Shown piece after piece: positions 1 to 64,000 of a stretch of 64,000 bases of DNA (the first letter of the stretch is position 1; each line of letters starts with the position of its first letter). This DNA comes from Chryseobacterium sp. BLS98 (GTDB taxonomy: Bacteria > Bacteroidota > Bacteroidia > Flavobacteriales > Weeksellaceae), in contig NZ_LFNF01000004.1 in assembly GCF_001045445.1 (NCBI RefSeq), forward strand, positions 124,001-188,000, in the 5' to 3' direction. Below the pieces are notes generated by a model, which was given only the letters and a program-made list of their open reading frames with translations, was not told where the DNA came from and searched no databases. The position numbers were made by a program, and so were the translations under genes.

Positions 1-396
1 GAAGAAGAATTCAAAGCTAACCAGGAAAAAATGGTGGAAAACCTTAAATCTGGAATGCAGAAAACTGAATCCGGATTATATTACAAAATCACTAAAACAG
101 TTGCAGGAGGAAAAGCTCCTAAAGCCGGTGACAATGTATCTGTACACTATGCAGGTAAATTAATCGACGGGACAGAATTCGATTCTTCATTCAAAAGAAA
201 CGAGCCTATCGAAATTCCAATCGGAATGGGAAGAGTGATCAAAGGATGGGATGAAGGTATCCTGTTATTAAAAGAAGGTGAAACTGCTACATTACTGATT
301 CCGCCGGCAATGGCTTACGGAGAAAGAGGAGCAGGAGGTGTTATTCCGCCAAATGCATGGTTAGTTTTCGATGTTGAGCTTGTGAAAGTGCAGTAA
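1..396 (+). CDS. FKBP-type peptidyl-prolyl cis-trans isomerase (5' partial)
   Basis: This is the C-terminal part of an FKBP-family prolyl isomerase, which speeds folding by flipping Xaa-Pro bonds. The frame is open through base 1 with no stop, so the true start lies outside the window and the ATG at 31 is probably internal. The FKBP domain fills the visible part: VSVHYAGKLIDGTEFDSS, then GRVIKGWDEGILLLKEGE with the pocket Trp, then AYGERGAGGVIPPN and the closing strand LVFDVELVKV. The charged stretch before it (EEEFKANQEKMVEN) looks like the helical linker seen in longer periplasmic FKBPs. A hairpin terminator follows directly, so this is the last gene of its unit. The family call is secure; the location in the cell cannot be judged without the N-terminus. 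Confidence 0.93.
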   Translation, partial: EEEFKANQEKMVENLKSGMQKTESGLYYKITKTVAGGKAPKAGDNVSVHYAGKLIDGTEFDSSFKRNEPIEIPIGMGRVIKGWDEGILLLKEGETATLLIPPAMAYGERGAGGVIPPNAWLVFDVELVKVQ

Positions 397-416
397 TTGA
401 ATTTTAAAATATATTG

Positions 417-442
417 AAGCCGTCCGCGAGGATGGCTTTTTT
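417..442 (+). terminator. Rho-independent terminator after FKBP gene
   Basis: The hairpin AGCCGTCC-gcga-GGATGGCT (one G-T pair) is followed by a run of six T. It lies about 20 bases after the FKBP stop codon. Confidence 0.8.
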
Positions 443-536
443 ATTATTGAAATTAATAGAATAAAAGTTGTATAAATAATAAAAACAGATATTTCTATTT
501 TAGCGCAAATTCCCTATTTTCGTGTAAATTATCCAC

Positions 537-1703
537 ATGAAAAAAGTCCTCTACACCCTTCTCATTCTATCCACAGCCACTCTTTCCGCCCAGGGAAAGA
601 AGTTCTTCAAAAGCGGTGAGGTTAATCTTCAGAATCCTGTAGAAAAAATCAATCTGAGATTTGCTAATGACCTGCCTTTTGTACAGGTAAGCATTAACGG
701 GAAAACTTATAATTTTTTATTTGATACAGGAGCACCTACAGTAATTTCTACAGCAGTATACACTGAGCTGGGTCTGGAAAAAAAGCATACAGCTAAAGTA
801 AAGGATTCCCAGAAAAACAAACAGGAGCAGATTTTTACTATTCTGCCGGAAATGATTGTTGATCACGCTGTCTTTAAAAATGTAGGGGCAATAGTAATGG
901 ACTTCAGTGTTTCTGAACTAAGCTGTTTCAAAATTGACGGTATTATCGGGGCCAACCAAATGGCAAAACTTTCCTGGAAAGTTAATTATGCAGAGAACTC
1001 ACTTGAAGCTTCAAAAGATCTGGCTCAATTTAATCCTGCAGAATATGATATTGTTATTCCTTTCAGTCCGAGACCACAGAAAACTCCCGTTGTGGAAACT
1101 GATCTGCAGGGCAAAAAAATAGATCTTACGTTCGATACAGGATTTTCTGGAAGGCTGAAGGTCACAGACGCTGCATATGACGCGCAAAAGGCATTAAAGA
1201 GTATAGAAATCTATGGAACCAACTCCGTGGGTGCTTACGGGGCAGGAAAACCTTTACCGGGATATATTTTCAGAACACCTGCTCTGTCATTGGGAAACAA
1301 AAGCTTCGCAAATGAAATAATTGCCACCGGAAATGCAAGCCTGATCGGAAATGATTTCTTTAAAAATTTTATTTTCATCCTCGATTGGTCCGAAAACAAA
1401 ATCTATATGAAACAGATAAAAAATGAACCCGCTAAACTGGAATCTTTCGGCTTCGGGTATCGTTTTATAGACTCAAAACCAACCGTAGCTTTTGTATTTC
1501 AGGAAGAAAATTTCCCGCTAAAGGTGGGAGATGCTATTATCAGTATCAATAACGTAAACCTGGACAGCCTTGATAAAGACGGTGCCTGCCATTATTTTAT
1601 CAATAGAGTGGAAAACGGGCAGAAATCAATTGATCTAAAGATCAGGAGAGATGGAAAGGAAATGGAGGTGAGGCTTGAAAAGAAGGAGTTTTTAAAAGTT
1701 TGA
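537..1703 (+). CDS. Secreted retropepsin-like aspartyl protease with C-terminal PDZ domain
   Basis: Predicted periplasmic or exported aspartyl protease of 388 residues. An N-terminal signal peptide (MKKVLYTLLILSTATLSAQG) is followed by two retropepsin-like halves, each with a catalytic DTG: FLFDTGAPTVIS near residue 63 and LTFDTGFSGRLKV near residue 200. The two triads in one chain suggest a pepsin-like intramolecular pair. The last ~85 residues (from FGFGYRFIDSKPTVAFVF) resemble a PDZ domain, including the KVGDAIISINN strand typical of PDZ binding grooves. Clan AA proteases with a PDZ tail are common in Bacteroidota, but their substrates are mostly unknown. The gene stands alone between the FKBP terminator and a convergent small gene. 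The domain call is firm; the biological role is not known. Confidence 0.85.
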   Translation: MKKVLYTLLILSTATLSAQGKKFFKSGEVNLQNPVEKINLRFANDLPFVQVSINGKTYNFLFDTGAPTVISTAVYTELGLEKKHTAKVKDSQKNKQEQIFTILPEMIVDHAVFKNVGAIVMDFSVSELSCFKIDGIIGANQMAKLSWKVNYAENSLEASKDLAQFNPAEYDIVIPFSPRPQKTPVVETDLQGKKIDLTFDTGFSGRLKVTDAAYDAQKALKSIEIYGTNSVGAYGAGKPLPGYIFRTPALSLGNKSFANEIIATGNASLIGNDFFKNFIFILDWSENKIYMKQIKNEPAKLESFGFGYRFIDSKPTVAFVFQEENFPLKVGDAIISINNVNLDSLDKDGACHYFINRVENGQKSIDLKIRRDGKEMEVRLEKKEFLKV

Positions 1704-1748
1704 GTGTTTTAGAGAGTAGTGTTTAAGGGTATTGACCATAAGATAGTA

Positions 1749-1779
1749 AAAAAGCCATTCAATAGACTTGAACGGCTTT
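1749..1779 (-). terminator. Hairpin terminator between convergent genes
   Basis: Near-perfect stem AAAGCC-a-TTCAA / TTGAA-c-GGCTTT around a 5-base loop. The T run (GGCTTTTTTAC) is on the minus strand, so it mainly serves the leftward small membrane protein gene and may also stop rightward transcripts. Confidence 0.75.
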
Positions 1780-1800
1780 CTAGTAAAGTAGAAATTAAAG

Positions 1801-2064
1801 TTATATGTTTCTTGATTTCTTGCTCATATAAGAAGAATTCATTCTTCCGGTAAGGGAACTGATAAATACAATTCCAAAGCCGATATACGCTGCAAACGCA
1901 GTCAGATATACTATTAAGCTGTTAAAATCAGGTTTTGAGGCGTATGCAAAATACACCAATACGGAAAAAACGGCAAAACTGATCAGCAGCATCACGCTCC
2001 AGATATTCATTTTTGCGGCATCTTCATTTCTCTTAAAAATCATTTCAAAAAAGTCTCGCATCAT
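1801..2064 (-). CDS. Small two-helix membrane protein, unknown function
   Basis: An 87-residue protein that I do not recognise. It has a short charged N-terminus (MMRDFFEMIFKRNEDAAKMN) and two hydrophobic segments, about residues 21-42 (WSVMLLISFAVFSVLVYFAYA) and 49-71 (SLIVYLTAFAAYIGFGIVFISS), then a basic tail ending KKSRNI. This predicts an inner-membrane hairpin protein with both ends in the cytoplasm. It has no enzymatic motif. It is transcribed alone towards the aspartyl protease and has its own terminator. Coding status is supported by a good ATG, a membrane-protein composition and a terminator just after the stop. Confidence 0.65.
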   Translation of the reverse strand: MMRDFFEMIFKRNEDAAKMNIWSVMLLISFAVFSVLVYFAYASKPDFNSLIVYLTAFAAYIGFGIVFISSLTGRMNSSYMSKKSRNI

Positions 2065-2242
2065 TAATCACTTTTTAAGGGTTATACATCTGTTTTCCGT
2101 TCTTCTATAGAACGGTCCGGAATCATTTTCCGCTATCATTAATAGTACATAGATCATAGTTAAACTTGGCTAAGGTTATGATCTTATGGCCTTTTGATTC
2201 TTTTACATAAGGGTATGCTTTAAGCTGCCCGGAAAGTTTTAA

Positions 2243-2449
2243 TTAAAAAACAGTATTGAATTCCGGAAGGAATTCATGAGCTTTATGACACCGTACACAA
2301 TCATCATCGTAAATGGAATTGATAAGAGGATTATCTTTTCCGATGCATACGGTATCTAAAGAAAAAGGACCATATAAAATATATACCAATCCTATCCGGC
2401 TCAGCAGAAACTGAAGTTTCCGCAGTAACCTTTTCTCATCGTCTGTGTT
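2243..2449 (-). pseudogene. Frameshifted mini-gene with a CxxCH motif
   Basis: Between stops, this frame reads about 69 codons ending LINSIYDDDCVRCHKAHEF and then LPEFNTVF. It contains a haem-type CxxCH (CVRCH) and an upstream hydrophobic stretch (LLSRIGLVYILYGPF), but no in-frame ATG. An ATG in the next frame (about 2434-2436) starts MRKGYC and soon hits a stop. Adding one A to the AAAA run right after that ATG would join it to this frame as MRKRLLRKLQFLLSRIGLVY, a plausible basic, hydrophobic N-terminus of an exported protein of about 66 residues. It is therefore either a broken small gene or a homopolymer sequencing error. A start at a TTG within the frame is a third option. The function is unknown. 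Confidence 0.45.
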
Positions 2450-2452
2450 TTA

Positions 2453-2656
2453 AATAATTTTTTTTCAATGATTTAGCTTGCGAATTTCATGCCAAAGTGA
2501 TTTTTTTAGCGTATTTTTCCCGTTAAGTAACTTTAAATTCAGATTTCGGTGATCCTCTCAAAATCTTTACTGTGATAGAAAAATTTGCTTTAAAATATAT
2601 AAAAGAAAATTTAAAAACTTACTGAATCAACCTATTTTCAGTTTCGGGCTCAGTAT
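2453..2656. other. AT-rich intergenic stretch, no gene seen
   Basis: No open frame with a credible start and no strong hairpin was found on either strand. The stretch separates the CxxCH remnant from the REP-like repeat. Confidence 0.5.
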
Positions 2657-2705
2657 TCCCCTCCTCCGGAGGGGTGGCAAATCAAAGATTTGACGGGGTG
2701 GTTCC
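2657..2705. repeat. REP-like intergenic repeat element
   Basis: Two nested palindromes lie side by side: CCCCTCC-tcc-GGAGGGG and CAAATC-aaa-GATTTG, followed by ACGGGGTGGTT. The GC-rich first stem stands out from the AT-rich surroundings. Elements of this pattern are, from general knowledge, scattered between genes in flavobacterial genomes. Only one copy is seen in this window. Confidence 0.55.
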
Positions 2706-2746
2706 ACTAGCCAGAAAAATCGTCCTATCAACGCAGCAACAAAAAA

Positions 2747-2809
2747 GTCAACAAGTTAATTCCAGAAGCGTACAACTGTACATAGCTTCATCAGAATTAA
2801 CTTGTTGAC
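2747..2809 (-). terminator. Long hairpin terminator of the M28 peptidase operon
   Basis: Perfect 16-base arms (2747-2762 and 2794-2809; arm GTCAACAAGTTAATTC) flank a 31-base loop. The loop itself holds a small hairpin, GTACA-ac-TGTAC. On the minus strand the stem runs straight into TTTTTT. It lies 66 bases beyond the stop of the last M28 gene. The stem is unusually long and AT-rich for an intrinsic terminator. Confidence 0.7.
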
Positions 2810-2874
2810 GAAATCTTTGCCTCCTAAAGTCAAAGATATTGTGTATAAAACTTTGCGTTAAAGAAACTAAGAAT

Positions 2875-4233
2875 CTACCAATTCTTATCAATCATATAAA
2901 TAAGCTGGGTCATAGCGGTAGCCCCCAAAAGAAGCTCCCTTCTGTTCACTTTATCAAATGTGTCTTCCTCTGTATGGTGAATATCAAAATATCTCTGGGA
3001 ATCCGGCACCAGCTCTGCCGTAGGAACACCCATGTCATGAAGAGGATAAATGTCTGTACCTGAATATTTCCCTTCAAAATTGTAAACTCCATAGGGTAAA
3101 AATAGACCGGCCCAGCTTTTAATGCGGTTTCTCTTTTCATCATCCATTTCCAGAGCAATTCCTCTCGGGGCAAAACCGCCGGCATCGGATTCTATGGCAA
3201 AAAGATGCTTTTCGTTCTTTTCCTTGGCCGTTTTCCCATATTGAATGCCTCCTTTTACGCCGTTTTCTTCATTGGCAAAGCAAACGACCCTGATCGTATG
3301 ATTATTTTGAATTCCTAATTTTTTAAATGTTCTTAAAACCTCAATACTCTGTACAATTCCTGCTCCGTCGTCATGAGCGCCTTCACCCACATCCCATGAA
3401 TCGAGATGCCCGCCAACTACAATCACACTTTGATCTTTTCTGCCTGTGATTTCACCAATGACAGAGTGGGAGAGCTTTTCACCTTTCATCCCGCAGTTGG
3501 AATTAAGCTTTGCAGCGACTTTCTGAGTCTTTAAAAGCGCTTCAAGTTCATCCGCAGTGGTAGCCCCGATGGCTACGGCCGGAATTTTTGAAGCCTTATC
3601 TTCATAACGCATGGCTCCGGTATGCGGAACATCGTCAAAGGCGGAAGAAAGGGATCTTATGATGGCAAATTTACCTCCTTTTTTAGCCGTTAATGCAGCG
3701 GCCGTTACCCTGTATTTTGCAGCGTCGCTGTAGCCTCTGAATGTTTCTACAAAAGACTGACTGAAAGGGTAGTTAAAGAATACGATCTTATCCTTTACTT
3801 GATCTGCCGGAAGTCTATCATATTCTTCCATCGATTTTACAATAATGATCTCGCCGGAAACATCTTTTCCGCCTGTACCTTCAGAATTTCCGAGAGAAAG
3901 CATTTTCAGGTTCTTCCATTTGCCATCAGAGGTTTTGATCTGCAGGGATTCTTTTCCGCGGGTCCAGACAGGAACCATTACTTCCTGAAGCCAGACTTTA
4001 TCGGCACCGGCTTCGCGAAGCTTCTGTTCTGCCCATTTTACAGATTTTTCATAAGCCGGAGAGCCACTTAAGCGGTGGCCGATATTTTTAGTTAAATCTT
4101 TAAGGTCTGTATAGCCTTTTCCGTTGTTCAGGATTTCTGTGGAAATTTTGCTGAACTGGACGGAATCTTCTTTGGACTGGCCAAAAGCAGCCATTCCCAG
4201 GAATAATAATGAAGTTCCAATTATCTTTTTCAT
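2875..4233 (-). CDS. Secreted M28 family peptidase (carboxypeptidase Q-like), copy A
   Basis: Predicted exported zinc peptidase of 452 residues, last gene of a three-paralogue operon. The signal peptide is MKKIIGTSLLFLGMAAFGQS. The M28 dizinc site is intact: His276 in GGHLDSWD, the bridging Asp in GAHDDGAG (about 288-289), the general base and ligand Glu322-Glu323 in ANEENG, Asp350 in ESDAGG, and His in FDIHHTEED (about 419-420). GGHLDSWD and the inserted PA-like region (about 110-240) place it near human carboxypeptidase Q, which removes residues from dipeptides or peptide N-termini. It starts 3 bases after the stop of copy B, so the two are probably translationally coupled. It is very similar to copy B along its whole length, including the shared C-terminus LIYMIDKNW, which points to recent tandem duplication. 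Confidence 0.9.
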   Translation of the reverse strand: MKKIIGTSLLFLGMAAFGQSKEDSVQFSKISTEILNNGKGYTDLKDLTKNIGHRLSGSPAYEKSVKWAEQKLREAGADKVWLQEVMVPVWTRGKESLQIKTSDGKWKNLKMLSLGNSEGTGGKDVSGEIIIVKSMEEYDRLPADQVKDKIVFFNYPFSQSFVETFRGYSDAAKYRVTAAALTAKKGGKFAIIRSLSSAFDDVPHTGAMRYEDKASKIPAVAIGATTADELEALLKTQKVAAKLNSNCGMKGEKLSHSVIGEITGRKDQSVIVVGGHLDSWDVGEGAHDDGAGIVQSIEVLRTFKKLGIQNNHTIRVVCFANEENGVKGGIQYGKTAKEKNEKHLFAIESDAGGFAPRGIALEMDDEKRNRIKSWAGLFLPYGVYNFEGKYSGTDIYPLHDMGVPTAELVPDSQRYFDIHHTEEDTFDKVNRRELLLGATAMTQLIYMIDKNW

Positions 4234-4236
4234 AGT

Positions 4237-5595
4237 TTACCAATTTTTATCAATCATATAAATAAGCTGTGTCATTACCGCTGCACCGAGAAGCAATTCT
4301 CTGCGGTTGACTTTTTCAAAAGTATCTTCTTCTGTATGGTGAATGTCGAAATAACGTTGCGGATCAGGAACCAGTTCTGCGGTAGGAACACCCATTTCAT
4401 GCAGCGGAGCAATATCCGACCCTGAATATTTGCCTTCAAAATTGTATACTCCGTAAGGCAGGAAGAGATTCACCCAGCTTTTGATCTGGTTTCTGTTTTT
4501 ATCATCCATTTCCAGGGAAATACCTCTTGGAGAGAAGCCTCCGGCATCTGTTTCTATAGCGAAAATATGCTTCTCATTCTTTTCTTTCGCTGTTTTTCCA
4601 TATTGCTTTCCGCCTTTGGTTCCGTTTTCTTCATTGGCAAAACAAACAGCCCTGATGGTATGGTTATTTTTAATTCCAAGTTTTTTAAATGTTCTCAGAA
4701 CTTCAATACTCTGTACGATTCCGGCACCGTCATCATGAGCACCTTCACCTACATCCCATGAATCCAGATGGCCACCGACAACGATTACGCTCTGATCCGT
4801 TTTTCCGGTAATCTCACCAATCACGGAATGGGAGAGCTTTTCACCTTTCATCCCACAGTTGGAATTGAGCTTTGCTGTAATTTTTTTGTTTTTTAATAAT
4901 GCTTCCAGTTCATCTGCGGTTGTATTTCCGATAGTCACTGCAGGTACTTTGGAAACGTTGTCGTCATATCGCATATTGCCTGTATGGGGAACATCATCAA
5001 AAGCGGAAGACAGAGATCTGATGATGGCAAATTTACCTCCTTTCTGGGCAGTCAGATTAGCTGCAGAACGTCTGTATGCTCCTGCTTCCCTGTAAGCAAT
5101 AAAAGTCTGTATATATGACTGATTAAAAGGGTAGTTAAAGAATACGATCTTATCCTTTACTTGATCTGCCGTAAGCTTATCATATTCCTCTAATGATCTC
5201 ACCATAATAATCTCGCCGGAGACATCTTTTCCTCCTGTTCCTTCAGAATTTCCGAGAGAAAGCATTTTAAGTTTTTTCCATTGTCCGTCTGCGGTTTTAA
5301 TCTGCAGGGATTCTTTTCCCCTTACCCAGACCGGAATCATTACTTCCTGCAGCCAAACCTTATCCGCCCCGGCTTCCCGAAGCTTCTGTTCTGCCCATTT
5401 CACAGATTTTTCATAGGCTTCGGTACCGCTTAAACGGTTTCCGATGTTTTTGGTAAGGTCTTTCAGTTCATTGTAAGCTTTCCCGTTATTCAGTATTTCC
5501 GTAGAGATCTTGCTGAACTGTATCGAATCTTCTTTAGACTGCCCGAAAACAGTCATGCTTGCCATTAAAATTGAAAGGGTGATGGTCTTTTTCAT
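4237..5595 (-). CDS. Secreted M28 family peptidase (carboxypeptidase Q-like), copy B
   Basis: Middle gene of the M28 triplet, 452 residues from the preferred ATG at 5595. An earlier ATG at 5613 would add MIKTGK and overlap the upstream gene; the later start gives a clean signal peptide (MKKTITLSILMASMTVFGQS) and a 1-base gap to copy C. The complete catalytic set is present: GGHLDSWD, GAHDDGAG, ANEENG, ETDAGG and FDIHHTEED. It differs from copy A by scattered substitutions and has the same length and domain order, so these two are the youngest duplicates. They probably form a periplasmic or surface peptide-trimming system that supplies amino acids. The exact substrate cannot be read from the sequence. 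Confidence 0.9.
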   Translation of the reverse strand: MKKTITLSILMASMTVFGQSKEDSIQFSKISTEILNNGKAYNELKDLTKNIGNRLSGTEAYEKSVKWAEQKLREAGADKVWLQEVMIPVWVRGKESLQIKTADGQWKKLKMLSLGNSEGTGGKDVSGEIIMVRSLEEYDKLTADQVKDKIVFFNYPFNQSYIQTFIAYREAGAYRRSAANLTAQKGGKFAIIRSLSSAFDDVPHTGNMRYDDNVSKVPAVTIGNTTADELEALLKNKKITAKLNSNCGMKGEKLSHSVIGEITGKTDQSVIVVGGHLDSWDVGEGAHDDGAGIVQSIEVLRTFKKLGIKNNHTIRAVCFANEENGTKGGKQYGKTAKEKNEKHIFAIETDAGGFSPRGISLEMDDKNRNQIKSWVNLFLPYGVYNFEGKYSGSDIAPLHEMGVPTAELVPDPQRYFDIHHTEEDTFEKVNRRELLLGAAVMTQLIYMIDKNW

Positions 5596-5596
5596 T

Positions 5597-7000
5597 TTAC
5601 CAGTTTTTATCAATCATGAAAATAAGTTGTGTCATGGCGACTGCTCCCAAAAGAAGCTCTCTTTTGTTCACCTTATCGAAAGTATCCTGTTCGGAGTGGT
5701 GATAATCGAAGTATCTTTGGGTATCTACAACCAGTTCAGCTAAGGGGATATCCAGCTTTTTCAGCGGAGAAATATCCTGAATAGCTTCAGTCTGATCAAA
5801 ATCATAAATACCATAGGGAAGAAAATAATTCTTCCATTCGAAGATCTGTCTTCGTCTTTGTGGTGGCATATCTAATGAAAATCCTCTCGGAGAATATCCT
5901 CCTGCATCTGTTCCTAAAGCAAAAACATGCTTTTCTTCTTTCTTTTTTACATAGGCTGCATACATTTCGCGTCCTTGCCCGCCGTTTTCGCTGTTCGCAT
6001 ACAAAACCACCCTTATCGTATGATTATTTTCAATGCCAAGCGCTTTAAATGTCCTTAAAACTTCAATGCACTGTGCAACACCTGTTCCGTCGTCAATAGC
6101 ACCTTCACCGAAATCCCATGAGTCTAACTGAGCTCCTAAAACAATCACTTTAGAATCTTTTTTACCCTGAATTTCAGCAATAATATTCGGATTGGTAGTA
6201 TCGCCTTTTGATTGCGCGGTCATATTGAGCTTAGCAGTAACTTTCTGACTTTTTAATAGTTTTTCCAATTCATCAGCGGATTTTACTCCAATGGACAGGG
6301 CAGGAATTCTTATTTTGTCATCAGGCTCGTAATACACCATTTTTGCGTGTGGTGTATCGTCCATTGCGGTTGTTAAAGATCTTATAATTAGAGCTTTTGC
6401 TCCCGTCTTAGCAATCACGGAAGCGGAAATTAATTTAGATTTTGCAGTAATTAAATAAGAATCATTTGTATTAATGATCTTGGGATCCATCGGAAGATTA
6501 ACGAAAACAATTTTATCTTTCAATTGTTTAATGGACATGGCATTAAGCTCAGAAGTTGAACTGATTAAAACAATCTCCCCTGTAAGATCTTTTCCGCCTG
6601 TTCCTTCGGAATTCCCGAAAGACAGCATTCTGATATTGGTCCAATCTCCATTTGCTGCTTTTATCTGCAAAGATTCTTTTCCTCTTATCCAGACCGGGGC
6701 CTTGGCCTCCATTCGCCAGATCATATCAATGCCAATAGATTTAAGCTTTTTTTCAGTCCATTCCACCGCTTTCATATACCCGGGCGTTGCACTGAAGCGG
6801 GAGCCGATTCCTTTGGTAAGTTCGCCAAGATTTTCATAAGCGGTACCATTGGTCATCACTTCGTCGGAGATTCTTCTGAATTCATCATGGTAATTGAATT
6901 TAGCCACGGTTGTTTTTTTTACCGGTTTTTTCTGTGGCTTTTTTTGAGAAAATAAAAATCCACTCAAAAAGAGTGGAAGTATAATGAAGATTTTTTTCAT
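5597..7000 (-). CDS. M28 family peptidase paralogue, probably catalytically inactive (copy C)
   Basis: First gene of the M28 operon, 467 residues, with signal peptide MKKIFIILPLFLSGFLFSQ and a lysine/proline-rich linker (KKPQKKPVKK). The fold matches copies A and B, but two key positions have changed. The first zinc ligand His is Gln291 (GAQLDSWD; codon at 6128-6130), and the general-base Glu is Ser337 (ANSENG in place of ANEENG). The bridging Asp region (GAIDDGTG), second Glu338, Asp365 (GTDAGG) and the final His (FDYHHSEQD) remain. Loss of a zinc ligand and the general base predicts no peptidase activity, so it may be a binding or regulatory partner. The frame is intact and first in the operon, which argues against simple decay. 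It follows the DUF1015 gene by 55 bases. Confidence 0.88.
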   Translation of the reverse strand: MKKIFIILPLFLSGFLFSQKKPQKKPVKKTTVAKFNYHDEFRRISDEVMTNGTAYENLGELTKGIGSRFSATPGYMKAVEWTEKKLKSIGIDMIWRMEAKAPVWIRGKESLQIKAANGDWTNIRMLSFGNSEGTGGKDLTGEIVLISSTSELNAMSIKQLKDKIVFVNLPMDPKIINTNDSYLITAKSKLISASVIAKTGAKALIIRSLTTAMDDTPHAKMVYYEPDDKIRIPALSIGVKSADELEKLLKSQKVTAKLNMTAQSKGDTTNPNIIAEIQGKKDSKVIVLGAQLDSWDFGEGAIDDGTGVAQCIEVLRTFKALGIENNHTIRVVLYANSENGGQGREMYAAYVKKKEEKHVFALGTDAGGYSPRGFSLDMPPQRRRQIFEWKNYFLPYGIYDFDQTEAIQDISPLKKLDIPLAELVVDTQRYFDYHHSEQDTFDKVNKRELLLGAVAMTQLIFMIDKNW

Positions 7001-7055
7001 TTTTTATTTACCTTTCTTTTTCCGAAGATAAAAGTAGGGAAAATTTAGGAATTTA

Positions 7056-8300
7056 TTAAGGTTTCATATCATACATTAACAGGGCTGTAACCAGTTTCGG
7101 TTCAATGAATGTGCATTTTGGAGGCATACTGAGCTTAAGATCCGAAATTTTAATCATATCATTGAAACTCACCGGGTAAATTCCAAAGCCTACTTTACCT
7201 TCACCATCGTCTATTTTTTCCTTTAAAAAATTAATCCCCTGAATGTTGGACGTTCCTTTTACATAGGAAATTTTTTCAGAGCTGTCGGAATTTTCTATTT
7301 TCAGGATATTCTTGAAAATGTATTTGTCTAAAAGGTGATGGTCAAGGTTATCAAGGGACATTTCTGTGGAACGGAGGTCATGTTTTACGTGTAGGGAGTA
7401 AAATTTACTGTCCAGGTACATCGAAATGTGGAATTTCTGTGAAGGGAAATAAGGGGTCTCACCTTTTTCATGGATCAGGAAATACTGATCCAGTTCTTTT
7501 AAAAACTCTTCGCTGGAAAGTCCGTTAAGATCGGATAGTATTCTGTTGTAATCGTGGATCTTTATGGATTGGTTGGAAACGATGAAGCTGTACACAAAGT
7601 TATAAGCCTCAGTACCGTTATGCCTTTTATTCTTTTCTTTATGATGCTTTGCATTCAATGCTGTGGAACCGATCCTGTGGTGGCCATCGGCGATGTAGAA
7701 AGAATCAATCTGGTCAATAACTTCCTTAAACTGCTGAAGCTTCAGGCGGTTGTCTATTCTCCAGATTTTATGTCTGATCCCGATAGAATCAACATGGTTG
7801 AAAATAGGAACGTTCTTTTCCTCATGGTTCATCAGAAGCTCAATCTTGGAATTGGAAGGGTAGGTAAGCAGTACCGGTTCAGCCTGCAGGCTTACCTTAT
7901 CCAGATAATGGGCCAGTTTTTCCTTTTTCTGAGGAATGGTACTTTCATGTCTTTTAATCTTTCCGTTCCAGAAATCCTCAATGTTTGCTAATCCAAGCAA
8001 TCCTCTGAAAACCTGTTTGTTGGGATAAATTTGCTCATAAAGATAATAAGCAGAACTGTCCTGAACGAGTTTTTTCTCTTCAAGAAGTTCTTCAAATGTT
8101 GAACGGATCTTCCTTAAATTCCGGTCAATATCTTTAGATTTACTTACAACATAGGGTTTAATCATATTGATGTAAGTATTTTCAACTTGAGCTTTCTCTG
8201 CAATCTCCTCTTGAGTGAAATTGTCCAGAGGATGGGTAGGGAAAGTGCTCTCAAAGTCTTTATGAGGTCTTATTCCACGGAAAGGTTTAAAAACAGGCAT
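7056..8300 (-). CDS. DUF1015 family protein
   Basis: A 414-residue cytoplasmic protein of the DUF1015 family, opening with FKPFRGIRPHKDF and carrying the family signature ADGHHRIGSTA in its middle. The His-His motif looks like an active or metal site, but no activity has been settled for the family as far as I know. It starts 3 bases after the stop of serA, so the two are co-transcribed. The same neighbourhood (serC, serA, DUF1015) recurs across Bacteroidota, which suggests a role in serine or 2-oxoacid metabolism, perhaps clearing a side product. That role is inference from gene order. No signal peptide or membrane segment was seen. Confidence 0.85.
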   Translation of the reverse strand: MPVFKPFRGIRPHKDFESTFPTHPLDNFTQEEIAEKAQVENTYINMIKPYVVSKSKDIDRNLRKIRSTFEELLEEKKLVQDSSAYYLYEQIYPNKQVFRGLLGLANIEDFWNGKIKRHESTIPQKKEKLAHYLDKVSLQAEPVLLTYPSNSKIELLMNHEEKNVPIFNHVDSIGIRHKIWRIDNRLKLQQFKEVIDQIDSFYIADGHHRIGSTALNAKHHKEKNKRHNGTEAYNFVYSFIVSNQSIKIHDYNRILSDLNGLSSEEFLKELDQYFLIHEKGETPYFPSQKFHISMYLDSKFYSLHVKHDLRSTEMSLDNLDHHLLDKYIFKNILKIENSDSSEKISYVKGTSNIQGINFLKEKIDDGEGKVGFGIYPVSFNDMIKISDLKLSMPPKCTFIEPKLVTALLMYDMKP

Positions 8301-8303
8301 AGT

Positions 8304-9269
8304 TTATCGTATAGTTTCTTTTTGTAGCTTAATAATTTGTTCTGCAAGTTCCGCACCGATTTTCTCCTGTGCATCTACGGTGTTTCCACCCACATGAGGA
8401 GAAAGGGATAGCGCAGGATTCATGAGTAAAGGTAACTCAGGAGTCGGTTCGTTCTCGAAAACGTCCAGTGCTGCCCCTGCTACCTTTTCAGATTCGATGA
8501 AATCTATAAGGGCTACCTCATTGATCACACCGCCTCTTGCAGTATTCACTATGTAGACTCCGTCCTTCATTTTTTCGAACTGGGGCGTGTCTATAATATA
8601 TTCATTGGTTTTGGGCGTATTGATGCTGATAAAGTCTGTGTCTTTAAGGAAAGCATCCATATCATTGGTGGAAGTGATTTCAAAGTTTAAGGTCTGCCCA
8701 TCAAAAAAGTCCAGAGTGAGAACCTTTGTTTTCGGGTTTTTTGTTAATACCTTGATTTTCATTCCTAATGCGATTCCCATTTTTACGACTTCCTGTCCAA
8801 TACTTCCAAAGCCGATCACTCCAAGTGTTTTTCCTGAAAGTTCATAGGCTTTGCTGAATGACTTTTTCATGGCATCGAAGTGGGTTTCCCCCTCCAAAGG
8901 CATCAGGCGGTTCGACTCGTGAAGGAATCTTGCCAGTGCAAAAAAATGCCCGAAAACAAGTTCTGCAACCGATTTTGAAGATGCAGTAGGGGTATTGATC
9001 ACTTTTATGCCTTTACTTTTAGCATAGTCTACGTCAATATTATCCATTCCGATACCGCCGCGTCCGATAATTTTCAGGCTGGGGCAGGCATCGATCATCT
9101 CCTGTCTCACTTTCGTAGCACTTCTTACAAGGAGGATATCTACGTTATTTTCGTTGATGAAATTAATAACATGATCCTGCGCCACTCTGTTGGGCAGGAC
9201 TTCAAATCCTGCTTCTTTGAGTGCCAGTTCTCCTGTTTTCGAGATTCCGTCGTTTGCTAAAACTTTCAT
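8304..9269 (-). CDS. serA: D-3-phosphoglycerate dehydrogenase / D-2-hydroxyacid dehydrogenase
   Basis: A 321-residue NAD-dependent 2-hydroxyacid dehydrogenase, probably oxidising 3-phosphoglycerate to 3-phosphohydroxypyruvate, the first step of serine synthesis. The dinucleotide-binding GFGSIGQ is at about 153-159. Catalytic residues are visible: Arg245 in NTARGGVINE, the Glu in DVFENEP (about 272-274) and His292 in LSPHVGGNT. It lacks the C-terminal ACT domain of the E. coli enzyme, so serine feedback through ACT is not expected; this short form is usual in Bacteroidota. Position between serC and DUF1015 supports the serine role over other D-hydroxyacids. A 10-base inverted repeat lies in the gap before it. 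Confidence 0.88.
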   Translation of the reverse strand: MKVLANDGISKTGELALKEAGFEVLPNRVAQDHVINFINENNVDILLVRSATKVRQEMIDACPSLKIIGRGGIGMDNIDVDYAKSKGIKVINTPTASSKSVAELVFGHFFALARFLHESNRLMPLEGETHFDAMKKSFSKAYELSGKTLGVIGFGSIGQEVVKMGIALGMKIKVLTKNPKTKVLTLDFFDGQTLNFEITSTNDMDAFLKDTDFISINTPKTNEYIIDTPQFEKMKDGVYIVNTARGGVINEVALIDFIESEKVAGAALDVFENEPTPELPLLMNPALSLSPHVGGNTVDAQEKIGAELAEQIIKLQKETIR

Positions 9270-9285
9270 GTATTATTTTAGATTT

Positions 9286-9375
9286 AAAGATTGAAAAATT
9301 CTGCTATTTAAAAATTTTAAATCGGGTCGCAAATTAATAAATTTTAATTAACTGCTCTACAATCTTTCAATCTTT
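9286..9375. repeat. Inverted repeat in the serC-serA gap
   Basis: AAAGATTGAA (9286-9295) and its inverse TTCAATCTTT (9366-9375) flank an AT-rich stretch, and partial copies of the same word (caatcttt) lie beside the right arm. It could be a short dispersed repeat or a weak processing hairpin. There is no T run, so it is not scored as a terminator. Confidence 0.35.
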
Positions 9376-9393
9376 GAATTTTTTAGTGTTTAA

Positions 9394-10458
9394 TTACTTG
9401 ATTGATCTCATAACATCTACCAGAACCTGAACGCTTTCAATAGGTAAAGCATTGTATAAACTTGCTCTGTAGCCGCCCAGACTTCTGTGTCCGTTTAATC
9501 CGCTGATTCCTGCTGCTTTCCATGCATTGTCGAATGCCTCTTTTTTGCTCTCATCTGTCAGTTTGAAGGAAACATTCATTAAAGAACGGTCTTCTTTTAC
9601 GCAGAAAGTTTCGAAAAGAGGATTGCTGTCGATCTCTTCATATAATAACTTTGCTTTGGCTTCATTTCTGATTTCAGCTGCTGCAATTCCTCCATTCCTT
9701 TCAAGATACTGCAGGGTAAGAAGGGAAGCGTATACAGGGAAAACCGGCGGGGTATTGTACATGGATTCTTTTGAAATATGCTGGGAATAATCCAGGATAG
9801 AAAGCATGTTCTCTCTGCCGGTTTTTCCAAGGATTTCTTTTTTGATAACTACCAAAGTAACTCCTGCAGGCCCCATATTTTTCTGAGCACCGGCATAGAT
9901 CAGGTCAAACTTGGAAAAATCCAGCTGTCTTGAGAAAATATCTGAGCTCATGTCACAAACCATCAGAGTGTCCACATCCGGAAAAGATTTCATTTGGGTT
10001 CCGTAGATGGTATTGTTGGATGTGCAGTGGAAATAATCATATTCTGAACCTACCGTATAATTTTTTGGAATGAATGAGTAATTTTCTTCTTTGGAAGAGC
10101 CTACCACATCTACATTTCCTAATTTTTTTGCTTCTTTAATGGCTCCTGCTGCCCAGGTTCCCGTATCCAGATAAGCTGCTTTACCACCTACTTTCAAAAG
10201 GTTGTAAGGAACCATTGCAAACTGCAGGCTTGCACCTCCTCCTAAATAAAGCACTTCATAATCATCGCCAAGGTTCATCAGCCTTTTCACAATAGCGCGG
10301 GCTTCGTCCATTACGGCAACAAAGTCTTTACTTCTGTGGGAAATTTCAAGAAGGGATAATCCGATTCCGTTAAAATCTAAAATAGCTTCTGCTGATTTTT
10401 CAAAAACCTCCTGAGGTAAGATGCATGGCCCTGCACTGAAGTTGTGTTTTTTGCTCAT
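9394..10458 (-). CDS. serC: Phosphoserine aminotransferase
   Basis: PLP-dependent transaminase of 354 residues that converts 3-phosphohydroxypyruvate and glutamate to phosphoserine; it also serves pyridoxine synthesis in some bacteria. The N-terminus KHNFSAGPCILP is diagnostic for SerC, and the PLP lysine is Lys193 in YAGAQKNMGPAG. The ATG at 10458 is preferred over one at 10482 because it starts right before the conserved NFSAGP motif; the extra eight residues (MHNQKSKN) are not conserved-looking. Conserved LEISHRSKDF and NGHRSLGGYRAS bind phosphate and substrate. It lies upstream of serA on the same strand, with a terminator separating it from ferredoxin, so serC-serA-DUF1015 may have their own promoter. 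Confidence 0.93.
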   Translation of the reverse strand: MSKKHNFSAGPCILPQEVFEKSAEAILDFNGIGLSLLEISHRSKDFVAVMDEARAIVKRLMNLGDDYEVLYLGGGASLQFAMVPYNLLKVGGKAAYLDTGTWAAGAIKEAKKLGNVDVVGSSKEENYSFIPKNYTVGSEYDYFHCTSNNTIYGTQMKSFPDVDTLMVCDMSSDIFSRQLDFSKFDLIYAGAQKNMGPAGVTLVVIKKEILGKTGRENMLSILDYSQHISKESMYNTPPVFPVYASLLTLQYLERNGGIAAAEIRNEAKAKLLYEEIDSNPLFETFCVKEDRSLMNVSFKLTDESKKEAFDNAWKAAGISGLNGHRSLGGYRASLYNALPIESVQVLVDVMRSIK

Positions 10459-10544
10459 ATTTTTACTTTTTTGGTTGTGCAAGAATGGTAAGGACTTGCT
10501 GTTTATTTTTTGATATTTTACTGGATTATTTCAAATTTATAGTT

Positions 10545-10573
10545 AAAAAAACCGCCTCATTATGCTGAGACGG
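10545..10573 (-). terminator. Terminator after ferredoxin gene
   Basis: On the minus strand, CCGTCTCA-loop-TGAGGCGG is followed by seven T. It sits 9 bases past the ferredoxin stop and upstream of serC. Confidence 0.8.
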
Positions 10574-10581
10574 AGCTTTTA

Positions 10582-10932
10582 TTATTCACCGTGTAAGAAT
10601 GCTTTTTTGTTAAGCAGGGTTTCTTCAGATTCTACGTGGTCTTCATCTGGTACACAGCAGTCTACCGGGCAAACAGCCGCACACTGAGGTTCTTCGTGGA
10701 ATCCTTTGCATTCGGTACATTTATCTGTTACAATGAAATATACATCATCACTTACGGGTTCCTGTGGCGAATCTGCATCTACAGTAAGTCCTGACGGCAT
10801 GGTTACGGTACCTTTAAGAGCTGTGCCTTCAGAAGCTTTCCAATCTACGGCCCCTTCATATATTGCATTATTTGGGCATTCCGGCTCACAGGCTCCGCAA
10901 TTAATGCATTCATCAGTTATTTTAATAGCCAT
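10582..10932 (-). CDS. 4Fe-4S dicluster ferredoxin
   Basis: A 116-residue soluble electron carrier with two cysteine clusters. The first is CINCGACEPECP near residues 10-21. The second is CTECKGFHEEPQCAAVCPVDCC, with an 8-residue insert between the second and third Cys that is typical of the Alvin/Fdx long-loop type. The central acidic stretch and C-terminal tail (EETLLNKKAFLHGE) are as in Bacteroidota homologues. It is divergent from an acyl-CoA reductase gene with a gap of only 59 bases holding promoter-like boxes for both directions. The electron donor or acceptor cannot be told from sequence. Confidence 0.93.
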   Translation of the reverse strand: MAIKITDECINCGACEPECPNNAIYEGAVDWKASEGTALKGTVTMPSGLTVDADSPQEPVSDDVYFIVTDKCTECKGFHEEPQCAAVCPVDCCVPDEDHVESEETLLNKKAFLHGE

Positions 10933-10945
10933 CGCTAATTTTTTT

Positions 10946-10953
10946 TAAATTTG
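10946..10953 (+). promoter_or_regulatory. -7 promoter box for acyl-CoA reductase
   Basis: TAAATTTG matches the Bacteroidota TAnnTTTG box, about 40 bases before the ATG at 10992. A second match facing the other way (TAATTTTG on the minus strand, 10956-10963) may drive ferredoxin, so the two divergent promoters nearly overlap. No clear -33 box was seen for either. Confidence 0.5.
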
Positions 10954-10991
10954 CACAAAATTACAAAATATTCCCCAATTTAAAAGTAATT

Positions 10992-12026
10992 ATGAATATC
11001 GAAAATCAAGTTTTAGGACTTATTAAGTTAAGTGAGTATATAAAAGAGTTTTTGGCAAAGGATCAGAAGGATTATAATGAGGCGGATAACGAGTTTGAGT
11101 TATTGCTTAAAAGATCTGAAATAGAGAATCCTTGGTTTACCATTGAAAATCAGAAATTTGCCCTGAAAGAATGGACGAGTTTACTTACGCAGGAAAATAT
11201 AAACAACTGGATTGGAAATTATTCTGTTTCCAGGACTCCAAAAAGGGTGGGATTGATCCTGGCCGGAAATATTCCTCTTGTTGGGCTTCATGATGTGATA
11301 TCGGTTGTTTTAAGCGGTCATATTCCTTTAATCAAGCTGTCTTCCAAAGACAGGCAGATGGTTCCGTTTCTGTTGAAAAAATGGAATGAGCTGTCCGGTG
11401 GAGCCGTACAGTCTGAATTTGTTGAAAAACTGGAGAATTTTGATGCCGTGATCGCTACAGGAAGCAACAATACGGCACGTTACCTGGAATATTATTTCAA
11501 AGACCATTTGAATATTATCCGTAAAAACAGGACTTCGGTTGCCGTACTGGAAGGTAATGAGACTCCTGAGGAACTTCAGCTTCTGGCCGAAGATATTTTC
11601 AGGTATTTCGGGCTTGGATGCAGGAATGTGACCAGGATTTTTATTCCGGAAGATTTCGTGATCGACAGGTTATTTGAAAGCTTTTTAAATTTCCAGGATA
11701 TTATCAATCATCATAAATATGCTAACAATTATGATTACAACAGGGCAGTTTATCTTCTGAATCAGGATAAATTCTGGGATAATAATTTTGTGATGCTGAA
11801 AGAGGATGATAAACTTTTCAGTCCGCTTTCGGTAATCAACTTCAGCAGATACTCGTCATTGGAAGATGTAAAAAAATTCCTTGCTGAAAACGAAGAAAAT
11901 ATTCAGTGTATTGTGGCTAAAAACGAACTGGGATTGGATTCGATTCCTTTTGGCGAAGCACAGCATCCTGCTTTGGATACGTATGCGGATAATGTAGATA
12001 CGATGAGATTTTTGGAAGTGGTCTGA
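10992..12026 (+). CDS. Acyl-CoA reductase (LuxC family)
   Basis: A 344-residue protein of the LuxC/aldehyde dehydrogenase superfamily, which reduces acyl-CoA to aldehyde with NADPH. The nucleotide-binding region reads ILAGNIPLVGLHDVISVV, followed by IATGSNNTARYLEYYF. The likely catalytic Cys is in YFGLGCRNVTRIFIP. The protein is shorter than bioluminescence LuxC and no other lux gene is present, so light production is not implied; this short form is standard in flavobacteria next to the 4Fe-4S ferredoxin. The real substrate is unknown. The pairing with ferredoxin may be functional, supplying or taking electrons. Confidence 0.85.
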   Translation: MNIENQVLGLIKLSEYIKEFLAKDQKDYNEADNEFELLLKRSEIENPWFTIENQKFALKEWTSLLTQENINNWIGNYSVSRTPKRVGLILAGNIPLVGLHDVISVVLSGHIPLIKLSSKDRQMVPFLLKKWNELSGGAVQSEFVEKLENFDAVIATGSNNTARYLEYYFKDHLNIIRKNRTSVAVLEGNETPEELQLLAEDIFRYFGLGCRNVTRIFIPEDFVIDRLFESFLNFQDIINHHKYANNYDYNRAVYLLNQDKFWDNNFVMLKEDDKLFSPLSVINFSRYSSLEDVKKFLAENEENIQCIVAKNELGLDSIPFGEAQHPALDTYADNVDTMRFLEVV

Positions 12027-12071
12027 TTTTCGTATCTTAACTCACTTATTTTACCAAATACCAAAAAGATT

Positions 12072-12509
12072 ATGAAAAAAATATTTTTAGGACTTACATT
12101 GCTTGCCGCGCAGCTGATGTTTGCTCAGAAAGTGACGGGAGTAAAGGTTGAAAAGGTCCAGAAAGAAGTTCCGGCACAGCTGGACAAGGAAAAGGTTGCT
12201 TTGTATAATGAGAACTTCCTGAAGTTCGTTGAAGCGCTTAAGTCTCCGGACCGTACAGCTGTAGACGCACTTTTATCGGATAAAGTGAAGGCAATCGTTA
12301 CAGATGATGTTCTGAAAAAAGTAAAAGAAGGCTTTGATGTAAATAAAAAGCTGGAAATTCTAAGTACCGGCTACCATAAACTGATGGACGGTTCCAATCT
12401 TCCAAGCATTCATTACAAATATGCGGGGGAGTCAAAAGAGGTGATTATGGCTGTATTTGAAGAGGACGGAAAAATCCTTGGTGTAATGCCGGCGAAAAAG
12501 ACAAAATAA
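12072..12509 (+). CDS. Secreted protein of unknown function
   Basis: A 145-residue exported protein with a clear signal peptide (MKKIFLGLTLLAAQLMFAQ). The mature part starts with a Lys/Val-rich strand (KVTGVKVEKVQKEVPAQ) and continues as a mixed alpha/beta domain with ALKSPDRTAVDALLSDKVKAIV, resembling small ligand-binding folds of the NTF2/SnoaL shape (weak inference). There are no cysteines and no catalytic motif. It lies 45 bases downstream of the acyl-CoA reductase and 34 bases upstream of the Bax-inhibitor-1 gene, so it is probably co-transcribed with both. I do not recognise the family. Confidence 0.7.
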   Translation: MKKIFLGLTLLAAQLMFAQKVTGVKVEKVQKEVPAQLDKEKVALYNENFLKFVEALKSPDRTAVDALLSDKVKAIVTDDVLKKVKEGFDVNKKLEILSTGYHKLMDGSNLPSIHYKYAGESKEVIMAVFEEDGKILGVMPAKKTK

Positions 12510-12543
12510 TGAATATTCAAAACAAAATTAAAAAATACTAACT

Positions 12544-13233
12544 ATGATGACAGATGTTTTGGTTGCTCATTCCTCAGAAGTGGAAAAGGCAGCTTTTTAC
12601 AGAAAAACTTACTTGCATGTCGCTTTATCCATCCTCGCATTTATCGGGGTTGAAACTATTTTACTGAAAACTGTTCCGGTAGAGGTTATTGCTATGATGT
12701 TCGGGCAGAAATATACCTGGCTGCTCATTATCGGGGTTTTCTGGCTGGCTTCTATGCTGGCTTCCAAGTGGTCGCTTTCACAGAGCAGAACTACACAGTA
12801 TTTCGGATTAGGATTTTATATCATTCTGGAAGCGGTAATCTTCATGCCTATGATTTATATCGCAGCAGGAATGCAGGGTGGCGGAAACATTATTTTCCAG
12901 GCTGCTATGCTTACGATTGCGATGTTTGCAGGACTTTCTGCAGTGGCATTTACTTCTAAAAAAGATTTTTCATTTTTAAGAAATATCATTATTATCGGAG
13001 GTTTTCTTTCGATAGGATTAATTGTAGCCGGTGCTATTTTCGGATTCAATTTAGGGCTTTGGTTTTCCGTAGGAATGGTTCTTTTGGCTTCTGCGAGTAT
13101 TCTGTACGAAACAAGCAAGCTTAAAAATGTATATACTACCGGACAGTATGTAGGTGCTTCTTTACAGCTTTTTGCATCAATTATGCTGTTGTTCTGGTAT
13201 ATCCTGAGAATTTTAATGAGCAGAAGAAGCTAA
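12544..13233 (+). CDS. Bax inhibitor-1 / YccA family membrane protein
   Basis: A 229-residue integral membrane protein with seven predicted helices, of the Bax inhibitor-1 (UPF0005, TMBIM) family. Family features are the short charged N-terminus ending EKAAFYRKTYLHVALSILAF, the segment ASILYETSKLKN near residue 185, and the final helix LFASIMLLFWYILRIL. Homologues act as pH-sensitive calcium leak channels (BsYetJ) or interact with FtsH (YccA in E. coli). Here it closes the acyl-CoA reductase unit, with a strong terminator 64 bases further on. The family is certain; the role in this organism is open. Confidence 0.9.
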   Translation: MMTDVLVAHSSEVEKAAFYRKTYLHVALSILAFIGVETILLKTVPVEVIAMMFGQKYTWLLIIGVFWLASMLASKWSLSQSRTTQYFGLGFYIILEAVIFMPMIYIAAGMQGGGNIIFQAAMLTIAMFAGLSAVAFTSKKDFSFLRNIIIIGGFLSIGLIVAGAIFGFNLGLWFSVGMVLLASASILYETSKLKNVYTTGQYVGASLQLFASIMLLFWYILRILMSRRS

Positions 13234-13297
13234 TTTTAAATGAAGAATGAAAAGTGAAGAGTTATAAACTCTGATCTATCAATAATAATTAATTAAT

Positions 13298-13329
13298 CCC
13301 GGTGATAATTTCATCGGGATTTTTTATTT
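13298..13329 (+). terminator. Terminator after the Bax inhibitor-1 gene
   Basis: CCCGGTGA-taatt-TCATCGGG (one G-T pair) followed by a T-rich run ATTTTTTATTTTTT. Confidence 0.85.
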
Positions 13330-13332
13330 TTT

Positions 13333-13382
13333 AAACACAAATAGCACGAATATTTTCACAAATATTCGTGCTATTTGTGTTT
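13333..13382. repeat. Perfect 23-base inverted repeat between two terminators
   Basis: Arms 13333-13355 and 13360-13382 are exact inverse complements around a 4-base loop (TCAC). The core word is AATAGCACGAATATTT. It sits exactly between the rightward terminator at 13298 and the leftward one at 13400. It may be a small dispersed element or a transcription barrier. Confidence 0.6.
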
Positions 13383-13399
13383 TAATTAAGTAATCAAAC

Positions 13400-13430
13400 C
13401 AAAAAAAATCCCGGTAATATTCACCGGGAT
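13400..13430 (-). terminator. Leftward terminator downstream of the thioredoxin unit
   Basis: ATCCCGGT-aatattc-ACCGGGAT. On the minus strand it is followed by eight T. Its stem nearly repeats that of the terminator at 13298. Confidence 0.75.
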
Positions 13431-13622
13431 TTTAATTGGATTCTTTAATTGTATAAACAACGACAACAGCATCAGCAATGGCATATTACAGAAGCTTTAA
13501 GACGAATGTTTAAAATTGAAATTAAAGAATTGAGAAAATATAGTATCGAGGAAAGCCTCAGTAGTATTGTGTTTATAATCTTTTAATGATTAAATCTTTT
13601 AAATGATTCAATAAGAAAAAAA
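13431..13622. other. Intergenic stretch with a possible tiny coding remnant
   Basis: A rightward frame from a TTG at 13449 to a stop at 13584-13586 reads 45 codons. From an in-frame ATG at 13506 it reads MFKIEIKELRKYSIEES and then LSSIVFIIF. It has no evident promoter and faces the leftward genes. It could be a remnant or a chance frame. Confidence 0.2.
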
Positions 13623-13871
13623 TTATTTATCAATAGATCCTAAGACCTTCTGTGCAAAAGAATTCAGAGCATCTTTTTCGCTCATACCGTTCTGAACGCT
13701 GGCGTGTACTTCCAAAGCACCACAGATGTTGGTGATCAGCTCTCCTGCTACATTCAGATCTTCTTCACTGGTTCCTCTGAATTCGCAGAAGCTTTCTAAA
13801 ACTTCCAGAGTTTTCTCAAGATTCTCCGGAGTCTGGTTCTGATAAAACTGTCTGATTACGGGTAACTTCAT
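13623..13871 (-). CDS. Small conserved protein downstream of thioredoxin (possibly DUF6952)
   Basis: An 82-residue acidic, helical cytoplasmic protein starting MKLPVIRQFYQNQTPENLEKT, with single cysteines at FCEFRG and NICGALE. From memory it resembles the flavobacterial family named DUF6952; I cannot confirm this here. Its ATG overlaps the thioredoxin stop by one base (TAATG), so translation is coupled. This tight link, and the peroxiredoxin just upstream, suggests a role in thiol redox balance, perhaps as a small partner of the thioredoxin. No catalytic motif is seen. Confidence 0.72.
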   Translation of the reverse strand: MKLPVIRQFYQNQTPENLEKTLEVLESFCEFRGTSEEDLNVAGELITNICGALEVHASVQNGMSEKDALNSFAQKVLGSIDK

Positions 13872-14179
13872 TATTGTATTTCTTTAAAAAGATTAATTAA
13901 ACTCTCGGCCTGGTTGCTCTGTACCTGGTTTACCAATTCACCGTTTTTAAAAACTGCGAAAGTAGGAAGATTGTCAACCGTTGCCAGTTTTCTGCTTTCA
14001 GGAAGCTTTTCAGCATCTACATATAAGAAAGGGATATTTTCGTTTTCTGATGCCAGTTTTTTGAATTTTGGCTTCATGATTCTGCAGTTTCCGCACCATG
14101 TTGCGCCATATTGAACAACTACTTTTTCATTGTCGTTCACGATATTCTGTAATGTATCTTCTGTTAATTCTGTGTACAT
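13871..14179 (-). CDS. Thioredoxin family protein
   Basis: A 102-residue thioredoxin-fold protein with redox motif WCGNC (Cys29 and Cys32) in place of the classical WCGPC, and the cis-Pro in DNLPTFAVFKNGE. There is no signal peptide, so it is cytoplasmic. Asn in place of Pro in the active site probably shifts its redox potential, as seen in other atypical thioredoxins. It lies downstream of the 2-Cys peroxiredoxin on the same strand, with 165 bases between them holding inverted repeats, and is the natural candidate to reduce it. Its stop overlaps the start of the next small gene. Confidence 0.92.
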   Translation of the reverse strand: MYTELTEDTLQNIVNDNEKVVVQYGATWCGNCRIMKPKFKKLASENENIPFLYVDAEKLPESRKLATVDNLPTFAVFKNGELVNQVQSNQAESLINLFKEIQ

Positions 14180-14270
14180 AATGATAATTTGAAAATTTAT
14201 TAATTTGAAAGTGTGTTAATTGGCAAAAACGGAAATTGTTTCCTTGCCATTTTGTGTGAAAAAATAAATA

Positions 14271-14328
14271 GAAAATGAGATAATTTTTATATAAATCCTG
14301 AGATCAATTTTCAAATTATCTCATTTTC
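14271..14328. repeat. 16-base inverted repeat between thioredoxin and peroxiredoxin genes
   Basis: Arms GAAAATGAGATAATTT (14271-14286) and its exact inverse (14313-14328) flank a 26-base loop. Related words (TAATTTGAAA, GTGTTAATT) recur on both sides from 14188 to 14342, giving the gap an iterated look. It could be a weak hairpin between the two genes or a dispersed repeat cluster. Confidence 0.5.
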
Positions 14329-14344
14329 AAATTAACACATTATT

Positions 14345-14977
14345 TTAGTTCTTTGCTAAATATTCTGCGGTAGAATTTCTGTCTGCTTTCATCGCATCTT
14401 TTCCTTCTTCCCAGTTGGCAGGACATACTTCACCGTGCTTCTGAACGTGGGTGTAAGCGTCGATTAGTCTTAAATATTCTTTTACGTTTCTTCCTAACGG
14501 CATATCGTTTACAGACTCGTGGAAGATTTTTCCGGTTTCGTCAATAAGATAAGTTGCTCTGTAAGTTACGTTAGAACCTGTGAAAGTCTCTTCACCTTCT
14601 TCATTGTATTCAAAATCCTGATCTACAATTCCTAAAATGTTAGCCAATTGTCTGTGAGTATCAGCTAGAAGCGGGTAAGTTACCCCTTCGATACCTCCGT
14701 TATCTTTTGCAGTATTCAACCATGCAAAGTGTACCTCATTTGTATCACAAGAAGCACCGATTACTTTCGTGTTTCTTTTTTCGAATTCACCTAAAGCATC
14801 CTGGAAAGCGTGAAGCTCTGTAGGACATACGAAAGTGAAATCTTTAGGGTACCAGAATAAAAGTACTTTCTGCTGGTTAGAAGTTGCTTCCTCAAGGATG
14901 TTGATTCTAAGATCGTCACCCATTTCAGACATTGCATCAATTGTTACATTTGGGAATTTTTTTCCTACTAAAGACAT
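14345..14977 (-). CDS. 2-Cys peroxiredoxin (AhpC/TSA family)
   Basis: A 210-residue thiol peroxidase that reduces hydrogen peroxide and organic hydroperoxides. The peroxidatic Cys51 is in YPKDFTFVCPTELHAF, and the resolving Cys185 is in HGEVCPANWEEGK, so it is a typical 2-Cys enzyme. The catalytic Arg is within VTYRATYLID. The length and the full C-terminal tail match the AhpC/Prx1 group. No AhpF flavoprotein is adjacent; the thioredoxin downstream may be the reductant. A well-formed TAnnTTTG promoter and an ATCAATATTGAT palindrome lie upstream and may give oxidative-stress control (inference). Confidence 0.93.
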   Translation of the reverse strand: MSLVGKKFPNVTIDAMSEMGDDLRINILEEATSNQQKVLLFWYPKDFTFVCPTELHAFQDALGEFEKRNTKVIGASCDTNEVHFAWLNTAKDNGGIEGVTYPLLADTHRQLANILGIVDQDFEYNEEGEETFTGSNVTYRATYLIDETGKIFHESVNDMPLGRNVKEYLRLIDAYTHVQKHGEVCPANWEEGKDAMKADRNSTAEYLAKN

Positions 14978-15009
14978 AATTTTCTGTTTTTATATTAAAT
15001 TTTCTTGTG

Positions 15010-15017
15010 CAAAGATA
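15010..15017 (-). promoter_or_regulatory. -7 box of the peroxiredoxin promoter
   Basis: TATCTTTG on the minus strand matches TAnnTTTG. A TTTG lies 20 bases upstream (about 15038-15041 on the plus strand), the spacing expected for a Bacteroidota -33 box. The start site would fall about 30 bases before the ATG at 14977. Confidence 0.65.
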
Positions 15018-15040
15018 TAAACATTTCATCTATCAAACAA

Positions 15041-15052
15041 ATCAATATTGAT
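15041..15052. promoter_or_regulatory. 12-base palindrome at the peroxiredoxin promoter
   Basis: ATCAATATTGAT is a perfect palindrome that touches the -33 region of the peroxiredoxin promoter. Its place fits an operator for a peroxide-responsive regulator. It does not match a PerR or OxyR consensus closely, so the factor is unknown. Confidence 0.35.
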
Positions 15053-15085
15053 AAATAAAATCTATAATTGTTTTTAATGAATTTA

Positions 15086-15116
15086 AAGAAAAAAAGCCCT
15101 GAAATCAGAGCTTTTT
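15086..15116 (-). terminator. Terminator after the aminotransferase gene
   Basis: Stem AAAAAGC-c-CTG / CAG-a-GCTTTTT with a 4-base loop. On the minus strand it ends in TTTTTTTTC. Confidence 0.75.
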
Positions 15117-15149
15117 CTTTATGTTATACTCATTTTGATTGAGTCTAAT

Positions 15150-16346
15150 TTATGAATTGAATGGAGTCAATACATCCTTGATTCGTTTCATCGCTTCTCT
15201 CAGGTCTTCCTCAGAAGCAGCATAAGAAAATCTGATGCATTCAGGGCTTCCGAAAGAAACGCCACCTACGCATCCGACATGAGCATTTTCCAGTAAGAAC
15301 ATAGCGAAATCATCAGAATCTTTGATTTCCGTGCCGTTCAGTGTTTTTCCAATGTAATAGGAAATATCCGGGAAGAAATAAAAGGCAGCTTTTGGAAGCA
15401 GTACTTTAAATCCAGGGATTTCCTTCATCAGGTCATACACCAGATCCCTTCTTTTCTGAAAGGCATCGATCATATATTTATATTCGGAAGGATCTGTTTT
15501 CAAAGCAGTGATGGAAGCTCTCTGCGCCATTGTATTTGCGCCGCTGGTCATCTGTCCCTGGATCTTTTCGCAGGCTTTGGCCAACCATTCAGGACATGCG
15601 GAATAACCGATTCTCCACCCCGTCATGGCAAATGCTTTAGACATCCCGTTGATTACGGCAGTCTGTTCATACACTTCAGGAAACTGGGCAATGGATGTTG
15701 TTTTTGTTTCGTAATTGATGTACTCATAGATTTCATCTGAAATAATCGTCACATGAGGATATTTGGCAATAACTTTCGCCATGGATTTCAGTTCATCATA
15801 GGTATAATATCCACCGGACGGGTTACACGGCGAGCTGAAAAGAATTGCTTTTGTTTTATCTGTAATGGCTTCTTCAAGCTGTTCGGCAGTTATTTTAAAA
15901 TCTGTAACATAAGAAGTAGGAAGCATTACGGAATTTCCTCCCATCATTTTTACCATTTCATCATAGCTTACCCAGTAAGGTGCAGGAAGCAATACTTCAT
16001 CACCGTCATTAATAACGGAGGCAAGCACATTTAAAATAGCCTGCTTAGCGCCGTTGGAAACACAGATCTGGGAAGGTTTATAGTCAAGGTTGTTGTCCTT
16101 TTTTAATTTATAGGCTACCGCTTCACGAAGCTCAAGAAACCCGGGAACAGGAGAGTAGTGGCTGTAATTCTGGTTGATCGCATCAAAAGCGGCCTGTTTG
16201 ATATTATCCGGAACATCAAAATCCGGTTCGCCAAGAGTAAGACTAATCACGTCAATGCCGGCGGCTTTCATTTCTCTTGCTTTGTTCGACATTACGAAAG
16301 TCTGTGAGTAACCTAATCTTTTTACTCTATCTGAAAGTTTATCCAT
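15150..16346 (-). CDS. Class I PLP-dependent aminotransferase (aspartate aminotransferase type)
   Basis: A 398-residue fold-type I transaminase, most like the bacterial 1b aspartate aminotransferases that swap amino groups between aspartate and 2-oxoglutarate. The PLP lysine is Lys237 in NGMSKAFAMTGWRIGY. The ring-stacking Asp204 is in IISDEIYEYI, and SPCNPSGGYY and the C-terminal SYAASEEDLREAM carry the substrate carboxylate-binding residues. Some members of this group also act on prephenate or aromatic amino acids, so exact specificity is not certain. It is a single-gene unit with its own TAnnTTTG promoter box and terminator. Confidence 0.9.
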   Translation of the reverse strand: MDKLSDRVKRLGYSQTFVMSNKAREMKAAGIDVISLTLGEPDFDVPDNIKQAAFDAINQNYSHYSPVPGFLELREAVAYKLKKDNNLDYKPSQICVSNGAKQAILNVLASVINDGDEVLLPAPYWVSYDEMVKMMGGNSVMLPTSYVTDFKITAEQLEEAITDKTKAILFSSPCNPSGGYYTYDELKSMAKVIAKYPHVTIISDEIYEYINYETKTTSIAQFPEVYEQTAVINGMSKAFAMTGWRIGYSACPEWLAKACEKIQGQMTSGANTMAQRASITALKTDPSEYKYMIDAFQKRRDLVYDLMKEIPGFKVLLPKAAFYFFPDISYYIGKTLNGTEIKDSDDFAMFLLENAHVGCVGGVSFGSPECIRFSYAASEEDLREAMKRIKDVLTPFNS

Positions 16347-16366
16347 ATGATGTTTTTGAATTTAAA

Positions 16367-16374
16367 CAAATATA
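16367..16374 (-). promoter_or_regulatory. -7 promoter box for the aminotransferase
   Basis: TATATTTG on the minus strand, 21 bases before the ATG at 16346. No good -33 match was seen. Confidence 0.45.
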
Positions 16375-16508
16375 TAATAAAAACGTTTTGCCGGGAAATA
16401 AAAATGAGGCTGGAAAAAAGATTTTTGTCAGGTTTTAATTTAATGACTAGATTTGGAAATGATTGATTCAGTCTGTATTCAATAGTGTTTTAACAATATA
16501 TCATCAAA

Positions 16509-17336
16509 ATGCACAGAATTTTATTTTTACTATTAGCTTCTTTTTTCTCGGCTCAGAGTTACCGTTTTGTTTACGAATACAAAATGAAGCCTGATGCAGC
16601 GAAAAAGGATTCCGTGGTGACAGATTATATGAATCTGGATACGGACGGAAAGAAATCTTATTTCTCTAATGCTGTAAAATACGAAAGGGATTCTGCCTAC
16701 AAAGTCGATAAAAGCTATCCTGCTCTTCTGAAAGGCAAGCATTACGACCGTAATTTTAATTATATCATTGAAAAAGATTATGCTAAAAAAACAATTAATT
16801 TTTACGATAAATTTAAAAATGCTGACCTTGTTATAACAGAAAATGAGACTCCAAAATGGTCAATCGAAAATGAATTCAAAAAAATCAATAACATTAACTG
16901 CCAGAAAGCCACGGCCGATTATAAAGGAAGAAAGTGGGAAGCCTGGTTCAGTAAAGATTTTCCGGTGAATGATGGCCCTTATAAATTCAGTGGGCTTCCG
17001 GGACTCGTGGTGATGGTAAAGGATTCTGAAAATAATCATGCTTTCGACTTGATTCAGATTAAAAAAATAAGCGTTTTAAACACTTTTGTTCCCAAAAAAA
17101 ATAAATCGATAACTAACGAAGAATACAGGAAATATATCAAAAATTACACATTCTCTTCAGCAGAAGATATTGCAGGAATGAGCATTGATTCCAAAGCAGG
17201 AAAAATGGAAATGCAGCTGAAAGATGGCTATATCGCCCAGTTCGATTATAACGAACTTAAAAAGAGCGGAGCCAATATGGATGCCGTGATTGCCAATAAA
17301 CTCAGATTATCTGATAATCCTATTGAAAAAGAGTAA
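16509..17336 (+). CDS. GLPGLI family protein
   Basis: A 275-residue exported protein with a short signal peptide (MHRILFLLLASFFSAQS), belonging to the GLPGLI family named for the motif seen here as YKFSGLPGLVVMVKDS near residue 160. The family is restricted to Bacteroidota, is often multi-copy, and its function is unknown. The mature protein is lysine-rich with a WSIENEFKKINNINCQKA segment typical of the family. It is transcribed alone and followed by a strong terminator. Confidence 0.9.
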   Translation: MHRILFLLLASFFSAQSYRFVYEYKMKPDAAKKDSVVTDYMNLDTDGKKSYFSNAVKYERDSAYKVDKSYPALLKGKHYDRNFNYIIEKDYAKKTINFYDKFKNADLVITENETPKWSIENEFKKINNINCQKATADYKGRKWEAWFSKDFPVNDGPYKFSGLPGLVVMVKDSENNHAFDLIQIKKISVLNTFVPKKNKSITNEEYRKYIKNYTFSSAEDIAGMSIDSKAGKMEMQLKDGYIAQFDYNELKKSGANMDAVIANKLRLSDNPIEKE

Positions 17337-17345
17337 AAAATAACC

Positions 17346-17372
17346 AAAGACTGCTTTTTGCAGTCTTTTTTT
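17346..17372 (+). terminator. Terminator after GLPGLI gene
   Basis: Perfect stem AAAGACTGC-ttttt-GCAGTCTTT with a following T run. Confidence 0.85.
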
Positions 17373-17482
17373 ATCTCAAATCTCAATTGGATTCCAAAAT
17401 GTTTTATTTCTGTAAAAACAGAGGTGAAAAATAATTCTTACATTTTATGTTTTGTATATTTAAACAATCTAAGACTGACTGT

Positions 17483-18820
17483 ATGAAATATTCTCTCTTT
17501 TTATTGCTGGCTCCTTTTGTCGCTTTTTCTCAGACCCGTACAAAAGACAATGAAATAAAGAAATACGTTTCTGAAGTGAGTTCAGATTCTTTAAAATCCT
17601 ATATCAATAAACTGGTGGGCTTTCATACCAGGCACACTTTAAGTTCTGTGGATGATAAAAGCCAGGGAATTGGAGCGGCAAGAAACTGGGTGTTGAGAAA
17701 ATTTAAAGAATATGCAGGAAATTCAGGCGGAAGAATGGATGTTTACCTGCAGCAGGAAGATATTCAGCCCGATGGCAAAAGGGTAGACAAAGTGACCAAT
17801 CTGGGAAATCCTGTAGCATTTCTGAAAGGCACAGACCCAAATGATAAAAGAATTTTCCTGATCTCTGCCCATCTGGATTCAAGGGTCACTGATGTGATGA
17901 ACAGAACGTCTTTGGCTCCCGGCGCTAATGATGATGGGAGTGGAGTAAGTGCGGTGATAGAAGCGGCTAGAATTCTGAGCAGATCTTCTTTTCCTGCATC
18001 TGTTATTTTCGTTACTTTTTCCGGTGAAGAACAGTCGCTGCTTGGGTCTAAGCTCTTTGCAGACAAGGCCCAAAAAGAAAACCTGCAGATAGAAGCAGTC
18101 CTGAATAATGATATGATCGGAAATCCTGAAGAAGGAGAAACAGGAAAGATTAATAATCATACACTGAGAGTTTTCAGTGAAGGGATGCCATATGCGGAAC
18201 TGGATAAAAAAGCAATGAATATAAGGAACCTCGGGTTGGAAAATGATGGGTATTCCAGGCAGCTTGCCCGATATATTAAAGAAATTGCAGAAGAATATGT
18301 GAAAGGGCTTGAAGTAAAGCTGATCTACAGAAACGACAGATTCCTCCGCGGAGGGGATCATTCCAGCTTCGTTACCCAGGGGTATCCTTCTGTAAGGCTC
18401 ACAGAATATTATGAAAATTATGACCGCCAGCACCAGGATATCAGGGTAGAGAATGGCAAACAGTATGGAGATCTTCCCCAATATATAGATTACAATTATC
18501 TGAAAAGGAATGTGGCTGCGAATATTGCAGTTCTGGCCAGTCTGGCGAAGGCTCCTTCAAAACCGGAACAGGTAGAAGTACAGGTGAAAGAGCTTACCAA
18601 TTCCACTACACTGCAATGGAAAAATCCAAAATCGGGTTCGCCGGTTGGGTATTATGTCTTGGTAAGGGAGACTGACAGCTCTTTGTGGCAGAAAAAGATC
18701 TTTACTAAAGAACTTTACATTAAAATCCCGCTTTCAAAGGATAATTATATTTTTGCGGTTCAGGCCGTTAATCAAAACGGGAATTTAAGCGTTCCTGTTA
18801 TTCCTGCTATTGCGCGGTAA
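17483..18820 (+). CDS. Secreted M28 family aminopeptidase with C-terminal fibronectin III-like domain
   Basis: A 445-residue exported zinc peptidase, not closely related to the tandem triplet. The ATG at 17483 is chosen over 17447 because it opens directly on the signal peptide (MKYSLFLLLAPFVAFSQ). Metal and catalytic residues are present: SAHLDSRV (first His and Asp), PGANDDGSG (bridging Asp), FSGEEQSLLG (general base and ligand Glu), NNDMIGN (Asp) and GGDHSSF (last His). The final ~85 residues (from KPEQVEVQV) look like a fibronectin type III module: LQWKNPKS, YYVLVRE, and FAVQAVNQNGN. It probably trims peptides outside the inner membrane. It lies between two terminator or promoter boundaries and so is monocistronic. 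Confidence 0.9.
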   Translation: MKYSLFLLLAPFVAFSQTRTKDNEIKKYVSEVSSDSLKSYINKLVGFHTRHTLSSVDDKSQGIGAARNWVLRKFKEYAGNSGGRMDVYLQQEDIQPDGKRVDKVTNLGNPVAFLKGTDPNDKRIFLISAHLDSRVTDVMNRTSLAPGANDDGSGVSAVIEAARILSRSSFPASVIFVTFSGEEQSLLGSKLFADKAQKENLQIEAVLNNDMIGNPEEGETGKINNHTLRVFSEGMPYAELDKKAMNIRNLGLENDGYSRQLARYIKEIAEEYVKGLEVKLIYRNDRFLRGGDHSSFVTQGYPSVRLTEYYENYDRQHQDIRVENGKQYGDLPQYIDYNYLKRNVAANIAVLASLAKAPSKPEQVEVQVKELTNSTTLQWKNPKSGSPVGYYVLVRETDSSLWQKKIFTKELYIKIPLSKDNYIFAVQAVNQNGNLSVPVIPAIAR

Positions 18821-18867
18821 TGTCACTTTATTGTAGTTGAATTTAAAGTTTCCTGGGAGTAACTTCA

Positions 18868-18899
18868 TTTGAATACAACAGAAATAAAACTTATTTTTG
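18868..18899 (+). promoter_or_regulatory. rsmG promoter
   Basis: TTTG (18868-18871), 20-base spacer, then TATTTTTG (18892-18899): a full match to the Bacteroidota TTTG/TAnnTTTG promoter. It lies 18 bases before the preferred rsmG ATG at 18918 and overlaps the earlier possible start at 18897, which argues for the later one. Confidence 0.7.
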
Positions 18900-18917
18900 C
18901 AGATTATAATAATTCAT

Positions 18918-19553
18918 ATGGCAGCATCGTTACTATTAAAATACTTTCCTGATCTTACAGAGAAGCAGATCGAACAGTTTTCCCAACTGGAGAAACTGTA
19001 TAATGAGTGGAATGAAAAAATCAATGTGATCTCAAGAAAAGATATGGAATCGCTGTATGAGAAGCATGTTCTGCACTCTTTGGGAATTGCGAAAATAATG
19101 GAATTTGCGCCAGGAACAAAAGTTCTGGATATTGGAACAGGAGGTGGTTTTCCGGGAATTCCCCTGGCGATCCTTTTTCCGGAAGTTGAATTTACTTTAA
19201 TTGATTCTATCGGAAAGAAAATCACTGTTGTAAAAGCAGTTGCAGAAGGAATCGGGTTGCAAAACCTCACTGCTATTCACGGAAGAGCTGAGAAAGTGAA
19301 AGAAAAGTTTCATTTCGTAGTAAGCCGTGCTGTAACACAGATGCCGGAATTTCTGAGATGGCTGAAAGGAAAGTTTGAAAAAGAACAGTTTAATCCCAAA
19401 CATAACGGAGTTTTGTATTTAAAAGGTGGCGATCTTGCTGAAGAGCTGGCCGGAATTAAATGTGAAATCTTCAACCTTAAAAACTATTTTGATGAAGAAT
19501 TTTTTGATACTAAAAAAGTGATTTATGTATCAAAAGGCAATTTTAACTCTTGA
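18918..19553 (+). CDS. rsmG: 16S rRNA (guanine(527)-N(7))-methyltransferase
   Basis: A 211-residue SAM-dependent enzyme that methylates G527 of 16S rRNA in the decoding region. The N-terminal helical cap (LLKYFPDLTEKQIEQFSQLEK) is followed by NEKINVISRKD and by HVLHSLGIAK, both diagnostic of RsmG/GidB. The SAM-binding loop is VLDIGTGGGFPGIPLA near residues 66-81, and the family motif FHFVVSRAV follows. The ATG at 18918 is preferred because the promoter -7 box overlaps the alternative start. In many bacteria loss of this gene gives low-level streptomycin resistance. Confidence 0.95.
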   Translation: MAASLLLKYFPDLTEKQIEQFSQLEKLYNEWNEKINVISRKDMESLYEKHVLHSLGIAKIMEFAPGTKVLDIGTGGGFPGIPLAILFPEVEFTLIDSIGKKITVVKAVAEGIGLQNLTAIHGRAEKVKEKFHFVVSRAVTQMPEFLRWLKGKFEKEQFNPKHNGVLYLKGGDLAEELAGIKCEIFNLKNYFDEEFFDTKKVIYVSKGNFNS

Positions 19554-19615
19554 TTTTTATAATTAAGTGATCATTTTTTGCTGAATTATTATTGATAATC
19601 AGTAAATTTAAGGTT

Positions 19616-20020
19616 ATGAAAAAACTTTTAAATATTGGATTTTCTGCATTGTTTTTAGGGTTGGTTTTTATCTCCTGTGAAGATGATGATTACCAGACCG
19701 TGCAGTCCATAGAGAGAATCAGGATCGACAGTGTAAAGATCATGAAGGATACTATGGATGTCTATTCAATACAGAGCATTAAGACGTATTCTACATATTC
19801 GTCCCAATGTGAGGGGTTTTACGGATATGATTACATCCACGACAGCAGTCTGCAAAGATCTGTTACCGCTTATAAATATATTACTGAAGGACCTTGTACA
19901 CAGGAAACCCATGTAGGAACCAGCCAGATTAAATTCAGCCCGCGCCAGACAGGAACTTACACCTTCAGATTCTGGAACGGCAGCAACAGCTGGATCACCA
20001 AAACAATTGTAGTTAAATAA
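19616..20020 (+). CDS. Small lipoprotein of unknown function
   Basis: A 134-residue predicted lipoprotein. The N-terminus MKKLLNIGFSALFLGLVFISC ends in a lipobox with the lipidated Cys at about residue 21, followed by EDDDY, an acidic stretch close to the lipoprotein export signal used for surface display in Bacteroidota. The ATG at 19616 is chosen over 19592 because it gives a normal lipoprotein signal. The mature part has several Cys and Tyr (QCEGFYGYDY, GPCTQET) and a beta-rich end (TGTYTFRFWNGSNSWITK), suggesting a small beta-sandwich. The family is not recognised. Its stop overlaps the next ATG by one base, so the two are coupled. Confidence 0.72.
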   Translation: MKKLLNIGFSALFLGLVFISCEDDDYQTVQSIERIRIDSVKIMKDTMDVYSIQSIKTYSTYSSQCEGFYGYDYIHDSSLQRSVTAYKYITEGPCTQETHVGTSQIKFSPRQTGTYTFRFWNGSNSWITKTIVVK

Positions 20021-20556
20021 TGAAATGGATTTCGCTTGGCTTATTTCTCTTTACAAATACACTTTTCGGACAAAAAATAATCTGGAAGGAAGATCATAAG
20101 CTGGTCTGGGATAATTTTAAAAGCAAAGTAAGCAGAAAAAATAATTCGGATGTGATTGCCTACACCCATTGCGGGTGGGAGTATTCTGTAGTGAAGTCCA
20201 CCAACCCTAAATCTCCGGTTAAAATTGAGATTACTGCTATTTTCAATGAGGATATGTCTTGGAAAGATGTGAAAAGAATTAACGATTATATCCTTCTGCA
20301 TGAGCAGAAACATTTTGATATTGCAGAACTATTCGTCAGAAAATTCAGGAAAGAAATAGCAGAAAAGATCAAAACCTCCGGGGATTACAATAAAAACTTT
20401 AATGCAGTTTACAGCAGGATATCAAACGATTACAAAAACTTTCAAATGTCCTATGATAAAATCACAGAACATGGGATGAATAAAGAAAAGCAGGCAGAAT
20501 ACAATGCCCTCATTGCTGAAGAACTAGATAACTTAAAAAGCTATAAAGCCTCTTGA
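20020..20556 (+). CDS. DUF922 family protein, putative secreted zinc protease
   Basis: A 178-residue protein with a signal peptide (MKWISLGLFLFTNTLFGQ) and the DUF922 features: WKEDHKLVWDNFKSK at the start, the AYTHCGWEY segment, and a metalloprotease-like LLHEQKHFDIAE (HExxH-type, H-E-Q-K-H) near residue 93. The family is annotated as a predicted Zn-dependent protease, and I know of no proven substrate. It overlaps the lipoprotein stop (TAATG) and its own stop overlaps the TTG start of the downstream nuclease (TTGA), giving a chain of three coupled genes. Confidence 0.82.
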   Translation: MKWISLGLFLFTNTLFGQKIIWKEDHKLVWDNFKSKVSRKNNSDVIAYTHCGWEYSVVKSTNPKSPVKIEITAIFNEDMSWKDVKRINDYILLHEQKHFDIAELFVRKFRKEIAEKIKTSGDYNKNFNAVYSRISNDYKNFQMSYDKITEHGMNKEKQAEYNALIAEELDNLKSYKAS

Positions 20557-23246
20557 AATTTCTCAATAAAATCATCCGCGAACTGTTGGCTCAAAACCCG
20601 GATCTTTCGGATTTCAATATTGTTCTGCCCGGAAAACGTCCCATTGTATTCATCAGACAGATCCTGGAAGAAAACAATTATTCCGGATTTCTTCCCAATT
20701 TTTTTACCATAGAAGAACTGATCGACAGGATTGCAGGAAAACAGCCGGTCCAGGGAATTTCCCTGTGGCTTTTTGCCTTTGATGTTTACCGGAGCCTTGG
20801 ACTTATCCCTAAAGATGATTTTTCAGACTTTTTAAAGTGGTTTCCTACCCTGCAGAAAGACTGGGACGATATCCTGAAGTTCTCAGAAAGTGATGAGGCC
20901 GTACTGCAGTATATGTTTGATGAGGAAAGGATCAAGGAATGGGCGCAGGATCTTGGCGAAGACGATGATGTTCCCCGTAAAAAATTCCTTAATTTCTGGC
21001 AGAATATGAATGTTTTTCTTCCGGCTTTAAAGAAAAAACTGCAGGAGAAGAACTGGGCTACTTCCGGAATGATCCACGAAACGGCGAAAGCGAAGATTGC
21101 AGGATTTGCTGAAGGTACTTCCGAGCATTTCGTATTTTGTGGTTTCAATGCCTTTACGCCGGTAGAAGAGAAGCTGGTAAGAAACTTGTTGCGGTGGAAT
21201 AAAGCGGAGTGTTTCTTTCAGGCGGATCATTATTATTTTGATGATGAAAGACAGGAAGCCGGAAAATTCCTGAGAAATCACAAAATGTGGAAGGAATTTG
21301 ATGATAACAGGGCTTTTCAGTGGATAGAAGATGATTTTAACCAGCCCAAAAACATCAAAGTCTATGAAGTCTCCGGAAATGTAACGCAGACTAAAGTGTT
21401 GCCTGAAATATTCAAGGAAATTGAAAATAAAACCTATTCCAATACAGCTGTGGTTTTATTGGACGAGAATCTTCTTCCTGCAAGCTTAGATGTGATGTAC
21501 GGTGTTGAAAACCTGAATATTACCATGGGGTTTCCGTTGAAAAACCTGTCGTTTTCCAATGCGGTAAAACAGCTGTTCTATCTTCAGAAACAGCTGGAAA
21601 AAAATAAATCCTCCTATTATTACAGAGATATTTTCCCGATCCTTGAAGAGCTTCCGAAATCCGCTGAAGATGAGTTGATTATCAGTAATTTCAGAACAAA
21701 AGTAGAAGAGAGGAATATTGTTTATATATCAAAAAAACTTTTAGACGAGCTTCTGGGCGGGCTTTCCTATTACGGACTGCTTAAAAAAGCTGATCATACG
21801 AGTGTTTATCTCGATATGCTTATTGAGTTCTGCCGGCAGATTAAATGGCTGGAAATAGATGATATCCAGTATGAAAATGTTTCCCATTTTGAGAATGCAT
21901 TCAGAATCATTAAAAACCAGCTTAGCCCGTATAATTTTGAGATTAAAATGGAAACGCTGGAGATCCTGATCAACCAGCATGTTAATTCGGAAAGTATCGA
22001 TTTTCAAGGGGAACCGCTCCGCGGACTTCAGATTATGGGGCTCCTGGAAACCCGTCTTCTAAACTTCGAGAATGTCATTATGCTTTCTGTGAATGAAGGG
22101 AAGCTTCCTTTGGGGAATTCTCAGAATACATACATTCCGTTTGATATCAGAAGGTATTTTGACCTTCATACTTTCCTGGAAAACGACAGTATCTATGCTT
22201 ATCACTTTTACCGGCTGATTCAGGATTCTAAAAACGTCCATCTTCTGTATAATGCACTCAGTTCCGGGGTAAATACCGGGGAAAAAAGCAGGTTTATCAC
22301 CCAGATCGAAATGGAGAGTTCCCATAAGATAGAACATCTCATTATTGAAAATTCTTCCGAGCCCATTGTTTCACAGCCCATAGAAATTCTTAAGACTCCC
22401 ATCGTGCTGGAAAGACTTCAGAAATGGAAAGAAAAAGTATCGGCTTCCCACCTCACCAGCTACCTTTACAATCCTATTGATTTTTATCTTTCGAAGATAT
22501 TAAAGACCTCTGAAACAGATGAAATAGAAGAAGAGCTTTCAGTAAAAAATTACGGGAATCTGGTTCATTATTCACTTCAAGAAGTATATGAAATACTTAA
22601 AGGTAAAATTTTAAAAGAAAGAGATTTACAGAATTCAATTAAAGAAATAGATCAATATATAAATATTGCCATTGAAAAGCTGAAGCACCAGCCTGAATTT
22701 TATGAAAAAGGGATGAATTACATCCACCGTGCTATTGCTAAAAAAGTGATTGAAAATGTTCTGAACCATGATCTTGAACTGGTGAAAAATGGTCATACTT
22801 TAGAGATTCTGGACATTGAAAAAAGGTTTGAAAACGTGGATTTCTATCTTGATGACAATGATAAAATATCCTTCTTTGGGTTTATTGACAGGATAGACCG
22901 CCTCGACGGAACACTCAGAATTATCGATTACAAAACTGCAAAAATCAAAAATCTCACGGTAAAAATAGACGAAAACAATGTCGATGAATATTTCCATAAC
23001 AGTGAAAGGAAACAGGCCCTACAGCTTTGTATTTATCATTATGTGGTTCAGAACCTTCCTGAATTCTGGGGCCTTCCTATAGAAACAGGGATCTGGAGCT
23101 TTGCAGAAGCTAAAAAAGGCGTGGTTTCCCTGCAGTTTGAGAAGGGGAACATTGATGATGCCATGCAGTCCGTGAAGAATCTTATCCTGGAAATTTTAAA
23201 CCCGGATCTCAGTTTTATTGAGAATATAAAACCTTATTCCAATTAA
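20553..23246 (+). CDS. AddB/RexB-like PD-(D/E)XK nuclease
   Basis: An 897-residue protein resembling the AddB subunit of the AddAB recombination helicase-nuclease. The N-terminus (NIVLPGKRPIVFIRQILEEN) matches the AddB start but lacks a clear Walker A GKT/S, so helicase activity is doubtful. The C-terminal PD-(D/E)XK nuclease runs from SASHLTSYLYNPIDFYL, through His in GNLVHYSLQEVYE, to the active-site Asp-Lys set GFIDRIDR and RIIDYKTAK near residues 775-795. The [4Fe-4S] cysteines of Bacillus AddB are not evident. No ATG fits the conserved N-terminus: an in-frame stop lies at 20544-20546 and the first usable start is TTG at 20553, overlapping the DUF922 stop (TTGA). The partner AddA-type helicase is not in the window. 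Confidence 0.85.
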   Translation: MKFLNKIIRELLAQNPDLSDFNIVLPGKRPIVFIRQILEENNYSGFLPNFFTIEELIDRIAGKQPVQGISLWLFAFDVYRSLGLIPKDDFSDFLKWFPTLQKDWDDILKFSESDEAVLQYMFDEERIKEWAQDLGEDDDVPRKKFLNFWQNMNVFLPALKKKLQEKNWATSGMIHETAKAKIAGFAEGTSEHFVFCGFNAFTPVEEKLVRNLLRWNKAECFFQADHYYFDDERQEAGKFLRNHKMWKEFDDNRAFQWIEDDFNQPKNIKVYEVSGNVTQTKVLPEIFKEIENKTYSNTAVVLLDENLLPASLDVMYGVENLNITMGFPLKNLSFSNAVKQLFYLQKQLEKNKSSYYYRDIFPILEELPKSAEDELIISNFRTKVEERNIVYISKKLLDELLGGLSYYGLLKKADHTSVYLDMLIEFCRQIKWLEIDDIQYENVSHFENAFRIIKNQLSPYNFEIKMETLEILINQHVNSESIDFQGEPLRGLQIMGLLETRLLNFENVIMLSVNEGKLPLGNSQNTYIPFDIRRYFDLHTFLENDSIYAYHFYRLIQDSKNVHLLYNALSSGVNTGEKSRFITQIEMESSHKIEHLIIENSSEPIVSQPIEILKTPIVLERLQKWKEKVSASHLTSYLYNPIDFYLSKILKTSETDEIEEELSVKNYGNLVHYSLQEVYEILKGKILKERDLQNSIKEIDQYINIAIEKLKHQPEFYEKGMNYIHRAIAKKVIENVLNHDLELVKNGHTLEILDIEKRFENVDFYLDDNDKISFFGFIDRIDRLDGTLRIIDYKTAKIKNLTVKIDENNVDEYFHNSERKQALQLCIYHYVVQNLPEFWGLPIETGIWSFAEAKKGVVSLQFEKGNIDDAMQSVKNLILEILNPDLSFIENIKPYSN

Positions 23247-23272
23247 AAATGCACTCCATTACTGAAGTGCAT
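23247..23272 (-). terminator. Terminator of the lipase-like gene
   Basis: AATGCACT / AGTGCATT stem of 8 pairs. The T run (ATTTTTAA) is on the minus strand, 34 bases past the lipase-like stop. Confidence 0.65.
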
Positions 23273-23306
23273 TCAATCAATTTGAAATGAAGAATATATT
23301 ACTTTG

Positions 23307-25253
23307 TTATAATTTGACTTTCTTATTGACAGTGTTTCCATCGCTGGTAACCATTTGAACAATGTAAACCCCTGATTCTAGATTATTTGACCTGAATTCA
23401 GGTTTATTGATCTCCTGCTGAAGGATCAGGGCACCGGAAATACTGTAAATGCTGATATTTTTGATACCGGTATCTGCTTTTGCAATAATCTGGCGGTTTT
23501 GGGTAAATACTTCAGTTTTATTGACTAATAGCCCATCAGTCAATGCTTTTTTGAACTGCAGATTATAAAACTGAGTGACCACTTCAAAAGTATTGTTTTG
23601 ACTGGCAATGTCTTTCATATCAATTCCATCGTCTTTGCTGTATTGTTCTTTGGAAACTGATTTCAGAAGATTTTTGTTGTCATCAAAAATATTAACCGTC
23701 ATAAGTTCTTCCTGAGGGATTTTGAGTTTTAGAATATGATTGTTTTCAGACTGTATGATCTCATTCTCAGGAACTTCTATTGGTGTATTCTTAACGTAAG
23801 GAATTAATTTTTGATTATTGTTGTCCTGTACTTTTAAAAGATAAACTCCATCTTTTAAGGCAGGTAAGCCGCTTTCCGTCGCTGATCTGCTTGCTGCTTT
23901 CTCCTGATTGAAATCTGTTATTCCAATGAGCTCCATATTGCCAAGATCCGGTTTTAGCTGGGAAGAATAAAGTGAATGAGCTTTTGGCTGGCTGCTTTGC
24001 TGTTGTTTTGAAGTCAGTATAGCCCATTCGTTCAGAAGTCCTCCGCTTCTAAGGGTGTTGAATTTTGCATTCGATGCCAGTGTGAAAGGGACAATTCCTC
24101 CCACATGTCCTAAAGGTCCCCAGTAAAACGAATCCAACTTGTATTTATTCAGGTCCCACCAGGCATAATATCCACGTTGCACGTCAATGGTTTTAGAGGT
24201 ATTTTCCGGTGGAATAGCTAGATCTACAGTGGAATGTCCTAAAGTCATCGGTGTTTTGTTGTACCAATCGTACACATCTTTAGGTTTCATGCATCTTCTG
24301 AGGTTGTTGTTCGGATTATTGGTCACATCATTCACAAAATTCTGAGTGAAAAGATTCCGCCAGATGACCGGGCCCCAGAGAAGGCCTCCATTATCCTGAA
24401 CCACGTGGTAGTTATACTTATCGAGATATTCCGGTGAAATCACTTCTGAAATGTTGGTGTTATACGTTTTATACCCCGTATTGTTGCAGGTATGGAGAAC
24501 ATTGGCAAGGAAAGAAGTAAACGGGTAAAAATCCTTTTCCAGAACTCCTTTATTCAAAGTGACCCCTGAAAAATCATAAGGTCCGTCCCCCATATAAGCA
24601 TATTTGAATTTCAGATTGGTGGGGTTGGAGGTATTCAGGCTTTTTAAAGTGGACATGGCGGCATGGGCACCCTGGGAGTAGCCTGCCAGAAAATATTCAT
24701 CATATCTTTTTATACCTAATTGCCCCAGGACTTTATTGGCTGCCGTTACAAAATCTATTGTTGCCCCGGCTTCCGTAGCTGCATCTACATAAGGATGAAC
24801 TCCGTCTCCGCTTCCCATTCCCACATAATCAGGAGCCATGAGAATGTATCCGTTGAGGACATAGGATAGTTCCACTACAAATCCGGCTGTTAATGCACCT
24901 TTAAAGTTGGAAGGTACGTTATTTCTGCTGTCGGTGGTTCCATGATCAGAGACAACCGTAGACAGTTTAAAATTGACATTAGGATACATCAGCAATCCTG
25001 TTGCTTTTACTAAAACATTCTTTTCGTTTTTGGTATAATACGTGATTTTATATCCCTTAAGTCCTACATTGAATCCATTGAGATAACTGACGAAATCCGG
25101 AGCGTTTTGGTCACCAAGGTTATTGGCGATAAAATTGGCTACACCTTGCGGAGTGAGATCTAGTTTCTGTTCAAAGCTGGCAACATCTCCTGCCTGCTGG
25201 GCAAAAAAGAATGGTGCTGTGAAACTTAATAAAAGAATGGATAATTTTTTCAT
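23307..25253 (-). CDS. Secreted alpha/beta hydrolase (lipase-like) with T9SS sorting tail
   Basis: A 648-residue predicted surface or released esterase/lipase. After the signal peptide (MKKLSILLLSFTAPFFFAQQ) comes an alpha/beta hydrolase domain, with VVSDHGTTDSRN near the oxyanion region, LMAPDYVGMGSGDG, the nucleophile elbow AGYSQGAHA (GxSxG type, Ser about residue 195), and a likely acid/His pair in the GHSTVDLAIP and GPLGHVGG segments. The last ~75 residues form a T9SS type A sorting domain (NISIYSISGALILQQ, then LESGVYIVQMVTSDG, with KKVKL at the end), so it should cross the outer membrane by type IX secretion. The closest general fold is the secretory lipase group. It is transcribed alone. 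Confidence 0.87.
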   Translation of the reverse strand: MKKLSILLLSFTAPFFFAQQAGDVASFEQKLDLTPQGVANFIANNLGDQNAPDFVSYLNGFNVGLKGYKITYYTKNEKNVLVKATGLLMYPNVNFKLSTVVSDHGTTDSRNNVPSNFKGALTAGFVVELSYVLNGYILMAPDYVGMGSGDGVHPYVDAATEAGATIDFVTAANKVLGQLGIKRYDEYFLAGYSQGAHAAMSTLKSLNTSNPTNLKFKYAYMGDGPYDFSGVTLNKGVLEKDFYPFTSFLANVLHTCNNTGYKTYNTNISEVISPEYLDKYNYHVVQDNGGLLWGPVIWRNLFTQNFVNDVTNNPNNNLRRCMKPKDVYDWYNKTPMTLGHSTVDLAIPPENTSKTIDVQRGYYAWWDLNKYKLDSFYWGPLGHVGGIVPFTLASNAKFNTLRSGGLLNEWAILTSKQQQSSQPKAHSLYSSQLKPDLGNMELIGITDFNQEKAASRSATESGLPALKDGVYLLKVQDNNNQKLIPYVKNTPIEVPENEIIQSENNHILKLKIPQEELMTVNIFDDNKNLLKSVSKEQYSKDDGIDMKDIASQNNTFEVVTQFYNLQFKKALTDGLLVNKTEVFTQNRQIIAKADTGIKNISIYSISGALILQQEINKPEFRSNNLESGVYIVQMVTSDGNTVNKKVKL

Positions 25254-25364
25254 ATCAATATTTTTTAATGTTATTAAGTTATATGTTTTTAATAAAACCT
25301 TAATAATATTAATACATCAATAATTATTCACTGAATATAAGTTCCCTGCAAAGTGAGTAAAATA

Positions 25365-25392
25365 AGGAGTCCGGCCATTCGGCCGGACTCCT
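25365..25392 (-). terminator. Strong hairpin after glutaryl-CoA dehydrogenase gene
   Basis: A perfect 12-pair GC-rich stem (AGGAGTCCGGCC-attc-GGCCGGACTCCT) followed on the minus strand by TATTTTAC. It lies 23 bases past the stop. Confidence 0.75.
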
Positions 25393-25415
25393 CTTAATAT
25401 ATTTTAAACTTTTCT

Positions 25416-26594
25416 CTAAAAAGCGTTGATACCCGTGATATCTAAACCGGTAATCAGTAAATGAACGTCATGAGTACCCTCATAGGTGATTACAGATTCA
25501 AGGTTAGCAGCGTGTCTCATCATTGGGAATTCACCCATGATTCCCATACCGCCAAGGATTTGTCTGGATTCTCTTGCAATATCAATAGCCATTTTCACGT
25601 TGTTACGCTTAGCCATTGAGATTTGTGCAGGACTTGCTTTATGAGCATTTTTAAGATTTCCTAACTGAAGGCATAATAACTGTGCCTTTGTGATTTCAGT
25701 TAAGAATTCAGCTAATTTTTTCTGTTGAAGCTGGTAAGAACCGATTGGTTTCCCGAACTGCTTTCTTTCCTTGGAATACTGAACAGCTGTACAGTAGCAG
25801 TCAATGGCAGCCCCGATTACACCCCATGAAATTCCATATCTGGCTGAATTTAAGCAGGATAAAGGTCCTTTTAACCCTGTTACTCCCGGAAGTAGGTTTT
25901 CTTTAGGAACTTTTACGTCATTAAATACCAGTTCTCCTGTTTTTGATGCTCTTAAGCTCCATTTGTTATGTGTTTCAGGGGTTGTAAAACCTTCCATACC
26001 TCTTTCAACGATCAGTCCCTGCACTTTTCCTTCTTCATTTTTTGCCCAAACTACTGCGATGTCGCACAGTGGAGAATTGGTAATCCACATTTTGGCACCA
26101 TTTAGAAGGTAGTGATCGCCCATATCTTTAAAATAGGTTTCCATAGAACTTGGATCAGAACCGTGGTTAGGTTCGGTCAGTCCGAAAGAACCAATCATTT
26201 CTCCTGCAGCAAGATGAGGAAGATATTTTTTCTTCTGCTCCTCAGATCCGAATTCATTGATCGGGAACATCACCAGCGAGCTCTGTACCGAAGCGGCAGA
26301 ACGTACTGCAGAATCTCCTCTTTCCAGTTCCTGCATAATCAAACCGTAAGAAATCTGATCTAACCCTGAACCACCATATTCAACAGGAATATATGGACCC
26401 AAAGCTCCAATTTTTCCCAATTCTTTCATTAAGCCCGGAATATCTGTATGATTTTGTGCGGCCTGATCAATCTGCGGCATTACAAAACTTTCCACCCAAT
26501 CTCTTACCGATTGACGGATCAGTTTGTGTTCTTCAGTAAGTAAAGCATCAATTCCGTAATAGTCTGGAATGCTTGTAAGAGGATAATATGACAT
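25416..26594 (-). CDS. gcdH: Glutaryl-CoA dehydrogenase (acyl-CoA dehydrogenase family)
   Basis: A 392-residue FAD enzyme that oxidises and decarboxylates glutaryl-CoA to crotonyl-CoA in lysine and tryptophan breakdown. It follows human GCDH closely: VRSAASVQSSLVMFPI holds the glutaryl-binding Arg, then SFGLTEPNHGSDPSSMET, KMWITNSPLCDIAVVWAK, LNSARYGISWGVIGA, and the catalytic base Glu (about 372) in TYEGTHDVHLLITG. These residues distinguish it from short-chain acyl-CoA dehydrogenases. No other lysine degradation gene is adjacent. It is a single-gene unit with a strong terminator. An ETF partner must be encoded elsewhere. Confidence 0.9.
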   Translation of the reverse strand: MSYYPLTSIPDYYGIDALLTEEHKLIRQSVRDWVESFVMPQIDQAAQNHTDIPGLMKELGKIGALGPYIPVEYGGSGLDQISYGLIMQELERGDSAVRSAASVQSSLVMFPINEFGSEEQKKKYLPHLAAGEMIGSFGLTEPNHGSDPSSMETYFKDMGDHYLLNGAKMWITNSPLCDIAVVWAKNEEGKVQGLIVERGMEGFTTPETHNKWSLRASKTGELVFNDVKVPKENLLPGVTGLKGPLSCLNSARYGISWGVIGAAIDCYCTAVQYSKERKQFGKPIGSYQLQQKKLAEFLTEITKAQLLCLQLGNLKNAHKASPAQISMAKRNNVKMAIDIARESRQILGGMGIMGEFPMMRHAANLESVITYEGTHDVHLLITGLDITGINAF

Positions 26595-26721
26595 GATTTT
26601 TTGATTTGCCTAAAAGTAATACTTTTCGCTGGTTTGAAAAATTTTTTTGCAAATCTTTATTGCCTTTGATTTTCAGGAAGATAAATGAAAACAGGCAGGT
26701 TTTAAGTAAAAACAGGTTTTT

Positions 26722-27510
26722 TTAAGCCTCCTCATCATTGGAGATAGGATACTGGTTGGCAGCATTGTGTATTTTACTTTTGAATTTATACAGATACGGA
26801 GCTTTGTTTGCAGATCCGTCGTACAGTTTTTCCAGTCTGTCCAGGATGTTTAAGCTTAATATCTTGCGTTGGAAATTGTTTCTCCTGAATTTTTCCCCTA
26901 AAATAGTTTCATACAAGGATTGAAGATCTTTCATGGTGAATTTTTCAGGAAGAAGATTGCTGGCAGCAACCTCAGTATTGATATTCATACGCAGGTATTC
27001 AAGACCGGTCTCTATAATCCTGTCGTGGTCAAAAGCCATCTTGGGTAGATTATTTACTTCAAACCATTCACAGCTTTCGTTAAATGCATCAGGAAAAGTA
27101 TTGGCAATGGAAAAATCAATAAGGCTGCAGTAAGCTACTGTAATGAATCTCTGAAAAATCCAGTGATCTTTCGGAACTTCAATTCCTTTATTATTGAGAA
27201 GAATCTGGTGTACATTATTCTCCGTACGGTCTATTCTCCCGAATGTGTGAAATTGCTTCAGGAAAAGATCTTTCAGATGAGTTCTTTCATATAAGACCCT
27301 GGCTGCCGCTTCACGGAGATCTTCATCATTGAAAACAAAACCTCCTGGCAGAGACCACAAATCCAGATCATGATATTTCAAAAGAAGAACCTTCAAAATA
27401 TTATTGTGAAAACCAAATATGGTACAGTCAACAGATACATGTGCTACAAAGTCTTTTGTATCAATAAGTTCCTGAAGCGTTTCTTTGTTTTTGGTTTCTT
27501 TGATTTTCAT
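26722..27510 (-). CDS. NUDIX-fold transcriptional regulator (NrtR/AraR type)
   Basis: A 262-residue regulator built from an N-terminal NUDIX domain and a C-terminal winged helix. The Nudix box region (about 57-79) reads GFVFNDEDLREAAARVLYER; the G-x5-E and R positions are kept, but of the REUXEE glutamates one is Val and another is Arg, so hydrolysis is unlikely and the domain probably binds a ligand. The C-terminal part (from LLPEKFTMKDLQSLYETI) matches the NrtR-type winged helix. In Bacteroidota such proteins control sugar genes (for example AraR of Bacteroides thetaiotaomicron). It lies 22 bases after the MFS transporter and is divergent from the beta-glucan locus, so it probably senses a sugar and regulates that locus. 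Confidence 0.85.
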   Translation of the reverse strand: MKIKETKNKETLQELIDTKDFVAHVSVDCTIFGFHNNILKVLLLKYHDLDLWSLPGGFVFNDEDLREAAARVLYERTHLKDLFLKQFHTFGRIDRTENNVHQILLNNKGIEVPKDHWIFQRFITVAYCSLIDFSIANTFPDAFNESCEWFEVNNLPKMAFDHDRIIETGLEYLRMNINTEVAASNLLPEKFTMKDLQSLYETILGEKFRRNNFQRKILSLNILDRLEKLYDGSANKAPYLYKFKSKIHNAANQYPISNDEEA

Positions 27511-27532
27511 GGCATAAAAATAAAATTATTTT

Positions 27533-28720
27533 CTATAATTTCTTTGCTGTCAGCCTAAAATATATCAAACTGACTGTAAACAGCACACAAACAGCCAGTA
27601 ATGTGTACATCGGATAGTAATTCAACAGCCGTTTTTCAAACAGGACAGCCATGATAATAGAGCTCAGAGAACTTCCCAATGAAGAGAAAATAACAATAAG
27701 TGAAGTAAACAGATTGATTTTTTCTTTGTCAATCTGTGCAATCATCTTTGAATTGATAACAGGGTAGAGCGGTGCCAGAAAAAGCCCGATGACAGGGAAT
27801 AAAAACAAAATAATGCTGGAATTTACAGAATCAAAATACTGAATTCCTAAAATGATGATCAGCACCCCTATAATTAAAAAAAGACACAAAATATAATACC
27901 TTGACAACGAAAACCTCTGAATGATATTAGCGGTAAGTGTTCTTCCTGCATAAGAGAAAAGGGCGAGAAAGGAAGTGGCTTGTAAAGCAAAAAAAGAATT
28001 GACGTTCAGGTGATTTTTATAAAATGAAGGCAGCCATGAATTAAATCCCTGTTCCACAAATACAATGAAAAAGATAACAAAGAGAAATACAATCGTTGCC
28101 GGTTTTACAAATACTGAGAGTTCAGAAATAAGATTTTTACTGTCCGTTTTTTGAGTTTCCGAAATATTCAGCTTTGAAAATAAAAATATCGTTACTGCAC
28201 AAAGTACCGATATAGACAGGAATCCAAATTTCCAGTATTCTGAATAACGGCTGGAGATCAGCCATCCGAAACCGGTATTAACTATAAAAATTCCGATCAT
28301 GAATGATGCCTCTACACTGTTCATCATTTTGGCAAGAGACTTTTCATCTGAAATATTATTACGGATAATCCCGAAAACACAAATTTTACCCACTGCAAAA
28401 CACGTCCCGATAATGGCAAACCATACCTTATAAAACCAGAAATCTTCTACAAACGGCAGCAGGCAGGAGCAGACTCCTACGATGATAAGGGCGGAGATCA
28501 ACGCTCTTTTTGTTCCGGTTTTACTGATGAAATTCACAGCAAAAAGAGAAATAAAAGCAATGGGAAGATCCTTGAACGATTCCAGAAAACCTAGCTTTTC
28601 ATAAGTGATGTTTGCCTCCGAAAGCTGAAGAATAACAATGCCCATGCAGTTTAGGACCATTGAAAAAATAAGAAAGGTCAGTTTTAAAGGAAGTGAGATT
28701 CTGGAAAGCTTGGCTGTCAT
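27533..28720 (-). CDS. MFS transporter, probable sugar permease
   Basis: A 395-residue inner-membrane protein with about 12 transmembrane helices, of the major facilitator superfamily and nearest in shape to FucP-like sugar transporters of Bacteroidota. Visible features are KDLPIAFISLFAVNFISKTGTKRAL (loop 2-3 signature region) and FPVIGLFLAPLYPVINSKM (helix 10). It is first in a two-gene leftward unit with the NUDIX regulator and divergent from SusC, with 177 bases between. It most likely imports glucose or a short gluco-oligosaccharide released by the adjacent glycosidases. The substrate is inferred from context only. Confidence 0.82.
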   Translation of the reverse strand: MTAKLSRISLPLKLTFLIFSMVLNCMGIVILQLSEANITYEKLGFLESFKDLPIAFISLFAVNFISKTGTKRALISALIIVGVCSCLLPFVEDFWFYKVWFAIIGTCFAVGKICVFGIIRNNISDEKSLAKMMNSVEASFMIGIFIVNTGFGWLISSRYSEYWKFGFLSISVLCAVTIFLFSKLNISETQKTDSKNLISELSVFVKPATIVFLFVIFFIVFVEQGFNSWLPSFYKNHLNVNSFFALQATSFLALFSYAGRTLTANIIQRFSLSRYYILCLFLIIGVLIIILGIQYFDSVNSSIILFLFPVIGLFLAPLYPVINSKMIAQIDKEKINLFTSLIVIFSSLGSSLSSIIMAVLFEKRLLNYYPMYTLLAVCVLFTVSLIYFRLTAKKL

Positions 28721-28865
28721 TTTGGGGATTTTTTTTATTGTTTTTTTATGATTTTTTTATGAATTATGAAGATAAAATAGAGCTTTCAGCCCCCAAAAAT
28801 AAACGAAAAATTAAAATAATTGTGAATACAATGTTAAATAATTAAAAAAAAATATATTTTTATTG

Positions 28866-28878
28866 TCTCAATTTGAGA
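28866..28878. promoter_or_regulatory. Candidate operator in front of SusC
   Basis: TCTCAATTTGAGA is a palindrome except for its central base. It lies 19 bases before the SusC ATG in the divergent gap between the NUDIX regulator/MFS unit and the glucan locus. It is a plausible binding site for the NUDIX regulator; this is inference from position only. Confidence 0.4.
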
Positions 28879-28897
28879 ATTAAAAAACTAACTGTAT

Positions 28898-31816
28898 ATG
28901 AATCGAAGAATATCAAGAAGTCTGGGATTGGTTGCCGTGCTGTATTTTACAGCCAATTTTAGTGCACAGACCAGCGTAAAGGACACTGTTCCGAAAGAGA
29001 ATAAAATTGAAGAGGTTATCGTGATCGGTTACGGAACACAGAAAAAAAGTAATGTGACCGGAGCTATTGCAAGTATTAAAGCAAGCGATATAGAAAACAT
29101 TCCGGCAGGGAAGCCTGAGCAGGTTTTGCAGGGTAGAGCCGCAGGTGTTTCCGTTGTGACCAATTCCGGGCAGCCCGGTGCTGCTGCAACAGTAAGGGTG
29201 CGTGGGATTACCAGTTTTGGAGCTGGGAGTAACAGCCCTTTATGGGTAGTGGATGGTATTGTGGTGGATAATATCGGATGGCTGAACCAGTCGGACATAG
29301 AAAGTATGGAAGTACTGAAAGATGGAGCATCATCGGCTATCTATGGGGTTTCTGCTGCAAAAGGGGTAATTCTGGTAACAACAAAAAAAGGAAAAAAGGG
29401 AAAACTCAGTCTTTCCTATAATGGGTTTTATGGATTTTCAAACACTTCCAAAAAACTAGATCTTTTAGATGCCACCCAGTATGCGAACATCATCAATGAA
29501 GGTTTCATCAATGACGGGCAGGCACCGAGATATGCCAACCCAGCCTCTTTTGGAAAGGGAACAAACTGGCAGGATGCGATCTTCGGAACCGGCGAAAAAT
29601 CTTCTCATGAGGTAAGTATTACCGGAGGTAACGAGAAATCAACCTATTATACATCGTTCGGGTATTTTGATCAGACGGGTATTGTAATGAGTGATATTTC
29701 CTATTACAAAAGAATCAATGCCAGATTCAACTCAACACATAAGGTAACGGATTATTTAACCATAGGACAAACCTTTGCCTATACGAGAACAAAATCCCAG
29801 GGAATCAGTGCCAATGAAGAATATGGTGGGCCATTAGCTTCAGCTGTAAACTTAGATCCAACCACTCCGGTAGTTGTTACAGATTGGTCTACAGTAGATC
29901 CTAGTGGCTATACCAACCCCTATATCATCCGTGATGAGAATGGTAATCCGTACGGAATTTCCCGTTACGTTAACCAGGAAATGACCAATCCGCAAGCCTT
30001 CAAGCATATTCAGCAGGGAAATTACAACTGGTCTGATGATTTTGTAGGAAATGTTTTTGCTGAGCTTAAATTTCTTAAAAACTTTACCTTCAAAACGAGT
30101 CTTAACGGCAAAAAATCCTATTGGGGAAGCCGCACTTTTACACCGAAATACTATTTAAGTCCCAATTATAGCAATACCAGCTTTAACAGCCTGAATAAGG
30201 TAGACGAAAATAAGTTCGAATGGAGTATGGAAAATACACTGACTTATCAGAATAAATTCGGTAACCATAATTTGAGTGTATTGATCGGACAAGGGGTATA
30301 CCGGTATAATATTTCCGGAGGGACAAGTTTGACGTACACTAATTTACCTATTGATAACTGGCAGGATGCCTCTTTCAATTTTAATATTCCTCAGGATGAT
30401 ATTACAGCTACGGGATGGGACGGAATTCAAACCCGTAAGGCATCTTATTTCGGAAGGATCATTTATGATTATGCTGATAAATATTTATTTACAGGAACAA
30501 TCCGTAGAGATGGTTCATCAAAATTTGCCACCAATCAGCACTGGGGAACTTTTCCATCGATGTCTTTAGGCTGGAATGTTCACAAAGAAAACTTCTGGCC
30601 ACAAAATAAAGTGGTTAATAACTTAAAATTAAGAGGAGGTTACGGAGTTTTAGGAAATGATGAAATGGAGAACTTCAGGTTTGCAAGTTTCATGGTTTCC
30701 GGAAGCAATTATACCAATGCCGGAAACAATATTATCATAGGCTATGCACCAAGTACACTGGAGAATCCGAACCTGAAATGGGAAGAGACCAGCCAGCTGA
30801 ATATTGCTGCGGATTTAAAGCTTTTCAATAACTTCACTTTTACGGCAGACTGGTACAAAAAGAAAACATCCGATATCTTAAGACAGGTAAATATCCCGGG
30901 TTATGTAGGCGTTCCTAATTTACCTTGGGCAAACGTTGGAGATATGGAAAACACAGGTCTTGAATTGGAATTAGGTTACAAAAAGAACTGGGAGGATTTC
31001 AGCATATCAGTTAATGGAAACTTTGCTACTATTAAAAACAAAGTTTTGAGATTGGAAGATGATATAGACTATTTCAACCTTGCTTCTTTCCAGACTATGG
31101 GAGCGGTGTCCAGGGTAGCAGTAGGGCAGCCTTACGGTTCGTTTTACGGATACACATATAGTGGTGTTTTCCAGAATCAGGCACAGATTGATTCCTATGT
31201 TAATGCCAATGGAACCAAATTATTGGCCAATGCCCAACCAGGAGACTTTATCTGGCAGGACAATAATGGCGACGGTAAAATTGATGACAATGATAAAGTA
31301 AACTTAGGAAGTTCTATCCCGAAATATACTTTTGGACTTACAGTCAATTTAAATTACAAGAATTTCGATTTCATGATGTTTGCACAGGGACAGGCAGGAA
31401 ATAAAATTTTCCAGGGCTTAAGAAGATTGGATATGCTGGATGCCAATTATCAGACAAAAGTTTTAGATCGATGGACTGGGGAAGGTTCTACCAATGATAA
31501 CCCGAGAATTACAAGGAACGATCCTAACCATAATTATTCCTGGATGTCCAGTTATTATCTTCAGAAAGGAGATTATGTCCGTTTGAAAATCATTCAGTTA
31601 GGATATACACTTCCTCAGGAAGTTACCAACCGTTTTGGAATGAATAAAGTAAGGCTGTACATAACGGGAGAAAATGTCTTCACTTTCACCAAATATACAG
31701 GCTACGATCCGGAAATTGCAGGAAGAAACAATTCCGAACAAGATATAATAGGAGTTGACAGAGCTTACTATCCACAAGCAAGAACATTTTTGCTAGGTGC
31801 TAATATCCAATTTTAA
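28898..31816 (+). CDS. SusC/RagA family TonB-linked outer membrane protein
   Basis: A 972-residue outer-membrane transporter that takes up oligosaccharide together with SusD. After the signal peptide (MNRRISRSLGLVAVLYFTANFSAQ) comes a TonB box-like EEVIVIGYGTQKKSNVTGAI, then the plug (VLQGRAAGVSVV, TVRVRGITSF, PLWVVDGIVVDN, IESMEVLKDGASSAIYG) and a C-terminal beta-barrel ending RTFLLGANIQF. The N-terminal carboxypeptidase-regulatory-like domain of most SusC proteins is missing, because the plug starts within ~35 residues of the signal peptide. It is the first gene of the rightward glucan operon and is followed 3 bases later by SusD. Confidence 0.95.
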   Translation: MNRRISRSLGLVAVLYFTANFSAQTSVKDTVPKENKIEEVIVIGYGTQKKSNVTGAIASIKASDIENIPAGKPEQVLQGRAAGVSVVTNSGQPGAAATVRVRGITSFGAGSNSPLWVVDGIVVDNIGWLNQSDIESMEVLKDGASSAIYGVSAAKGVILVTTKKGKKGKLSLSYNGFYGFSNTSKKLDLLDATQYANIINEGFINDGQAPRYANPASFGKGTNWQDAIFGTGEKSSHEVSITGGNEKSTYYTSFGYFDQTGIVMSDISYYKRINARFNSTHKVTDYLTIGQTFAYTRTKSQGISANEEYGGPLASAVNLDPTTPVVVTDWSTVDPSGYTNPYIIRDENGNPYGISRYVNQEMTNPQAFKHIQQGNYNWSDDFVGNVFAELKFLKNFTFKTSLNGKKSYWGSRTFTPKYYLSPNYSNTSFNSLNKVDENKFEWSMENTLTYQNKFGNHNLSVLIGQGVYRYNISGGTSLTYTNLPIDNWQDASFNFNIPQDDITATGWDGIQTRKASYFGRIIYDYADKYLFTGTIRRDGSSKFATNQHWGTFPSMSLGWNVHKENFWPQNKVVNNLKLRGGYGVLGNDEMENFRFASFMVSGSNYTNAGNNIIIGYAPSTLENPNLKWEETSQLNIAADLKLFNNFTFTADWYKKKTSDILRQVNIPGYVGVPNLPWANVGDMENTGLELELGYKKNWEDFSISVNGNFATIKNKVLRLEDDIDYFNLASFQTMGAVSRVAVGQPYGSFYGYTYSGVFQNQAQIDSYVNANGTKLLANAQPGDFIWQDNNGDGKIDDNDKVNLGSSIPKYTFGLTVNLNYKNFDFMMFAQGQAGNKIFQGLRRLDMLDANYQTKVLDRWTGEGSTNDNPRITRNDPNHNYSWMSSYYLQKGDYVRLKIIQLGYTLPQEVTNRFGMNKVRLYITGENVFTFTKYTGYDPEIAGRNNSEQDIIGVDRAYYPQARTFLLGANIQF

Positions 31817-31819
31817 TAA

Positions 31820-33379
31820 ATGAATAAAATGAAAAATAAGAATTTTATATATAAAGGGCTTGCTATTACTTTTCTTACAGGCCTGAGTTTTAGCAATATT
31901 GCCTGTAGTGACTCATATCTGGATGATGTAAAGAATTCGGGTTCTTTTAATACCGACCTGTATTTTCAGAATGAACAACAGTCTTTTAGCGCATTGGTTT
32001 CCGTATATGATATTTTAAGAAAATATTCAGGAGGATTCGAAAATACAGTTACATTTTTTAATGCAGGATCTGATGACTTTTATTCCGGTGGTGGAAATTC
32101 CAACGATGGAGCCGGAATCCAGGGAATGAATAATTATACCATTAATCCCAATACTATGCCTGCAAGTTACTGGAAAGATTTTTATCAAGGGATAGCACGT
32201 GCTAATCTCTTAATAGAAAAAGTTCCGGGAGCTACTATGGGTGAAGATATTAAAAAAAGATATATTGCAGAGGCCAAAGTACTCCGGTCCCTATACTATT
32301 TCGAATTGGTAAGAATGTTTGGAAATATTCCTTTAGTGCTCAAAACTATTCAGTTTGGTGATGATTACTGGAATATACCACAGGCGCTACCAAGTGATGT
32401 ATATGCGCAGATAGAAAGTGACATCAATGCAGCCATTCCAGATTTAATGATGACGTCTAGCGGTAATGATAAGGGTAGAATTACACAAGGAACAGCCAGA
32501 GCAATATTAGGTAAAATTTATCTTTATGATAAAAAAATGCCCGAAGCCGCAACACAGTTTGCAGCTGTGAATGGTACACCGGGAGGAATCAGCCAATACG
32601 GATATAAGCTTGTAGCCAACTATGCTGATCTATTCAAAGTGGGGCCGGAAACGGCAGATCCATATAAATTTTCAACAGAATCCATCCTGGAAGTCATGCA
32701 TACCAACAAAGGAAACTCCGACTGGGGCTTCTGGGGACAGGGAAAAGATGAAGGGAACTCTATCAATGTAATGGTGGGACCCCGTTCTTACTCTTTAAAA
32801 AATGTTCCGAATAATAACGCACCGGATATCTATTCCGGATGGGCTTTCAATACAGTAACGGATAACTTCGTTAATTTCATGCAGGGGGATCCCAGATTAA
32901 ACGTAACCGTTTTCAATGCGAAACAACTGGTTACTGATGGTAAAATTTCTTACAGCCCTGCCTTTGCAGATACCGGATATTTCTTAAATAAATATTTACC
33001 TACGAACGATTTAAAAAGCTCACTTCCAGGACCGGCAGAACTTAACTTTAGGCAGAATTATGTCGCTATAAGGCTGGCGGACACTTATTTGATGGAAGCA
33101 GAAGCCTTAGGTGGCGCCGGAGGAAGAGCCCAGGCTCTTTTAGATGCAGTAAGAGCAAGAGTAGGTTTAGCGTCAGTTCCTGTTTCTTTACAGGCTATTA
33201 AAGACGAAAGAAGAAGAGAGCTTGCCGGAGAAGGACACCGATGGTTTGATCTTGTCAGATGGGGTGATGCTCCTTCAAAACTTGCCTTCAAAGGATTTAA
33301 AGCAAATAAAAATGAAATTCTTCCAATTCCGTTCAATGAATTGCCGAATACTGCTTTAAAACAAAACCCAGGCTACTAA
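31820..33379 (+). CDS. SusD/RagB family glycan-binding lipoprotein
   Basis: A 519-residue surface lipoprotein that caps SusC and binds glycan. The signal ends in a lipobox, FSNIAC, with Cys29 lipidated, followed by SDSYLDD. The helical TPR-like SusD core is seen in AKVLRSLYYFELVRMFGNIPLV and in the family C-terminus YLMEAEALGGA and RRRELAGEGHRWFDLVRWG, ending in the expected LPIPFNELPNTALKQNPGY-type tail. It begins 3 bases after SusC, so it is translated from the same message. The gene order SusC-SusD-GH30 defines the start of the beta-glucan locus. Confidence 0.95.
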   Translation: MNKMKNKNFIYKGLAITFLTGLSFSNIACSDSYLDDVKNSGSFNTDLYFQNEQQSFSALVSVYDILRKYSGGFENTVTFFNAGSDDFYSGGGNSNDGAGIQGMNNYTINPNTMPASYWKDFYQGIARANLLIEKVPGATMGEDIKKRYIAEAKVLRSLYYFELVRMFGNIPLVLKTIQFGDDYWNIPQALPSDVYAQIESDINAAIPDLMMTSSGNDKGRITQGTARAILGKIYLYDKKMPEAATQFAAVNGTPGGISQYGYKLVANYADLFKVGPETADPYKFSTESILEVMHTNKGNSDWGFWGQGKDEGNSINVMVGPRSYSLKNVPNNNAPDIYSGWAFNTVTDNFVNFMQGDPRLNVTVFNAKQLVTDGKISYSPAFADTGYFLNKYLPTNDLKSSLPGPAELNFRQNYVAIRLADTYLMEAEALGGAGGRAQALLDAVRARVGLASVPVSLQAIKDERRRELAGEGHRWFDLVRWGDAPSKLAFKGFKANKNEILPIPFNELPNTALKQNPGY

Positions 33380-33381
33380 AA

Positions 33382-34809
33382 ATGAAGTTTCACAACTTAT
33401 ATAGTTTCTTTTTTAAAGGTACTGCGCTGCTTTGCGGCGTGGTACTTTTTCCTCTATCATGCGCTTCGGTAAATGGAAATAAAGAAAATGAAGTTCAGTC
33501 TTGGCTGACGAAAGGTAATGAAAGTGTAAAATTACAAAAGCAAGCTCCTGTTAAATTTACTAAAAATCCTAATGGCTGGCAGAATATTGAAATTGATGAC
33601 ACTCAAAAATTTCAATATGTTGACGGTTTTGGATATACATTGACAGGAGGCAGTGTTGAGGTGATCAACCGGCTTTCACCCTCAAAAAGGAAAGCGCTTC
33701 TGAATGAACTCTTCGGAAAAGATGAAAATTCAATTTCCATAAGCTATCTTCGTCTCAGTATCGGAGCTTCCGATCTTGACGGGGAAGTTTTTTCCTATGA
33801 TGATCTGCCGGAAGGTCAGACAGACCCCACGCTATCCAAATTCAGTCTGGAAAGGGATAAAGATCTGATCGCCATACTGAAAGAAATCCTTACGATTAAT
33901 CCTAAAATTAAAATCATTGCAGCTCCTTGGTCATCACCGGTTTGGATGAAAGCTAACGGAAAATCCAAAGGAGGAAGCCTCAAACCGGAATTTTATAAAG
34001 TGTATGCAGAATACTTTGTAAAATACATCCAGGGAATGAGAAAAGAAGGCATTGCTATCGATGCCATTACGCCTCAGAACGAACCCCTTCACCCCGGAAA
34101 CAATCCGAGTCTGTATATGCCGTCCGAACAGCAGAGAGATTTTATTAAAGGTCATTTGGGTCCTGTTTTTAAAGCCAACAACATCAAAACAAAAATTGTG
34201 GTTTATGACCATAACTGCAACAAACCGGAATATGCCCTTGATATTCTGAAAGATGCGGAAGCCTATCAGTATATTGACGGGTCAGCTTTCCATTTGTACG
34301 AAGGAGATATTTCCGCTTTAAGTACGGTGCATAATGCTTTTCCTGATAAAAATTTGTATTTTACCGAACAGTGGACCGGTTCAAAGGGAACTTTTAATGA
34401 AGATCTCAACTGGCATGTTAAAAACGTTATCATCGGTTCTATGAGAAACTGGAGCAGTATTGCTTTAGAATGGAATTTAGCAAATGACCCTGAGTACAAA
34501 CCTCATACAGATGGAGGATGTACAGAATGTAAAGGAGCAATAACAGTTTCCGGCCGTGAAAATTTCACCAGGAATGTTTCCTACTACATCATTGCACACG
34601 CTTCCAGGTTTGTGCCTGCAGGCTCACAGCGTATTGCCTCTACACAAACGGAAACCATTTCTACTGCAGCATTTAAAACCCCTGCCGGAAAAACAGTGCT
34701 TATCGTTCAGAACGCAAACTCTGCCGATGAAAACTTTAATATCAAATATAACGGAAAGACTGCTCCCATAACCTTATCAGGAAATTCGGCAGCGACTTTT
34801 GTTTTTTAA
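33382..34809 (+). CDS. GH30 family glycoside hydrolase lipoprotein (beta-1,6-glucanase-like), first copy
   Basis: A 475-residue retaining glycosidase of family GH30. The signal ends in LFPLSC, with lipidated Cys27, so it is probably anchored at the outer membrane. The (beta/alpha)8 domain starts at YVDGFGYTLTGGS. The acid/base is Glu234 in TPQNEPLHPG and the nucleophile is Glu329 in YFTEQWTGS; APWSSPVWMKANG is also typical. A beta-sandwich side domain closes the protein (GSQRIASTQTETIS). GH30 members cleave beta-1,6-glucan or glucosylceramide; the neighbouring GH16 and GH3 favour beta-1,6-glucan side chains. It starts 2 bases after SusD. Confidence 0.9.
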   Translation: MKFHNLYSFFFKGTALLCGVVLFPLSCASVNGNKENEVQSWLTKGNESVKLQKQAPVKFTKNPNGWQNIEIDDTQKFQYVDGFGYTLTGGSVEVINRLSPSKRKALLNELFGKDENSISISYLRLSIGASDLDGEVFSYDDLPEGQTDPTLSKFSLERDKDLIAILKEILTINPKIKIIAAPWSSPVWMKANGKSKGGSLKPEFYKVYAEYFVKYIQGMRKEGIAIDAITPQNEPLHPGNNPSLYMPSEQQRDFIKGHLGPVFKANNIKTKIVVYDHNCNKPEYALDILKDAEAYQYIDGSAFHLYEGDISALSTVHNAFPDKNLYFTEQWTGSKGTFNEDLNWHVKNVIIGSMRNWSSIALEWNLANDPEYKPHTDGGCTECKGAITVSGRENFTRNVSYYIIAHASRFVPAGSQRIASTQTETISTAAFKTPAGKTVLIVQNANSADENFNIKYNGKTAPITLSGNSAATFVF

Positions 34810-34818
34810 TTTAATATC

Positions 34819-37041
34819 ATGAAAAAAGCTTATTTCTTACTTGCAGTTGCAGCATTGGGAATCAATGTCTGCGGGCAGAAAACTATCGATCAGAAGGTGG
34901 CAGAACTCCTGTCTAAAATGACATTGGAAGAAAAAGTAGGGCAGATGGTGCAGTACAGCGGCTTCGAATATGCTACCGGACCCCAGCAGTCCAATTCTGC
35001 AGCGGTATTGGAAGAAATAAAAAAAGGAAAAGTAGGTTCTATGCTTAATGTAGCCGGAGCCGGGGAAACCAGGGCCTTCCAGAAGCTGGCCCAGCAGTCC
35101 AGACTGAAAATTCCTTTACTGTTTGGCCAGGATGTGATCCATGGATACAGAACAACCTTTCCTGTCAATTTAGGGCAGGCCGCAAGCTGGGATCTGGATA
35201 TGATAGAAAAATCAGAAAGAATTGCAGCTACGGAGGCTTCTGCTTACGGTATTCACTGGACTTTCGCGCCAATGGTAGATATTGCAAGAGACCCGAGATG
35301 GGGAAGGGTAATGGAAGGTTCCGGAGAAGACACCTATCTGGGCACCCGGATTGGTCTGGCAAGGATTAAAGGATTTCAGGGTAAAGGTTTGGGAAGTCTT
35401 GATGCTGTAATGGCCTGTGCGAAACATTTTGCAGCGTATGGAGCAGCTGTGGGCGGAAGAGATTACAATTCTGTGGATATGAGCCTAAGACAGCTGAACG
35501 AAACCTATCTGCCTCCTTTCAAAGCCGCAGCTGAAGCAGGAGTAGCCACATTCATGAATTCATTTAATGACATCAACGGAATCCCTGCTACAGCAAACCA
35601 ATATATTCAAAGAGAGTTGTTAAAAGGAAAATGGAACTATAAAGGTTTTGTAGTGTCAGATTGGGGAAGTATTGGGGAAATGATTCCTCACGGCTATGCC
35701 AAAGATGCCGGTGAAGCTGCTCAAAGAGCCATTTTAGGCGGAAGCGATATGGATATGGAAAGCCGTGTTTATATGGCAGAACTTCCAAAACTGATAAAAG
35801 AAGGAAAAGTAGATGCAAAACTTGTAGATGATGCGGCAGGAAGAATTTTAACCAAAAAATTCGAGATGGGCCTTTTCGATGATCCTTTCAGGTTCAGTGA
35901 TGAAAAAAGACAGAAAGAACAGACTGATAATCAGAAAAACAGACAATTCGGAAGAGAGTTCGGTTCAAAAAGCATTGTTCTTTTAAAGAATAAAGGAAAT
36001 ATCCTTCCTCTTTCAAAAAATATTAATACGGTGGCTCTCATCGGGCCTTTCGGGAAAGAAACTGTTGCCAATCACGGTTTCTGGTCTGTTGCGTTTAAAG
36101 ACGACAGTCAAAGAATTGTTTCTCAGTTTGACGGAATTAAAAATCAGCTTGATAAAAATTCAACCTTACTGTATGCAAAAGGCTGTAATGTAGATGATCA
36201 GGACAAATCCATGTTTGCAGAGGCAATAGAAACAGCTAAAAAAGCGGATGTGGTGATCATGACTTTAGGCGAAGGCCATGCCATGAGCGGGGAAGCTAAA
36301 AGCAGGAGCAGTATCGGCTTTTCAGGAGTTCAGGAGGAACTGTTGAAAGAAATTGCTAAAACAGGAAAGCCAATCGTTCTAATGATCAACGCCGGAAGAC
36401 CTTTGATTTTTAACTGGGCAGCAGATAATATTCCGGCAATAGCTTATACATGGTGGCTGGGAACTGAAGCCGGAAACTCCATCGCCGATGTTCTTTTCGG
36501 AACGGTAAACCCTGGCGGAAAACTTCCGATGACCTTTCCAAGGACTGAAGGCCAGATTCCTGTTTATTATAATCATTACAATACAGGAAGGCCTGCAAAA
36601 AATAATACGGACAGAAATTATGTTTCTGCTTATATCGATTTAGATAATGACCCTAAATTTCCTTTCGGATATGGATTAAGTTATACGGATTTTAAATATT
36701 CCGATATGATTTTAAGCTCCGCCAATCTTAAAGGAAATCAGACTTTAAATATCAGCGTAACGGTTTCCAATACCGGAAAATATGACGGAGAAGAAGTCGT
36801 ACAGCTTTATATCAGAGACCTTTTTGGAAAAGTAGTAAGACCGGTTAAAGAACTGAAAGGTTTTCAGAAAATATTCATCAAAAAAGGAGAGAGCAAGAAA
36901 GTGGATTTTAAACTGACTCCGGAAGACCTGAAATTCTTTGATAATGATCTGAATTATGATTGGGAAGGAGGAGAATTCGACATTATGGTAGGAACCAACT
37001 CTCAGGATGTTCAGACCAAAAGAATCAATTGGAATAAATAA
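34819..37041 (+). CDS. bglX: GH3 family beta-glucosidase
   Basis: A 740-residue retaining exo-glucosidase that releases glucose from the non-reducing end of beta-glucan oligosaccharides. A signal peptide (MKKAYFLLAVAALGINVCGQ) predicts the periplasm; the Cys near its end does not sit in a good lipobox. The N-terminal barrel shows GQDVIHGYRTTFPVNLGQAA and FAPMVDIARDPRWGR, with the nucleophile Asp281 in GFVVSDWGSIGE. The C-terminal alpha/beta domain (VVIMTLGEGHAMSGEAKSR) holds the likely acid/base Glu. A fibronectin III-like domain follows (DGEEVVQLYIRD). It matches BglX in length and order. It starts 9 bases after the GH30 stop. Confidence 0.93.
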   Translation: MKKAYFLLAVAALGINVCGQKTIDQKVAELLSKMTLEEKVGQMVQYSGFEYATGPQQSNSAAVLEEIKKGKVGSMLNVAGAGETRAFQKLAQQSRLKIPLLFGQDVIHGYRTTFPVNLGQAASWDLDMIEKSERIAATEASAYGIHWTFAPMVDIARDPRWGRVMEGSGEDTYLGTRIGLARIKGFQGKGLGSLDAVMACAKHFAAYGAAVGGRDYNSVDMSLRQLNETYLPPFKAAAEAGVATFMNSFNDINGIPATANQYIQRELLKGKWNYKGFVVSDWGSIGEMIPHGYAKDAGEAAQRAILGGSDMDMESRVYMAELPKLIKEGKVDAKLVDDAAGRILTKKFEMGLFDDPFRFSDEKRQKEQTDNQKNRQFGREFGSKSIVLLKNKGNILPLSKNINTVALIGPFGKETVANHGFWSVAFKDDSQRIVSQFDGIKNQLDKNSTLLYAKGCNVDDQDKSMFAEAIETAKKADVVIMTLGEGHAMSGEAKSRSSIGFSGVQEELLKEIAKTGKPIVLMINAGRPLIFNWAADNIPAIAYTWWLGTEAGNSIADVLFGTVNPGGKLPMTFPRTEGQIPVYYNHYNTGRPAKNNTDRNYVSAYIDLDNDPKFPFGYGLSYTDFKYSDMILSSANLKGNQTLNISVTVSNTGKYDGEEVVQLYIRDLFGKVVRPVKELKGFQKIFIKKGESKKVDFKLTPEDLKFFDNDLNYDWEGGEFDIMVGTNSQDVQTKRINWNK

Positions 37042-37048
37042 TTCAATA

Positions 37049-37100
37049 GGAGCGGGCTTTAGCCCGCTTAATGAAAAATATAACAACGGCTTTAGCCAAA
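37049..37100. repeat. REP-like repeat between GH3 and GH16
   Basis: AGCGGGC-ttta-GCCCGCT (37051-37068) is followed by a smaller hairpin GGC-ttta-GCC (37088-37097) in the stretch aacggctttagcc. The two share the core GGCTTTAGCC. This pattern is, from general knowledge, a repeated intergenic element in Chryseobacterium-like genomes. No T run follows, so it is not a standard terminator; it may stabilise the upstream mRNA. Confidence 0.6.
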
Positions 37101-37119
37101 CCTAATAATCATATTGTTC

Positions 37120-37929
37120 ATGAAAATAAAATCCCGAAATATCATCCGGTTCTGTGCAGCAGGAATATTACTTTTTTCTGTGGCAGGCTGTGCCTCAAAC
37201 AAAGCTGAACCGGGCAAAAAACTGATCTGGAGCGATGAGTTTAACGGTAAAGATCTTCCGGATTCTTCAAAATGGAACTATGATGTGGGAGGAGATGGCT
37301 ATGGAAATAAGGAAGCCCAGTTTTATACAAAGAACAGGCTTGAAAATGCCAGAATGGAAGGCGGAAATCTTGTTATTGAAGCCAGAAAAGAAAACTGGGA
37401 AAAGAATAAATATACTTCTGCAAGGCTTTTAACCAAAGGGAAATTTTCTTTTCAATATGGAACAGTAGAAGTAAGGGCAAAGCTTCCCAAGGGCCGGGGA
37501 ACCTGGCCCGCCATCTGGATGATGAGCGAAAATATGAAACAATGGCCAGATGACGGCGAGCTGGATATTATGGAACATGTAGGGTTCAATCAGGAGTATA
37601 TTCATGCTTCGGTTCACACGAAAAAATATAATCATATTCAGGGAACACAGAAAACAGATACGATGATTGTAAAAGACGTAAGTGAAAAATTCCATATATA
37701 TAAGGCAGACTGGACACCGGAGAAAATAGAGGTTTCCATTGACGGGCAGAAGTTCTTTACTTATGAAAATAAGGAGAAAACTTATGAAGCATGGCCTTTC
37801 GATCAGCCCTATTTTATTATTTTAAATCTGGCAGTTGGCGGTTTCTGGGGCGGAAAAGAAGGAATAGATGACCATATATTTCCGCAAAAATATTATATAG
37901 ACTATGTAAGGGTTTATCAAAATAAATAA
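37120..37929 (+). CDS. GH16 family endo-beta-1,3-glucanase (laminarinase) lipoprotein
   Basis: A 269-residue retaining endoglucanase of family GH16. The signal ends in FSVAGC, with lipidated Cys24. The jelly-roll core runs from LIWSDEFNGKDLPDSSKWNY to DYVRVYQ. The catalytic motif is DGELDIMEH, with nucleophile Glu147 and acid/base Glu152; the extra residue in E-L-D-I-M-E is the form typical of laminarinases rather than lichenases. The ATG at 37120 is used; a TTG two codons upstream adds nothing. It should cut the beta-1,3 backbone of laminarin-type glucan at the cell surface. Its stop overlaps an ATG of the next frame, but the next gene probably starts at 37971. Confidence 0.93.
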   Translation: MKIKSRNIIRFCAAGILLFSVAGCASNKAEPGKKLIWSDEFNGKDLPDSSKWNYDVGGDGYGNKEAQFYTKNRLENARMEGGNLVIEARKENWEKNKYTSARLLTKGKFSFQYGTVEVRAKLPKGRGTWPAIWMMSENMKQWPDDGELDIMEHVGFNQEYIHASVHTKKYNHIQGTQKTDTMIVKDVSEKFHIYKADWTPEKIEVSIDGQKFFTYENKEKTYEAWPFDQPYFIILNLAVGGFWGGKEGIDDHIFPQKYYIDYVRVYQNK

Positions 37930-37970
37930 TGAAGAGAGGGCTTTTGCCCAAAAACAGAAAGAAAAAAATT

Positions 37971-39410
37971 ATGAAAAAACTAATTGTGAGCTGTTTGACA
38001 GTAGGAGTGTTTCTGAATGCTAATGCACAAAACTATTGGAAAAAGAATGCGGGGAAAACAGCGAAAGTCATTTTAACAAGTTCCAAGACCAATGAAAAAA
38101 TGGCCGACAAAGGAATTGTTAAGTTTGAGAAATTCGGCCAGCCGAAGGAAACGGATGCATGTATTTTTGTAGATCCGGATTTTAAATACCAGAAACTGAT
38201 CGGGATAGGCGGTGCCATAACAGATGCCTCCGCAGAAACTTTTTATAAACTGCCCAAGAACAAGCAGAAAGAAATTATAGAAGCTTACTTTGGAAAAAAC
38301 GGATTAGGCTACACGGTAGTCCGTACCAATATGAACTCCTGTGATTTTTCCAGTGATTCCTATACCTATGTGCAGGATAATGATACGGCTTTAAAGACTT
38401 TCAATATTGCTCACGACGAGAAGTATAAAATCCCGATGATCAAAGAAGCTCAGAAAGCAATCGGGAAAGATTTTACATTTTACTTTTCTCCATGGAGTCC
38501 GCCGGCATGGATGAAATCCAATAAAAGCCTTTATAAAGGGGGAAGACTTGAAAATCAGTATTACCAGACCTGGGCAGATTATTATATTAAATTCATCAAA
38601 GAATACGAAAAAAGAGGAATTAATATCTGGGGTTTAACCGTACAAAATGAACCCATGGCCACTCAGACCTGGGAATCCTGTATTTATTCTGCAGAGGAAG
38701 AAGGTGAATTTCTTAAGAACAATTTAGGGCCAACCCTTTGGAAAAATGGCTACAAAGACAAGAAAGTGATGATCTGGGATCACAACAGGGATCTGATTTA
38801 CCAAAGAGCAACTACCACTTTAAGTGATCCTGAAACCTCAAAATATGCCAGCGGCATCGGCTACCACTGGTACGAAACCTGGAACAACAAAACCCAGCTT
38901 TTCGATAACTTATCGGAAACCCAGAGAGCTTTCCCGGATAAATTCCTGGCTTTCACAGAAGGCTGTAAAGAGCAATTCAAAATGTCCGGAATTTATGATG
39001 TGAGCCTGGGAGAATTATATGGAAGAAATATGCTGAATGATTTCAACAAAGGAACTGCCTTATGGACCGACTGGAATGTATTGCTTGATGAAACCGGAGG
39101 ACCTAATCATGTTGGCAATTTCTGTTTTGCCCCTATCATTGCCGATACCAAAACAGGAGAAGTACATTACACCTACGAATATTATTATGTAGGTCACGTA
39201 TCGAAATTCATCAAGCCCAATGCACAGAGAATAGGAAACTCTTCCAACAGAGCTGCCCTTACATCCACCACTTTCATGAATGAAAACGGCCAGCTGGTGA
39301 CCGTGATTATGAATGATTCCGAAAATGATATTGAAACCAATCTCTGGATTGAAGGAATGTCCGCCAAATTATCTGCGCCGGCCCATTCTATCCAGACTGT
39401 TATCCTGTAA
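37971..39410 (+). CDS. GH30 family glycoside hydrolase (glucosylceramidase-like), second copy
   Basis: A 479-residue retaining glycosidase of family GH30, distinct from the first copy. The signal peptide MKKLIVSCLTVGVFLNANAQ predicts export without a lipid anchor; the ATG at 37971 is chosen because the upstream ATG at 37929 adds a basic stretch (MKRGLLPKNRKKKI) in front of it. Key motifs are LIGIGGAITDASAETFYKL, FSPWSPPAWMKSN, the acid/base Glu227 in TVQNEPMATQTWES, and the nucleophile Glu330 in AFTEGCKEQF. The classic GH30 N-E-P-x and the longer barrel insertions resemble the GH30 group containing glucosylceramidases and beta-1,6-glucanases. It ends the glucan operon, followed by a strong hairpin. 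Confidence 0.9.
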   Translation: MKKLIVSCLTVGVFLNANAQNYWKKNAGKTAKVILTSSKTNEKMADKGIVKFEKFGQPKETDACIFVDPDFKYQKLIGIGGAITDASAETFYKLPKNKQKEIIEAYFGKNGLGYTVVRTNMNSCDFSSDSYTYVQDNDTALKTFNIAHDEKYKIPMIKEAQKAIGKDFTFYFSPWSPPAWMKSNKSLYKGGRLENQYYQTWADYYIKFIKEYEKRGINIWGLTVQNEPMATQTWESCIYSAEEEGEFLKNNLGPTLWKNGYKDKKVMIWDHNRDLIYQRATTTLSDPETSKYASGIGYHWYETWNNKTQLFDNLSETQRAFPDKFLAFTEGCKEQFKMSGIYDVSLGELYGRNMLNDFNKGTALWTDWNVLLDETGGPNHVGNFCFAPIIADTKTGEVHYTYEYYYVGHVSKFIKPNAQRIGNSSNRAALTSTTFMNENGQLVTVIMNDSENDIETNLWIEGMSAKLSAPAHSIQTVIL

Positions 39411-39433
39411 CTTCATATTGATTATTTTTATAG

Positions 39434-39462
39434 AACCTGCGGCCTCGAAGAGGCCGCAGGTT
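39434..39462 (+). terminator. Hairpin at the end of the glucan operon
   Basis: A perfect 13-pair stem (AACCTGCGGCCTC-gaa-GAGGCCGCAGGTT). The following run is T-poor (TCGGTT), so it may act as a mRNA end stabiliser as much as a terminator. Confidence 0.6.
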
Positions 39463-39586
39463 TCGGTTAGATTTCTAATCTTATTATTTTAAAAAGGGAC
39501 CTCGTAGAAAGGTCTGCAGTATTTATCATAAAATTATTTTTAATTTATGTATGAAGTTTTTCACTATTTTTGGCAAAATTTTAACC

Positions 39587-41116
39587 ATGAAAAAATATTT
39601 ACTGTTTTCTTTATTGGCATTTTCGAATATTGATGCTGCAGTTCTTTATGTTAATTCATCTGCGACAGGTTCAAACAACGGTCTTTCGTGGACTAATGCT
39701 TATACAGATTTACAGACAGCAATGAGTAATGCTATTTTTGGAGATGAGATTTGGGTAGCATCAGGAGTATACAAAGCCACTTCCACTACGGACAGGACCA
39801 TATCATTTAATATGAAAAACGGAGTCAACTTGTATGGTGGATTCAGTGGAACGGAAACTTCTGTAGGCCAAAGAAACATCAGTCAAAACCCAACAACACT
39901 TTCTGGAGATATAGGAGCTATTGGAGACAACACAGATAATACAAATACAATATTAAAAATTATTAGCACAACATCCGGGATAACAGTGGACGGCTTTAGA
40001 ATAATTTCCGGTAGAGGAGGAGGTTCTGCAGGCATATCATTAAACAACAATACAGGAATTATCAATATAAAGAACTGTTATTTCTATGATAACTTCGGAA
40101 GTACGGCAGGAGCTATATTCCAGGCTTACCAGGGAAATTATACAGTTAATGTTTCCAACTGTGATTTTATCAGCAATATAGCTGTTAATGGAGTTATTTT
40201 CTCTGACCAGTCAAGCAATAATAACCTTAATATTACCAACAGCAGATTTAAAGGCTCTGTAGCAGGAGGAATTGCCGTATTGAGCTTTGAAGCAGCCAAT
40301 TTTACTATGGACAGATGTATTGTTACAAATAATACTTCCACCCAATCCAGTATTGTGCATATTGCTGCGAAGGCTTCTTCCAGGATAAGCAATTCTCTTT
40401 TTGCAGGGAATTCATACAGCGAAAATGCTCTGGCATTGTATAGTCTCAGCGGTATTTCACAGATTTTGGAAAATATTACCGTTGCTCATAATAAAAAAGT
40501 ATTTCTGACCAACACATTCGAAACCGCTGTTTACAGTGTAAATGGCCAGGTTAAAGTATATAATTCTATTATTTACGGAAATACCAACTCTTCGAATAAT
40601 GATCAGATTGATGCAGGAAATACTGTATCCCATTCTATTGTAGAAAATGGATACGCTACCGGTACAGGTATTTTGAATGCTAATCCTATGTTTGTTAATC
40701 CTAATACTTTAAGTGCTGCCCCATTCGATTGTACTTCCTATAATTACCAGTTGCTGGCCGGTTCGCCTGCAATTAATACAGGAAACAATACTTTTGTTAC
40801 GCAAAGTCAGGATTTGCTTGGTAACGGCAGAACATCAGGATCTAATGTGGACATGGGGGCTTATGAAAAAACAGGAAACATGAGCGTGGATGAAGCTGTA
40901 AATAAGACGAAAAGCTTATTTTATGATTTTAAGAATGAAAATATTATAGTAAAGAATGGGAGAAACAATAATGTAATTGTTATTTACGACCAGTCAGGAA
41001 GAGCTGTTTTAAAAGCAGGTGTTAATAATTCTTTTTCTTTATCTCAGCTCTCGTCAGGAGTTTATTATGTAAATCTTCAGGATACAAAAGAAAATATAAA
41101 AATTATAAAGAAATAA
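39587..41116 (+). CDS. Parallel beta-helix protein with T9SS sorting tail
   Basis: A 509-residue secreted protein; the ATG at 39587 opens on the signal peptide MKKYLLFSLLAFSNIDA and is preferred over 39551. The mature part starts LYVNSSATGSNNGLSWTNAY, DLQTAMSNAIFGDEIWVASG and VYKATST, as in right-handed parallel beta-helix (pectate-lyase-like) surface proteins. Short repeats rich in Asn, Ser and Ile (NITNSRFKG, NCYFYDNFG) continue to about residue 420 and end in SPAINTGNN and NVDMGAYE, a usual ending for this group. The last ~70 residues form a T9SS type A sorting domain (VIVIYDQSGRAVLKAG, then LSSGVYYVNLQDTKE). No catalytic site is recognised, so it may be an adhesin or a glycan-binding protein. 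Confidence 0.82.
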   Translation: MKKYLLFSLLAFSNIDAAVLYVNSSATGSNNGLSWTNAYTDLQTAMSNAIFGDEIWVASGVYKATSTTDRTISFNMKNGVNLYGGFSGTETSVGQRNISQNPTTLSGDIGAIGDNTDNTNTILKIISTTSGITVDGFRIISGRGGGSAGISLNNNTGIINIKNCYFYDNFGSTAGAIFQAYQGNYTVNVSNCDFISNIAVNGVIFSDQSSNNNLNITNSRFKGSVAGGIAVLSFEAANFTMDRCIVTNNTSTQSSIVHIAAKASSRISNSLFAGNSYSENALALYSLSGISQILENITVAHNKKVFLTNTFETAVYSVNGQVKVYNSIIYGNTNSSNNDQIDAGNTVSHSIVENGYATGTGILNANPMFVNPNTLSAAPFDCTSYNYQLLAGSPAINTGNNTFVTQSQDLLGNGRTSGSNVDMGAYEKTGNMSVDEAVNKTKSLFYDFKNENIIVKNGRNNNVIVIYDQSGRAVLKAGVNNSFSLSQLSSGVYYVNLQDTKENIKIIKK

Positions 41117-41161
41117 ACCGCCAGGAAACCAATCAGATAAACTTTAAATTCTGAACAATAA

Positions 41162-41198
41162 AAAAGAGACAGTATCATTTTTTTGAACTGTCTCTTTT
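41162..41198 (+). terminator. Terminator after beta-helix gene
   Basis: AAAAGAGACAGT / ACTGTCTCTTTT stem of 12 pairs, with a T-rich loop and flank. Confidence 0.75.
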
Positions 41199-41311
41199 GT
41201 TTAAACTGAGTTTGTACTTTTGAGATATCCAGTTGCCTGATTAATTTTCTTCTTAAGGTAAATAATAAAGGTTAGTAAGCCGCTGCATTAATGAAATTTC
41301 CTTAAAATAAA

Positions 41312-41339
41312 AATGCGATGAACCTGTGTACATCGCATT
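41312..41339 (-). terminator. Terminator after fabI
   Basis: AATGCGATG-loop-CATCGCATT; the minus strand continues with TTTTATTTTAAG. It lies 24 bases past the fabI stop. Confidence 0.75.
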
Positions 41340-41363
41340 AATTTTATTTGAACTGATCTTAAA

Positions 41364-42176
41364 TTAATTTTCAAGATCATATTTACTGATCACTTTCTGC
41401 GTAACTCCTGAACTGCTGAAACCACCATCATGGAAAAGGTTCTGCATCGTTACTTTCTTGGTAAGATCAGAGAACAGAGTAACACAATAGTCTGCACACT
41501 CTAAAGCGGTAGCATTTCCTAGCGGAGACATATCTTCAGCATACCCAAGGAATCCTCCGAAACCTTTCACACCGCTACCTGCAGTGGTCATAGTTGGAGA
41601 TTGGGAAACGGTATTCACACGCACTTTTCTTTCTCCCCAATAGTTTCCGAAAGTTCTTGCAATACTTTCAAGATAAGCTTTGTTATCGGACATATCGTTA
41701 TAATCCGGGAATGTTCTCTGAGCTGCAATATAAGTAAGGGCCAAAATACTTCCCCATTCGTTCATACAGTCTTTCTCCCAAGCCACGCGCATTACTTTAT
41801 GGAAAGAAACAGCTGAGATATCCCAACCTTTTTCCAACCAGTCGTAATTCATTTCTGTATAATGTTTTCCTTTTCTAACGTTGATAGACATTCCGATGGA
41901 GTGAAGGATAAAGTCGATTTTGCCAAATTTTGCAACAGCGGCATCAAAAAGTTTTTCAAGATCTTCTATCGAAGTAGCATCTGCAGCTATCACCTCAGAT
42001 CCTGTTTTTTCCGCTAAACCATTAAGTTCTCCCATTCTCAAAGCAATAGGGGCATTTGATAAGATAAATTCAGCACCTTCTTCATGACATCTTTCTGCAA
42101 CTTTCCATGCGATAGATTGCTCATTAAGGGCTCCAAAAATAATTCCCTTTTTGCCTTTAAGTAAACCGTATGACAT
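41364..42176 (-). CDS. fabI: Enoyl-[acyl-carrier-protein] reductase
   Basis: A 270-residue short-chain dehydrogenase-type enzyme that performs the last reduction in each fatty acid elongation round. The cofactor-binding start is GIIFGALNEQSIAWKVAE, as in FabI. The catalytic Tyr-x6-Lys pair is in FPDYNDMSDNKAYLES, and HSIGMS and SQSPTMTTAGSGVKGF are also characteristic. The substrate-binding loop matches FabI rather than FabK, FabL or FabV. A TAnnTTTG -7 box lies 25 bases upstream. FabI is the target of triclosan in other bacteria. Confidence 0.95.
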   Translation of the reverse strand: MSYGLLKGKKGIIFGALNEQSIAWKVAERCHEEGAEFILSNAPIALRMGELNGLAEKTGSEVIAADATSIEDLEKLFDAAVAKFGKIDFILHSIGMSINVRKGKHYTEMNYDWLEKGWDISAVSFHKVMRVAWEKDCMNEWGSILALTYIAAQRTFPDYNDMSDNKAYLESIARTFGNYWGERKVRVNTVSQSPTMTTAGSGVKGFGGFLGYAEDMSPLGNATALECADYCVTLFSDLTKKVTMQNLFHDGGFSSSGVTQKVISKYDLEN

Positions 42177-42200
42177 AATTTTTTAATGTTTATTTAAATA

Positions 42201-42208
42201 CAAATGTA
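42201..42208 (-). promoter_or_regulatory. -7 promoter box for fabI
   Basis: TACATTTG on the minus strand, 25 bases before the ATG at 42176. It also lies past the terminator of the gene upstream, which supports a separate promoter. Confidence 0.55.
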
Positions 42209-42235
42209 GCAATAATTTGTGTTTGCGACATAATA

Positions 42236-42269
42236 AAAATGGAGCCTTATTGATTTAAGACTCCATTTT
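42236..42269 (-). terminator. Terminator after LEA-like gene
   Basis: AAAATGGAG / CTCCATTTT stem; the minus strand continues as TTTTTATTATG. It sits between the LEA-like gene and fabI. Confidence 0.65.
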
Positions 42270-42296
42270 CTTGAAAATATTTATATAACTGAAATT

Positions 42297-42596
42297 CTAA
42301 TTGGTTTTCTTATTCCATTCTGCTTTTACATCCTCTGCAGCATCTTTGGTTTTTTCCCAGGCTTCATTTGCTTTATCTTTAATATCATCCCAGGCATCAG
42401 CTGCATTGTTTTTTACTTTTTCAAACCAATCTTCCTGTTGGGCTTCCTCATCATTGTTTCTTTTTTCATTGATATACTCTTTAGCTCTGTCTGCAAGATC
42501 TTCAATTTTCCATTTCGCATTGTCTGCTGCATTCTTTAAAGAGTTTTCTGTGTTGTTTACTGCATTTTCCGCTTTGTTGTATTCTGAATTGTTCAT
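42297..42596 (-). CDS. LEA-like amphipathic helix protein
   Basis: A 99-residue, highly charged protein starting MNNSEYNKAENAVNNTENS (ATG at 42596, chosen over 42635 because the added MFIYWYTTIKYYI is not plausible). It has repeating 11-residue-like amphipathic helical motifs: LKNAADNAKWKIEDLADRA, KVKNNAADAWDDIKDKA, NEAWEKTKDAAEDVKAEW. It lacks Cys and hydrophobic runs. This is the composition of group 3 LEA or hydrophilin proteins, which protect proteins or membranes during drying and osmotic stress; similarity to lipid-binding helices is an alternative. The gene is alone, with its own terminator. Confidence 0.72.
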   Translation of the reverse strand: MNNSEYNKAENAVNNTENSLKNAADNAKWKIEDLADRAKEYINEKRNNDEEAQQEDWFEKVKNNAADAWDDIKDKANEAWEKTKDAAEDVKAEWNKKTN

Positions 42597-42733
42597 AATG
42601 TAATATTTTATTGTTGTGTACCAGTAAATAAACAATAACTATTCCTAAAATCCGGGACTACTGTTAAAGTTTTCTTAATCTTTTGTTATACTTTTCCAAA
42701 TCACCCTTATCTTTATTCTAAAAATTAACCATA

Positions 42734-43291
42734 ATGGAAAAGATACGCTGCGGCTGGTGCGAGAAAGATGACCTGTACCGGAAATATCATGATGAAGAGT
42801 GGGGACGTCCCACGTACGATGATAATATCATTTTTGAATTCCTGATTCTTGAAAGCTTCCAGGCAGGACTGAGTTGGTACACTATTCTTTCTAAAAGAGA
42901 GAATTTCAGAAAAGCTTTTGATCATTTTAATTATAAAAAAATTGCTCTGTATACGGAAGAGAAAATTGAGGAGCTCATGAATGATCCCGGAATTATCAGG
43001 AACCGCCTTAAAATAAAAGCAACAGTAAACAATGCGCAGAAATTTCAGGAAGTGCAGAAAGAGTTTGGAAGCTTTTCAAAATACATCTGGGGTTTTGTTG
43101 GAGGAAAGCCAGTGGATAACCGGCCTAAAGCGTTAAGTGATGTTCCGGCCGTTACTGAAATTTCAGATGCCCTGTCTAAGGATCTTAAGAAACGAGGATT
43201 TAAATTTATGGGATCTACCGTTGTTTATGCTCACATGCAGGCAACCGGAATGGTAAATGATCATATTGAAAGCTGTTTTATTAGAAGTTAG
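42734..43291 (+). CDS. tag: DNA-3-methyladenine glycosylase I
   Basis: A 185-residue base-excision enzyme that removes 3-methyladenine from alkylated DNA. Zinc ligands of the family are all present: Cys6 in RCGWC, His19 in KYHDEEWG, and His177 and Cys181 in NDHIESCF. The 3-methyladenine pocket residues lie in FEFLILESFQAGLSWYTIL (with the conserved Glu and Trp) and SKYIWGFV. Length and order match E. coli Tag. It is a single gene divergent from the LEA-like gene. Confidence 0.95.
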   Translation: MEKIRCGWCEKDDLYRKYHDEEWGRPTYDDNIIFEFLILESFQAGLSWYTILSKRENFRKAFDHFNYKKIALYTEEKIEELMNDPGIIRNRLKIKATVNNAQKFQEVQKEFGSFSKYIWGFVGGKPVDNRPKALSDVPAVTEISDALSKDLKKRGFKFMGSTVVYAHMQATGMVNDHIESCFIRS

Positions 43292-43516
43292 TTAATTTTA
43301 TTTTATTCAATTTTTAGGGATGTTTTTTGATTAAAATATAATTTGATAATTGTTTTTGGAAAGCTTAAGGCTTGTTATATGAGAGCAGTAAAGGGTTGTA
43401 GCTCATTCAATAAGAAATAATGTTTCAATTAATAGTGATTAAATAAGTACTTATTCACTGTTAAGTATGTTTATTGTGAATTTAATAAAATAAAAACCTG
43501 TTTTTAAATAAATTAG
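43292..43516. other. AT-rich intergenic stretch, no gene seen
   Basis: No coding frame with a credible start and no strong hairpin was seen. The end of the stretch leads into the promoter box of the YadA-head gene. Confidence 0.5.
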
Positions 43517-43524
43517 TATATTTG
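43517..43524 (+). promoter_or_regulatory. -7 promoter box for the YadA-head protein
   Basis: TATATTTG matches TAnnTTTG, 32 bases before the ATG at 43557. Confidence 0.55.
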
Positions 43525-43556
43525 CAGCCTCAAAAAATAACTATTTGTAATAGGCA

Positions 43557-44927
43557 ATGCATAACATCAGCAGACTTCAACTGTTCCTTCTTTTTTTACT
43601 CTTTAATCAATTTGTGTACGCACAGGTGGGGATCGGAACTTCTAATCCTGATTCTTCTGCCATGCTGGAAATCAGTTCAAAAAACAAGGGGGTACTTTTT
43701 CCAAGCGTACCTTTACGATCAGTTACAGATCAGGTAACCATTCAAAATCCAGCTGAAGGACTGATGGTATGGAACAACGGTACAGGATCATTAACAGATG
43801 CAGGTATTTATTACTGGAGTAAATCGAGATGGAATATGCTGTCTACCGATACAAACAATGGAACAAACGGCGGAAATATCGCTCCGTTTTCGGGATGGAA
43901 TACTTCAGCCACCAACAGTGGTAATTATGGAGGAGTTAATACCAATCTTTCTTTAGGGACCAATACTTTGGATGATCTTGTTTTCAAAGTTAATTCTATT
44001 ACAATGGGAAGGCTAGGAGTGAACAACTCAATAAGTTTTGGAACAGGAGCCAAGGCAGAACAAAACGGGATTGCTCTTGGTAGTTCCAGCAGTGCCTATC
44101 AGGGAATAGCAATCGGAATGAATACTTCTGTAACAGCTAATGAATCGGTAGCGGTGGGAGCAAATACTCAAATTTCCGGTTATCAGTCAACAGCAGTAGG
44201 ATTTAATGCTAAAGTGACGGTAAATGAGGCTATGGCTGTAGGGAACAATGCTGAAGCAGCAGGCTTTCAGTCAATTGCATTAGGATTTAATGCCAAAACA
44301 ACTATGAATGATGCAACGGCATTGGGAAAGAATTCTACAGCGTCTGGGTTCCAGTCTACGGCAGTAGGTTATAATGCAAAAACAAATTCCAATAGCGAAA
44401 CAGCAATAGGGTATAATGCACTCACCAATAACCAGAATTCTACCGCAGTAGGATCGGGTGCAAATGCTGCCGGTCAGTTTTCTACAGCAATAGGCTATGA
44501 AGCAGCAACTTCTCAGGCCAATGCAATTATCCTCGGGAACAATAATGCCAATATTGGAATAGGTACACCAACTCCCAATACTTCTACTAAATTAGATGTA
44601 AACGGGCAATATAAATTAGGTGAAAAGGGGAGTGTACAGAAAAACCAGATCAGCTTTGAAGCCTGGACATCGGTTTCTGTCAATAATCTGGCGCCCGGAA
44701 AATCTGTTACGCTTGAAATCCCTGTTCCTGCGAATATGCAACCAGGTTCTGTAAGAGCAGCAATTGTAGTTTCTCCGGCAGGCGATTTTGCCGGGAATAC
44801 TTCTTTTTCGGTATCCAATCCAAGAATGACTTCTATTACGAAAGTTACGATCAATCTCACCAATATCTCAGGCGGACCTGAAAGCTTGTATTCCGGACAT
44901 TTTTATGTGATGATTAATGAGTTTTAG
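43557..44927 (+). CDS. Secreted protein with YadA-like head repeats
   Basis: A 456-residue exported protein (signal peptide ending FVYAQ). Residues 24-95 are a module common in flavobacterial surface proteins (VGIGTSNPDSSAMLEISS, KNKGVLFPSVPL, YYWSKSRWNML). Residues ~172-337 hold about eleven 14-residue YadA-head (Hep_Hag) repeats of the form S-x-AxGxNAxxxxxxx, for example TAVGFNAKVTVNEA and IALGFNAKTTMNDA; alternate copies are more alike, giving a 28-residue super-repeat. The C-terminus (from SFEAWTSVSV) looks like a small beta-sandwich and ends VMINEF. There is no coiled-coil stalk or YadA beta-barrel anchor and no obvious T9SS tail, so attachment is unclear. It may trimerise as a left-handed beta-roll. 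Confidence 0.83.
   Translation: MHNISRLQLFLLFLLFNQFVYAQVGIGTSNPDSSAMLEISSKNKGVLFPSVPLRSVTDQVTIQNPAEGLMVWNNGTGSLTDAGIYYWSKSRWNMLSTDTNNGTNGGNIAPFSGWNTSATNSGNYGGVNTNLSLGTNTLDDLVFKVNSITMGRLGVNNSISFGTGAKAEQNGIALGSSSSAYQGIAIGMNTSVTANESVAVGANTQISGYQSTAVGFNAKVTVNEAMAVGNNAEAAGFQSIALGFNAKTTMNDATALGKNSTASGFQSTAVGYNAKTNSNSETAIGYNALTNNQNSTAVGSGANAAGQFSTAIGYEAATSQANAIILGNNNANIGIGTPTPNTSTKLDVNGQYKLGEKGSVQKNQISFEAWTSVSVNNLAPGKSVTLEIPVPANMQPGSVRAAIVVSPAGDFAGNTSFSVSNPRMTSITKVTINLTNISGGPESLYSGHFYVMINEF
44070..44537 (+). repeat. 42-base coding repeats (84-base super-repeat)
   Basis: These bases encode the eleven 14-residue YadA-head repeats. The words GGNTTNCAGTCNACNGCAGT and GGATTTAATGC recur at about 84-base steps (near 44178, 44262 and 44346), so the repeat has probably grown by doubling of an 84-base unit. 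Confidence 0.7.
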
Positions 44928-45174
44928 GGGGTTAACAAAATTTTTATAATTTTTAAGTTTCCAGCGAATTTTTTTAGATTGACAAGTAATTTTTTTTGCC
45001 AAGTATGATTTATCATTAATAAATAATCAGAGACTTTATAGAGAATCCGGATGAAAAAATTATTATATGGAATAATAGAGCACGGAAAATAGGTATATAA
45101 TACGACTCATTGGCCAAATATTATAATAATCAATTGAAGATAAGTGATTTACTACATTTGATAGTCTAACATTT
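44928..45174. other. AT-rich intergenic stretch, no gene seen
   Basis: Only a 13-codon frame (MKKLLYGIIEHGK, 45051-45092) and a stray TACATTTG (about 45154) were noticed. Neither has a supporting gene. Confidence 0.45.
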
Positions 45175-45218
45175 ATACACAGCTCCCTATACTTTATAAA
45201 ATATAGGGAGCTGTGTAT
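45175..45218 (-). terminator. 17-pair hairpin at the end of the T6SS cargo island
   Basis: Perfect arms ATACACAGCTCCCTATA (45175-45191) and its inverse (45202-45218) with a 10-base loop. It lies 61 bases past the immunity gene stop. The trailing minus-strand run (AAATGTT) is T-poor, so terminator strength is uncertain. Confidence 0.6.
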
Positions 45219-45278
45219 GAGATTTAGAATGGTATTTCGTAAAATTTGCTAAATTTAGCATAATCTAAAAAATTGTAT

Positions 45279-45881
45279 TTATTTTTCAATTGGAGGAAGT
45301 CCCTGTAAAGCCCTGATTCTGTTAACTTGAGTGAGGTCCTCACCTGAAAATTGTTTTAGTTTATTTTCGTCTTGAAATTTATTCCAACTATTTGATTCTT
45401 CAATCTCTTCTCCATATAATTCTGTTAAAACTTCAGTGAAACTGTTTGCAACAAAATCCAAATTATAATAATCTGATTCTTTTTCGTGATCTTCAATAAT
45501 TATTTCTTTGTCTTCAACAATGAACTTTTGTTCGTGATCCCATCTTACAATGGTTGGATTATTTTCATTACTTCTGAAGTCATAACAAAGGAAGTTACCA
45601 CCAGGATCCATTGTAATAGGATATACTTTTTCAGGAATTTTATTTTTTAATTCTTGATATAGAGAAATAATGTTTTCTTCGGAATCTAAATTGAAGTTCA
45701 AAAGTTCCCCGAATGCTTTTCCAACCTGTCTGTTTGTATCAATTGTATTAGGAGACGGCGTAGCAGCATTATTTTCTAAAACTACATTTATGTAATCTGA
45801 AGGAAATTTGATTCCTAAAATTTCTTCAACTTTTTGAATTGAATTGGTATCCTTTAATTCTTTTTTATATAACCATTTCAT
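45279..45881 (-). CDS. SUKH (SMI1/KNR4) family immunity protein
   Basis: A 200-residue cytoplasmic protein of the SUKH superfamily, which supplies immunity proteins for many polymorphic toxins. The N-terminal signature is IQKVEEILGIKFPSDYINVV, followed by KVYPITMDPGGNFLCYDF and PTIVRWDHE, all typical of SMI1/KNR4. It lies 32 bases downstream of the nuclease effector on the same strand and is the last gene of the cargo unit, the normal place for a cognate immunity gene. It should bind and block the C-terminal nuclease domain of the effector. The C-terminal extension (NKFQDENKLKQFSGEDL) is beyond the core fold. Confidence 0.88.
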   Translation of the reverse strand: MKWLYKKELKDTNSIQKVEEILGIKFPSDYINVVLENNAATPSPNTIDTNRQVGKAFGELLNFNLDSEENIISLYQELKNKIPEKVYPITMDPGGNFLCYDFRSNENNPTIVRWDHEQKFIVEDKEIIIEDHEKESDYYNLDFVANSFTEVLTELYGEEIEESNSWNKFQDENKLKQFSGEDLTQVNRIRALQGLPPIEK

Positions 45882-45913
45882 AAATTAAATATTTTGACTT
45901 ATCAATTATTTTT

Positions 45914-47584
45914 TTATCTAACTCCTCCTCCCCAAATGCTATTTCCTCCAGTATGGCCGGTACTTCCATGAATACTTCTATCAACAAGCTCCATTACTCC
46001 TGTTTGCTCATTGTGATGCCATGTAAGTCCAGCAGGACGAGGTTTATGATTCATAATATCCAACAATTGTTGATCTGTAAATTTGCTTGCAAGAGCTGGG
46101 TTTGCAGCAATCTCATCTGCTAATTTTTTTGTACAGTGAGTGAATTGGCTAGGATCACTTGCTACTAACAAATTATTTGGAAGTGTCGTTGTAAATTTAG
46201 AATCAAATACAGGAAATACTCCATCTACTTTTTGACCATTTACTATAACTTCAGTTTTTGCAAAGGGAACTCCTGTAACGGGATGTACACTTCCATCTAA
46301 TGATTGATTAATAGTTTTTAGGCTGCCATCAGCATTAAAATTACATCCATTATGTACCAGAATTCCATCTTCTGTTACATAATAGTTCTCATTGGCCTCA
46401 ATATCAAAATTATAAACTTTTTCGTAATGTGGCAATACTTCAATACTAATTATAGTGGTATAATTTCCTCCTTTAAGATGGAGAATGTCGCCTGCACTCA
46501 AATCTTTGGCTTCTATCCATTCATCATTACAGAAGAAACGGTGCTCGGGAGTTACTCTCACAAATTCTCCTGTAGGAAGTTCTATAGAAAGCATCTGTAG
46601 GGTAAACCGTTCGTGTTTTTTTAAAATGGGCTGGTACTCCTGTTCTTTGGTGAGCTCATTATAAGTAAGCACCAGATCACCTTCATACAGATCCTCAATA
46701 TTCTGCAATCCGTTTGGAGTATGAACCTTGGTGCCTGCAGGAAAACATACCTGTGTAGCTCCATGAGCGGCAAAAATTCCAAGAATAAGGCTTATGCCGC
46801 TTTCTTTCAGTTTTTCAAGAGTATCTTTATCGCTGCTCCATATATTGTACTGGTCATAATAGGCACCACCAATTCCCAATCCTCTCAGCCACTTACAGGC
46901 GGCCGGAAGGTTTTTAAATCCCTTGAATGTAAATTGCTCTATGAGTTCCTTTCTGGCTGTATTCATAAACTGTTGTCCAAAGGTGGTGGCAAATCTGCTG
47001 GCTCCCTCTCTCAAAGTTGTGGCACCTGCCGCCGCAGAACCTGCACCTGCAACCATTGACGTTGCTCCTCTTCCGGCAAGAAATCCAAAGGCAAAATTGG
47101 CTACATGCCCCAAGTTGGTAAGTGCGGCACTTCCCCAGGCTTCCCAAACTGTTTCTTTGGGAGTAATAGTTCCTCCTTCTACCGGACATACCATAACAGA
47201 AGAAAGGGTTAGGGTTTTGTGATCCTGGATGGAGAATTTTTGTGAAGTATTCGTCCACTTTCTTTGTTCAGCAGCAGCTTTACATTTTATCAGACCTATG
47301 GCAACTGCTGCCAAGATCGCAGCAGCAATAATTGCGGCGGCCAGCCATCCGGGGCCCGGAATCATGGCGCATACTCCTACGGCAATCCCTGCTGCAGCTC
47401 CTGCCATGAAAGCTATGCTGCCCAGACAGACAAAATTATTCCCTTTGAGGGTATCCAGTTCTGTGGCAGCTTTGTCTCCACTAAAGGTTACAAAATCCTG
47501 ACTTGTGACCTTCATTTTTTTTGGTGCAACGCCTTTATCACAGACTAAATAATGTTTTTCGGTAAGATACTGTTCTTCTTCCAT
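45914..47584 (-). CDS. T6SS effector: PAAR-like, Hint and HNH nuclease toxin
   Basis: A 556-residue polymorphic toxin. Residues ~10-145 look like a PAAR-like (DUF4280) domain (YLVCDKGVAPKKMKVTSQD and VMVCPVEGGTITP) interrupted by an Ala/Gly-rich hydrophobic hairpin (~51-105). Further hydrophobic segments lie at ~165-190 and 264-276. Residues 280-413 form a Hint (hedgehog/intein) domain: start Cys280, TPEH (345-348), and the terminal VHN (His411-Asn412). The last ~140 residues are the toxin, ending in a WHH-type HNH/endonuclease VII motif: Trp522-His523-His524 (GLTWHHNEQTG), His539 and His544 (GHTGGNSIWGGG). The Hint domain could free the nuclease after delivery. It begins 4 bases after the upstream gene. 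Confidence 0.85.
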   Translation of the reverse strand: MEEEQYLTEKHYLVCDKGVAPKKMKVTSQDFVTFSGDKAATELDTLKGNNFVCLGSIAFMAGAAAGIAVGVCAMIPGPGWLAAAIIAAAILAAVAIGLIKCKAAAEQRKWTNTSQKFSIQDHKTLTLSSVMVCPVEGGTITPKETVWEAWGSAALTNLGHVANFAFGFLAGRGATSMVAGAGSAAAGATTLREGASRFATTFGQQFMNTARKELIEQFTFKGFKNLPAACKWLRGLGIGGAYYDQYNIWSSDKDTLEKLKESGISLILGIFAAHGATQVCFPAGTKVHTPNGLQNIEDLYEGDLVLTYNELTKEQEYQPILKKHERFTLQMLSIELPTGEFVRVTPEHRFFCNDEWIEAKDLSAGDILHLKGGNYTTIISIEVLPHYEKVYNFDIEANENYYVTEDGILVHNGCNFNADGSLKTINQSLDGSVHPVTGVPFAKTEVIVNGQKVDGVFPVFDSKFTTTLPNNLLVASDPSQFTHCTKKLADEIAANPALASKFTDQQLLDIMNHKPRPAGLTWHHNEQTGVMELVDRSIHGSTGHTGGNSIWGGGVR

Positions 47585-47588
47585 GATA

Positions 47589-48395
47589 TTACAGTTCTAA
47601 ATGAGTGTCCATAAAGCAATGATAATAGAAAAATTCACCCAGCTTTTCAGTAATGGTAAAATCAGATTTTAACAATATCCGGTCGTCATAAAGGTATTTT
47701 CCATTTACTTTGTATTCGGGATGCATATAATTATCTTTTGCAAATTCCCGTAATCTTCTGATCATTTTTTCATCCCGAATCATCATTCCCTCCACATTCC
47801 ATTCATCAAATTCCTGTTCTGTAGTTTTTTTTGATACGGAGAGATTGACGGGAATGACAACTCCGGCTCCGAATCGGTCCATATCTTCCCGCTTTACATA
47901 GCTTTTAGAACCTTCTTCAATGGGCTCTTTTCCAAATATGTAAAAAAACTGATACAGAAAATGGATATATCTGATGCTCTTTATCTCCATCTCTTCATTA
48001 GTGAGTTCGTATTCTTTAGCTCTGATAATTTCATAGGCTTCAATTGGGTGTGCATTGGTGAGCCATTCTTTAATCTTTGCCCATTTTTTCCGAATCATGT
48101 CGCCATTGTAAATTTTAGCAATTTCTCCTTTTTTATTGATTCCTACTTCCAAAGTGCTGTAGATACTGCATATTTTATTGGTCATTTCAGTAATCTGTAC
48201 GATGAGTGGATCTTCATACATTTCCAGGTTATACTCCGTTTCGGTAATTTCAAATATATGGTAATCTTCGTCAGGATCTTTTCCCTTATATGTAACAGAT
48301 GTTTTAATATTTATCTTGTAATTACTGTCCATACTGTGAACTTTGGTTTTGCCTATAATATCTGTATTATATTGATATTCTTTGCCGATCTCCAT
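47589..48395 (-). CDS. Unrecognised protein between VgrG and effector (candidate adaptor)
   Basis: A 268-residue soluble protein that I do not recognise. It starts MEIGKEYQYNTDIIGKTK, has a beta-rich first half (YKINIKTSVTYKGKDPDEDY, HIFEITETEYNLEMYEDP) and a helical, Lys/Glu-rich second half (IRKKWAKIKEWLTNAHPIEA, SIRYIHFLYQFFYIFG). There is no signal peptide, membrane helix or catalytic motif. It does not show the features of known loading adaptors (DUF4123, DUF1795/EagR, DUF2169). It lies 6 bases after vgrG and 4 bases before the effector, the position of a chaperone or adaptor that loads the effector onto VgrG. That function is inference from position. Confidence 0.75.
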   Translation of the reverse strand: MEIGKEYQYNTDIIGKTKVHSMDSNYKINIKTSVTYKGKDPDEDYHIFEITETEYNLEMYEDPLIVQITEMTNKICSIYSTLEVGINKKGEIAKIYNGDMIRKKWAKIKEWLTNAHPIEAYEIIRAKEYELTNEEMEIKSIRYIHFLYQFFYIFGKEPIEEGSKSYVKREDMDRFGAGVVIPVNLSVSKKTTEQEFDEWNVEGMMIRDEKMIRRLREFAKDNYMHPEYKVNGKYLYDDRILLKSDFTITEKLGEFFYYHCFMDTHLEL

Positions 48396-48401
48396 TTTTG
48401 A

Positions 48402-50546
48402 TTACTTATTAATATTTACTTTATTACCGTTGATCTGAACTTCTGAGCTTCCGGAAATATTTATTTTTTTGCTGCCTATTTTAGTTTCATCTGTAGAGGA
48501 AAGATTGATGTTTTTCTTAGCATCTATAATAATTTCTTTCCCATTGATAGTTATTTTTCCTTCTTTATCGATAATAATAGTGCTGGCTCCGACTACGATT
48601 TTAAATTCTGTATTGGCAGTCAGAGAAACCTTTCCTGTTTTATCCATTTGAAGTACTGAAGCATCCCCGACATTGATCATATTTGTATTTCCTGCTTTTA
48701 CTGTATTATTATTTCCAACAGTTACCGTTTTGTCATTATTAGCATTGGTCAGTGCATTCCCTGCACCGTCAAATTTCATATTGGCTCCTCCCTGGTCGGT
48801 TAAGAATACTGAACCTTCACCATCATTAAGTTCCAGTTTATTACCGCTTCTGCTGCTCAGGCTTTTCACATTATTTCCTGTTCCGCCACCGCCGCCAACT
48901 CCTCCATGAAACATACCGCCCATAACGAAAGGACGGTCAGGGTGCTGATGAACAAAATTAACGACTACCTGGTCACCAACTTCTGGAATGGCCATAAATC
49001 CACGGTTTTTACTGACCTTATCACTGCCTCCTGCATCAGGGGTCATCACACGGATAAATTCTGTGGTATCCTGTCCGTTCTGCCAGTCAAACTGAACCTG
49101 TATGCGGCCTTGATTTAATGGGTCTGTATTGGAAATTACCTTGGCAAACTGTGGTTCAGCTTTCGGGACTTCAAATTCAGGACGTGGAATAAAGCCTGTA
49201 TCTGCCGCTATAGCTTCAAAATTTCCTGTGTAATATCCCCGTGCATCTACCTCGTGACTGATTTCCGTGATCATGAGCTTGGTAAAATAGGCGGTTTGAT
49301 TAGTTGCAGATTTCCGCATTTCCACATCAGCAAGACATCCGGGATATAAAAATGGGACCGAAGTGCTTCCGGAAGTGATAAATACATTGACAGCTTTACT
49401 TCCTGCCGTTCCTTTTTGTGAGGCATCAATATCCATAAAGGTTGAAGCCTTGATAGGAGCTACTCTCAATGAAGGCGTGGTAAAGGTTGTTCTCGATATT
49501 TCATAAGCACGCTTTGCAATATCTGACTGATGGTTTATTTTTGAATCCCCTGTGGTAAGTTTTTCATTTTTGCTGCTGTTATAGCCATAAAAAGTAGGAT
49601 TTACATGCTGGGCTTTCATTTTGATCTTAATGTCATGTACACTGCTTCCATACACCAGCTGAACCGGTTTTTCCTGTGGAGGGAGTTTTCCGAAATGGAG
49701 TACTTCACCGTCATAATAAAACTGCTCCCCATAGGCTTCTGCTATTCTTGCCAGATAATTGTAGTGCGTTTCTTCGTATTGTGAACTGTAAGAAACATTT
49801 CCATGCTGGGAATCTACCCTGAAATCAAATTTATTGGAGCCAAGACCTTCTTTGATCACCCAGTCTGCAATACTGTTCAGGCTGATTTCCTGGCGCCCGC
49901 CAAAACTCTGAATATGCGGGGCCGCATCTAAAAGGATGGTAGGACTGTTTCCACTAAGGACAATATTCCCCAGACTTCCTTTATCCTGACTGAATCCTAC
50001 TTCTGTAATAACTCCCACGAAGTTTCTTTCAGGACTTTCCTCAACGTCTTTGTATTTGAACACGACTGTGATCCTTTTACCCAGGAAATTCTGCGCCTGT
50101 TCCAGATTGTGGTTTTCGGCACCTCCCAATGTATCATGGGCAAGGGTGAGATCAAACTCATGATGCTTAACGGCACTCTGGGTAAGTTTGAAATGCTTGA
50201 AATGTTTGATAATTTTACCTTCAATAATAATATCAAGCTTAATAACCCGGTTGATCCCTAAAAGCTCACTTTTGGGAATAGATCCGGCATTATGTATTTT
50301 AGAGGTTGGCTGGTCCGACCAGATTTTACTTTCCTTTATCAGTGGGGTATTCGGCCCGGAAGCCTGATTCAGAAATGTATTGCTGTAGGAGAGGGCCTGT
50401 CCGGCTGTCTGTACTGTTTTTTGAATTTTACTGTCGGCCTTTTTTACTGCTTCTTTGCCTGCATTATTAGCTGTAGCCTGCAGATTATCCAAACTTTTCT
50501 TGGATTTTGGATCTGGCTTTTTTGATGACTCATTATCTTGGAACAT
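48402..50546 (-). CDS. vgrG: VgrG type VI secretion spike protein
   Basis: A 714-residue spike protein of a contractile injection system, most likely a Bacteroidota T6SSiii. The ATG at 50546 is chosen; the longer frame would need a TTG at 50579. A basic, disordered extension of ~70 residues (MFQDNESSKKPDPKSKKSLD) precedes the gp27-like hub, which starts near VIKLDIIIEGKIIKHFKHFK and includes YEETHYNYLARIAEAYGEQF. The gp5-like OB domain is at ~470-560 (RIQVQFDWQNGQDTTEFIRV, then FVHQHPDRPFVMGGMF). A repetitive beta-helix needle closes it (KVSLTANTEFKIVVG to VQINGNKVNINK). No sheath, baseplate or Hcp genes are in the window, so this is an orphan vgrG cluster. Confidence 0.92.
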   Translation of the reverse strand: MFQDNESSKKPDPKSKKSLDNLQATANNAGKEAVKKADSKIQKTVQTAGQALSYSNTFLNQASGPNTPLIKESKIWSDQPTSKIHNAGSIPKSELLGINRVIKLDIIIEGKIIKHFKHFKLTQSAVKHHEFDLTLAHDTLGGAENHNLEQAQNFLGKRITVVFKYKDVEESPERNFVGVITEVGFSQDKGSLGNIVLSGNSPTILLDAAPHIQSFGGRQEISLNSIADWVIKEGLGSNKFDFRVDSQHGNVSYSSQYEETHYNYLARIAEAYGEQFYYDGEVLHFGKLPPQEKPVQLVYGSSVHDIKIKMKAQHVNPTFYGYNSSKNEKLTTGDSKINHQSDIAKRAYEISRTTFTTPSLRVAPIKASTFMDIDASQKGTAGSKAVNVFITSGSTSVPFLYPGCLADVEMRKSATNQTAYFTKLMITEISHEVDARGYYTGNFEAIAADTGFIPRPEFEVPKAEPQFAKVISNTDPLNQGRIQVQFDWQNGQDTTEFIRVMTPDAGGSDKVSKNRGFMAIPEVGDQVVVNFVHQHPDRPFVMGGMFHGGVGGGGGTGNNVKSLSSRSGNKLELNDGEGSVFLTDQGGANMKFDGAGNALTNANNDKTVTVGNNNTVKAGNTNMINVGDASVLQMDKTGKVSLTANTEFKIVVGASTIIIDKEGKITINGKEIIIDAKKNINLSSTDETKIGSKKINISGSSEVQINGNKVNINK

Positions 50547-51053
50547 AACATATTTTTTCTGGGTTCGGGTTTTAAACAACAGTCCGGCTTACGGGTCTGT
50601 TTGAGATCTTTCTTATCACTCACGTCAGATAAAATACTGTATGGTCATGTCAACAGAATTAGTATCTTTTGTGAGGAAATTATCGTTCTGTTTTCACTTA
50701 ATGTCCGGGTATATCCCGATATATTTTTTAACTTTAAAATAGAATTAATATTTTATTTACATGAATTTAATATTCTGAATTACAGACCTATAATATAATA
50801 ATTAAAATCACGTACATGTGAAACAAATATAAGCAGCAATGAGGCAAATAGGAAAAAAGTAGATGCCAATTTCAGTTTTTGTCGTAGTTTTACTACTAAC
50901 AGTTGTTAGGTTGTTGCTTTCTTATCTGAAAAACTCTCATTAATGTTATAAAAAGTAATTTATCAGGGGAAAATTTATAAAATAAATGGTTTAATTTTAC
51001 CGGATCAAATTTCTTTTTTTCCTTATCTAAAGGAGAAATAAACAGATTAACAC
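50547..51053. other. Intergenic stretch upstream of vgrG
   Basis: No gene is supported here. On the minus strand TATATTTG (50824-50831) matches the -7 box, so a vgrG message may begin with a leader of about 270 bases. A repeated TACGTACATG-like word (cacgtacatgtg) lies beside it. The plus-strand start of the next gene has an A-rich lead (AAAGGAGAAATAAAC). Confidence 0.4.
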
Positions 51054-51812
51054 ATGAAGAAAACAGGAATTATCGGCTGTGGATGGCTTGGATCAAAAAT
51101 TGCCGATTCCATGTCAGGCAGGTACACTATATATACTACAGCAACAACGAAAGATAAAGCAGAAGACTTGTCAGCTAGAGGATTTAATGCTTCTGTGGCT
51201 GTCTTTCCGGATTTTCAGCTTGAAAAGAAACTCGAAGAATGGAGTGAGATTAAAGAGATGGATGTTCTGATTATTACCATTCCTATTTCCGGGAAAAGTT
51301 GCTGTGTAAGTTCACTTTATAACAGGATGCAGCATTTATTATCATTTATAGGTGATTTCAAAGGACAAATGTTTGTGATGAGCTCTACAGGAGTGTATCC
51401 GGATACTCCGGGAGAATATGCAGAAGAAAGCCTTTCGCCAGATGAGGTTGCGGGAGAGAGGATGATCAGAAATAAATATCCGCAGGCTAATATTCTCAGG
51501 CTGGCCGGATTGATGGGGGATAACAGGCTTCTTAAAAACTATAATGTGTCCAACCTTGATGCTCCGGTAAATCATATTCATTATGAAGATATCTGCAATA
51601 TTATTGAAAAAATGATTGAAAGAGGTTCAGAAGGGAAGCTTTACAATATAGCAGCACCTAAGCATCCTTCAAAAGCACAAGTGATCAATACGCAGAAAGA
51701 TCTACCTTTTCCGAAGGAGGATATAGCTGAAGGGAAAATAATTCTATCTTCAAAATTAACATCGGAATTAGACTTTATTTTTAAATATCCGGACCCGAAG
51801 GATTTTCATTGA
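51054..51812 (+). CDS. NAD(P)-binding Rossmann-fold protein (YeeZ-like)
   Basis: A 252-residue cytoplasmic protein with a Rossmann start (MKKTGIIGCGWLGSKIADSM, GxGxxG form). It continues as an atypical short-chain epimerase/dehydratase fold: DVLIITIPISG, MFVMSSTGVYPDTPGEYAEES and NILRLAGLMGD. The STGVYPD/GEY elements suit the YeeZ/nucleoside-diphosphate-sugar epimerase-like group, whose substrates are unknown. The catalytic YxxxK is not clear. It is transcribed alone after the T6SS cargo island. Confidence 0.8.
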   Translation: MKKTGIIGCGWLGSKIADSMSGRYTIYTTATTKDKAEDLSARGFNASVAVFPDFQLEKKLEEWSEIKEMDVLIITIPISGKSCCVSSLYNRMQHLLSFIGDFKGQMFVMSSTGVYPDTPGEYAEESLSPDEVAGERMIRNKYPQANILRLAGLMGDNRLLKNYNVSNLDAPVNHIHYEDICNIIEKMIERGSEGKLYNIAAPKHPSKAQVINTQKDLPFPKEDIAEGKIILSSKLTSELDFIFKYPDPKDFH

Positions 51813-51832
51813 AAAACTTTTTTTAAATAAAA

Positions 51833-51869
51833 AAATCTGCGAGAGAAAAAGATATTCTCTCGCAGATTT
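51833..51869 (-). terminator. 14-pair terminator between convergent genes
   Basis: Perfect arms AAATCTGCGAGAGA (51833-51846) and its inverse (51856-51869). On the minus strand a run of seven T follows, serving the phosphorylase gene; it may also stop the rightward gene. The flank (tagcagattacgctgatgc) resembles an ATCTGC-rich element scattered in flavobacterial genomes. Confidence 0.75.
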
Positions 51870-51900
51870 AGCAGATTACGCTGATGCTTGCGTTATATTT

Positions 51901-52755
51901 TTATTTAATGATTCTTTCCAGCACCCAATCAATAAGGTTCTTTTCAGAGGCATGATGATCTGCAGAGAATTCTCCACGTCTTCTGTTGGCGATAACGTTA
52001 TTGACGGTAATGGCTTTGTGACCTAATAATTTTGAAAGTGCATAAATGGCTGAGGTTTCCATTTCAAAGTTCGTAATTCCAAGGTCATTCAACGTTTCCA
52101 GGAACTTATCATCAACTGCTTTTAAACGAAGCTGTCTTCCCTGAGGGGCATAGAATCCCGGGAAAGTGGCTGTATTTCCATGGTATTTGGCATCTTTATA
52201 ATATTCTCCCATTTCTTCCGCCCAGTCCGAGAAATAAAGCATCGGCTTGATCTTTTCATAAGGAAATTTCTCCATAAAACTTTTGGAAAATTCATTCTCA
52301 AAACTGTAATCCTGATAAAAATGCATCAGTCCGTCCAGACCAACCACATTCTGGGTCACCAGCATATTATCTACCTGTACATCAGGGTTTACACTTCCGC
52401 AGGTTCCCATACGGAAAAGTTCCAGGGCTTTGTGTTCTGTCTTGAATTCTTTGTTTTTAAGATCAATATTCACCAAGGCATCAAGTTCGTTCATCACGAT
52501 ATCGATATTCTCTGTTCCGATACCTGTGGACATTACGGTAATTCTTTCCCCTCGCAATGTTCCAGTGTGAGTGTAAAATTCCCTTTTGTTTTTTTTGATC
52601 TCTACTTTGTCAAAATATTTTGAAACTTTTGCCACTCGGTCCGGATCTCCCACAAGGATGATCTTATCAGCAATATCTTCAGGTAAAAGGTTTAAGTGGT
52701 ATACACTTCCGTCGTCATTCAGCACCAGCTCTGAGGCAGCAAGTTTATTTAGCAT
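51901..52755 (-). CDS. Nucleoside phosphorylase (uridine phosphorylase-like)
   Basis: A 284-residue member of the nucleoside phosphorylase I superfamily, which splits nucleosides with phosphate for base and ribose salvage. The opening (YHLNLLPEDIADKIILVGDPDRVAKVSKYFD) carries the phosphate-binding GDPxR. MSTGIGTENIDIVMNEL and FRMGTCGSVNPDV follow, and the ribose-binding FEMETSAIYALSKLLGHKA closes the active site. This set fits uridine phosphorylase more than PNP, though base specificity is not certain. The neighbouring secreted-protein gene upstream may share its message. Confidence 0.87.
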   Translation of the reverse strand: MLNKLAASELVLNDDGSVYHLNLLPEDIADKIILVGDPDRVAKVSKYFDKVEIKKNKREFYTHTGTLRGERITVMSTGIGTENIDIVMNELDALVNIDLKNKEFKTEHKALELFRMGTCGSVNPDVQVDNMLVTQNVVGLDGLMHFYQDYSFENEFSKSFMEKFPYEKIKPMLYFSDWAEEMGEYYKDAKYHGNTATFPGFYAPQGRQLRLKAVDDKFLETLNDLGITNFEMETSAIYALSKLLGHKAITVNNVIANRRRGEFSADHHASEKNLIDWVLERIIK

Positions 52756-52775
52756 AATCTATATTTTTGTTTTTT

Positions 52776-53231
52776 TTAATTAATGAAAATAGCGTCTTTG
52801 TAAGGAGATCCGGCAAGATCATAAATAGTATCGTATTCTTCTACAATTCTTTTCTGACCCTGGAAAATCTCGTAGACTGTAACAATGGTCTTTTCAAAAT
52901 TTTTCGGGTCTTTTCTTTGGGTAGTGATTTCATAAAATTTGTCACCTTTCTTTAATACGGAAACCATTTCTTCCTTGGTTGAGTTGTTGGAATCCATCAT
53001 TCCCGGAAAATCCATCACAACATCTTTAAGGTCTGTATAATTTTTATAAGGCTTTGTCACCCCGTTTGAATAGACATATACATTGGGAATTTCCTTATTT
53101 TCTTCCAGGCGTATGAGGTAATAATCGTTGCCTTTTTTCTCTGCATAAACGGCCATTTCTTTCTTTTTCTGTGAAAATGCACAAACTGAAAGAAGACCCG
53201 CCGCCAATGCGAATAAAACTTTTGTATTCAT
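52776..53231 (-). CDS. Small secreted protein, unknown function
   Basis: A 151-residue exported protein with signal peptide MNTKVLFALAAGLLSVCAFSQ (ATG at 53231; a second ATG two codons earlier is possible). The mature part is rich in Lys and Glu (KKKEMAVYAEKKGNDYYLIR) and contains YVYSNGVTKPYKNYTDLKD and KRIVEEYDTIYDLAGSPYKD. I do not recognise a family; it lacks enzymatic motifs. It lies 20 bases upstream of the phosphorylase start on the same strand, so the two could be co-transcribed. Confidence 0.65.
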   Translation of the reverse strand: MNTKVLFALAAGLLSVCAFSQKKKEMAVYAEKKGNDYYLIRLEENKEIPNVYVYSNGVTKPYKNYTDLKDVVMDFPGMMDSNNSTKEEMVSVLKKGDKFYEITTQRKDPKNFEKTIVTVYEIFQGQKRIVEEYDTIYDLAGSPYKDAIFIN

Positions 53232-53433
53232 GATCATATTTTGTTTTTAGTGAAATAATGTTAAAAATCCTCGCCCAATATCTTACGTCATCATTTTTTA
53301 ACCGGCTTTTAGAAATCAGCCGTTTCCAAGTATAATGAATTTGATTTCGGGGTTTAAAATTAATAAAAATATTTTATCTGAAATGATAAACATTTTTTAA
53401 TCTGTGCTTAAACTTAAGATAATATCGGAACAG

Positions 53434-53441
53434 TACTTTTG
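53434..53441 (+). promoter_or_regulatory. -7 promoter box for the MauG-type gene
   Basis: TACTTTTG matches TAnnTTTG, only 14 bases before the ATG at 53455, giving a very short leader. Confidence 0.5.
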
Positions 53442-53454
53442 CCGCTAAAATTCC

Positions 53455-55284
53455 ATGAGATTATATCCGCTGCTCGCTGTAGTTGTATTGATAGGTTTGG
53501 CTGTCATGTCCTTTAACCCGGTTGATAAAGGAAAAGAAAGTGAAAATACCTTTGTTAATAAAGGTTTGTCAGATTTTAAAAACAAGCTTGAGCAGCTGAA
53601 GTCGGATGTCTATAAATTCTCAGAAGATGAGATTTCTGTTGAAGAGCTCCGGAATTCTTTAAGCAATACCAGAAATTCGTTTAAGGAAATTGAGTTTTAT
53701 GTTGCCTACCATTATCCGGAATTTACAAAAACACATCTTAATGCCGCTCCGCTGTTTCACATAGAGGCTGCAGGCACTTCTGCCTACACCTTGCCACCAG
53801 AAGGGCTTCAGGTACTGGACGAACTGATATTTTCTGATGAAGCTCCGGAAGAAAAAGAAAAGATTAAAACCATTACAGATTTTCTGTATAATTCTTATTC
53901 AGGTTTTTACCTGAGTGCCGTGAAGAATGGGTTAAGCCGCGGAAACAACAAAACACTGCCTTTAAGGATAGAACTGATAAGAATATATACTCTTGGAGTT
54001 ACAGGCTTTGATACACCGGGTTCCCTGAATATTTCCGAAGAAGCTGCCCATGCATTGACAGGAATTAAACAATACATCAACGATGATGCTTATTTTAAGA
54101 ACTATAATGTTCAGAAAGCTAATCAAATCCTTACTGAAGGGATAAGCTATCTTTCGGATCATAAAGATTTTGAAGCTTTTGACAGGATTGAGTTTTACAA
54201 AAAATATATCCAGCCTCTTTATGAAGAGTTGGGAAAATGGGACGGAAGAGAAGATGATCTCAAGGAGTTTTCCGGCTGGAATGTAAAGAGTAAGAATCTT
54301 TTCAGCAGCGATTTTCTGGATCCATATTTTTATACCCTGCTGAAATCTTCAGAAGACAATGCCAATCTCAGAAGTCTTGGAAAATCCATTTTCTATGATC
54401 AGAATTTAAGCCAGAACGGTAAAATGAGCTGTGCTGCCTGCCATCTTCAGGAAAATGCGTTTACAGACCTCAAAGTAAAATCGCAGAGTAATGTGGAAGG
54501 GAAAACTGTCCTGAGAAATTCTCCGTCCTTATACAATGCTGTTTTTGCCAAAAGATTTTTCTACGACCTGCGTGCATTTTATCTGGAACAGCAGGCGGAA
54601 CATGTGATCTATAATGATGATGAATTCAATACCAGCTATGAAGAAATCATTCGGAAATTAAAAACAAAACCTGAATATAAAAAAGCCTTCCGTACTGCCT
54701 TTAAAGATGGCAAAATAAATAAGGAAAACTTCTCCAAGGCTTTAAGTTCCTATGTAGCCTCCTTGTATTCTTTCGACAGTGATTTTGACCGTTTTATGAG
54801 AAATGAAAAAGACATTTCTGAAGATGTCAAAAAAGGATATAATCTTTTCATGGGAAAAGCCAATTGTGCCACCTGTCATTTTGCTCCGCATTTTTCGGGT
54901 CTTGTGCCTCCGTTTTTTAATGAGAATGAATCCGAGGTCCTGGGCATTACAACAAAACCTGTGAATCAGCTTCCTGTTGAACTGGATTCTGATCCGGGAA
55001 GAGGAAACAGTCCTGTGAAAAAAGAAAAATCATGGATCTATGATTATTCTTTCAAAACAGTTACGGTTCGAAATATTGCGCTTACAAAACCTTATTTTCA
55101 TAACGGAGCTTTCAATACCCTGGAAGAAGTATTGGATTTCTATAACGAAGGCGGAGGAGAAGGACTGGGCTTAAAAATGAAAAACCAAACCTTACCGCCG
55201 GATAAGCTGGATCTTACAAAAACGGAAATAAGACAGATTATTGCTTTCCTGAATTCTTTGACAGATATCAGCAGAGCGAGGTAA
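53455..55284 (+). CDS. Di-haem cytochrome c peroxidase (MauG family) with N-terminal helical domain
   Basis: A 609-residue protein with two c-type haem motifs: SCAACHLQ (Cys326, Cys329, His330) and CATCHFAPH (Cys471, Cys474, His475). The C-terminal ~320 residues match the MauG/CcpA peroxidase family (RNSPSLYNAVFAKRFFYDLR, TVTVRNIALTKPYFHNGAF with a distal His region, and ending RQIIAFLNSL). The N-terminal ~275 residues are a helical domain (FKNKLEQLKSDVYKFSEDEI, YVAYHYPEFTKTHLN) not found in short peroxidases. The N-terminus is a membrane anchor or signal (MRLYPLLAVVVLIGLAVMS). It should face the periplasm and act in peroxide removal or protein oxidation. It lies upstream of a PhoX gene on the same strand, with separate promoter boxes. 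Confidence 0.9.
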   Translation: MRLYPLLAVVVLIGLAVMSFNPVDKGKESENTFVNKGLSDFKNKLEQLKSDVYKFSEDEISVEELRNSLSNTRNSFKEIEFYVAYHYPEFTKTHLNAAPLFHIEAAGTSAYTLPPEGLQVLDELIFSDEAPEEKEKIKTITDFLYNSYSGFYLSAVKNGLSRGNNKTLPLRIELIRIYTLGVTGFDTPGSLNISEEAAHALTGIKQYINDDAYFKNYNVQKANQILTEGISYLSDHKDFEAFDRIEFYKKYIQPLYEELGKWDGREDDLKEFSGWNVKSKNLFSSDFLDPYFYTLLKSSEDNANLRSLGKSIFYDQNLSQNGKMSCAACHLQENAFTDLKVKSQSNVEGKTVLRNSPSLYNAVFAKRFFYDLRAFYLEQQAEHVIYNDDEFNTSYEEIIRKLKTKPEYKKAFRTAFKDGKINKENFSKALSSYVASLYSFDSDFDRFMRNEKDISEDVKKGYNLFMGKANCATCHFAPHFSGLVPPFFNENESEVLGITTKPVNQLPVELDSDPGRGNSPVKKEKSWIYDYSFKTVTVRNIALTKPYFHNGAFNTLEEVLDFYNEGGGEGLGLKMKNQTLPPDKLDLTKTEIRQIIAFLNSLTDISRAR

Positions 55285-55457
55285 TTGCGTTTCGGGTTTC
55301 GAGATGCGGTGTAAAGAAACTTTAAACTGTAAACTCGGAACTTGTAATCCGTATCATTTAACAATTATTTAATTCCCTTAACATTGGGTTATAAATTAAT
55401 TAATATTCTCCTCTTTATATTTAAAGTCCTATTAACAGAGGTGCCGGGCCAAAAAAA

Positions 55458-55465
55458 TAGTTTTG
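55458..55465 (+). promoter_or_regulatory. -7 promoter box for the PhoX gene
   Basis: TAGTTTTG matches TAnnTTTG, 24 bases before the ATG at 55490. Confidence 0.5.
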
Positions 55466-55489
55466 CAATGTCTAATAAATCAATAGAAA

Positions 55490-57634
55490 ATGAAGAAAAA
55501 ATTACTTACAATTGCGGCATTGGCAATGGTTGCCGGCTTTAGCGTACATGCGCAGACTTTTTTATTCAATAAAAACTCGTCATGGAGCTATAAAGACAAT
55601 AACCAGGCGCTGGCAGATTCCTGGAAAGGGCAAACATTTGACATTTCAACATGGGCAGTCGGAAACGGACCTCTTGGATATGGCGACCCTGTAACTACAA
55701 CGATCAGTTCAGGTCTTACAACAGCTTATTTTGCTAAAGATTTTACTGTGGACTTATCAACTCTTACTGATAATATGGAGCTTGGAGTGATGAGAGATGA
55801 CGGAATTGTAGTTTACCTCAACGGAGTAGAGGTGGTGAGAGACAATATGCCTGCAGGTAGTATTGCTTTCAGTACACCGTCCAGCACTACAATTGATGGT
55901 GCGGCAGAAAATGTTTACAATATTTTCTCTATTCCGAAATCGAGTTTTGTAAATGGTACCAACAGGATTTCCGTAGAGCTTCATAATAGAACCGGAGCCA
56001 GTTCAGACCTTAGAATAGATGCTTATTTAAAGACTGTACCGGCTGTTCAGGGATGTACGGGAACACATATCAGTTGCTTTACTTCAATTGTTCCTACTGC
56101 ACAAACCAATAAACTGATTATTCCGGCAGAACACAAATACCAGCTTATCTTAAAAGAAGGCGACAATTATACAGAAGGAGGCGGAATGGTAGGCGGCCAG
56201 AATGATTTTACAGCTTATGTTGACAAAGCAGGAAGCAGCACAAACGGGTATCTTTCTGTAAACCACGAAACAAATCCGGGAGGTGTTACCATGGCTGAGG
56301 TAAACTACAATGCCTCTACCAAACTTTGGCAGCTGACCAGATCCAGAGCTGTAAGCTTTTCAGATCCCAGCCTGGTTCAGACCATCAGAAACTGTTCAGG
56401 TGGAATTACTCCTTGGGGAACAGTAGTTACAGCCGAAGAATCTGTTACTTCCAATGATGTAAACAATGACGGTTATAAAGATTACGGATGGTTAGTGGAA
56501 ATTGATCCAGCTACGGCACAGGTTATTTCTAAAAATGCCGACGGTTCCAAGGGAAAACTTTGGCAGATGGGTATTATGAACCATGAAAACGTAGTGATAA
56601 ACAGTGCAGGAACTACAGCCTACTACGGAGAAGATGGTGGAACTCATATGGTTTATAAATATGTAATGGATACTCCAAATGATCTTTCTTCAGGAAACTT
56701 ATATGTTTTAAAAGTTGATCAGGGATTAACCACAGCAGGAGATCCGGTAGGAACTACAGCTACCTGGGTTCAGGTTCCGAATAAATTGAAAGCGGATCAG
56801 AATAACACAACCGCTCTGGCACAATCGCTTGGAGGAACAAGATTCAACGGAGTGGAAGATGTGGATATCAGCCCATTAGACGGGAAAATCTATTTTACGG
56901 CAAAAGGCTTTGACAGAATATACCGTCTTCAGGATAACGGAACGACTGCTTCTCAGGTAGAAACCTTTGCAGGAGGTGCCGCTACAACCTATTCTTTCAA
57001 TACTTCTCAGGGAACGAAAACTGAAGCGTGGGGCGATGGGAATGACAATCTTACTTTCGATGAACTTGGTAACCTTTGGGTTCTTCAGGATGGCGGAAAA
57101 AATTATATTTGGGTAATTGCCCCGGATCATACCCAGGCTAATCCTAAAGTAAGACTTTTTGCTTCTATGCCGGCGGGATCGGAGCCAACGGGACTAACGT
57201 TTACTCCTGATCATAAATTCGGTTTCTTCTCAATCCAGCACCCTGACTCTACAATTGCGACAGATATAGATGCAACAGGAAATACCATCGATTACAGAGG
57301 GAAATCCGCTACGATTGTTATTGCCTTAAAGCAAAACCTGGGAACTGCCGGAGCATTGGGAACTACTGAAACCCAAAAAGCTGAAAATACCGTTGAGGTT
57401 GCTCCGAATCCTACTTCAGGTAACGTAAAAATCAATTCACCAAAAGGACTGAAAGACATTTCAGTAACAGCATACAGCATGGATGGAAAGATTGTTTATA
57501 CCAAGAAATTCAGCGGACTCAACAGATCATTGGATCTCGATTTTACCCAGCAGCTTGAAGGATCGCGAATTCTTGTTCTGAATATTGAGGCAGAAGGCGG
57601 TTTCCAGAAGACTGTGAAATTATTGAAAAAATAA
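55490..57634 (+). CDS. PhoX-family phosphatase with T9SS sorting tail
   Basis: A 714-residue secreted phosphatase-like protein. After the signal peptide (MKKKLLTIAALAMVAGFSVHAQ), residues ~25-185 are a beta-sandwich (MRDDGIVVYLNGVEVVRDN, RISVELHNRTGASSD) of a type often added to flavobacterial enzymes. The PhoX/DUF839 propeller follows: SVNHETNPGG, GGITPWGTVVTAEES, GIMNHENVVIN, RFNGVEDVDISPLDGKIYFT and WGDGNDNLTFDELGNLWVLQ, with metal-binding Glu and Asn positions visible. The last ~75 residues are a T9SS type A sorting domain (VAPNPTSGNVKINSPKGLKD to FQKTVKLLKK). PhoX enzymes use Ca and Fe to release phosphate from organic esters. No Pho-box equivalent was recognised upstream. Confidence 0.88.
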   Translation: MKKKLLTIAALAMVAGFSVHAQTFLFNKNSSWSYKDNNQALADSWKGQTFDISTWAVGNGPLGYGDPVTTTISSGLTTAYFAKDFTVDLSTLTDNMELGVMRDDGIVVYLNGVEVVRDNMPAGSIAFSTPSSTTIDGAAENVYNIFSIPKSSFVNGTNRISVELHNRTGASSDLRIDAYLKTVPAVQGCTGTHISCFTSIVPTAQTNKLIIPAEHKYQLILKEGDNYTEGGGMVGGQNDFTAYVDKAGSSTNGYLSVNHETNPGGVTMAEVNYNASTKLWQLTRSRAVSFSDPSLVQTIRNCSGGITPWGTVVTAEESVTSNDVNNDGYKDYGWLVEIDPATAQVISKNADGSKGKLWQMGIMNHENVVINSAGTTAYYGEDGGTHMVYKYVMDTPNDLSSGNLYVLKVDQGLTTAGDPVGTTATWVQVPNKLKADQNNTTALAQSLGGTRFNGVEDVDISPLDGKIYFTAKGFDRIYRLQDNGTTASQVETFAGGAATTYSFNTSQGTKTEAWGDGNDNLTFDELGNLWVLQDGGKNYIWVIAPDHTQANPKVRLFASMPAGSEPTGLTFTPDHKFGFFSIQHPDSTIATDIDATGNTIDYRGKSATIVIALKQNLGTAGALGTTETQKAENTVEVAPNPTSGNVKINSPKGLKDISVTAYSMDGKIVYTKKFSGLNRSLDLDFTQQLEGSRILVLNIEAEGGFQKTVKLLKK

Positions 57635-57647
57635 ATTATTAATATCC

Positions 57648-57684
57648 GGTTTCGGCGGCGGCAAAGCCGCCGCCGAAACCCTTT
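57648..57684 (+). terminator. Very GC-rich terminator after the PhoX gene
   Basis: A perfect 15-pair stem GGTTTCGGCGGCGGC-aaa-GCCGCCGCCGAAACC followed by CTTTTA. It stands out from the AT-rich genome. Confidence 0.8.
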
Positions 57685-57690
57685 TACTCT

Positions 57691-58590
57691 ATGAAAAAGC
57701 TTGTTTTATTGATTTCCGTTTTATCTTTATGCCATATCAGGGCACAGATTGATCCTGTAAAATATCCGACCTTTACCAGCATTGATGAGGCGTTAAACAG
57801 TGAAAAAACGGTTTATAGTATAAGCTTCAGGCAAAAAGGACTGTTCAACCTTCCACCGCAGATTTCCAAGTTAAAGTCCTTGTTTTTTCTAAACATTATG
57901 GGAAACAAGCTTGAAAAAATGGATCAGGAGATTTTTACCCTAACTGAGCTTGAGATTTTGAACGTGAATGAAAACAGTATCAAATACATCCCTGATGAAA
58001 TAGGAAATTTGAAAAAGTTGAACACTTTCTCAATGAATCTCAATGGCCTTACAAGCATTAATCCCAATATTGCAAAACTTCAAAATTTGAAGGCGGTGCA
58101 TCTTGATGCCAATAATCTCAATGTATTTCCGGAAGCGTTGATGGAAATTCCGGCTTTGGAAGAAATTAACCTTCAGGGAAACCAGATCAGTATTATTGTA
58201 GACCGTTTGTATGGGATCAAAAATTTAAAGTTTCTTAATTTATCTGAAAATCAGATTAATGACTTAGGGAATCTTTCCTTTCCTAGAAATTTAAAATATC
58301 TTGAGTTGCAGCAGAATGCTATTGTAAAGCTCCCTGAAAATCTTTTCAAAGCTCAGAATCTTGAATTTTTGAATGTAAGCAGCAATCATATCACAGAAAT
58401 ATCTCCTAAAATAAAAGGATTGGAAAATATAGTCAGCATGAATCTGGCCCATAATCATTTGAAAGATCTTCCTTCAGAAATAGCCCGGCTGAAAAAGCTG
58501 AAAACCCTTATCCTGACAGGAAACCCAATAGAAAAAATAAAGATTGAACGGTTAAAAAAACTGATGCCGGAAACCCAGATCTATTTCTAG
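57691..58590 (+). CDS. Secreted leucine-rich repeat protein
   Basis: A 299-residue exported protein (signal peptide MKKLVLLISVLSLCHIRAQ) made almost wholly of leucine-rich repeats of about 23 residues, for example LEILNVNENSIKYIPDEIGN, LKAVHLDANNLNVFPEALME and LEFLNVSSNHITEISPKIKG; about nine copies are visible. The repeat type is the bacterial one with LPxx ends. LRR domains bind proteins or glycans; no enzymatic or sorting domain is present, so the partner is unknown. It ends 2 bases from the convergent eIF1-like gene, with no terminator between them. Confidence 0.87.
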   Translation: MKKLVLLISVLSLCHIRAQIDPVKYPTFTSIDEALNSEKTVYSISFRQKGLFNLPPQISKLKSLFFLNIMGNKLEKMDQEIFTLTELEILNVNENSIKYIPDEIGNLKKLNTFSMNLNGLTSINPNIAKLQNLKAVHLDANNLNVFPEALMEIPALEEINLQGNQISIIVDRLYGIKNLKFLNLSENQINDLGNLSFPRNLKYLELQQNAIVKLPENLFKAQNLEFLNVSSNHITEISPKIKGLENIVSMNLAHNHLKDLPSEIARLKKLKTLILTGNPIEKIKIERLKKLMPETQIYF

Positions 58591-58592
58591 AT

Positions 58593-58916
58593 TTATCCGC
58601 CGACTCTTTTGGTTTTGTATCCCATTTCTTTAAGGATATTCATTATTTTGTCACGGTTATCCCCCTGAATAATGATCGTTCCGTCTTTCTCTGAGCCACC
58701 TATTCCCAGGGTGGTTTTTATTTTTTTAGAGATTTTCTTTAAATCTTCTTCACTGCCTTCCCAGCCTTCAACAATCGTTACAGGCTTGCCGTTTCTGCCT
58801 TTCTTCTCAAATTTGCATACCAAAGGCTCCTGCTGCTTAAATTCTTCTTTAGGCATTTCAAAATCCTGTTCCTCATGCTCAGGAAATAGGTTCTTTAACT
58901 GATCTCGTAAATCCAT
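58593..58916 (-). CDS. Translation factor SUI1 (eIF1)-like protein
   Basis: A 107-residue protein of the eIF1/SUI1 family, YciH type. The core is KFEKKGRNGKPVTIVEGWEG, then KKISKKIKTTLGIGGSEKDG and TIIIQGDNRDKIMNILKEMG, ending YKTKRVGG. In archaea and eukaryotes SUI1 proofreads the start codon; bacterial YciH can oppose non-canonical initiation, but its native role is unsettled. The N-terminal ~30 residues are acidic (FPEHEEQDFEMPKEEFKQQ). It faces the LRR gene head-on with a 2-base gap. Confidence 0.9.
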   Translation of the reverse strand: MDLRDQLKNLFPEHEEQDFEMPKEEFKQQEPLVCKFEKKGRNGKPVTIVEGWEGSEEDLKKISKKIKTTLGIGGSEKDGTIIIQGDNRDKIMNILKEMGYKTKRVGG

Positions 58917-59074
58917 AAAGCAAAATTAAATAAATAATTTAGAAAAGTACATCAGCAAGTTTGAAAATTAATTACGCAATTTCTATTGATATAAGTAGCC
59001 TAAAAAAACATCATTTTTTCTCCTGATCTTTTCAAAATAAACCCTTCAAATTCGTCCATTCATCCGAAATTAGG

Positions 59075-59082
59075 TAAATTTG
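59075..59082 (+). promoter_or_regulatory. -7 promoter box for gpmI
   Basis: TAAATTTG matches TAnnTTTG. It overlaps an earlier possible start at 59080, which supports translation from the ATG at 59104. Confidence 0.6.
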
Positions 59083-59103
59083 TGTAACAAAAAGTTATAC
59101 AAA

Positions 59104-60645
59104 ATGTCAAAAAAAGCAATATTAGCAATCCTTGACGGATGGGGACTGGGAACAAATCCTGAGGTTTCTGCCCTGGATAAAGCAAACACTCCATTTATAG
59201 ACAGCTGTTATCAAAAATTTCCACATACAACATTAGAAGCCAGCGGCCTGGCTGTAGGGCTTCCTGCAGGACAGATGGGGAATTCTGAAGTAGGACACAT
59301 GAATCTGGGAGCAGGAAGAGTGGTCTACCAGAACCTTGTAAAGCTGAATATGGCAGTTGAAAACGGAACACTGGGACAACAGCAGGTGATTCAGGATGCC
59401 TTCGAATATGCTAAAAGAGAAAATAAAAAGCTTCATTTTATCGGATTGGTTTCCAATGGTGGGGTGCATTCCCATATCAACCACTTGAAAGGATTACTTA
59501 CTGCCGCTCATGAGTTCGGATTAAATGAAAACGTTTTTGTGCATGCTTTTACAGACGGAAGAGACTGTGATCCTCATTCAGGGCTGGGCTTTATAGAAGA
59601 GCTTCAGAACCATATGGCAGCTACCGTGGGTAAGCTGGCAACCGTGATCGGAAGATACTATGCCATGGACCGTGATAAAAGATGGGAGCGTGTAAAACTG
59701 GCGTATGATGCAATGGTAGAAGGTGTGGGGCTGCAAACGACAGATGCATTGGCTGCCATTAAAGATTCCTACAATAATAATGTAACTGATGAGTTCTTAA
59801 AACCCATTATTTTAGTCAATACCACAGCGACAGGAAATATCGTTCCGGTGGCAAAAATTGTGGATAATGATGTGGTGATCTGCTTCAATTTCCGTACAGA
59901 CAGAGGGCGTGAAATCACAGAAGTGCTTTCCCAGAAAGATTTCCCTGAATTCTTTATGCGTAAGCTGAACCTTCACTATATTACTTTAACCAATTATGAC
60001 AAGACCTTCCAGAATGTACAGGTTGTATTTGATGAAGAAGTTTTGAAGGAAACGATGGGTGAAATTCTTGAGAGAAACGGAAAAACACAGATCAGAATTG
60101 CGGAAACAGAGAAATACCCTCACGTAACATTCTTCTTTTCCGGAGGAAGGGAGGAAGAATTCAAGGGTGAGAGAAGACTCCTTTGCCCAAGTCCGAAAGA
60201 TGTACCTACCTATGATCTTAAGCCTGAAATGTCAGCTTATGACATTACCAATGCCATTGTACCGGAACTCGAAAACGGAACTGCTGATTTTGTCTGCTTA
60301 AATTTTGCCAATACCGATATGGTAGGGCATACAGGTGTTTTTGAAGCTGCGGTAAAAGCCGCTGAAACCGTAGATAAATGCATTGAGAAAGTAGCAACCG
60401 CTGCCTACGAAAATGGTTATGCCGTGTTTATCCTGGCAGACCATGGAAATTCAGACGTAATGATCAATCCGGATGGAACGCCAAATACACAGCATTCCAC
60501 TAATCTTGTTCCGTTTATTGTCATGGATAAAGATCATACTTGGAACCTGAAACCTGGAAAACTGGGCGATGTAGCGCCTACTATCTTAAAGGTAATGGGT
60601 GTGGAAATTCCGGAAGTAATGACAGGAGACATTTTAGTTAGCTAA
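59104..60645 (+). CDS. gpmI: 2,3-bisphosphoglycerate-independent phosphoglycerate mutase
   Basis: A 513-residue alkaline phosphatase-superfamily enzyme that interconverts 3- and 2-phosphoglycerate in glycolysis without a bisphosphate cofactor, using two Mn ions. The opening KKAILAILDGWGLG holds the first metal Asp, and the phosphorylated serine is Ser61 in GQMGNSEVGHMNLGAGR. HAFTDGRDCDPHSG, RYYAMDRDKRW, ADHGNSD and QHSTNLVPF supply the rest of the active site. The ATG at 59104 is used because the promoter box overlaps the earlier start and the conserved N-terminus begins there. Confidence 0.96.
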   Translation: MSKKAILAILDGWGLGTNPEVSALDKANTPFIDSCYQKFPHTTLEASGLAVGLPAGQMGNSEVGHMNLGAGRVVYQNLVKLNMAVENGTLGQQQVIQDAFEYAKRENKKLHFIGLVSNGGVHSHINHLKGLLTAAHEFGLNENVFVHAFTDGRDCDPHSGLGFIEELQNHMAATVGKLATVIGRYYAMDRDKRWERVKLAYDAMVEGVGLQTTDALAAIKDSYNNNVTDEFLKPIILVNTTATGNIVPVAKIVDNDVVICFNFRTDRGREITEVLSQKDFPEFFMRKLNLHYITLTNYDKTFQNVQVVFDEEVLKETMGEILERNGKTQIRIAETEKYPHVTFFFSGGREEEFKGERRLLCPSPKDVPTYDLKPEMSAYDITNAIVPELENGTADFVCLNFANTDMVGHTGVFEAAVKAAETVDKCIEKVATAAYENGYAVFILADHGNSDVMINPDGTPNTQHSTNLVPFIVMDKDHTWNLKPGKLGDVAPTILKVMGVEIPEVMTGDILVS

Positions 60646-60664
60646 AATTTAATAATATTGTCAT

Positions 60665-60700
60665 AAAAATGCCGTTATTATAACAGATGGCGGCATTTTT
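60665..60700 (+). terminator. Terminator after gpmI
   Basis: AAAAATGCCG / CGGCATTTTT stem of 10 pairs, ending in a T run. Confidence 0.85.
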
Positions 60701-60766
60701 GTATGATTTATATCAGTCATGGTATGGGTTGCATATATTATTATGCCACAAATAATAAATAAATCA

Positions 60767-60774
60767 TATCTTTG
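60767..60774 (+). promoter_or_regulatory. -7 promoter box for the desaturase
   Basis: TATCTTTG matches TAnnTTTG, 24 bases before the ATG at 60799. It overlaps a possible TTG start at 60772, which is therefore rejected. Confidence 0.65.
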
Positions 60775-60798
60775 CAAATTAAAAATCTATTTAGTAAG

Positions 60799-61776
60799 AT
60801 GTATCAAAAGCTTGTTAGGAAAGAAGTAATGGGAATATTGGAAAAGGAAGTGAGTTCTTTTCTGGATAAATTTTTAACCCCGATTGAAAAAATTTGGCAG
60901 CCTTCTGACTACCTGCCGGATCCGTCAAGCTCAGATTTTAAATATGACCTGGAAGAAATCCAGACTTTTGCACGCGAAATGCCTTATGATCTTTTTGTAA
61001 CATTAATCGGAGACTGTATCACCGAAGAAGCATTGCCTTCCTATGAGTCTTGGTTAATGGGTGTTGAAGGAATCAATCAGGAAGAAAAAGTGGGCTGGGC
61101 CAACTGGATAAGAGCATGGACTGCAGAAGAAAACAGACACGGAGATCTTCTGAACAAATATCTTTACCTGTGCGGAAGAGTCAACATGAGAGAGGTGGAA
61201 ATTACTACCCAATATCTTATCAATGACGGATTTGATCTGGGTACAAGCATGGACCCTTACAGAAATTTCGTCTATACAAGCTTCCAGGAAACAGCAACCA
61301 ATATCTCTCACCGTAGAGTAGGAACACTGGCAAAACAATCAGGAAACGGGAAACTGGCTAAAATGTGTGGTGTAATTGCTGCAGACGAAGCAAGACATGC
61401 CAAAGCTTACAAACATTTCGTTGCCAAAATCCTTGAAATAGATCCATCCGAAATGATCCTTGCTTTCGAAGATATGATGCGTAAGAAAATCGTTATGCCT
61501 GCCCACTTAATGAGACAGTCCGGACAGAAAGCCGGAGAACTTTGGGGACATTTCTCAGATGCTGCACAGAGATGCATGGTGTATACAGGAAACGATTATA
61601 TCAATATTTTATCAGACCTGTTGGATGAATGGAAGATTGAGCATGTTAAAGGGCTTACCGAAAAAGCTGAAAAAGCTCAGGAATATTTGATGAAACTGCC
61701 TGCAAGACTGCAGAAAATTACCGACAGGGTTTCTACACCTGATCTTCAGTTCCAGTTTAATTGGGTGAAAAGTTAG
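60799..61776 (+). CDS. Acyl-ACP desaturase (soluble di-iron type)
   Basis: A 325-residue ferritin-like enzyme of the stearoyl-ACP desaturase family, which puts a cis double bond into a saturated acyl chain using oxygen and reduced ferredoxin. The di-iron ligands are seen in GDCITEEALPSYESW (first Glu), TAEENRHGDLL (Glu and His), SFQETATNISHRRVG (Glu), and AADEARHAKAYK (Glu and His). Order and spacing match the plant plastid enzyme and its bacterial homologues. The ATG at 60799 follows the promoter box. The ferredoxin encoded near 10.6 kb could be an electron donor, but this is speculation. A terminator separates it from the next gene. Confidence 0.93.
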   Translation: MYQKLVRKEVMGILEKEVSSFLDKFLTPIEKIWQPSDYLPDPSSSDFKYDLEEIQTFAREMPYDLFVTLIGDCITEEALPSYESWLMGVEGINQEEKVGWANWIRAWTAEENRHGDLLNKYLYLCGRVNMREVEITTQYLINDGFDLGTSMDPYRNFVYTSFQETATNISHRRVGTLAKQSGNGKLAKMCGVIAADEARHAKAYKHFVAKILEIDPSEMILAFEDMMRKKIVMPAHLMRQSGQKAGELWGHFSDAAQRCMVYTGNDYINILSDLLDEWKIEHVKGLTEKAEKAQEYLMKLPARLQKITDRVSTPDLQFQFNWVKS

Positions 61777-61804
61777 TTCTATACTACTTAAATTATAAAA
61801 ACTT

Positions 61805-61834
61805 AAGAGTGCCATCGTTTTCGGCACTCTTTTT
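61805..61834 (+). terminator. Terminator after the desaturase gene
   Basis: Perfect 9-pair stem AAGAGTGCC / GGCACTCTT followed by TTT. The promoter box of the next gene begins 7 bases later. Confidence 0.85.
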
Positions 61835-61840
61835 ATTTCT

Positions 61841-61848
61841 TATCTTTG
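61841..61848 (+). promoter_or_regulatory. -7 promoter box for the BT0820-type gene
   Basis: TATCTTTG matches TAnnTTTG, 20 bases before the ATG at 61869, and is packed right behind the desaturase terminator. Confidence 0.65.
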
Positions 61849-61868
61849 CAAAGCTAAAAAAAGACAAA

Positions 61869-62300
61869 ATGTTAAATAATAAAAAAATTGCTGTTGATTT
61901 CGACGGAACTATCGTGGATGATGCATATCCGGCAATTGGCAAAGCAAAAATTTTTGCTTTTGAAACACTAAAAAAACTTCAGGCAGAAGGATACAGATTG
62001 ATCCTCTGGACATATAGACATGGAAAAACGTTAGACGAAGCCGTAGAATTCTGCAGACAGAACGGAGTAGAATTTTATGCTGTAAATTCCAGCTTTGAAG
62101 GAGAAGTTTTCGATGCTCAGAACCAATCCAGAAAACTGGATGCAGACTGGTTCATCGACGACAGGAACCTGGGAGGATTTCCGGGCTGGGGTGAAATCTA
62201 CAATATTATCCAGGAAAGAATAGAGTTCCGTGTAGAAGGAAAAGAAGTTCTTGCCTATTCAAAACTGAAAAAAGAAAAGAAAAAAGGACTTTTCTGGTAG
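61869..62300 (+). CDS. BT0820 family HAD-type phosphatase
   Basis: A 143-residue small HAD-superfamily protein. The nucleophile motif is AVDFDGTIVDDAYP (Asp-Phe-Asp-Gly-Thr), followed by LILWTYRHGKTLDEAVEF (motif II-like Thr and the Lys/Arg region) and DADWFIDDRNLGG (acidic motif IV). It lacks a cap domain, as in the BT_0820 group from Bacteroides, whose substrate is unknown to me. The ATG at 61869 is used; a longer frame (from 61761) would overlap the desaturase end and include the terminator. The lysine-rich tail (KLKKEKKKGLFW) is typical of the family. Confidence 0.86.
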   Translation: MLNNKKIAVDFDGTIVDDAYPAIGKAKIFAFETLKKLQAEGYRLILWTYRHGKTLDEAVEFCRQNGVEFYAVNSSFEGEVFDAQNQSRKLDADWFIDDRNLGGFPGWGEIYNIIQERIEFRVEGKEVLAYSKLKKEKKKGLFW

Positions 62301-62303
62301 AAT

Positions 62304-62459
62304 TTTTAGAAGTTAGAAGCTAGAGATTAAAAATTAGTTGCTTCACTTCGTTTAAATATAGCCAGAAAATCATAGATGCTAAGAATTGAATTATGACTGA
62401 AAATATCAGTGAAGCTGTAAATCTAATTTCTGGCATCTAATATCTAACATCTATATAAA
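62304..62459. repeat. Imperfect inverted repeats before map
   Basis: The gap holds TAGAAGTTAGA near its left end and a near-inverse TCTAACATCTA near its right end, with related words (ctaatttctggcatctaat, ccagaaaatcatagatgc) between. It looks like a dispersed AT-rich repeat that can fold into a weak long hairpin. No gene was seen in it. Confidence 0.4.
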
Positions 62460-62460
62460 A

Positions 62461-63270
62461 ATGATTCAATTAAAAACAATAGAAGAGCTCCGTTTGATGA
62501 AGGAGAGTGCCCACCTGGTTTCAAAAACACTTGGTATGCTTGCCAAAGAAATAAAACCGGGAATCAATACCTTATATCTTGATAAGTTGGCTCATGATTT
62601 TATTAAAGATCACGGAGCAGAACCGGCTTTCTTAGGATATGGCGGTTTCCCGAATTCTTTATGCATTTCTCCGAATGATCAGGTGGTTCATGGTTTCCCT
62701 AATAAGGATATTGTAAAAGAAGGGGATGTTCTTTCTGTAGACTGTGGTGTTATTCTTAACGGTTTCGTAGGAGATCATGCCTATACATTTGAAATCGGGG
62801 AAGTAAAACCTGAGGTTAAAAAACTGTTGCAGGTAACCAAAGAATCTCTTTACAAAGGAATTGCACAGTGTGTAAGGGGGAAAAGAATAGGGGATATTTC
62901 CCATGCTATCCAGTCCCACTGTGAAAAAGAAGGGTATGGTGTGGTAAAAGAACTTGTAGGGCATGGTCTTGGAAGACAGATGCATGAAGATCCTCAGGTT
63001 CCGAATTACGGAAGACAGGGAAGCGGTAAAGTCATCAAAGACGGTCTGGCCATCGCTATTGAACCTATGGTCAACATGGGTACGGAAAAAGTAAAATTCC
63101 ATAATGACGGATGGACGGTAACCACTTTGGATAATCTTCCTTCTGCCCACTTTGAGCATGATGTGGCGGTGATCAACGGGAAACCGGTCCTGCTTTCCAC
63201 ATTTAAATATGTTTATGAGGCTTTGGGAATCATAAGCGATGAAGAAAAGCCATTCCAATTGGATTTTTAA
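62461..63270 (+). CDS. map: Type I methionine aminopeptidase
   Basis: A 269-residue pita-bread metalloenzyme that removes the initiator Met from new proteins. The five metal ligands are in place: Asp in LSVDCGVI, Asp in GDHAYTFEIG, His in VGHGLGRQMHEDPQVPNYG, Glu in AIEPMVNMG and Glu in HFEHDVAVI. The N-terminus lacks a zinc-finger extension, as in the bacterial type I enzyme. Its stop overlaps the ATG of the following methyltransferase by one base (TAATG), so the two are translationally coupled. Confidence 0.96.
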   Translation: MIQLKTIEELRLMKESAHLVSKTLGMLAKEIKPGINTLYLDKLAHDFIKDHGAEPAFLGYGGFPNSLCISPNDQVVHGFPNKDIVKEGDVLSVDCGVILNGFVGDHAYTFEIGEVKPEVKKLLQVTKESLYKGIAQCVRGKRIGDISHAIQSHCEKEGYGVVKELVGHGLGRQMHEDPQVPNYGRQGSGKVIKDGLAIAIEPMVNMGTEKVKFHNDGWTVTTLDNLPSAHFEHDVAVINGKPVLLSTFKYVYEALGIISDEEKPFQLDF

Positions 63271-64000
63271 TGAAAAAAGTAACTAAACTTTTACTTAATA
63301 AAATACCTCGCCCAATGCTTATCAAAATGAGTATCTGGGCGAGGCCTCTTATTTACCAGTTTTTCAAAGGAGATGAATTCTATGACCCGATCGATGGAAG
63401 ATCTTACCGGAAATTCCTTCCTTACGGCTATGGAAAGCAAAGAGAAAATGCCCTGTCTCCGGGAACACTAAGCCTGGAAAGACACCGCCAGATGTGGCTT
63501 TATCTTCAGAACGAGACCGATTTTTTCATCAAAAATGCTAAAGTTCTGCATATTGCTCCCGAACAGGAATTTCTAAGGAAATTCAAAATGATGAAAAATC
63601 TGAACTATATTTCCGCAGACCTTTTCTCTCCAATTGTAGACGTGAAAGCAGATATTCTGGATCTTCCCTTTGAGGATAACAGTTTCGATATTGTATTCTG
63701 TAATCATGTCCTGGAACATATAGAAGATGATGCAAAGGCTATGAGTGAGCTTTACAGGGTAATGAAACCCGGAGGCTGGGGAATCTTTCAGGTTCCGATG
63801 AGAAACTCTATGGAAAAAACCTATGAAGATTTCTCTATCACAGATCCTAAAGAACGTCAGAAGCACTTTGGCCAGTACGACCATGTCCGCTGGTACGGAA
63901 TGGATTATTTCGATCGTTTAAGAAAAGCCGGCTTTGAAACCGAACCTAATTTCTACTCGCAGAATTTTTCAGAAGAAGAAATTAAAAAATACGGGTTAAG
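63270..64000 (+). CDS. Class I SAM-dependent methyltransferase (3' partial)
   Basis: A frame open from the ATG at 63270 to the window edge (243 codons so far, no stop). It begins MKKVTKLLLNKIPRPMLIKM and contains a Methyltransf_11-type core: VLHIAPEQEFLRKF (in place of a typical GxGxG loop), YISADLFSPIVDVKADILDL, FDIVFCNHVLEHIEDDAKAM and ELYRVMKPGGWGIFQVPM, a strong methyltransferase signature. The N-terminal ~75 residues (SIWARPLIYQFFKGDEFYDP, RSYRKFLPYG) may be an extra substrate or zinc-free domain. The ATG overlaps the map stop. Substrate unknown. Confidence 0.85.
   Translation, partial: MKKVTKLLLNKIPRPMLIKMSIWARPLIYQFFKGDEFYDPIDGRSYRKFLPYGYGKQRENALSPGTLSLERHRQMWLYLQNETDFFIKNAKVLHIAPEQEFLRKFKMMKNLNYISADLFSPIVDVKADILDLPFEDNSFDIVFCNHVLEHIEDDAKAMSELYRVMKPGGWGIFQVPMRNSMEKTYEDFSITDPKERQKHFGQYDHVRWYGMDYFDRLRKAGFETEPNFYSQNFSEEEIKKYGL

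Follow-up and report, generated by a model that had tools for sequence, protein, structure and literature searches.

How is a beta-glucan utilisation locus controlled when a NUDIX gene lies beside it, and when inspection by eye of the open reading frames (ORFs) of at least 120 amino acids at positions 20000-46000 reveals no SusR, hybrid two-component or ECF-sigma regulator? This question is raised by a locus in Chryseobacterium sp. BLS98, which we analysed in a window of 64,000 nucleotides (the whole stretch of DNA under study). Here we report a candidate operator and a small candidate regulon for the NUDIX regulator, as predicted by sequence comparison.

Gene content and predicted substrate

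A sequence-only reading had listed SusC, SusD, GH30, GH3, GH16 and a further GH30 together with an MFS and a NUDIX gene, and ORFs and domain matches bear out this gene content: all eight ORFs are present at the positions given in Table 1, and their families were confirmed using Pfam and NCBIfam. The susC/susD pair lies side by side with glycoside hydrolase genes, as expected for a polysaccharide utilisation locus (PUL). The MFS and NUDIX genes, previously called divergent, do diverge as a pair from the glucan genes and not from each other, both being on the minus strand with the MFS gene first.

Table 1. Positions of genes and candidate regulatory elements in the window, and of the second candidate operator elsewhere in the genome
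Feature	Coordinates	Strand	Basis
NUDIX-winged-helix regulator, NrtR/AraR family, predicted repressor	26722..27510	-	Pfam, PDB and tree
MFS transporter, first gene of the MFS-NUDIX pair	27533..28720	-	Pfam MFS_1 3.5e-22
TATTTTTG, possible MFS-NUDIX promoter element	28794..28801	-	fits -7 box; block kept in 27-gap alignment
Candidate operator ATTnTCTCAnnnTGAGAnAAT, 21-bp inverted repeat	28862..28882	.	just before susC
SusC-like TonB-dependent transporter	28898..31816	+	SusC/RagA TIGR04056 792 bits, cut-off 368
SusD-like protein	31820..33379	+	Pfam SusD_RagB 6.3e-26
First GH30, nearest BT3312 endo-1,6-beta-glucanase	33382..34809	+	PDB 5ngk 6.1e-81
GH3 beta-glucosidase, BglX type	34819..37041	+	NF011678 806 bits, cut-off 666; PDB 3u48 4.9e-241
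GH16, laminarinase-like	37114..37929	+	PDB 3iln laminarinase 2.9e-88
Second GH30	37929..39410	+	PDB 2wnw 1.1e-76, 1ogs 4.8e-73, 5ngk 2.7e-41
Second candidate operator, same repeat	G000:C2:351895-351915		over -33 region of unlinked secreted GH3 gene

Among the best PDB matches, the first GH30 is nearest to BT3312 and the GH16 to a laminarinase, which supports the earlier proposal of a beta-1,3/1,6-glucan utilisation locus with laminarin or fungal wall glucan as the predicted substrate. The first GH30, a candidate member of subfamily GH30_3, scored 371 bits against NCBIfam NF053856, under the cut-off of 700. In the PDB sequence matches the second GH30 is nearer to glucosylceramidase-type GH30 proteins than to BT3312, and its true start is, by eye, probably an internal ATG at about 37971. 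The GH16 protein carries GELDIMEH, which we take to be the catalytic motif; its ORF starts with TTG, and an ATG is found two codons further in. Lipoprotein-like signals were seen by eye in both the first GH30 and the GH16.

BT3312 is the endo-1,6-beta-glucanase of the B. thetaiotaomicron PUL1,6-beta-glucan (BT3309-BT3314; PMC5481569), which has SusC/SusD, a BT3312-related GH30 and a GH3 in common with our locus. That PUL has a SusR-type regulator and an SGBP gene, BT3313 (PMC5481569), whereas no SGBP was seen here and our locus adds the GH16, the second GH30 and the MFS-NUDIX pair. MFS and susC matches lie beside the NUDIX gene in 74/74 full-length named loci, and the same arrangement was found again in other genera of the family; hence, the arrangement is not due to chance.

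For the MFS transporter no PDB sequence relative was found, either with the single sequence or with a profile of 16 MFS orthologues, and its predicted structure (pLDDT 67.8) has a generic fold that matches NorA, FucP and G6P transporters, i.e. proteins of many functions. By context only, its candidate cargo is perhaps glucose or a beta-glucodisaccharide. The possible promoter element TATTTTTG fits TAnnTTTG, presumably the Bacteroidetes -7 box, and conservation of the block that contains it is strongest within the genus.

The NUDIX protein and its relatives

The regulator has an N-terminal NUDIX-like domain, a C-terminal NrtR winged helix and an impaired Nudix signature, as in the NrtR/AraR family. 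Its Pfam matches are over the cut-offs (NUDIX 2.8e-9, NrtR_WHD 4.3e-19 and AraR_C 6.7e-10) and its best PDB match is AraR (5bs6, 3.3e-34), while a structure model built from 18 close sequences reached pLDDT 39 and was dropped. The Nudix box reads R-V-L-Y-E-R-T-H-L against REUxEExGU; thus, the loss of two glutamates had been noted correctly, the glycine is gone besides, and both glutamates are also absent from the aligned orthologues. The earlier idea of a non-catalytic NUDIX regulator gains support, now together with a conserved site and a small candidate regulon.

AraR (arabinose; PMC4666351) and XylR (xylose; PMC3878776) are NrtR-family regulators in Bacteroides. With BtAraR (BT0354; residue numbers used here are chain index minus three) our protein shares the NUDIX and winged-helix domains, the broken Nudix box and the pocket residues R86 and H131, retained in 29/29 aligned orthologues. 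The BtAraR operator is 21-bp semi-palindromic (PMC4666351) and our candidate site is likewise 21 bp, and the candidate regulon, like that of BtAraR, includes SusC/SusD and glycosidase genes. The differences are that the R34 position is Tyr here, as in 28/29 aligned orthologues, that about 21 extra residues follow R95, and that the DNA-intercalating R180 is Asn, so the AraR DNA contacts cannot simply be transferred. Moreover, the candidate site, TCTCA-N3-TGAGA, is not the AraR site, and the candidate targets are beta-glucan genes. In BtAraR, the R34N variant still binds DNA in the presence of arabinose (PMC4666351).

In the tree the orthologues cluster in a single clade (98/98), separate from the NAD type and also from BtAraR and the AraR-like protein of this genome. 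The genome encodes five NrtR/AraR family members, among them an AraR-like paralogue (L323), which groups with BtAraR and adjoins arabinose-type genes (by eye), and a XylR-like paralogue (L321), both beside pentose genes. We therefore rejected AraR proper as an identity for the NUDIX regulator: the tree separates the two, L323 is the one beside arabinose-type genes, and of the pocket residues R34, R86 and H131 the first is replaced. XylR (BT0791; PMC3878776) is likewise a sugar-linked regulator of the family, linked to xylose genes, and its counterpart here is L321; the XylR treated in PMC12125979 is of the AraC type and has no bearing on the NUDIX regulator. Given that such sugar regulators are described in Bacteroides (PMC4666351, PMC3878776) and that the genome has five family members, the sequence-only reading overstated how uncommon this type of control is.

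A conserved inverted repeat and its distribution

The candidate operator at susC has the core TCTCAATTTGAGA at 28866-28878, its outer right arm being imperfect in this copy, and it is the top-scoring match within the window (23/26). Promoter elements at susC are not clear-cut. The exact core is present in 26 of the 27 aligned MFS-susC gaps, the 27th carrying a variant palindrome. For named loci, almost all of them from Chryseobacterium, the core is found in 76/76 such gaps. In G130 a rearrangement has separated the glucan locus from the MFS-NUDIX genes, and the site went with susC and is absent before the MFS gene.

Genome-wide there are four copies of the core, a number not above that of the control (five), and the two intergenic copies lie before susC and before an unlinked secreted GH3 gene of beta-glucosidase type. 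When up to three mismatches were allowed, the 21-bp pattern matched 69 places in the genome and the reversed pattern 36; among the places listed, the GH3 site alone has zero mismatches and the next ones have two. At the unlinked GH3, 9-10 of the 10 core positions are kept in all 51 genomes that have both this GH3 and the regulator, compared with 6 of 10 in the sole genome that has this GH3 and lacks the regulator. The core is positioned 14-19 nt upstream of TAnnTTTG in 26/34 regulator-bearing GH3 loci (27/51 in the enlarged set).

With respect to co-occurrence, TGTCTCANNNTGAGA was detected in 58/72 genomes with an orthologue of the regulator versus 3/76 without (raw genome counts, kinship ignored), and the reversed-pattern control in 17/72 and 10/76, respectively. 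Of the 78 listed TGTCTCANNNTGAGA sites, about 12 are unclear or resemble chance matches, and nothing but sites of this kind was found in G012 and G106, both counted among the 58 positive genomes. For the 14 genomes that have the regulator and lack the stricter site, core sites were read in 20 stretches; apart from those described here, most lie within unrelated genes or far from plausible targets. Possible targets are also marked by sites ahead of an esterase gene in G043, G098 and G112. In some other genera a site is found before a GH5 gene, before a second susC/susD or before a glucose-type MFS with a ROK kinase, the MFS/ROK comparison being confounded.

Proposed control and alternatives

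We consider it likely that the locus is under the control of a sugar-sensing NrtR/AraR-type repressor, which is released by a glucose-type sugar derived from beta-glucan. Without substrate, a NUDIX dimer would occupy the ATTnTCTCAnnnTGAGAnAAT repeat at the susC promoter as well as the repeat over the -33 region of the unlinked GH3, and both genes would be off. Surface and periplasmic enzymes would free glucose or short beta-gluco-oligosaccharides, and a transporter, perhaps the divergent MFS, would carry the sugar into the cytoplasm. There the sugar would enter the pocket of the inactive Nudix domain, whereupon the winged helices would turn and the repressor would come off the DNA, like AraR with arabinose. 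We infer binding of the protein to the site, repression, the effector (glucose or a beta-glucodisaccharide) and the MFS cargo alike.

That the NUDIX protein is instead an activator at the same site, its sugar-bound form recruiting polymerase to susC and GH3, we regard as unlikely. In its favour, it is unclear how the site lies with respect to the susC promoter; against it, in 26/34 of the GH3 loci above the core covers the -33 region, so that polymerase would be blocked by a protein bound there, and the characterised relative AraR comes off DNA with its sugar (PMC4666351).

It is still less likely that the inverted repeat belongs to another transcription factor and that the adjacent NUDIX protein controls something else. 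Consistent with this alternative, and weighing against the repressor reading, 12 of the 72 regulator-bearing genomes have neither a first-GH30 orthologue (ten none, two only 31-32% matches) nor the unlinked GH3, and mostly no convincing site; in one of them (G027) the core lies before an MFS gene, and two (G134 and G143) have in common a core roughly 250 nt upstream of a distant SusC-like gene. The co-occurrence of site and regulator argues against the alternative, as do the degenerate site in the one genome that has GH3 and lacks the regulator, and the lack of a second regulator gene among the locus ORFs of at least 120 amino acids.

A NAD-type NrtR sensing ADP-ribose would couple glucan use to the energy state, and the nearest NCBIfam model is indeed an ADP-ribose repressor. 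The match is, however, 94 bits against a cut-off of 400. The NrtR of NAD metabolism has the same domain order and another place in the tree, and here sugar genes of the glucan locus are the neighbours and candidate targets. A separate paralogue, L322, with an intact Nudix box and near NAD-related genes (by eye), is the likely NAD-type member; it also falls under the cut-off (146 bits), and the cut-off alone is therefore weak. The tree position and the existence of this paralogue make a NAD-type regulator very unlikely. An active Nudix hydrolase with no regulatory role, to which the Pfam NUDIX match would point, is hardly credible for a protein that, together with its aligned orthologues, has lost two box glutamates and has a C-terminal NrtR winged helix over the cut-off.

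Building on the repressor reading, we tentatively suggest as one possibility that the protein is a Nudix repressor sensing hexoses and that, next to AraR and XylR, it represents another sugar branch within the NrtR family. It might read cytoplasmic glucose or imported gentiobiose/laminaribiose via a Tyr-for-Arg pocket and a longer loop, and at the glucan loci of a Bacteroidetes family it might take the place of SusR or two-component sensors, with sugar uptake and phosphorylation in addition in some genera. No description of such a branch was found in the literature searched.

If the proposed control is true, a flavobacterial polysaccharide locus would gain a named candidate regulator, an operator and a small regulon, with a natural contrast available in that the site is degenerate where the regulator is missing. 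Besides NAD and pentoses, the NrtR family would then cover a glucose polymer, and searching for the site could help to predict beta-glucan genes in Chryseobacterium and its relatives.

Gene content and regulator type

The window (G000:C4:124001-188000) is part of a 4.41-Mb genome, and its open reading frames, together with Pfam and NCBIfam domain searches, match the beta-glucan locus described in the sequence-only reading. The nearest PDB entry to the first GH30 is 5ngk (6.1e-81), i.e. BT3312, an endo-1,6-beta-glucanase according to an excerpt of PMC5481569, with 371 bits falling below the 700 cut-off of the NCBIfam model for the BT3312 type. GH16 is nearest to a laminarinase (2.9e-88), the GH3 of the locus is above the BglX cut-off (NCBIfam), and the second GH30 is nearer to glucosylceramidase-type enzymes than to BT3312. 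With these predicted functions the enzyme set fits beta-1,3/1,6-glucan as substrate, and the locus is of an ordinary type.

Features of the window in and around the glucan locus
Feature	Position	Strand	Remark
MFS	27533-28720	minus	first, followed by NUDIX
NUDIX	26722-27510	minus	after MFS
susC, susD, GH30, GH3, GH16, GH30 (in that order)	within 26722-39410	plus	
Candidate operator	28862-28882		before susC; outer right arm imperfect; 23/26, top score in window
Secreted repeat-rich protein	39551-41116		directly after the locus
Large protein with Hint-like stretch	45279-47584	minus	followed by small acidic protein

The Por-secretion tail match of the repeat-rich protein (21 of 27 bits) is under the cut-off, and no counterpart was found in the related loci compared. 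In L050, L058, L059, L069 and L121 (related loci) distant SusC/SusD pairs (SusC 33-34% identity) adjoin the conserved enzymes under the same site, which we read as modular exchange of the importer. Elsewhere in the window, inspection by eye revealed the large protein, in which the Hint-like stretch CFPAGTKVHTPNG is combined with a C-terminus rich in His; together with the small acidic protein it looks like a putative polymorphic toxin with its immunity gene.

The NUDIX protein has its nearest named relatives in Chryseobacterium (99% in C. oranimense DSM 19055). It has an NrtR winged helix (4.3e-19) and an AraR_C domain (6.7e-10), both above the Pfam cut-offs, and its top solved relative is AraR of Bacteroides (BtAraR; 3.3e-34). 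The loss of two glutamates from the Nudix box, as first noticed, was seen again in the sequence and the alignment, and the glycine is also missing. In an alignment of 29 orthologues (including the window's), paralogues and BtAraR (numbering: chain index minus three), the arabinose-holding R86 and H131 are retained in all 29, whereas R34 is Tyr in 28 and Trp in one; with Asn at R34, BtAraR stays on DNA despite arabinose (excerpt of PMC4666351). The DNA-intercalating R180 is Asn in 29/29, and the stretch after R95 is approximately 21 residues longer than in BtAraR. In the maximum-likelihood tree, which has several long end branches and an unsure placement of the xylose paralogue (L321), the orthologues form one clade (98/98), BtAraR is joined by the AraR-like paralogue L323 (97/88), and outside these lies the NAD type. 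Among 19 loci of the genus the regulator is 77-96% identical (at least 91% in 17) and the MFS 63-91%.

A genome-wide search of G000 gave five NrtR_WHD proteins, including that of the window. Pfam confirmed the domains of four paralogues; as judged by eye from translations, one lies among arabinose-type genes, one among xylose-type genes and one is an orphan, while the fourth has an intact Nudix box and NAD-related genes nearby. L320 (G000:C5:109368), the fifth NrtR-type protein of this genome, is 42-45% identical to the window's and has no evident sugar genes alongside. More distant homologues from another family (L334 and L335; 46%) lie near GH3-like genes (39% and 24%); the TCTCA repeat was not found in the stretches read, and they perhaps do the same job through another operator.

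The earlier description of this control as uncommon goes somewhat too far: the regulator type is less ordinary, but it is not unprecedented, since AraR and XylR are already described as NrtR-family sugar regulators (excerpts of PMC4666351 and PMC3878776). The 1,6-beta-glucan locus of B. thetaiotaomicron differs in having a SusR-type regulator (excerpt of PMC5481569). Among the matches listed from open-licence PubMed Central papers, no description of a beta-glucan locus controlled by a NUDIX regulator was found.

A candidate operator before susC

The MFS-susC gap was aligned across 27 loci, that of the window and 26 related ones. A single block, TTTATTGTCTCA-N3-TGAGA, is strongly conserved ahead of susC. 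Of the 27 gaps, 26 contain the exact core and L074 has TCTCTAAGAGAGA instead; the block is also retained in L050, L058, L059 and L069, where the replacement SusC is only 33% identical. Of 80 named loci inspected, MFS and susC are both visible in 76, and each of these gaps carries the core; the remaining four are cut off by the end of the contig. In G130 a rearrangement has placed the locus on contig C18 beside fabI and MFS-NUDIX on contig C6 beside an acyl-CoA dehydrogenase gene. There the site is 18 nt upstream of susC and none was found before MFS (best score 17/26); since it stayed with susC after the split, it would serve susC and not MFS-NUDIX.

Occurrence of the site in the genome and the family

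TCTCANNNTGAGA occurs four times in the 4.41 Mb of G000 and the reversed control pattern five times, so the core count by itself is not above chance; the 21-bp form with up to three mismatches is found at 69 places vs 36 for the control. Two cores fall within unrelated genes and a third precedes susC. The fourth, with the same 13 bases as the susC copy, is 47 nt upstream of the ATG of an unlinked GH3 gene for a secreted protein and is the sole zero-mismatch site among the matches listed in the 21-bp scan. The nearest NCBIfam models of this GH3 are of mixed specificity (arabinopyranosidase, beta-glucosidase), all cut-offs being missed. Of 148 family genomes, 52 have an orthologue (at least 70% identity), and the upstream region was inspected in all 52. 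The regulator is present in 51, and in these the upstream core positions are 10/10 in 43 and 9/10 in eight (weakest in G045, 9/10 at greater distance). G099, the sole GH3 genome lacking the regulator, reaches at best six of ten (one genome, one event), and by eye the counterpart place appears to be a degenerate remnant. In 26 of 34 regulator-bearing GH3 loci of a first set, TAnnTTTG, the Bacteroidetes -7 box, follows the core at a distance of 14-19 nt, so that the core covers the -33 region; exact TAnnTTTG was not found in 16 of 17 loci of a second set, so this promoter reading is not general.

With orthologues called at best E < 1e-85, 72 genomes have the regulator and 76 do not. The stricter TGTCTCANNNTGAGA is present in 58/72 vs 3/76 (Fisher 9e-24, ignoring kinship and the larger Chryseobacterium genomes), and the reversed control in 17/72 vs 10/76 (p 0.14). 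Of the three sites in regulator-less genomes, two fall within genes and the third is unclear. Approximately 12 of the 78 listed sites look like chance or are unclear (one each in G139, G091, G136, G145, G142, G072, G078, G106, G012, G013, G086 and G121); in G012 and G106 it is the sole site, making two of the 58 positives weak.

Twelve of the 72 regulator genomes have neither a first-GH30 orthologue (ten no match, two only 31-32%) nor the unlinked GH3, and no glucan locus was found beside the regulator in the nine inspected. In G143 (L198, ~4034) and G134 (L202, ~4043), both without the locus, a distant SusC-like gene (28-30%) is preceded at ~250 nt by the same core with conserved flanks, a possible further target. 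Eight loci (L060-L062, L065, L066, L072, L073 and L075) retain the regulator without MFS or locus, with a small lipoprotein-like gene directly upstream and, in seven, an adjoining acyl-CoA dehydrogenase gene.

Further candidate targets and the predicted mechanism

The site also precedes a GH5-type gene in G010 and G096 (GH5 with carbohydrate-binding modules in G010, Pfam) and a second susC/susD in G039. In three genomes of the same genus (G043, G098 and G112; L118-L120) a secreted esterase gene, a possible target, has an exact site ~36 nt ahead of its MKK start. G045 and G022 have a perfect core 70-75 nt upstream of an MFS gene followed by a ROK kinase gene; this MFS is nearest to NagP, GluP and FucP and the ROK to glucokinase, all under NCBIfam cut-offs. 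In G027, one of the twelve genomes with neither the first GH30 nor the unlinked GH3, a perfect core precedes a more distant MFS (32%) by 71 nt. In 22 genomes with the MFS of G045 and G022 (several from one genus), the upstream score, devised after the motif was seen, is 22-24 of 26 in nine of 11 with the regulator (21 and 18 in the others) and 14-20 in all 11 without. The ROK gene follows MFS in 11/11 and only 1/11, respectively, hence the two groups differ in operon and G002 (score 18) is the sole like-for-like control; the comparison, being confounded, is taken only as a hint to the effector.

Our best reading, by analogy with AraR (excerpt of PMC4666351), is that the NUDIX protein would be a repressor let go by sugar. 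The effector is likely glucose or a beta-glucodisaccharide, given that genes of the beta-glucanase and beta-glucosidase types make up the clear targets, and the MFS would be an importer. What gives the finding its value is the site together with the small regulon, with which the initial guess becomes a specific and cheap test.
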